Source of the DNA: Citrobacter sp.
GTDB taxonomy: Bacteria; Pseudomonadota; Gammaproteobacteria; Enterobacterales; Enterobacteriaceae
Direction of reading: 5' to 3'
Assembly (NCBI GenBank): GCA_019415335.1
Contig: DXKH01000005.1
Span: forward strand, 1 to 13,429
DNA length: 13,429 nucleotides
The notes beneath the pieces were generated by a model. The model saw only the letters and a program-made list of their open reading frames with translations. It was not told the origin of the DNA and searched no databases. The translations under genes were made by a program, and so were the position numbers. Shown in pieces: positions 1 to 13,429 of this stretch; the first letter of the stretch is position 1, and the number at the start of each line of letters is the position of its first letter.

Positions 1-70
1 GATGATCCTGACAATGAATATGGAAAGAGTTCTTACCCAGATCGATACCAATAAGCGCAATGTTTTCCAT
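1..70 (-). CDS. IS5075-like IS110-family transposase, N-terminal fragment (runs off the window)
   Basis: On the minus strand an ATG at 70-68 opens a frame reading MENIALIGIDLGKNSFHIHC, followed by about three more residues before the window edge. This matches the start of the DEDD-type transposase of IS4321/IS5075; the early aspartate in GIDLGK is the first acidic residue of the RuvC-like fold. A GGAG ribosome-binding site lies just upstream (complement of ~78-81). Only about 23 codons are visible, so integrity of the full gene cannot be judged. Confidence 0.85.
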   Translation of the reverse strand, partial: MENIALIGIDLGKNSFHIHCQDH

Positions 71-136
71 GATGGTTCTCCGAATGAAAGCCTGTCCTCA
101 GCATAGTACTGGGAAGGAGGGAGTGACCATCTCATT
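1..136 (-). mobile_element. IS5075/IS4321-like IS110-family element, end only
   Basis: The first ~136 bases are one end of an IS110-family (IS1111 subgroup) insertion sequence, recognised by the start of its transposase on the minus strand and by its position inside a Tn21-type inverted repeat. IS4321 and IS5075 are known to insert at a specific place in these 38-bp repeats. Sequence matching the transposon repeat resumes at about 137, so the junction is placed at 136/137 with an uncertainty of a few bases. The rest of the element lies to the left of the window. No target duplication is visible, which is normal for this subgroup. Confidence 0.85.
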
Positions 137-153
137 AAATAAAGCACGTTAAG
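137..153. repeat. Inner remnant of the left inverted repeat (IRL) of the Tn3-family transposon
   Basis: AAATAAAGCACGTTAAG matches the inner end of the right repeat (complement of 7811-7827) at 16 of 17 positions, in inverted orientation. The outer ~21 bp of a 38-bp Tn21-type repeat are not here, because the bases to the left belong to the IS110-family element. The single mismatch (T at 149 where the right repeat has C) falls in the conserved ACGCTAAG block that the transposase contacts in this family. Confidence 0.8.
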
Positions 154-218
154 CCCATTGCAGACTCTAGATATTGACGAGTACGTCGGGTTTTCTCTTG
201 TTTGAGTTGCCTCTTGTG

Positions 219-246
219 GTAAGATAGTAATCAATTACTATCTTAC
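219..246. promoter_or_regulatory. Perfect 28-bp palindrome, likely operator of the TetR-family repressor
   Basis: GTAAGATAGTAAT (219-231) and ATTACTATCTTAC (234-246) are exact inverted repeats separated by CA. The site ends just before the AAGGAG ribosome-binding site (247-252). It overlaps a weak -10-like TAGTAA (225-230), which sits 17 bp after a -35-like TTGAGT (202-207). A palindrome of this length next to a tetR-type gene is the usual autoregulatory layout. Binding by this protein is inferred. Confidence 0.8.
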
Positions 247-257
247 AAGGAGTGCTC

Positions 258-866
258 GTGGACACCCATCCAAAGCATCTGCCGGCCGATGAACGTCGTG
301 CCGTAACTGTCGAGTCCGTCGTGGCGCTTGCCGGTTCACAAAACCCAAGCGAGATAACCACTGCGGCTATCGCTAAACACATGAACTTGACCCAGGGTGC
401 GCTGTTTCGGCACTTCCCGAACAAGGAAGCCATTTGGCAGGCGGTCATGGAGTGGGTAGCAGAGCGCCTATTAGCCAGAATCGATCGATCCGCACAAGGA
501 ATCGAGTCGCCCTTGGCAGCCATGGAGGCGATGTTCATGAGTCATATCGAATTCGTAGCTGAGCACCCAGGCGTGCCAAGAATGATGTTTGGTGAGCTTC
601 AGCGTGCCGAATCGACACCGGCCAAGCGCATGGTGCAAACCTTGATTCAGCGCTACAGCGAACGTTTGCATCGTCTCATCGAGAAAGGCAAGGCCAGCGG
701 CGAGTTGTCTCCCTCGCTTGACAACGAGGCGGCGGCAACGCTGTTCATTGGCACGATCCAGGGCTTGGTCATGCAATCGCTGTTGGCGGGTGATGTGGGA
801 CGTATGCACCGCGATGCGCCGCGCGTCTTTGCAATTTATCGGCGTGGCATAAGGAGTGCGCAATGA
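258..866 (+). CDS. TetR/AcrR-family transcriptional repressor of the efflux operon
   Basis: This 202-residue protein has the TetR/AcrR build: an N-terminal helix-turn-helix (about residues 33-57, with ITTAAIAKHMNLTQGALFRH followed by FPNKEAIW) and a helical C-terminal ligand and dimer domain. GTG at 258 is preferred because AAGGAG (247-252) lies 5 bases upstream; an in-frame GTG at 252 would overlap that site. It is the first gene of the operon and its stop overlaps the next start (ATGA at 863-866). The palindrome at 219-246 is its probable operator, so the operon is expected to be self-repressed and induced by a ligand. The ligand cannot be read from the sequence. Confidence 0.9.
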   Translation: MDTHPKHLPADERRAVTVESVVALAGSQNPSEITTAAIAKHMNLTQGALFRHFPNKEAIWQAVMEWVAERLLARIDRSAQGIESPLAAMEAMFMSHIEFVAEHPGVPRMMFGELQRAESTPAKRMVQTLIQRYSERLHRLIEKGKASGELSPSLDNEAAATLFIGTIQGLVMQSLLAGDVGRMHRDAPRVFAIYRRGIRSAQ

Positions 867-2014
867 AAAAGTTACCCTTGCAAGGCCGCACCCTGGCACT
901 GCTTGCCGTCATCATTCCTTTGCTGGTGCTTTTTATTTATGTCGGTCTGCGATCAGGGCCGCTCGCCCCGGTCGCTGTGACGGTGGCAAGCGTGGAATCA
1001 CGGGCTATCACACCGGCGCTGTTCGGCATCGGCACGGTGGAGGCGCGCTACACCTACAAGATCGGGCCGACGTTTGCCGGGCGCGTCAAACGCCTGGAGG
1101 TGCATGTAGGCGACCAGGTCAAGGCCGGACAGGTGCTCGGCGAGATGGAGCCGGTCGACCTTGATGATCGGGTGCGCTCACAGGAGTCTGTATTCAAGCG
1201 GGCGGAAGCGGCTTTGCGCGAGGCAGAAGCCCGGCAAGCCTACGCGCAAACCCAGGCGCGCCGCTATGAGCAATTGTTTGCGGTGCGCTCGACCAGCGAG
1301 GAAATCGTCACCACCAAGCGGCAGGAACTGCAGATCGCCGATGCCGCCCTATCCGCCGCTCGGGAAGATATTGCCCGGGCACGCTCCGACCGCGAAGCAC
1401 TCGTCGCGCAGCGGAGCAATCTGCGCCTGATCGCGCCGGTCGACGGTGTAGTCGCCGTGCGCGATGCCGATCCCGGCACGACCATCGTCGCGGGCCAGGC
1501 CGTGGTGGAAGTGATCGACCCCAAGAGTTTGTGGATCAATGTGCGCTTCGACCAGATCAGCGCATCGGGGCTGGCTGGGGGGCTGCCGGCTCATATCGTC
1601 CTGCGTTCGCGTGGTGGCCAGACCTTGAAAGGTCGCGTGCTGCGGGTGGAACCCAAGGCCGACGCGGTAACCGAGGAAACGCTTGCCAAGGTGACATTCG
1701 ATAACAAACCAGAACCTTTGCCACCAGTGGGTGAACTGGCCGAAGTCACGGTTGACTTGCCGGCGCTCCCGGCCGCTCCACTGATCCCCAACGCTGCCGT
1801 CCAGCGTGAAGGCGATAAAGTTGGTGTCTGGCAAATCGTGGATGGTGATCTGCATTTCTCCCCGGTCAAGCTCGGCACTTCCGACCTCAATGGTTACGTG
1901 CAGGTGCGCGAAGGGCTCAAGAATGGGGACCAGGTTGTGACCTATAGCGAAAAGGCACTGACGGCGCGCAGCCGCATCCATGTGGTCGAGCATATCCCGG
2001 GAGTTTCACGATGA
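863..2014 (+). CDS. HlyD-family periplasmic adaptor (membrane fusion) protein of an ABC exporter
   Basis: 383 residues. A short cytoplasmic start is followed by one membrane anchor (about residues 10-29, LALLAVIIPLLVLFIYVGL). A lipoyl-like half-motif follows (about 65-98, with GRVKRLEVHVGDQVKAGQVL), then an alpha-helical hairpin rich in Ala, Arg, Gln and Glu (about 103-185), then the second lipoyl half (LRLIAPVDGVVAVRDADPG) and beta-barrel and membrane-proximal segments. This is the order seen in MacA/DevB/HlyD adaptors, which bridge an inner-membrane transporter and an outer-membrane channel. It overlaps the regulator upstream and the permease downstream by 4 bases each, so translation is probably coupled. 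The adjacent permease and ATPase indicate an ABC rather than an RND partner. Confidence 0.9.
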   Translation: MKKLPLQGRTLALLAVIIPLLVLFIYVGLRSGPLAPVAVTVASVESRAITPALFGIGTVEARYTYKIGPTFAGRVKRLEVHVGDQVKAGQVLGEMEPVDLDDRVRSQESVFKRAEAALREAEARQAYAQTQARRYEQLFAVRSTSEEIVTTKRQELQIADAALSAAREDIARARSDREALVAQRSNLRLIAPVDGVVAVRDADPGTTIVAGQAVVEVIDPKSLWINVRFDQISASGLAGGLPAHIVLRSRGGQTLKGRVLRVEPKADAVTEETLAKVTFDNKPEPLPPVGELAEVTVDLPALPAAPLIPNAAVQREGDKVGVWQIVDGDLHFSPVKLGTSDLNGYVQVREGLKNGDQVVTYSEKALTARSRIHVVEHIPGVSR

Positions 2015-3216
2015 TCAGCCTGGCCGGCCGCGACATTCTCCATGCCTGGGGGAAATTCGTCTTCACCGGCATCGGTCTGGGTCTGCTGATCGGCGTCACC
2101 CTAGTCATGGCTGGGGTGTACCGAGGCATGGTGGACGACGGCAAGGCGTTGCTCGACAACAGTGGCGCTGACCTTTGGGTGGTGCAAAAGGATACTCTGG
2201 GTCCTTATGCGGAGTCGTCCAGCCTCAACGATGACGTGTATCGCGCCATTCTCGCCATGCCGGGAGTCTCACAGGCAGCGAACGCGACCTACCTGACCAT
2301 GCAGGTACGCAAGGGCGAGAGTGATGTACGCACCATGGTGGTCGGCATCGCGCCCGGTGCGTTGGGGGCTACACCCGGATGGCCTCCTTATCTCGTCGCT
2401 GGACGCCAGATCACGCGCGGTCACTACGAGGCTGTGGCCGACATCGCCACCGGCTTCAAACTGGGAGATCGTCTTACCATTCGCCGCAATCATTACACCG
2501 TCGTGGGGCTGACACGGCGTATGGTGTCGTCCAGCGGCGACCCGATGGTATTCATTCCGCTCAAAGATGCCCAGGAGGCCCAGTTCCTCAAGGACAACGA
2601 TGCCATCTGGCAAAGCCGGCGTCGCACCGAAGCCAACCCGGTCTTCAATCGACCCGGTGATCCAGGTTTGCTGGATGCCGTGATTGCTTCACAGAGCAGC
2701 AACGCGTTCGTCAATGCCGTGCTGGTCACTCTGAAACCTGGTCATGCGCCGGACGAGGTTGCCGAATCCATCCAGCGCTGGAAGCGTTTGACGGTCTACA
2801 CCCGGGCACAGATGGAAGACATCCTCGTCGGCAAGCTGATCGCCACCTCGGCCAAGCAGATCGGCATGTTCCTTGTGATTCTGGCCATCGTTAGCGCGGC
2901 CATCGTTGCCTTCATCATCTATTCGCTGACGATGGACAAAATCCGTGAGATCGCGGTGTTGAAGCTCATCGGCACACGCAACCGAACCATCGCCGCGATG
3001 ATCATGCAGCAGGCGCTCGCCCTGGGCGTGATTGGCTTCGTGGTCGGCAAGATCACAGCCACCTTTTCAGCACCGGCTTTTCCAAAATATGTCCTGCTCA
3101 CGCCAATGGATTCTGTCGCCGGTTTTTTTGCCGTGCTCGTGATCTGCGTTCTAGCTAGCCTCGTCGCCATTCGCATGGCACTCAAGGTCGATCCGGCCGA
3201 AGCCATTGGAGGTTGA
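2011..3216 (+). CDS. MacB/DevC-like ABC transporter permease (FtsX domain)
   Basis: 401 residues with the MacB/LolC/DevC topology: one membrane segment near the N-terminus (about 16-36), a large periplasmic domain (about 37-280), then three more segments (about 285-307, 327-346 and 370-390). The FtsX-type coupling stretch REIAVLKLIGTRNRTI follows the second segment, and the protein ends in KVDPAEAIGG, a typical C-terminus for the family. There is no fused ATPase domain; that subunit is the next gene, which starts 1 base after this stop. MacB-type permeases work by mechanotransmission on periplasmic or membrane substrates rather than by cytoplasm-to-outside transport. The substrate is unknown. 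Confidence 0.9.
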   Translation: MISLAGRDILHAWGKFVFTGIGLGLLIGVTLVMAGVYRGMVDDGKALLDNSGADLWVVQKDTLGPYAESSSLNDDVYRAILAMPGVSQAANATYLTMQVRKGESDVRTMVVGIAPGALGATPGWPPYLVAGRQITRGHYEAVADIATGFKLGDRLTIRRNHYTVVGLTRRMVSSSGDPMVFIPLKDAQEAQFLKDNDAIWQSRRRTEANPVFNRPGDPGLLDAVIASQSSNAFVNAVLVTLKPGHAPDEVAESIQRWKRLTVYTRAQMEDILVGKLIATSAKQIGMFLVILAIVSAAIVAFIIYSLTMDKIREIAVLKLIGTRNRTIAAMIMQQALALGVIGFVVGKITATFSAPAFPKYVLLTPMDSVAGFFAVLVICVLASLVAIRMALKVDPAEAIGG

Positions 3217-3217
3217 G

Positions 3218-3928
3218 ATGAGTGGCAAAGGGATACACATCGAAAGTTTAAGCAAGCGGTATGGCGATGGTGACACCGCTGTCTTTGCCTTGAGAGACGT
3301 GAATATGCATGTTGCGCCTGGTGAAGTGGTGGGACTGATCGGCCCTTCCGGGTCCGGCAAGAGCACGCTGCTCAAGTGTCTGGGTGCGGTGATCGAACCG
3401 ACCGCCGGTCGCATGACGCTGGGCGATGAAGTGATCTACGCCGATGGCTGGAAAGTCCGCGACCTGCGCGCCTTACGGCGTGACAAGATCGGTTTCGTTT
3501 TCCAGGCGCCGTACCTGATTCCGTTTCTCGATGTCACCGACAACGTGGCGCTGCTGCCGATGCTTGCAGGCGTCGCGAATGGAGAGTCACGCGCGAAGGC
3601 ACTGGAATTGCTCACAGCGCTTGATGTGCAACACCGAGCTCGCGCAATGCCCTCGCAACTCTCCGGTGGCGAGCAGCAACGGGTCGCCATCGCGCGCGGA
3701 CTGGTCAATCGTCCGCCGGTGATCCTGGCCGATGAACCCACTGCGCCGCTGGATTCCGAGCGCGCCATGGCTGTAATCCGCATCCTCAACGACATGGCCC
3801 GGAAGTTCGAGACCGCCATCATCGTCGTCACCCATGACGAAAAGATCATCCCCACATTCAAGCGCATCTACCACATCCGCGACGGCGTGACCCATGAGGA
3901 AGCTGGCGAAGGGCGGGAGTTCGAATGA
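3218..3928 (+). CDS. ABC transporter ATP-binding subunit (MacB/LolD/DevA-like)
   Basis: 236 residues with all ABC ATPase motifs: Walker A GPSGSGKST (residues 42-50), a Q-loop in FVFQAPY, signature LSGGEQQR, Walker B VILADEP followed by a D-loop in APLDSE, and the switch histidine in VVTHDEK. The D-loop region reads DEPTAPLDSE, with Pro where Ala or Gly-Asn is usual. The C-terminal pattern (THDEKIIPTFKRIYHIRDG) is closest to DevA-type subunits from memory. ATG at 3218 is chosen because GGAGG (3208-3212) lies 5 bases upstream; an in-frame TTG at 3206 has no such support. It energises the permease encoded immediately before it. Confidence 0.93.
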   Translation: MSGKGIHIESLSKRYGDGDTAVFALRDVNMHVAPGEVVGLIGPSGSGKSTLLKCLGAVIEPTAGRMTLGDEVIYADGWKVRDLRALRRDKIGFVFQAPYLIPFLDVTDNVALLPMLAGVANGESRAKALELLTALDVQHRARAMPSQLSGGEQQRVAIARGLVNRPPVILADEPTAPLDSERAMAVIRILNDMARKFETAIIVVTHDEKIIPTFKRIYHIRDGVTHEEAGEGREFE

Positions 3929-3956
3929 GAGAACGATTGAATTACAGGAGAATTTC

Positions 3957-4430
3957 ATGACCCACCGCAAACACAGCCACGCATTTGGAACTATCACCCT
4001 GACCGTTACGGCCTGCCTGCTTTTATGGGGTTTTCAGTTGCCAGCTTGGGCTGGTGACGCTACCCAGGTTGAGCCACTGGCGCTACGCAAGATCATGCAG
4101 GAACTCGGGCGCAACATGCAGGCTATTACCGGTGCGATTTCGCAGGAGGAATGGGTTCAGGTCGTTCAGCTCGCCCCAAAAGTTGCTGCACACCCCGAGC
4201 CACCGCTTACTGAAAAAATGCGCATCCTTGCTTACCTCGGCGCTGATGCGACCAAGTTCAGAAACTTTGACGCGCAGACTCACGAGGCGGCGCTGGCCAT
4301 GAAGCTGGCTGCTGCGAGCAGCGACGGCAAGGCGGTGATCCAATCATTCGCCCACGTGCAGGAAAGCTGCTTGGGCTGCCACCAAGCTTTCCGTAAACCT
4401 TTCGTGGAGCATTTTTATGGAGCACGCTAA
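3957..4430 (+). CDS. Secreted class II (c'-type) c-type cytochrome encoded within the efflux operon
   Basis: 157 residues. A signal peptide (positively charged start, hydrophobic stretch about 11-29) ends at AWA, predicting cleavage after residue 32. The rest is helical, with one covalent haem site CLGCH (residues 138-142) close to the C-terminus. This C-terminal haem placement and the size fit class II cytochromes (c'/c-556), four-helix bundles that act in the periplasm in electron transfer or NO binding. A Met in the first mature helix (M47 or M54) could be the distal ligand. AGGAG (3946-3950) lies 6 bases before ATG 3957; an earlier in-frame ATG at 3894 would sit inside the ATPase gene and spoil the signal peptide. 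Its role beside an exporter is not known. Confidence 0.85.
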   Translation: MTHRKHSHAFGTITLTVTACLLLWGFQLPAWAGDATQVEPLALRKIMQELGRNMQAITGAISQEEWVQVVQLAPKVAAHPEPPLTEKMRILAYLGADATKFRNFDAQTHEAALAMKLAAASSDGKAVIQSFAHVQESCLGCHQAFRKPFVEHFYGAR

Positions 4431-5904
4431 AACATGCCAGCGCCCCATCAGCCTCGAAAGACGGCTTGCGGCAACTTACCTGGTAGCTGGTCTGGTCACC
4501 GCCGGTCTGGCCGGCTGCGCCGCCGGCCCTGATTTTCAGCGTCCCACCGCACCCGATGTGGCTCGCTACACTGCAACACCGGTAGCTGATAGAACCGTGT
4601 CCGCTCCCACGCAGTTTGGCGAAACACAACGTCTAGTCGAAGGGCTTCCGATCGAAACGCAATGGTGGCAAAGCTTGGGTTCATCCGCACTCGACGGACT
4701 GATAAACGAAGCTTTCCATGTCAGCCCGACGCTGGCGAGCATCAGCGCCAATTTGCGACAGGCGCAGGAGCTTCTTGCCGCACAGGCGGGCTCGACGCAA
4801 TATCCACAGGTAGATGTCGCACTGGGATCTCAGCGCCAGCAAATGAGTCCCAGTAGCCAAGGGTTGAGCGGAGACGCACGTCAATTCAGCCTCTACAACG
4901 CCAGCGTTGGCGTGCATTACAACCTCGATCTGGCTGGCGGCAACCGGCGCGCACTCGAAGCCTTGGCTGCTCGCGCCGACTACCGTCGCTTCGAACTGAA
5001 TGCTGCGCGCCTGGCCCTTGCCGGCAACATGGCAACCGCTGCCATTACCCGAGCACGCCTCGCCGCGCAACTAGAAGCCACTACTGCCATTTTGCGCGTG
5101 CAGGATGAGCAACTGCGCCTAGCCCATGAACGCGTGCGTATCGGTCAGGCCTCACCTGATGAAGCGTTGAGCCTACAAGCTCAGGCGGAGCAAACGCGGG
5201 CAGAACTGCCTGCGCTGCGTAAACAACTGCAACAAACCGAACATCTACTGGCGGTGCTAGCCGGTCGTGCCCCAGGCACGGGTGGCATCCCGGCCTTCAC
5301 TCTGGCCGATTTCACTCTACCCGTCGAGATGCCGCTCGTCGTGCCCTCAGAACTGGTGCGCCGCCGACCGGATATCCAGGCGTCAGAGGCGCTGTTGCAT
5401 GCGGCCAATGCAGACTATGGTGTGGCTGTCGCCAAGCTCTACCCACAGATCAACCTGAGCGCCAACCTTGGTTCTCAGGCGCTGACCACCGGTGCCCTGT
5501 TCGGTGGTGGCTCGGCAGTGTGGGGCCTGGTTGCGCAGCTCACCCAGCCTCTTTTTAATCCAGGGCTACCCGCTGAAAAAAGAGCGGCGCTCGCCGCTTT
5601 TGATGCCGCCGTAGCCAATTACCAGAGCGTCGTATTGGAGTCTTTGCGTAACGTCGCCGACACCCTGCGCGCGGTGGAAAGCGATGCACAAACTTTGACT
5701 GCCCTCGCTGCCGCTGATATGGCTGCACAGGCCTCCTTGCAGTCGGTCGAGCGGCAATACCGGCTGGGCGCGGCCAGCTACCTGCAACTGCTCATCGCGC
5801 AGCAACAGGCACAGTCAATCCGGATCAATATGGTTGCGATCCAGGCACAACGCCTAGTCGATAGTGTTGCTTTATATCAGGCCCTGGGAGGTGGTGTCAG
5901 TTAA
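4417..5904 (+). CDS. NodT/TolC-like outer-membrane efflux lipoprotein
   Basis: 495 residues. The N-terminus carries a lipobox (LAGC, Cys34) followed by AAGPDFQRP, the usual start of mature NodT/OprM-type channel proteins. Two internally homologous OEP domains follow. Recognisable family stretches include LDGLINEAF near the start of the first repeat, YNLDLAGGNRRALEA, PSELVRRRPDIQASEALLHA, and YRLGAASYLQLLIAQQQA near the end. It should form the trimeric outer-membrane duct joined to the HlyD adaptor. The start overlaps the cytochrome gene by 14 bases, with GGAG (4406-4409) 7 bases upstream of ATG. It is the last gene of the operon; no intrinsic terminator was seen directly after it. Confidence 0.93.
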   Translation: MEHAKTCQRPISLERRLAATYLVAGLVTAGLAGCAAGPDFQRPTAPDVARYTATPVADRTVSAPTQFGETQRLVEGLPIETQWWQSLGSSALDGLINEAFHVSPTLASISANLRQAQELLAAQAGSTQYPQVDVALGSQRQQMSPSSQGLSGDARQFSLYNASVGVHYNLDLAGGNRRALEALAARADYRRFELNAARLALAGNMATAAITRARLAAQLEATTAILRVQDEQLRLAHERVRIGQASPDEALSLQAQAEQTRAELPALRKQLQQTEHLLAVLAGRAPGTGGIPAFTLADFTLPVEMPLVVPSELVRRRPDIQASEALLHAANADYGVAVAKLYPQINLSANLGSQALTTGALFGGGSAVWGLVAQLTQPLFNPGLPAEKRAALAAFDAAVANYQSVVLESLRNVADTLRAVESDAQTLTALAAADMAAQASLQSVERQYRLGAASYLQLLIAQQQAQSIRINMVAIQAQRLVDSVALYQALGGGVS

Positions 5905-6034
5905 GACTATACCCTAACCTGATGTCAGATATTGAGCACAAACAACGTCAGAGTAGGGTATTAATTTATATTTATTGACACATTCAGCCAAGGGTAATAG
6001 ATTTCATCCTGACATTTTTACCTTTGGAGGCATC
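5905..6034 (+). promoter_or_regulatory. Probable res (resolution) site and tnpR/tnpA promoter region
   Basis: This 130-base gap between cargo and tnpR is where Tn21-group elements keep their three-subsite res. It is AT-rich and contains repeated TGTCA/TGACA-like half-sites: TGTCAG (~5923), CGTCAG (5946), TTGACA (~5975) and CTGACA (~6010). The pair CGTCA ... TGACA flanks an AT-rich core (TATTAATTTATATTTA), which resembles the crossover subsite. An 8-bp inverted repeat, ATACCCTA (5909-5916) and TAGGGTAT (5954-5961), also lies here. Exact subsite borders are not assigned. Confidence 0.55.
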
Positions 6035-6592
6035 TTGCAAGGTCAACGTATCGGCTACATTCGCGTCAGCAGCTTCGACCAGAATCCTGATCGACAACTG
6101 GAACAAATAGAAGTCGGCAAGGTATTCACCGATAAGGCTTCAGGCAAGGACACACAACGTCCCGAACTTGAAAGGCTGCTGGCCTTCGTCCGCGAGGGCG
6201 ACACCGTGGTGGTGCATAGCATGGACAGGTTGGCACGCAACCTTGATGACCTGCGCCGCATCGTCCAAGGGCTGACACAACGGGGCGTGCGCATGGAGTT
6301 CGTCAAAGAAGGGCTAACGTTCACCGGCGAGGACTCACCGATGGCCAATCTGATGCTGTCGGTCATGGGAGCCTTTGCTGAGTTCGAGCGCGCTCTGATC
6401 CGCGAACGTCAGCGCGAGGGAATCGTGCTGGCTAAGCAGCGCGGGGCCTACCGGGGACGAAAGAAATCGCTGAACAGCGAACAAATTGCCGAGTTGAAAC
6501 GGCGAGTTGCGGCAGGCGAGCAGAAAACCTTGGTGGCCCGTGACTTCGGCATCAGCCGCGAAACCTTGTACCAGTACCTGCGGGAAGACTGA
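6035..6592 (+). CDS. tnpR: TnpR serine resolvase of the Tn3-family transposon
   Basis: 185 residues, the usual length for Tn21/Tn1721-group resolvases. The N-terminal catalytic domain has YIRVSSFDQNPDRQ with the nucleophile Ser12, then DKASGKD, VVVHSMDRLARNLDDLR, and SPMANLMLSVMGAFAEFER. The C-terminal DNA-binding helix-turn-helix is in KTLVARDFGISRETLYQYLR. It resolves the cointegrate made during replicative transposition by recombining two res sites. The TTG at 6035 is taken as the start: GGAGG (6026-6030) lies 4 bases upstream, and relatives begin at the equivalent residue; an in-frame ATG at 5975 would add 20 residues not seen in the family. All catalytic residues appear present. Confidence 0.93.
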   Translation: MQGQRIGYIRVSSFDQNPDRQLEQIEVGKVFTDKASGKDTQRPELERLLAFVREGDTVVVHSMDRLARNLDDLRRIVQGLTQRGVRMEFVKEGLTFTGEDSPMANLMLSVMGAFAEFERALIRERQREGIVLAKQRGAYRGRKKSLNSEQIAELKRRVAAGEQKTLVARDFGISRETLYQYLRED

Positions 6593-6594
6593 CC

Positions 6595-7815
6595 ATGCCA
6601 CGCCGCTCAATCCTGTCCGCCACCGAGCGCGAAAGTCTGCTGACACTGCCAGATGCCAAAGACGAACTGATACGGCACTACACGTTCAACGAAACCGACC
6701 TGTCGGTGATCCGTCAGCGTCGCGGCGCCGCGAATCGATTGGGCTTCGCCGTGCAGCTTTGCTACTTGCGATTCCCTGGCATCTTCTTGGGCGTCGATGA
6801 TCCTCCATTTCTGCCCCTGCTGCGCATGGTGGCCGCACAACTCAAGGTGCCGGTGGGAAGCTGGAACCATTACGGCCAGCGCGAGCAGACACGGCGGGAG
6901 CACTTGGTCGAGCTGCAAACGGTGTTTGGATTCAAGCCCTTCACCATGAGTCATTACCGGCAAGCCGTGCATACATTGACCGAACTGGCCTTGCAAACAG
7001 ACAAAGGCATTGTGCTGGCCAGCACCCTTGTTGAAAACCTGCGGCGGCAGAGCATCATCCTACCCGCCATGAATGCCATCGAGCGCGCAAGCGCCGAGGC
7101 CATTACCCGTGCCAACCGAAGCATCCATGCGGCATTGGCCGATTCCTTGATACCTGTCCATCGCCAGTGCCTGGACGAACTGCTCAAGCGCAAGGATGGT
7201 AGCAAAATGACGTGGCTAGCGTGGCTGCGCCAATCGCCCGCCAAGCCAAACTCGCGCCACATGCTTGAACACATCGAACGCCTCAAAGCCTGGCAGGCGC
7301 TTGACCTACCTGCTGGCATCGAACGGCAGGTACACCAAAACCGCTTGCTCAAGATCGCCCGCGAAGGCGGCCAGATGACGCCCGCCGACCTGGCCAAGTT
7401 CGAGTCGCAGCGGCGTTACGCCACCTTGGTAGCACTGGCCATCGAGGGCATGGCCACCGTCACTGATGAAATCATCGACCTTCACGACCGTATCATCGGC
7501 AAGCTGTTCAATGCGGCCAAGAACAAGCATCAACAGCAGTTCCAGGCTTCCGGCAAGGCGATCAACGACAAGGTGCGGATGTATGGGCGCATCGAGCGCA
7601 CGCTGTTCATTCTGGATTGGCTGCAAAGCGTGGAGCTGCGCCGCCGCGTCTATGCGGGGCTGAATAAGGGCGAGGCGCTGGACGACACGTTGCTGCAATA
7701 TCTGTCCCCGCTGGGGTGGGAGCATATCAACCTGACCGGCGATTACCTATGGCGCAGCAGTGCCAAGGTCGGTGCGGGGAAGTTCAGGCCATTGCGACCG
7801 CTGCCACCGGCTTAG
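6595..7815 (+). pseudogene. tnpA: Tn3-family transposase with two large in-frame internal deletions
   Basis: The frame is open for 406 codons, whereas Tn21/Tn501/Tn1721-group transposases are close to 1000 residues. Residues 1-333 follow the normal N-terminal half, starting MPRRSILSATERESL and running through the DNA-binding region to KAINDKVRMYGRI. At about codon 333 the sequence jumps to ERTLFILDWLQSVELRRRV, normally near the C-terminus. A second jump follows NKGEA (about residue 362) to LDDTLLQYLSPLGWEHI, and the normal tail KFRPLRPLPPA closes the protein. The first jump removes the RNase H-like region with the catalytic aspartates; the second removes ~55 residues, probably with the catalytic Glu. 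The comparison is from memory of family sequences. It starts 2 bases after tnpR and cannot be an active transposase, but could still bind the inverted repeats. Confidence 0.88.
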
Positions 7816-7848
7816 CGTGCTTTATTTTCCATTTTCTGAGACGACCCC
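7811..7848. repeat. Right inverted repeat (IRR) of the Tn3-family transposon, 38 bp
   Basis: On the complement the repeat begins GGGGTCGTCTCAG and ends GCACGCTAAG, the Tn21-type 38-bp terminus. A further C at 7849 could be part of the repeat or of the target duplication. The last codons of tnpA run into the inner end of the repeat, as is usual in this group. Confidence 0.9.
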
Positions 7849-7972
7849 CTTATGGCAGCACTTTAAATTGAGTCTCATACAGTATCTGTTTTCTTTCTCT
7901 TCATCTCTCATGACCTGCTGCCCACTTACAGACTCCAGGGTAAAGCAAAAAATTCTCCACCGGTGAGCAGAG

Positions 7973-8025
7973 TATATTGCATATGCCAGTTTATGAGTGT
8001 ATATATAGCATATGCTAATAAGGAG
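7973..8025 (+). promoter_or_regulatory. Twin GCATATGC boxes and ribosome-binding site upstream of the DUF134 gene
   Basis: Two copies of the palindrome GCATATGC occur, at 7979-7986 and at 8008-8015. The second lies in a longer perfect palindrome, TAGCATATGCTA (8006-8017). Each is preceded by GTATAT. Their centres are 29 bp apart, close to three helical turns. AAGGAG (8020-8025) then precedes the start codon by 5 bases. The layout suggests an operator for the regulator just downstream, probably overlapping its promoter. The assignment is an inference. Confidence 0.5.
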
Positions 8026-8030
8026 CCTTC

Positions 8031-8351
8031 ATGCCAAGACCCAGAATTCCCCGTAACATCTGTGGCCGCCCTGCGGATACCTGTTTTAAGCCCAATGCGC
8101 GACCGATGAGCCAGCTTGAACATGTTCATTTAAAAGAAGATGAGTTTGAAGCGTTACGGCTGGTCGATTTACTGGGCATGCAACAGCAGGAAGCGGCTGT
8201 TGCAATGGGGGTTTCAAGGCAGACACTGGCCAATGTCCTGAAAGCAGCCCGTTTTAAGGTTGTGGACTGTCTCACTCAGGGCAAGGCCTTAATAATGCAC
8301 TCTGAAAGGGAAGGAGTTACACAAGATGATCACAGCCATTCCAGTGAATGA
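8031..8351 (+). CDS. DUF134-family helix-turn-helix regulator
   Basis: 106 residues. The start MPRPRIPRNICGRPADTCFKP is the DUF134 signature, followed by a sigma-70 region 4-like helix-turn-helix (about residues 35-74, with EFEALRLVDLLGMQQQEAAV and GVSRQTLANVLKAARFKV). DUF134 proteins are predicted DNA-binding proteins that commonly neighbour NifX/NifB-C-type iron-molybdenum cofactor proteins, as here. N-terminal Cys11 and Cys18 could sense metal or redox state, and the C-terminus ends in a short His-rich DDHSHSSE. Its stop lies 25 bases inside the next gene, so the two genes overlap and are probably translated in a coupled manner. The palindromes upstream suggest autoregulation. Confidence 0.85.
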   Translation: MPRPRIPRNICGRPADTCFKPNARPMSQLEHVHLKEDEFEALRLVDLLGMQQQEAAVAMGVSRQTLANVLKAARFKVVDCLTQGKALIMHSEREGVTQDDHSHSSE

Positions 8352-8787
8352 CGACCGGGTAGCAAATCATTTTACCAAAGCGAGTCACCTTGTCCTGGTG
8401 GATGAGCGCGGTGTGGAGCTCAGCCGGACAGAAAATCCCGCGCTGGGCGCAGATTGTTCAGGTAAACGGAAGCTGGTTGACCTGCTGGTTCAACAGCAAG
8501 TCAGCCGCGTTGTGGTCCGTAACATCGGGGAACGGATGCTGGGTAAATTACTGGGGCATCAGATCGCGGTGTACCAGACTGACTGTGGTCGTCGTTTGTT
8601 CACTGAACTGTGTGATCCGGATACCCGTGTTCTGACTGAACTGAATAAGCCGGAGCAGGGACGCCAGTCCTTTCATCATGAGGCGAAAGGGAAAAAATGC
8701 TGTCACTCTGACGGGAACACAGCAGAAAATGCGTGCCAGGGTGGGCGTCAGCATCATCACGGAAACGGGCGCTGTTGCCATTCATGA
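8326..8787 (+). CDS. NifX/NifB-C-type (dinitrogenase iron-molybdenum cofactor-like) protein with a His/Cys-rich tail
   Basis: 153 residues. Residues 1-107 have the Nitro_FeMo-Co fold seen in NifX, NafY and the NifB C-terminus: AIPVNDDRVANHFTKASHLV, then DLLVQQQVSRVVVRNIGERM and LLGHQIAVYQTDCG. Single-domain members outside nitrogen fixation are thought to bind metal or iron-sulfur clusters, but their roles are poorly known; no nif genes are present here. The tail (117-153) is unusual, with 5 Cys and 7 His in 37 residues, including CCHS twice and HHH. AAGGAG (8311-8316) lies 9 bases before ATG. The gene overlaps the DUF134 gene, a common pairing. A metal storage, delivery or sensing role is plausible but not shown. 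Confidence 0.85.
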   Translation: MITAIPVNDDRVANHFTKASHLVLVDERGVELSRTENPALGADCSGKRKLVDLLVQQQVSRVVVRNIGERMLGKLLGHQIAVYQTDCGRRLFTELCDPDTRVLTELNKPEQGRQSFHHEAKGKKCCHSDGNTAENACQGGRQHHHGNGRCCHS

Positions 8788-8850
8788 GTTTATTTCATCA
8801 CGGGCGGTGATTTTTATCAGACCCGTATTGTGTATAAACCAGGAGCCGGA

Positions 8851-8937
8851 ATGTGTGGAGGAGGCAGTAATGATGCCGGGGGAGCCCCTCAGCTGACTGA
8901 ATTCCGGATGCCTCCCGTCAGTACAACCGGACGCTGA
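8851..8937 (+). CDS. Possible 28-residue Cys/Gly-rich small protein
   Basis: An ATG at 8851 is preceded by AGGAG (8841-8845) at 5 bases and opens a 28-codon frame. It starts MCGGGSNDAGGAPQ, continues TEFRMPPVST and ends with TGA at 8935-8937. It sits between the NifX-like and thioesterase genes on the same strand, 10 bases before the next start, and the good ribosome-binding site supports translation. I do not recognise the peptide. The next gene has only a weak site of its own, so this frame could serve to couple its translation. Confidence 0.45.
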   Translation: MCGGGSNDAGGAPQLTEFRMPPVSTTGR

Positions 8938-8947
8938 GCAGAAACAG

Positions 8948-9385
8948 ATGAATTGTTATCTTGATGCCAGAAAGGCCCATACCTGTTGTATGGTCTGTAG
9001 TTCCCGCGACAACAACCCTGATACGGTGAACTTAATGTTTTCAGAGCACCCGGATGGCTCTGTATGTGCGGACTACACGGCCAATCACAGGCATCAGGGG
9101 TATACGGGTCTTTTACATGGCGGAATGACGAGTACCCTGCTGGATGCAGCAATGACTCATTGTTTGTTCATGCAGGGTGTGCAAGCCCTGACGGCTGAAC
9201 TGACGGTAAGATTCATTTCACCCGTTTGTACCGGAGACAAACTGATGGTATGTGCCAGACTGCTTGGGCAACGCAGGGGGATTTACCTGCTTGAAGCATG
9301 GCTGACAAAAGGACAGCAGACAGTGGCACGTGCCACGGCGAAATTCATTGTTCCGTCGCAGGATATTGCTCTGGCGCATCGCTAG
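8948..9385 (+). CDS. PaaI/YdiI-like hotdog-fold thioesterase
   Basis: 145 residues with the single hotdog domain of PaaI-type acyl-CoA thioesterases: GLLHGGMTSTLLDAAM (residues 54-69), with the HGG loop and Asp66 in the place of the catalytic acid, then LTAELTVRFISPVCTGD and a C-terminal strand ARATAKFIV. Such enzymes hydrolyse thioester bonds of acyl-CoA or related thiols in the cytoplasm. Its N-terminus has a Cys cluster (HTCCMVCSS, Cys13, 14 and 17), similar to the CxxC seen in some family members. Only a weak ribosome-binding site is visible before ATG 8948, so translation may depend on the small frame just upstream. Its neighbours suggest a link to thiol or CoA chemistry rather than phenylacetate degradation. 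Confidence 0.85.
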   Translation: MNCYLDARKAHTCCMVCSSRDNNPDTVNLMFSEHPDGSVCADYTANHRHQGYTGLLHGGMTSTLLDAAMTHCLFMQGVQALTAELTVRFISPVCTGDKLMVCARLLGQRRGIYLLEAWLTKGQQTVARATAKFIVPSQDIALAHR

Positions 9386-9459
9386 TGTGACAGACGACAG
9401 GTGTACCTGGTTATTATAAAAATTTGAGGCGTGTTTTGCTCAGACCGGAAAGAATAATC

Positions 9460-9494
9460 GCATATCGTATATTCCACTGAAACCGTGTAAGAGG
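9460..9494 (+). promoter_or_regulatory. AT-rich upstream region of the dps-like gene with a GCATAT box
   Basis: GCATATCGTATATT (9460-9473) resembles the GCATATGC boxes upstream of the DUF134 gene in its core (6 of 8 bases). GAGG (9491-9494) lies 5 bases before the start codon. No convincing -35/-10 pair could be fixed, so a separate promoter here is only suggested, by the ~115-base gap and the AT-rich composition. Confidence 0.3.
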
Positions 9495-9499
9495 TAGTT

Positions 9500-9976
9500 A
9501 TGAGTAAACAAATCATTGATATTGGTATTGCTGAATCATCCCGGGTGGAGATTGCAGACGGCCTGTCCCGGCTTCTTGCTGACACCTATACCCTGTATAT
9601 AAAAACACATTACTATCACTGGAATGTAACTGGCCCCATGTTTAACAGCTTACATTTAATGTTTGAAAATCAATACAATGAGCTGGCCACTGCCGTTGAT
9701 GATATCGCTGAACGTATACGCTCGCTCGGATGCTTCGCGCCCGGCACATATCATGAATTTTCACGTTTAACAGCGGTTAATGAAGATAAGGATATTCCGG
9801 CAGCAAAAAACATGATTGAAAATCTTGTCCAGGGCCAGGAGACCGTGGTTAAAACTGCACGCTCCCTGTTCCCGCTCGTTAATAATGCGAATGATGAAGC
9901 CACAGCAGATCTGCTTACACAACGTATCCAGTTACATGAGAAAACTGCCTGGATGTTGCGTAGCCTGCTTGAATAA
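9500..9976 (+). CDS. dps: Dps-family DNA-protection mini-ferritin
   Basis: 158 residues, typical for Dps. The ferroxidase signature is present: [14 protein letters not shown] (His40 and Trp41), LHLMFE (His52 and Glu56), and the partner-subunit acidic set in [11 protein letters not shown] (Asp67/68 and Glu71). The protein should assemble as a 12-subunit shell that oxidises Fe(II), using hydrogen peroxide, and stores iron. The N-terminal extension is short, with only one Lys ([10 protein letters not shown]), so DNA binding may be weak. GAGG lies 5 bases upstream. The neighbouring metal- and thiol-related genes fit an oxidative-stress role. A strong terminator follows. Confidence 0.93.
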
Positions 9977-9992
9977 TGTCACCACGTGGCAG

Positions 9993-10069
9993 CAGAAAAA
10001 ACGGTTTGTCAGCCACAGGCTATTACTGACAGTGCAGAATCATCCGTGTTCCTGTGGCTGTTTTTTCTG
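9993..10069 (+). terminator. Intrinsic terminator after the dps-like gene, possibly bidirectional
   Basis: CAGCCACAGG (10010-10019) pairs perfectly with CCTGTGGCTG (10051-10060), followed by a run of six T (10061-10066). The matching A-run (9996-10001) lies upstream, so CAGAAAAAA and TTTTTTCTG could extend the stem across a bulge and terminate from either side. The 31-base loop is long for a simple terminator. Confidence 0.75.
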
Positions 10070-10280
10070 ACCGTCACAGTATTAAACACCATTGAATCAG
10101 TGGGTTAATCAGTGAATGCGTGAACGAGAAATACAGTCCGTGACGGGCATCATCGGCTGGTATATCCGGACCACTGTTGTTTTCCCGTTAAGGTATCGCA
10201 GGTTCCGGTCTGGCATTTCACAGCCTGAACAGGGTTAATGATGCACGGATAAAACGGTTTACGGGGAAAGCAGGATCATA
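10067..10280. other. Intergenic region between the dps terminator and the arsR-type gene
   Basis: No supported gene was found. The longest reading is a 35-codon minus-strand frame (10110-10217) without a ribosome-binding site or recognisable product. No clear intrinsic terminator was found for the leftward arsR-type gene. It may be decayed sequence. Confidence 0.5.
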
Positions 10281-10631
10281 TTATTCGTTGTTATGGCTTC
10301 CTTTACCGGTGCCTGCCTGCGGGCAGTAGAGATCATATAAGGTATTTAACAACGTCATGATACGGTTATCCTCAATACGGTAATATACCATTTTACCTGC
10401 CCGTCGGGTCTCGACCAGCTTCAGGCGGCGCATTACACCCAGCTGCTGGGACAGGGTCGGCTGAGTGATACCGACCGCCGCTTCCAGCCCGGCCACATTC
10501 GCTTCCCCCAGGCTTAACTGACACATCAACAGCAACCGGTCGCTGTTGGCCAGTCCCCGTAAGACATCTGCTGCCCTCAGGGCCGCATTCTTCATATCTG
10601 TCTGACGTTTTGTGTCTTCATTCATGAGCAT
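10281..10631 (-). CDS. ArsR-family repressor of the persulfide-sensing BigR/SqrR/YgaV type
   Basis: 116 residues with the winged helix-turn-helix of the ArsR/SmtB family: RGLANSDRLLLMCQLSLGEA, then the recognition helix in GITQPTLSQQLGVMRRLKLV and the wing in RRAGKMVYYRIED. It has just two cysteines, Cys37 (in LLLMCQL) and Cys103 (in LYDLYCPQ), 66 residues apart. This matches the reactive pair of BigR, SqrR and YgaV, which form a disulfide or polysulfide bridge with sulfane sulfur and leave DNA. The metal-binding motif of ArsR or SmtB is absent. ATG at 10631-10629 gives the full length; an ATG two codons later is equally possible, and neither has a strong ribosome-binding site. It is divergent from the CoA-disulfide reductase gene, its likely target. 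Confidence 0.88.
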   Translation of the reverse strand: MLMNEDTKRQTDMKNAALRAADVLRGLANSDRLLLMCQLSLGEANVAGLEAAVGITQPTLSQQLGVMRRLKLVETRRAGKMVYYRIEDNRIMTLLNTLYDLYCPQAGTGKGSHNNE

Positions 10632-10643
10632 TGCTGATTTCTC

Positions 10644-10680
10644 ATACTATGTGTTTTTATATAATATAATTTAGTATACT
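10644..10680. promoter_or_regulatory. Divergent promoter/operator between the arsR-type and CoA-disulfide reductase genes
   Basis: The region is very AT-rich, as in known BigR/YgaV operators. It holds rightward -10-like elements TATAAT (10665-10670) and TATACT (10675-10680), the palindrome AGTATACT (10673-10680), and an inverted pair ATACTA (10644-10649) / TAGTAT (10672-10677). Which -10 is used cannot be decided here. Confidence 0.55.
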
Positions 10681-10724
10681 GACGGTATCGTAATTTTGCC
10701 ATCGTGTTCGTCAGGTCTGCAGCG

Positions 10725-10776
10725 TCCTGCCGGCCCGGGGAAACGATTATATCTGGCAGGCATTTTTGCCCCGGGT
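10725..10776 (+). promoter_or_regulatory. Structured 5' leader of the CoA-disulfide reductase gene
   Basis: Two complementary pairs interleave. CCTGCC (10726-10731) pairs with GGCAGG (10755-10760), and CCCGGGG (10734-10740) pairs with CCCCGGG (10769-10775). They can form either alternative hairpins or a pseudoknot. The last segment ends 8 bases before the GAGG ribosome-binding site (10784-10787), so the choice could affect translation. No known riboswitch class was recognised. Confidence 0.35.
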
Positions 10777-10792
10777 GAACAGAGAGGATGTA

Positions 10793-12451
10793 ATGAAAAT
10801 AGTGATTGTTGGTGGTGTTGCCGGCGGGGCATCCGCTGCAGCCAGAGCTCGTCGGTTATCAGAGGATGTCAGTATTGTTGTGTTTGAACGGGGAAGCGAT
10901 GTCTCTTTCGCCAACTGTGGATTACCTTATCATATAGGCGGAAAAATTCCTTTAAGGCAGTCACTGATTCTGAAAACCCCGGAGGATTTTAAATCCCGCT
11001 TTAACATAGACGTCCGTATCTGTCATGAAGTGACGTCAGTGGATCCGGTTAATAAAACGGTGACGGTTAAAAATCTGACCTCAGGGGAGGTCTATAGCGA
11101 AGAATGGGATCGTCTGCTCCTCAGTACCGGCGCCGCTCCGGTTGTCCCTCCTTTGCCCGGGCTACAGGAAGAGGGTGTCTTTACGCTGCGAAATCTTACT
11201 GACATGGATGCTATCCTGGGGTGGATTGAGCAACATCACGTAGCTCACACCACGCTTGTCGGGGGGGGATTTATCGGACTTGAAGTGATGGAGGCTCTGA
11301 GCGAACGGGGGATCAGTGTGACCCTGCTGGAGATGGGGGAACAGGTTATGGCTCCGGTTGATCCTGAAATGGCATCTGCCCTGCATCAGGAAATCCGGAG
11401 TCATGGCGTGGATCTGCGTCTCAGAACGGCGCTCACCGAGGTACTGCGGACAGAGACGGGATTCCGCGTTGCACTGTCTGAGGGTGGGTTTCTGCAGACC
11501 GACATGGTTATTCTCGCCATCGGGGTAAAACCTGAGAACAGCCTTGCCACAGGAGCCGGGCTCGCAGTGGGTAAACGGGGAGGCATAAGCGTCAATGCCT
11601 GTATGCAGACCAGTATCCCTGACATCTACGCCGTGGGGGATGCCGTTGAAACTCCAGACTTTGTCTTTCAGGAACCCGCTAATTTTCCTCTGGCAGGGCC
11701 CGCCAACCGCCAGGGACGCATTGCTGCTGATAACATGCTAGATCGTCACAGCCTTTACCATGGCAGTCAGGGGACATCCATTTGTAAGGTATTTTCGCTG
11801 AGTATTGGCAGCGTCGGTGCGAATGAAAAGCAGCTGAAAGTTCATGGCACCCGATACGAGAAGGTTTACGTCCATGCCGCTGATCATGCCGGTTACTACC
11901 CGGGGGCAACGATGATCAGTCTGAAACTGCTGTTCAGCCCCGATACCGGTAAAATTCTCGGGGCTCAGGCATCAGGGAAAAAAGGGGTTGATAAACGCAT
12001 CGATGTCCTGTCTGTCGCACAGCGCGCGGGGCTTACCGTCAACGATCTCGAACATCTTGAGCTGACTTATGCTCCACCTTTTAACAGTGCAAGGGACGTC
12101 GTTAACCAGGCTGGTATGGTGGCGACAAATGTAATGAAAGGAGATACGGTCATATGTCATGTCAGCGATGTGTTACAACGGGAACCGGGCAGTTATTGTT
12201 TACTTGATATTCGCTCTCCTGCCGAACTGAAACAATTTGGCGAATATCCTGACGCGCTATCCATTCCACTGGATTCCCTGCGGGAGAATCTTGAAAAAGT
12301 GCCTAAAGATAAAGAGATTTTTATAGGGTGCCAGAGTGGCCTGCGCGGGCATGTGGCATACCGTATTCTTCAGGCCCACGGCTTCAGGACATATAATCTG
12401 AGTGGTGGCTTTATAACCTGGCAGGCGGTAACGGAGTCAATAAGTAAATAA
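10793..12451 (+). CDS. CoA-disulfide reductase fused to a rhodanese domain (likely NAD(P)H-dependent CoA/persulfide reductase)
   Basis: 552 residues. The N-terminal FAD-binding motif is KIVIVGGVAGGASAAARARR. The active-site Cys42 lies in SFANCGLPYHIGG, the single-cysteine motif of CoA-disulfide reductases. A second dinucleotide motif for NAD(P)H is TLVGGGFIGLEVMEAL, and the second FAD contact is in IPDIYAVGDAVE. A dimerisation domain follows. From about 455 there is a rhodanese domain with active Cys513 in FIGCQSGLRGH. Fusions of this type reduce CoA and other persulfides or polysulfides. ATG at 10793 has GAGG 5 bases upstream; an upstream in-frame TTG (10766) is not supported. The divergent BigR-like repressor suggests induction by sulfane sulfur. 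No TusA or DsrE domain is attached. Confidence 0.92.
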   Translation: MKIVIVGGVAGGASAAARARRLSEDVSIVVFERGSDVSFANCGLPYHIGGKIPLRQSLILKTPEDFKSRFNIDVRICHEVTSVDPVNKTVTVKNLTSGEVYSEEWDRLLLSTGAAPVVPPLPGLQEEGVFTLRNLTDMDAILGWIEQHHVAHTTLVGGGFIGLEVMEALSERGISVTLLEMGEQVMAPVDPEMASALHQEIRSHGVDLRLRTALTEVLRTETGFRVALSEGGFLQTDMVILAIGVKPENSLATGAGLAVGKRGGISVNACMQTSIPDIYAVGDAVETPDFVFQEPANFPLAGPANRQGRIAADNMLDRHSLYHGSQGTSICKVFSLSIGSVGANEKQLKVHGTRYEKVYVHAADHAGYYPGATMISLKLLFSPDTGKILGAQASGKKGVDKRIDVLSVAQRAGLTVNDLEHLELTYAPPFNSARDVVNQAGMVATNVMKGDTVICHVSDVLQREPGSYCLLDIRSPAELKQFGEYPDALSIPLDSLRENLEKVPKDKEIFIGCQSGLRGHVAYRILQAHGFRTYNLSGGFITWQAVTESISK

Positions 12452-12458
12452 GAGATGA

Positions 12459-12478
12459 GGTGCCATACACATGGCACC
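12459..12478 (+). terminator. Hairpin after the CoA-disulfide reductase gene
   Basis: GGTGCCAT (12459-12466) and ATGGCACC (12471-12478) form a perfect 8-bp stem with loop ACAC, 7 bases after the stop codon. There is no T-run behind it, so it may stabilise the transcript or aid a factor-dependent stop rather than act as a classic intrinsic terminator. Confidence 0.45.
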
Positions 12479-12572
12479 CTGAATCGCCACAGGTTTAACA
12501 GTGAAGTGGTCTGCTGAATTTGTTCACCTGAACAGAGGTGTGGACTGACCCCGCACCGTTATAAGGACAGTT

Positions 12573-12629
12573 ATGAAAAAAATAACTTTTCAGATCAGGC
12601 ATATAATGTCAGATTCATGGTCACTATAG
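12573..12629 (+). pseudogene. Possible gene-start remnant or 18-residue peptide
   Basis: An AAGG-containing site (TAAGGAC, about 12562-12568) precedes ATG 12573. It opens an 18-codon frame, MKKITFQIRHIMSDSWSL, that ends at TAG 12627-12629. It looks like the 5' end of a gene whose remainder has been lost or replaced by the following segment, but a chance frame is equally possible. No family was recognised. Confidence 0.25.
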
Positions 12630-12696
12630 GAATGGCAAGGACTGGATTTTCATTTTGCAGCCATCAGGCTGCTTAGTTCAGAGATAGGTCTGTGTA

Positions 12697-13161
12697 ATGC
12701 GTAACTTCGTGACTCGATTGAGAGTATGGTTTCCGCCCCCACTCATCTTATTGCTGTTTTTCGTCACTGATGTGTTGACTGCAATCCCGCGTTTTACCTT
12801 CGACATCGTGAATATAGTGCTAAGCGTGTTGCTGACCGGTGTTTGTATTACCATGATACTGCACACCGCTTGGCAGATGAGCACGAACGGCACGACGCTT
12901 AATCCGCTTCATCCGGATAGAACCACCAAGCTGGTAACTGTCGGTTGTTACGCATGGAGTCGAAACCCTATTTACCTTGGAATGAGCGGGCTCCAGTTAT
13001 CCGTTGCTCTCTGCTTTGGCAGCCTGGTGGGGATACTTGCTGTACCGTTGTTTATGTTTGTAGTAGCCAGATTACATATCCATGTTGAAGAGGTACAGCT
13101 TCGAAAACGTTTCGGGTTGGAATGGGAACGCTATACCCAACGGGTTCGTCGCTGGTTATAG
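12697..13161 (+). CDS. Isoprenylcysteine carboxyl methyltransferase (ICMT/PEMT)-family membrane protein
   Basis: 154 residues with several hydrophobic segments (about 13-31, 36-57 and 96-126). The C-terminal ICMT/PEMT signature is present: GCYAWSRNPIYLG (residues 83-95), then HVEEVQLRKRFGLEWERYTQRVRRWL (129-154), with the Glu pair and the Arg, Tyr and Trp pattern that binds S-adenosylmethionine in the family. Bacterial members are predicted to methylate small or lipid-linked substrates within the inner membrane; the substrate is unknown, as bacteria lack prenylated CAAX proteins of the eukaryotic kind. ATG 12697 has only a weak AGGT-type ribosome-binding site. It stands alone, about 245 bases after the reductase gene. 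A TATAAT (12602-12607) upstream could be its -10. Confidence 0.85.
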   Translation: MRNFVTRLRVWFPPPLILLLFFVTDVLTAIPRFTFDIVNIVLSVLLTGVCITMILHTAWQMSTNGTTLNPLHPDRTTKLVTVGCYAWSRNPIYLGMSGLQLSVALCFGSLVGILAVPLFMFVVARLHIHVEEVQLRKRFGLEWERYTQRVRRWL

Positions 13162-13218
13162 CAACCCCGTGGTGTTGCAGGAGACAAATAACGTCGAAAT
13201 CATAAAGAAAAGAATTCA

Positions 13219-13293
13219 TCATCCTTGAGCTTTTATATCGTAATCGTAAACCAGGTGCCGTATGTAGCCATTGAGCCAGTGCTGGTACCTTAG
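13219..13293 (-). pseudogene. Possible C-terminal remnant of a gene cut by the IS5-family element
   Basis: On the minus strand a 24-codon open frame runs from the IS boundary to a stop at 13221-13219 and includes YQHWLNGYIRHLVYDYDIKA. Its start would lie beyond the insertion. A frame this short can arise by chance and no family was recognised. Confidence 0.2.
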
Positions 13294-13429
13294 GGAAGGT
13301 GCGAATAAGCAGGTCATTTCTTCCCAAGCTGACTCGCTGATTAAAATTTCGCGGATCTGGGCCGATTTTTTTCCCGCAAACACATCGAATCAGCCTATTT
13401 AGGCTATTTTTTCCACCATTTCTGGCGTT
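13294..13429 (-). mobile_element. IS5-family insertion sequence, one end only
   Basis: GGAAGGTGCGAATAAG (13294-13309) is the terminal inverted repeat of IS5-group elements, and the following sequence resembles the non-coding end of IS5-like elements downstream of the transposase. This places the transposase gene beyond the window on the minus strand. The four bases before it, TTAG (13290-13293), fit the YTAR target favoured by IS5. The other end and the matching duplication are outside the window, and the exact IS name is not assigned. Confidence 0.8.
13392..13412 (+). terminator. Terminator-like hairpin inside the IS5-family end
   Basis: AGCCTA (13392-13397) and TAGGCT (13400-13405) form a short perfect stem, followed by A and six T (13407-13412). 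It reads rightward, so it could stop outside transcription from entering the element, a common IS self-protection feature. Confidence 0.4.

Follow-up and report, generated by a model that had tools for sequence, protein, structure and literature searches.

A predicted tripartite ABC exporter operon with an apparently optional class II cytochrome c gene, carried by a Tn3-family transposon in Citrobacter sp.

The locus described here raises the question of why a class II cytochrome c gene should lie within an ABC exporter operon on mobile DNA, and whether cytochrome and exporter share a function. The stretch analysed, referred to as the window, comprises 13,429 nucleotides of Citrobacter sp. contig DXKH01000005.1. 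Six genes, all open, are located at window 258–5904 on the forward strand: a TetR-family repressor, SlmA-like by sequence (258–866; PF00440/PF16925, NCBIfam SlmA model at 79.6 bits with the cut-off of 120 not reached), a periplasmic adaptor of the HlyD/RND-mfp type (863–2014; TIGR01730 at 179 bits, above cut-off, and PF16576), a permease with MacB_PCD and FtsX domains (2011–3216; PF12704 and PF02687, both above the Pfam cut-offs), a LolD-type ATPase of the LolD/MacB/DevA kind (3218–3928; PF00005, with the LolD, DevA and MacB models each matching below their own cut-offs), the cytochrome (3957–4430) and a NodT-type outer-membrane channel with a start that is lipoprotein-like by eye (4417–5904; TIGR01845 at 359 bits, above cut-off, and PF02321 twice). 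Overlaps of 4 nt join TetR to HlyD and HlyD to the FtsX-type gene, which is followed at 1 nt by the ATPase gene; the latter is separated by 28 nt from the cytochrome gene, whose overlap with the channel gene is 14 nt. Annotation of a Pelobacter plasmid gives the same gene boundaries, as does that of a Shewanella plasmid except for a channel shorter by one codon. With six open genes, and with adaptor, channel and cytochrome passing their family thresholds, the original prediction of a complete envelope-spanning exporter on mobile DNA was borne out; the parts list supports a complete tripartite exporter of the MacB superfamily, for which ATP-driven export is predicted.

The permease has four predicted membrane helices, and its AlphaFold model (pLDDT 78) comprises predicted long helices at residues 13–51, 265–309, 324–352 and 365–391 around a mixed domain, with HrtB, LolCDE and MacB as nearest folds, matched over the whole length; a PDB look-up with the single permease sequence found nothing. 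With MacAB-TolC the operon shares a permease of the FtsX/MacB_PCD type, including its four membrane helices and periplasmic domain, an HlyD-type adaptor, an outer-membrane channel and the full-length structural match, whereas here the ATPase is encoded by its own gene and not fused to the permease, a TetR regulator and a c-type cytochrome are added, and scores stay far under the MacB (ATPase, 173 of 966 bits) and MacA (adaptor, 74 of 342 bits) cut-offs. HrtBA, the Gram-positive haem exporter, likewise has an FtsX-type permease separate from a LolD-type ATPase, and HrtB was the nearest solved fold by VIA-align; the present operon differs in adding an adaptor and an outer-membrane channel. In the glycolipid exporter DevBCA-HgdD, adaptor, permease and ATPase are encoded by separate genes of a single operon and a TolC-type channel is used, according to an excerpt of PMC8277102. 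These features are shared, but channel and cytochrome lie within the operon here, and all three Dev cut-offs were missed (DevA 182 of 296, DevB 20 of 129, DevC 41.5 of 290 bits). A defence system was rejected as a candidate, PADLOC giving no match for permease, adaptor or cytochrome.

The operon is a passenger of a Tn3-family transposon, of which the window holds a deletion derivative. Downstream of the channel gene follow tnpR, encoding a serine resolvase (6035–6592, forward strand; PF00239, PF02796), and a tnpA remnant of 406 codons with an internal deletion (6595–7815, forward strand; NF033527 in three stretches, 394 bits versus a cut-off of 500), which lacks about 584 codons relative to the intact 990-codon homologue in locus L001. 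The right 38-bp inverted repeat is intact (7811–7848, reverse strand). Of the left repeat, the inner 17 bp (137–153, forward strand) match exactly the inner part of the complete left repeat found in L001, L005, L009 and others; the outer part is replaced by the end of an inserted IS110-type element of the IS5075/IS4321 kind (1–136, reverse strand), window 1–260 being 99.2% identical to L120 7822–8081, a stretch in which position 7891 (window 70) is the annotated end of the IS5075 transposase gene. Complete copies (L005, L009, L015) have 38-bp inverted repeats of the Tn3 family, TnpA and TnpR, with 5-bp target duplications TTATT (L009) and TAGCA (L015), and a complete relative of the transposon measures 9,485 bp. 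The predicted mobility was thus confirmed for the element, while the window copy departs from the picture of a mobile operon by its deleted tnpA and its interrupted left repeat. The transposon ends presumably resemble those of Tn21 and Tn5053; Tn3-family transposons with Tn21-like ends share the 38-bp ends, TnpA, TnpR and 5-bp duplications, but differ from the window copy in its exporter passenger and its loss of most of tnpA.

A diverged copy of the six genes was found inside a probable Tn402/Tn5053-type element in four genomes. Loci L076–L079 have a common 5' boundary with different flanks, the second lineage being mapped at that end only, and the end sequence was taken to be that of the Tn402/Tn5053 family. 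TniQ, TniB, the C-terminus of a Mu-type transposase and a resolvase lie beside the operon in L077, where the channel ORF is interrupted; these genes are shared with Tn402/Tn5053-type elements, from which the second element differs in its exporter passenger. Judged by gene content, the six-gene set is carried by two unrelated transposon families. Among 72,556 plasmid records the operon was matched by 193, with at least 80% of it covered in 45, and 120 of the 193 were typed as conjugative, truncated copies included; hosts were Citrobacter, Klebsiella, Enterobacter, E. coli and others, and window 180–4000 was matched in 22 of 5,426 E. coli genomes, numbers that speak against a chance arrangement. 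Their occurrence on many plasmids and in two transposon families implies present or past selection for the exporter genes. In the commonest plasmid form, the haem site and the channel stretch are missing, so that the exporter may be wholly or partly idle in such copies. In most plasmid copies the haem site has apparently been lost to an IS110 element.

The cytochrome matched PF01322 over residues 68–146 (29.7 bits versus a cut-off of 26.5), with a single, C-terminal CXXCH at residues 138–142 and a start that resembles a signal peptide by eye. The PF01322 match, the C-terminal CXXCH and a helical, low-confidence model (pLDDT 67) are shared with the class II cytochromes c (c' and c556), from which it differs as a subfamily of its own, in which HPxPP and HFYG stretches and a Met of the first helix are conserved, and by its setting in an exporter operon. 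The alignment consisted of the window protein and 106 of the 120 best matches (416 in all); 11 rows without CXXCH and 3 outside 140–185 residues were dropped, so that CXXCH is conserved there by choice. Of the 107 rows, 106 have Met47 and 105 have Met54. By position Met47 was assumed to correspond to the ligand of c556-type proteins as opposed to the distal positions of c', pointing to a probable His/Met electron-carrier haem. NO binding, which had been proposed, is therefore less likely, and an NO-binding cytochrome c' is weakened as a candidate. A fold search with the low-confidence model yielded unspecific helical matches, the CnrX/NccX metal sensors among them, and among solved structures the nearest relatives bear the names cytochrome c, class II cytochrome c or cytochrome c' (best E 2.8e-5). 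In 299 genomes of the phylum, no close relative was found outside its own genome, matches in 30 other genomes being distant (at most 34% identity). Among transposon copies the cytochrome gene showed a pS of 0.005 and a pN/pS of 0.61, too little variation to show selection. Haem maturation appears feasible in this host, whose genome gave four PF01578 matches, two of them adjacent and of CcmC and CcmF size.

The association of cytochrome and exporter was followed across the best 80 of at least 564 loci, obtained with one close query. Fourteen transposon-type copies (L004–L010, L012–L017, L063) and L011 were set aside (12 assigned by script; L011, L013 and L017 moved by hand), as were 7 loci that were too short. 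Of the 58 decidable chromosomal relatives, a set that does not give a population frequency, 20 had the cytochrome, 2 had remnants and 36 had no tblastn match (E 1e-5) within 2.3 to about 6.3 kb downstream, a search by which a diverged or distant cytochrome would be missed. The haem motif was open in 18 of the 20, being broken or without CXXCH in L052 and L072, and in L043 the cytochrome is reduced to its last codons. An even sample of 398 genomes contained 7 relatives, with a CXXCH ORF in the short fetched flanks of none. Natural hosts include Ottowia thiooxydans and Aromatoleum buckelii, the latter with no cytochrome seen at its locus. Cytochrome and channel genes adjoin or overlap in all 12 chromosomal loci that have both (spacing about −34 to +56 nt, from match ends; n = 9 if four copies of one element are counted once), even where other genes separate them from the ATPase gene, and the ATPase-to-cytochrome distance varies from 35 to 5,075 nt across the 20 loci. 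Divergence of the cytochrome correlated with that of the permease at r 0.38, a value reached in 21 of 2,000 permutations and below those of HlyD (0.81), TetR (0.62) and the ATPase (0.59). Parsimony on a tree of the 80 permeases, weak in that 13 of 71 inner branches were well supported, gave about 14–17 changes of cytochrome presence, at least 4–5 of them forced by well-supported branches; for testing cytochrome against channel in sister pairs, only 4 pairs were usable. The cytochrome looks like a real but optional helper at the channel end of the pump. In line with a shared function, as originally proposed, are the overlap or abutment in 12 of 12 loci and the six-gene set in the second transposon family, but relatives regularly without the cytochrome, named beforehand as an argument against that function if their phenotype were the same, are found in 36 of 58 cases and apparently in most plasmid copies, where the haem site is gone.

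Regulation and surroundings of the operon were considered with respect to its role. Immediately upstream, at window 219–246, lies a putative TetR operator, GTAAGATAGTAAT-CA-ATTACTATCTTAC, the sole perfect 13+2+13 palindrome in the window. Of 30 relatives, 26 have its core pattern upstream of the operon, against 2 matches of the reversed control pattern across the same 30 genomes. Four additional sites occurred in these genomes, three of them beside TetR paralogues (62%, 69% and 73%). In two of these three cases HlyD and ABC or channel genes are neighbours as well, so that the TetR protein is probably an efflux regulator. The flank survey covered 125 of 191 candidate ORFs downstream and 114 of 143 upstream, hand-picked mostly by distance and size; in either set, none of the 25 most frequent families had more than four members, response-regulator domains being found 2 plus 4 times. 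A four-gene core is retained amid diverse flanks. A PDB look-up with the small protein after the ATPase in L059 found nothing.

Taken as a whole, the locus is read as a self-contained tripartite ABC efflux module under TetR repression, belonging to the MacB (type VII) superfamily, riding as a transposon passenger and with the cytochrome as optional accessory, a reading given an even chance of being right. The TetR protein would repress by binding the palindrome that immediately precedes its gene; an inducer would free it, and the entire operon would be transcribed. Permease and ATPase would then drive a small amphiphilic compound off the periplasmic side, from where the HlyD adaptor and then the NodT channel would carry it out. 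The cytochrome, produced with the channel as a separate periplasmic His/Met electron carrier, would work at the channel end, where its most likely target is the redox state of either the cargo or a partner in the periplasm; pumping as such would not need it. Cytochrome and transport are tied by gene order alone.

Different cargo would be implied by a Gram-negative haem or porphyrin exporter like HrtBA, lifting a tetrapyrrole from the inner membrane through adaptor and channel, with the cytochrome as haem-loaded partner or as a sign of haem stress. HrtB came first with the narrower profile A4 (E 0.023), but with the wider profile A5 MacB (9.1e-7) and HrtB (1.6e-6) tie, MacB leading, and Foldseek placed MacB first by E-value. 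HrtBA is under TetR control in some hosts, and the haem ligand of HrtB is Glu219 in the second membrane helix (PMC11442138, excerpt); the equivalent position, four residues beyond the aligned block, falls by ungapped extension on Ser280, with no Glu there, and haem genes were absent from the most frequent neighbour families of the 125 downstream and 114 upstream ORFs. Such an exporter is considered improbable. The same low rank is given to an exporter of lipid or lipopolysaccharide-linked envelope material in the manner of DevBCA, in which case the cytochrome would simply travel with the channel gene. Among NCBIfam models, DevC fits the permease best, and genes of the lipid A deacylase family LpxR lie between the ATPase gene and the cytochrome-channel pair in some loci (e.g. 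L039). LpxR, however, accounts for 4 of 125 scanned downstream ORFs and occurs in few loci, alongside unrelated beta-CASP and LOG genes, the Dev cut-offs were missed, and TetR control and plasmid spread suit a toxic substrate better.

As for the cytochrome itself, it may be an independent respiratory or stress protein unrelated to export, retained by the transposon because its gene lies between two selected genes. The frequent changes of presence, the residual codons in L043 and the apparent loss of the haem site in most plasmid copies are consistent with this, but its constant place beside the channel gene, its retention in two transposon families and the conserved Met47 make it rather unlikely. 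At the opposite end, the operon could be the first tripartite exporter to have its own electron-transfer cytochrome, paired to the outer-membrane channel and controlling whether a redox-active or tetrapyrrole cargo is oxidised or reduced on entering that channel, a reading regarded as a long shot.

For the preferred reading of an efflux module with an accessory cytochrome, the identity of the substrate would explain why the operon recurs as a transposon passenger. No description of this transposon or operon, or of a cytochrome in an efflux operon, was found among the titles and abstract beginnings of the papers listed from open-licence PMC. Whether Gram-negative bacteria have haem efflux pumps is an open question according to an excerpt of a 2024 review (PMC11442138), and the permease offers a concrete candidate to test or exclude. 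A cytochrome in an efflux operon would couple electron transfer to export; if the redox-coupled reading were true, the exporter would be both mobile and redox-coupled and, with haem as its cargo, would be the missing Gram-negative counterpart of HrtBA.

Six co-directional genes at 258–5904 encode a TetR regulator, an HlyD adaptor, an FtsX/MacB_PCD permease, a LolD-type ATPase, a class II cytochrome c and a NodT channel, which bears out the original prediction of an exporter operon that includes a cytochrome. The genes overlap by 4 nt (TetR/HlyD and HlyD/permease) or are separated by 1 nt (permease/ATPase) and 28 nt (ATPase/cytochrome), and the predicted overlap of the cytochrome gene with the channel gene amounts to 14 nt. 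A perfect 28-bp palindrome, unique in its form within the window, was located at 219–246, just 5′ of the TetR gene. Its core precedes the operon in 26 of 30 relatives, and the pattern was matched in 27 of the 30 genomes, against 2 matches for the reversed control pattern. Four pattern sites were found elsewhere in these genomes: three beside TetR paralogues (69% with HlyD and a double ABC ATPase in the relative L161, 73% with channel and HlyD in L163, 62% in L134) and one, possibly a chance match, flanked by an ArsR and an OsmC gene (L162). This distribution of sites fits an efflux regulator.

Downstream of the operon follow tnpR (6035–6592), a tnpA remnant (6595–7815) and the intact 38-bp right end (7811–7848) of a Tn3-family transposon. 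About 584 codons are missing from tnpA, which has 990 codons on a Pelobacter plasmid (L001), and the left end is broken up by IS110-type DNA, window 1–260 sharing 99.2% identity with a segment of a Citrobacter plasmid in which an IS5075 gene ends; with both defects, this copy could be mobilised only with help. Complete elements, running from 38-bp left to 38-bp right end, were mapped in Ottowia (L005), Pollutimonas (L009) and Acidovorax (L015), as well as on the Pelobacter plasmid and a Shewanella plasmid (L002). The Ottowia element has a length of 9,485 bp, computed from the mapped end positions, with TATAGG at both flanks; 5-bp duplications flank those of Pollutimonas (TTATT) and Acidovorax (TAGCA). 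Adjoining the window copy, a plasmid island (8031–13161) carries genes for DUF134, NifB/NifX-like, PaaI thioesterase, Dps, ArsR-type regulator, FAD-dependent oxidoreductase and isoprenylcysteine methyltransferase-like proteins; some part of window 7900–13400 was matched in 4,728 plasmid records, 156 of them over at least 80%.

In the relative L004 the passenger genes are 99–100% identical, yet tnpR (81%) and tnpA (52%) differ, a contrast suggestive of recombination between transposons. The passenger itself looks like a mosaic, since synonymous difference among transposon copies is about 40-fold higher in the ATPase gene (0.197) than in the cytochrome gene (0.005). A Polaromonas MAG (L018, 5248–9531) holds HlyD, permease and ATPase genes 96–99% identical to the transposon, with a TetR of only 75% and different genes downstream, suggesting recombination between mobile and chromosomal operons.

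Occurrence of the cytochrome was surveyed in the best 80 of at least 564 permease loci found with one close query, on contigs of one genome per species, with the other genes mapped; removal of 15 transposon-type copies and 7 short loci left 58 decidable loci. The cytochrome was matched in 20 and left remnants in 2; no match was obtained within the stretch covered in 36, of which 17 possess the channel. Absence of the cytochrome from relatives, named beforehand as an argument against the proposal if the phenotype stayed the same, is regular in this set (36 of 58). An open frame with CXXCH was present in 18 of the 20 (stop inside the match in L052, CXXCH absent in L072). Only the last cytochrome codons remain in L043, hence loss and not gain at this locus. 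On the weakly resolved permease tree, presence and absence require about 14–17 changes, at least 4–5 being forced by good branches. In an even phylum sample of 398 genomes, 7 besides the window's own genome encoded a permease at least 69% identical; within the short flanks covered, a CXXCH ORF occurred in none, and the channel gene directly followed the ATPase gene in 4.

Wherever a chromosomal locus holds both cytochrome and channel genes (12 of 12), their spacing, estimated from match ends, stays within about −34 to +56 nt; the ATPase-to-cytochrome distance ranged from 35 to 5,075 nt over the 20 cytochrome loci. Cytochrome divergence tracks permease divergence, less tightly than that of the core genes. 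From these comparisons we conclude that the cytochrome is a real and recurrent partner, optional to the system and linked with the channel gene. ORFs of one other small-protein family take its place after the ATPase gene in L040 (1894–2388), L059 (8984–9412) and L058 (4781–5626), the two scanned (L040, L059) giving no Pfam match. A second TetR-like protein follows the ATPase in L018 (8884–9531; no Pfam match), L039 (8898–9533) and L052 (8893–9540); on visual inspection its usual DNA-binding start appears to be missing.

PF01322 scored above cut-off in the window cytochrome, covering only residues 68–146, and the nearest solved proteins bear the names cytochrome c, class II cytochrome c or cytochrome c′. 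In an alignment of 107 rows, preselected for CXXCH, 106 retain Met47 and 105 Met54. As Met47 falls at the position of the non-ligand distal residue of c′ sequences, the protein is probably a His/Met electron carrier of the c556 kind, a point for which the AlphaFold model (pLDDT 67) has too little confidence to provide a measurement. Ccm-type genes, anticipated as necessary for haem maturation in a host, are carried by the window's own genome.

Operon matches occurred in 193 of 72,556 plasmid records (at least 80% of the operon in 45), and in E. coli window 180–4000 was matched in 22 of 5,426 genomes, 20 over at least 80%. Of 60 plasmid rows listed for this operon search, 35 extend no further than window 4353, stopping 14 bases before the CXXCH codons (4368–4382). 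By tblastn, the 80–90% identity band holds 116 of 184 plasmid records and 38 of the 60 rows listed for that search; the stretch containing the haem codons was matched in only 54 plasmid records. Given these match ends, bands and counts, most plasmid copies appear to lack the haem motif, the sequences read being L117 (a plasmid) and the similar L006 (a genome contig). The cytochrome ORF of C. freundii pCAV1321-135 runs into a foreign tail, followed by an IS110 transposase; CXXCH is absent from this ORF, Pfam gave no match to it, and the channel gene is not among the annotated genes of the stretch.

Diverged operon copies (permease 84%, cytochrome 63–64% identical to the window) were found in a Comamonadaceae MAG, Chitinilyticum, Vogesella and Giesbergeria (L076–L079, from 5007), beginning at one common boundary with different flanks in each genome. 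In L077, whose channel ORF is interrupted, the operon is followed by resolvase, TniQ, TniB and a Mu-type transposase, a part in which L078 is 97.7% identical; the stretch that L076 and L079 have in common with L077 reaches only through the resolvase. By gene content, the carrier is classed as a putative Tn402/Tn5053-type transposon with one shared boundary mapped. Boundary and transposition genes together thus indicate that the six-gene set is carried by two unrelated transposon families. None of the open-licence papers listed by the literature searches, as judged from those listings, describes the operon or transposon; its parts are of known kinds, and the combination and the double mobilisation are new to us.
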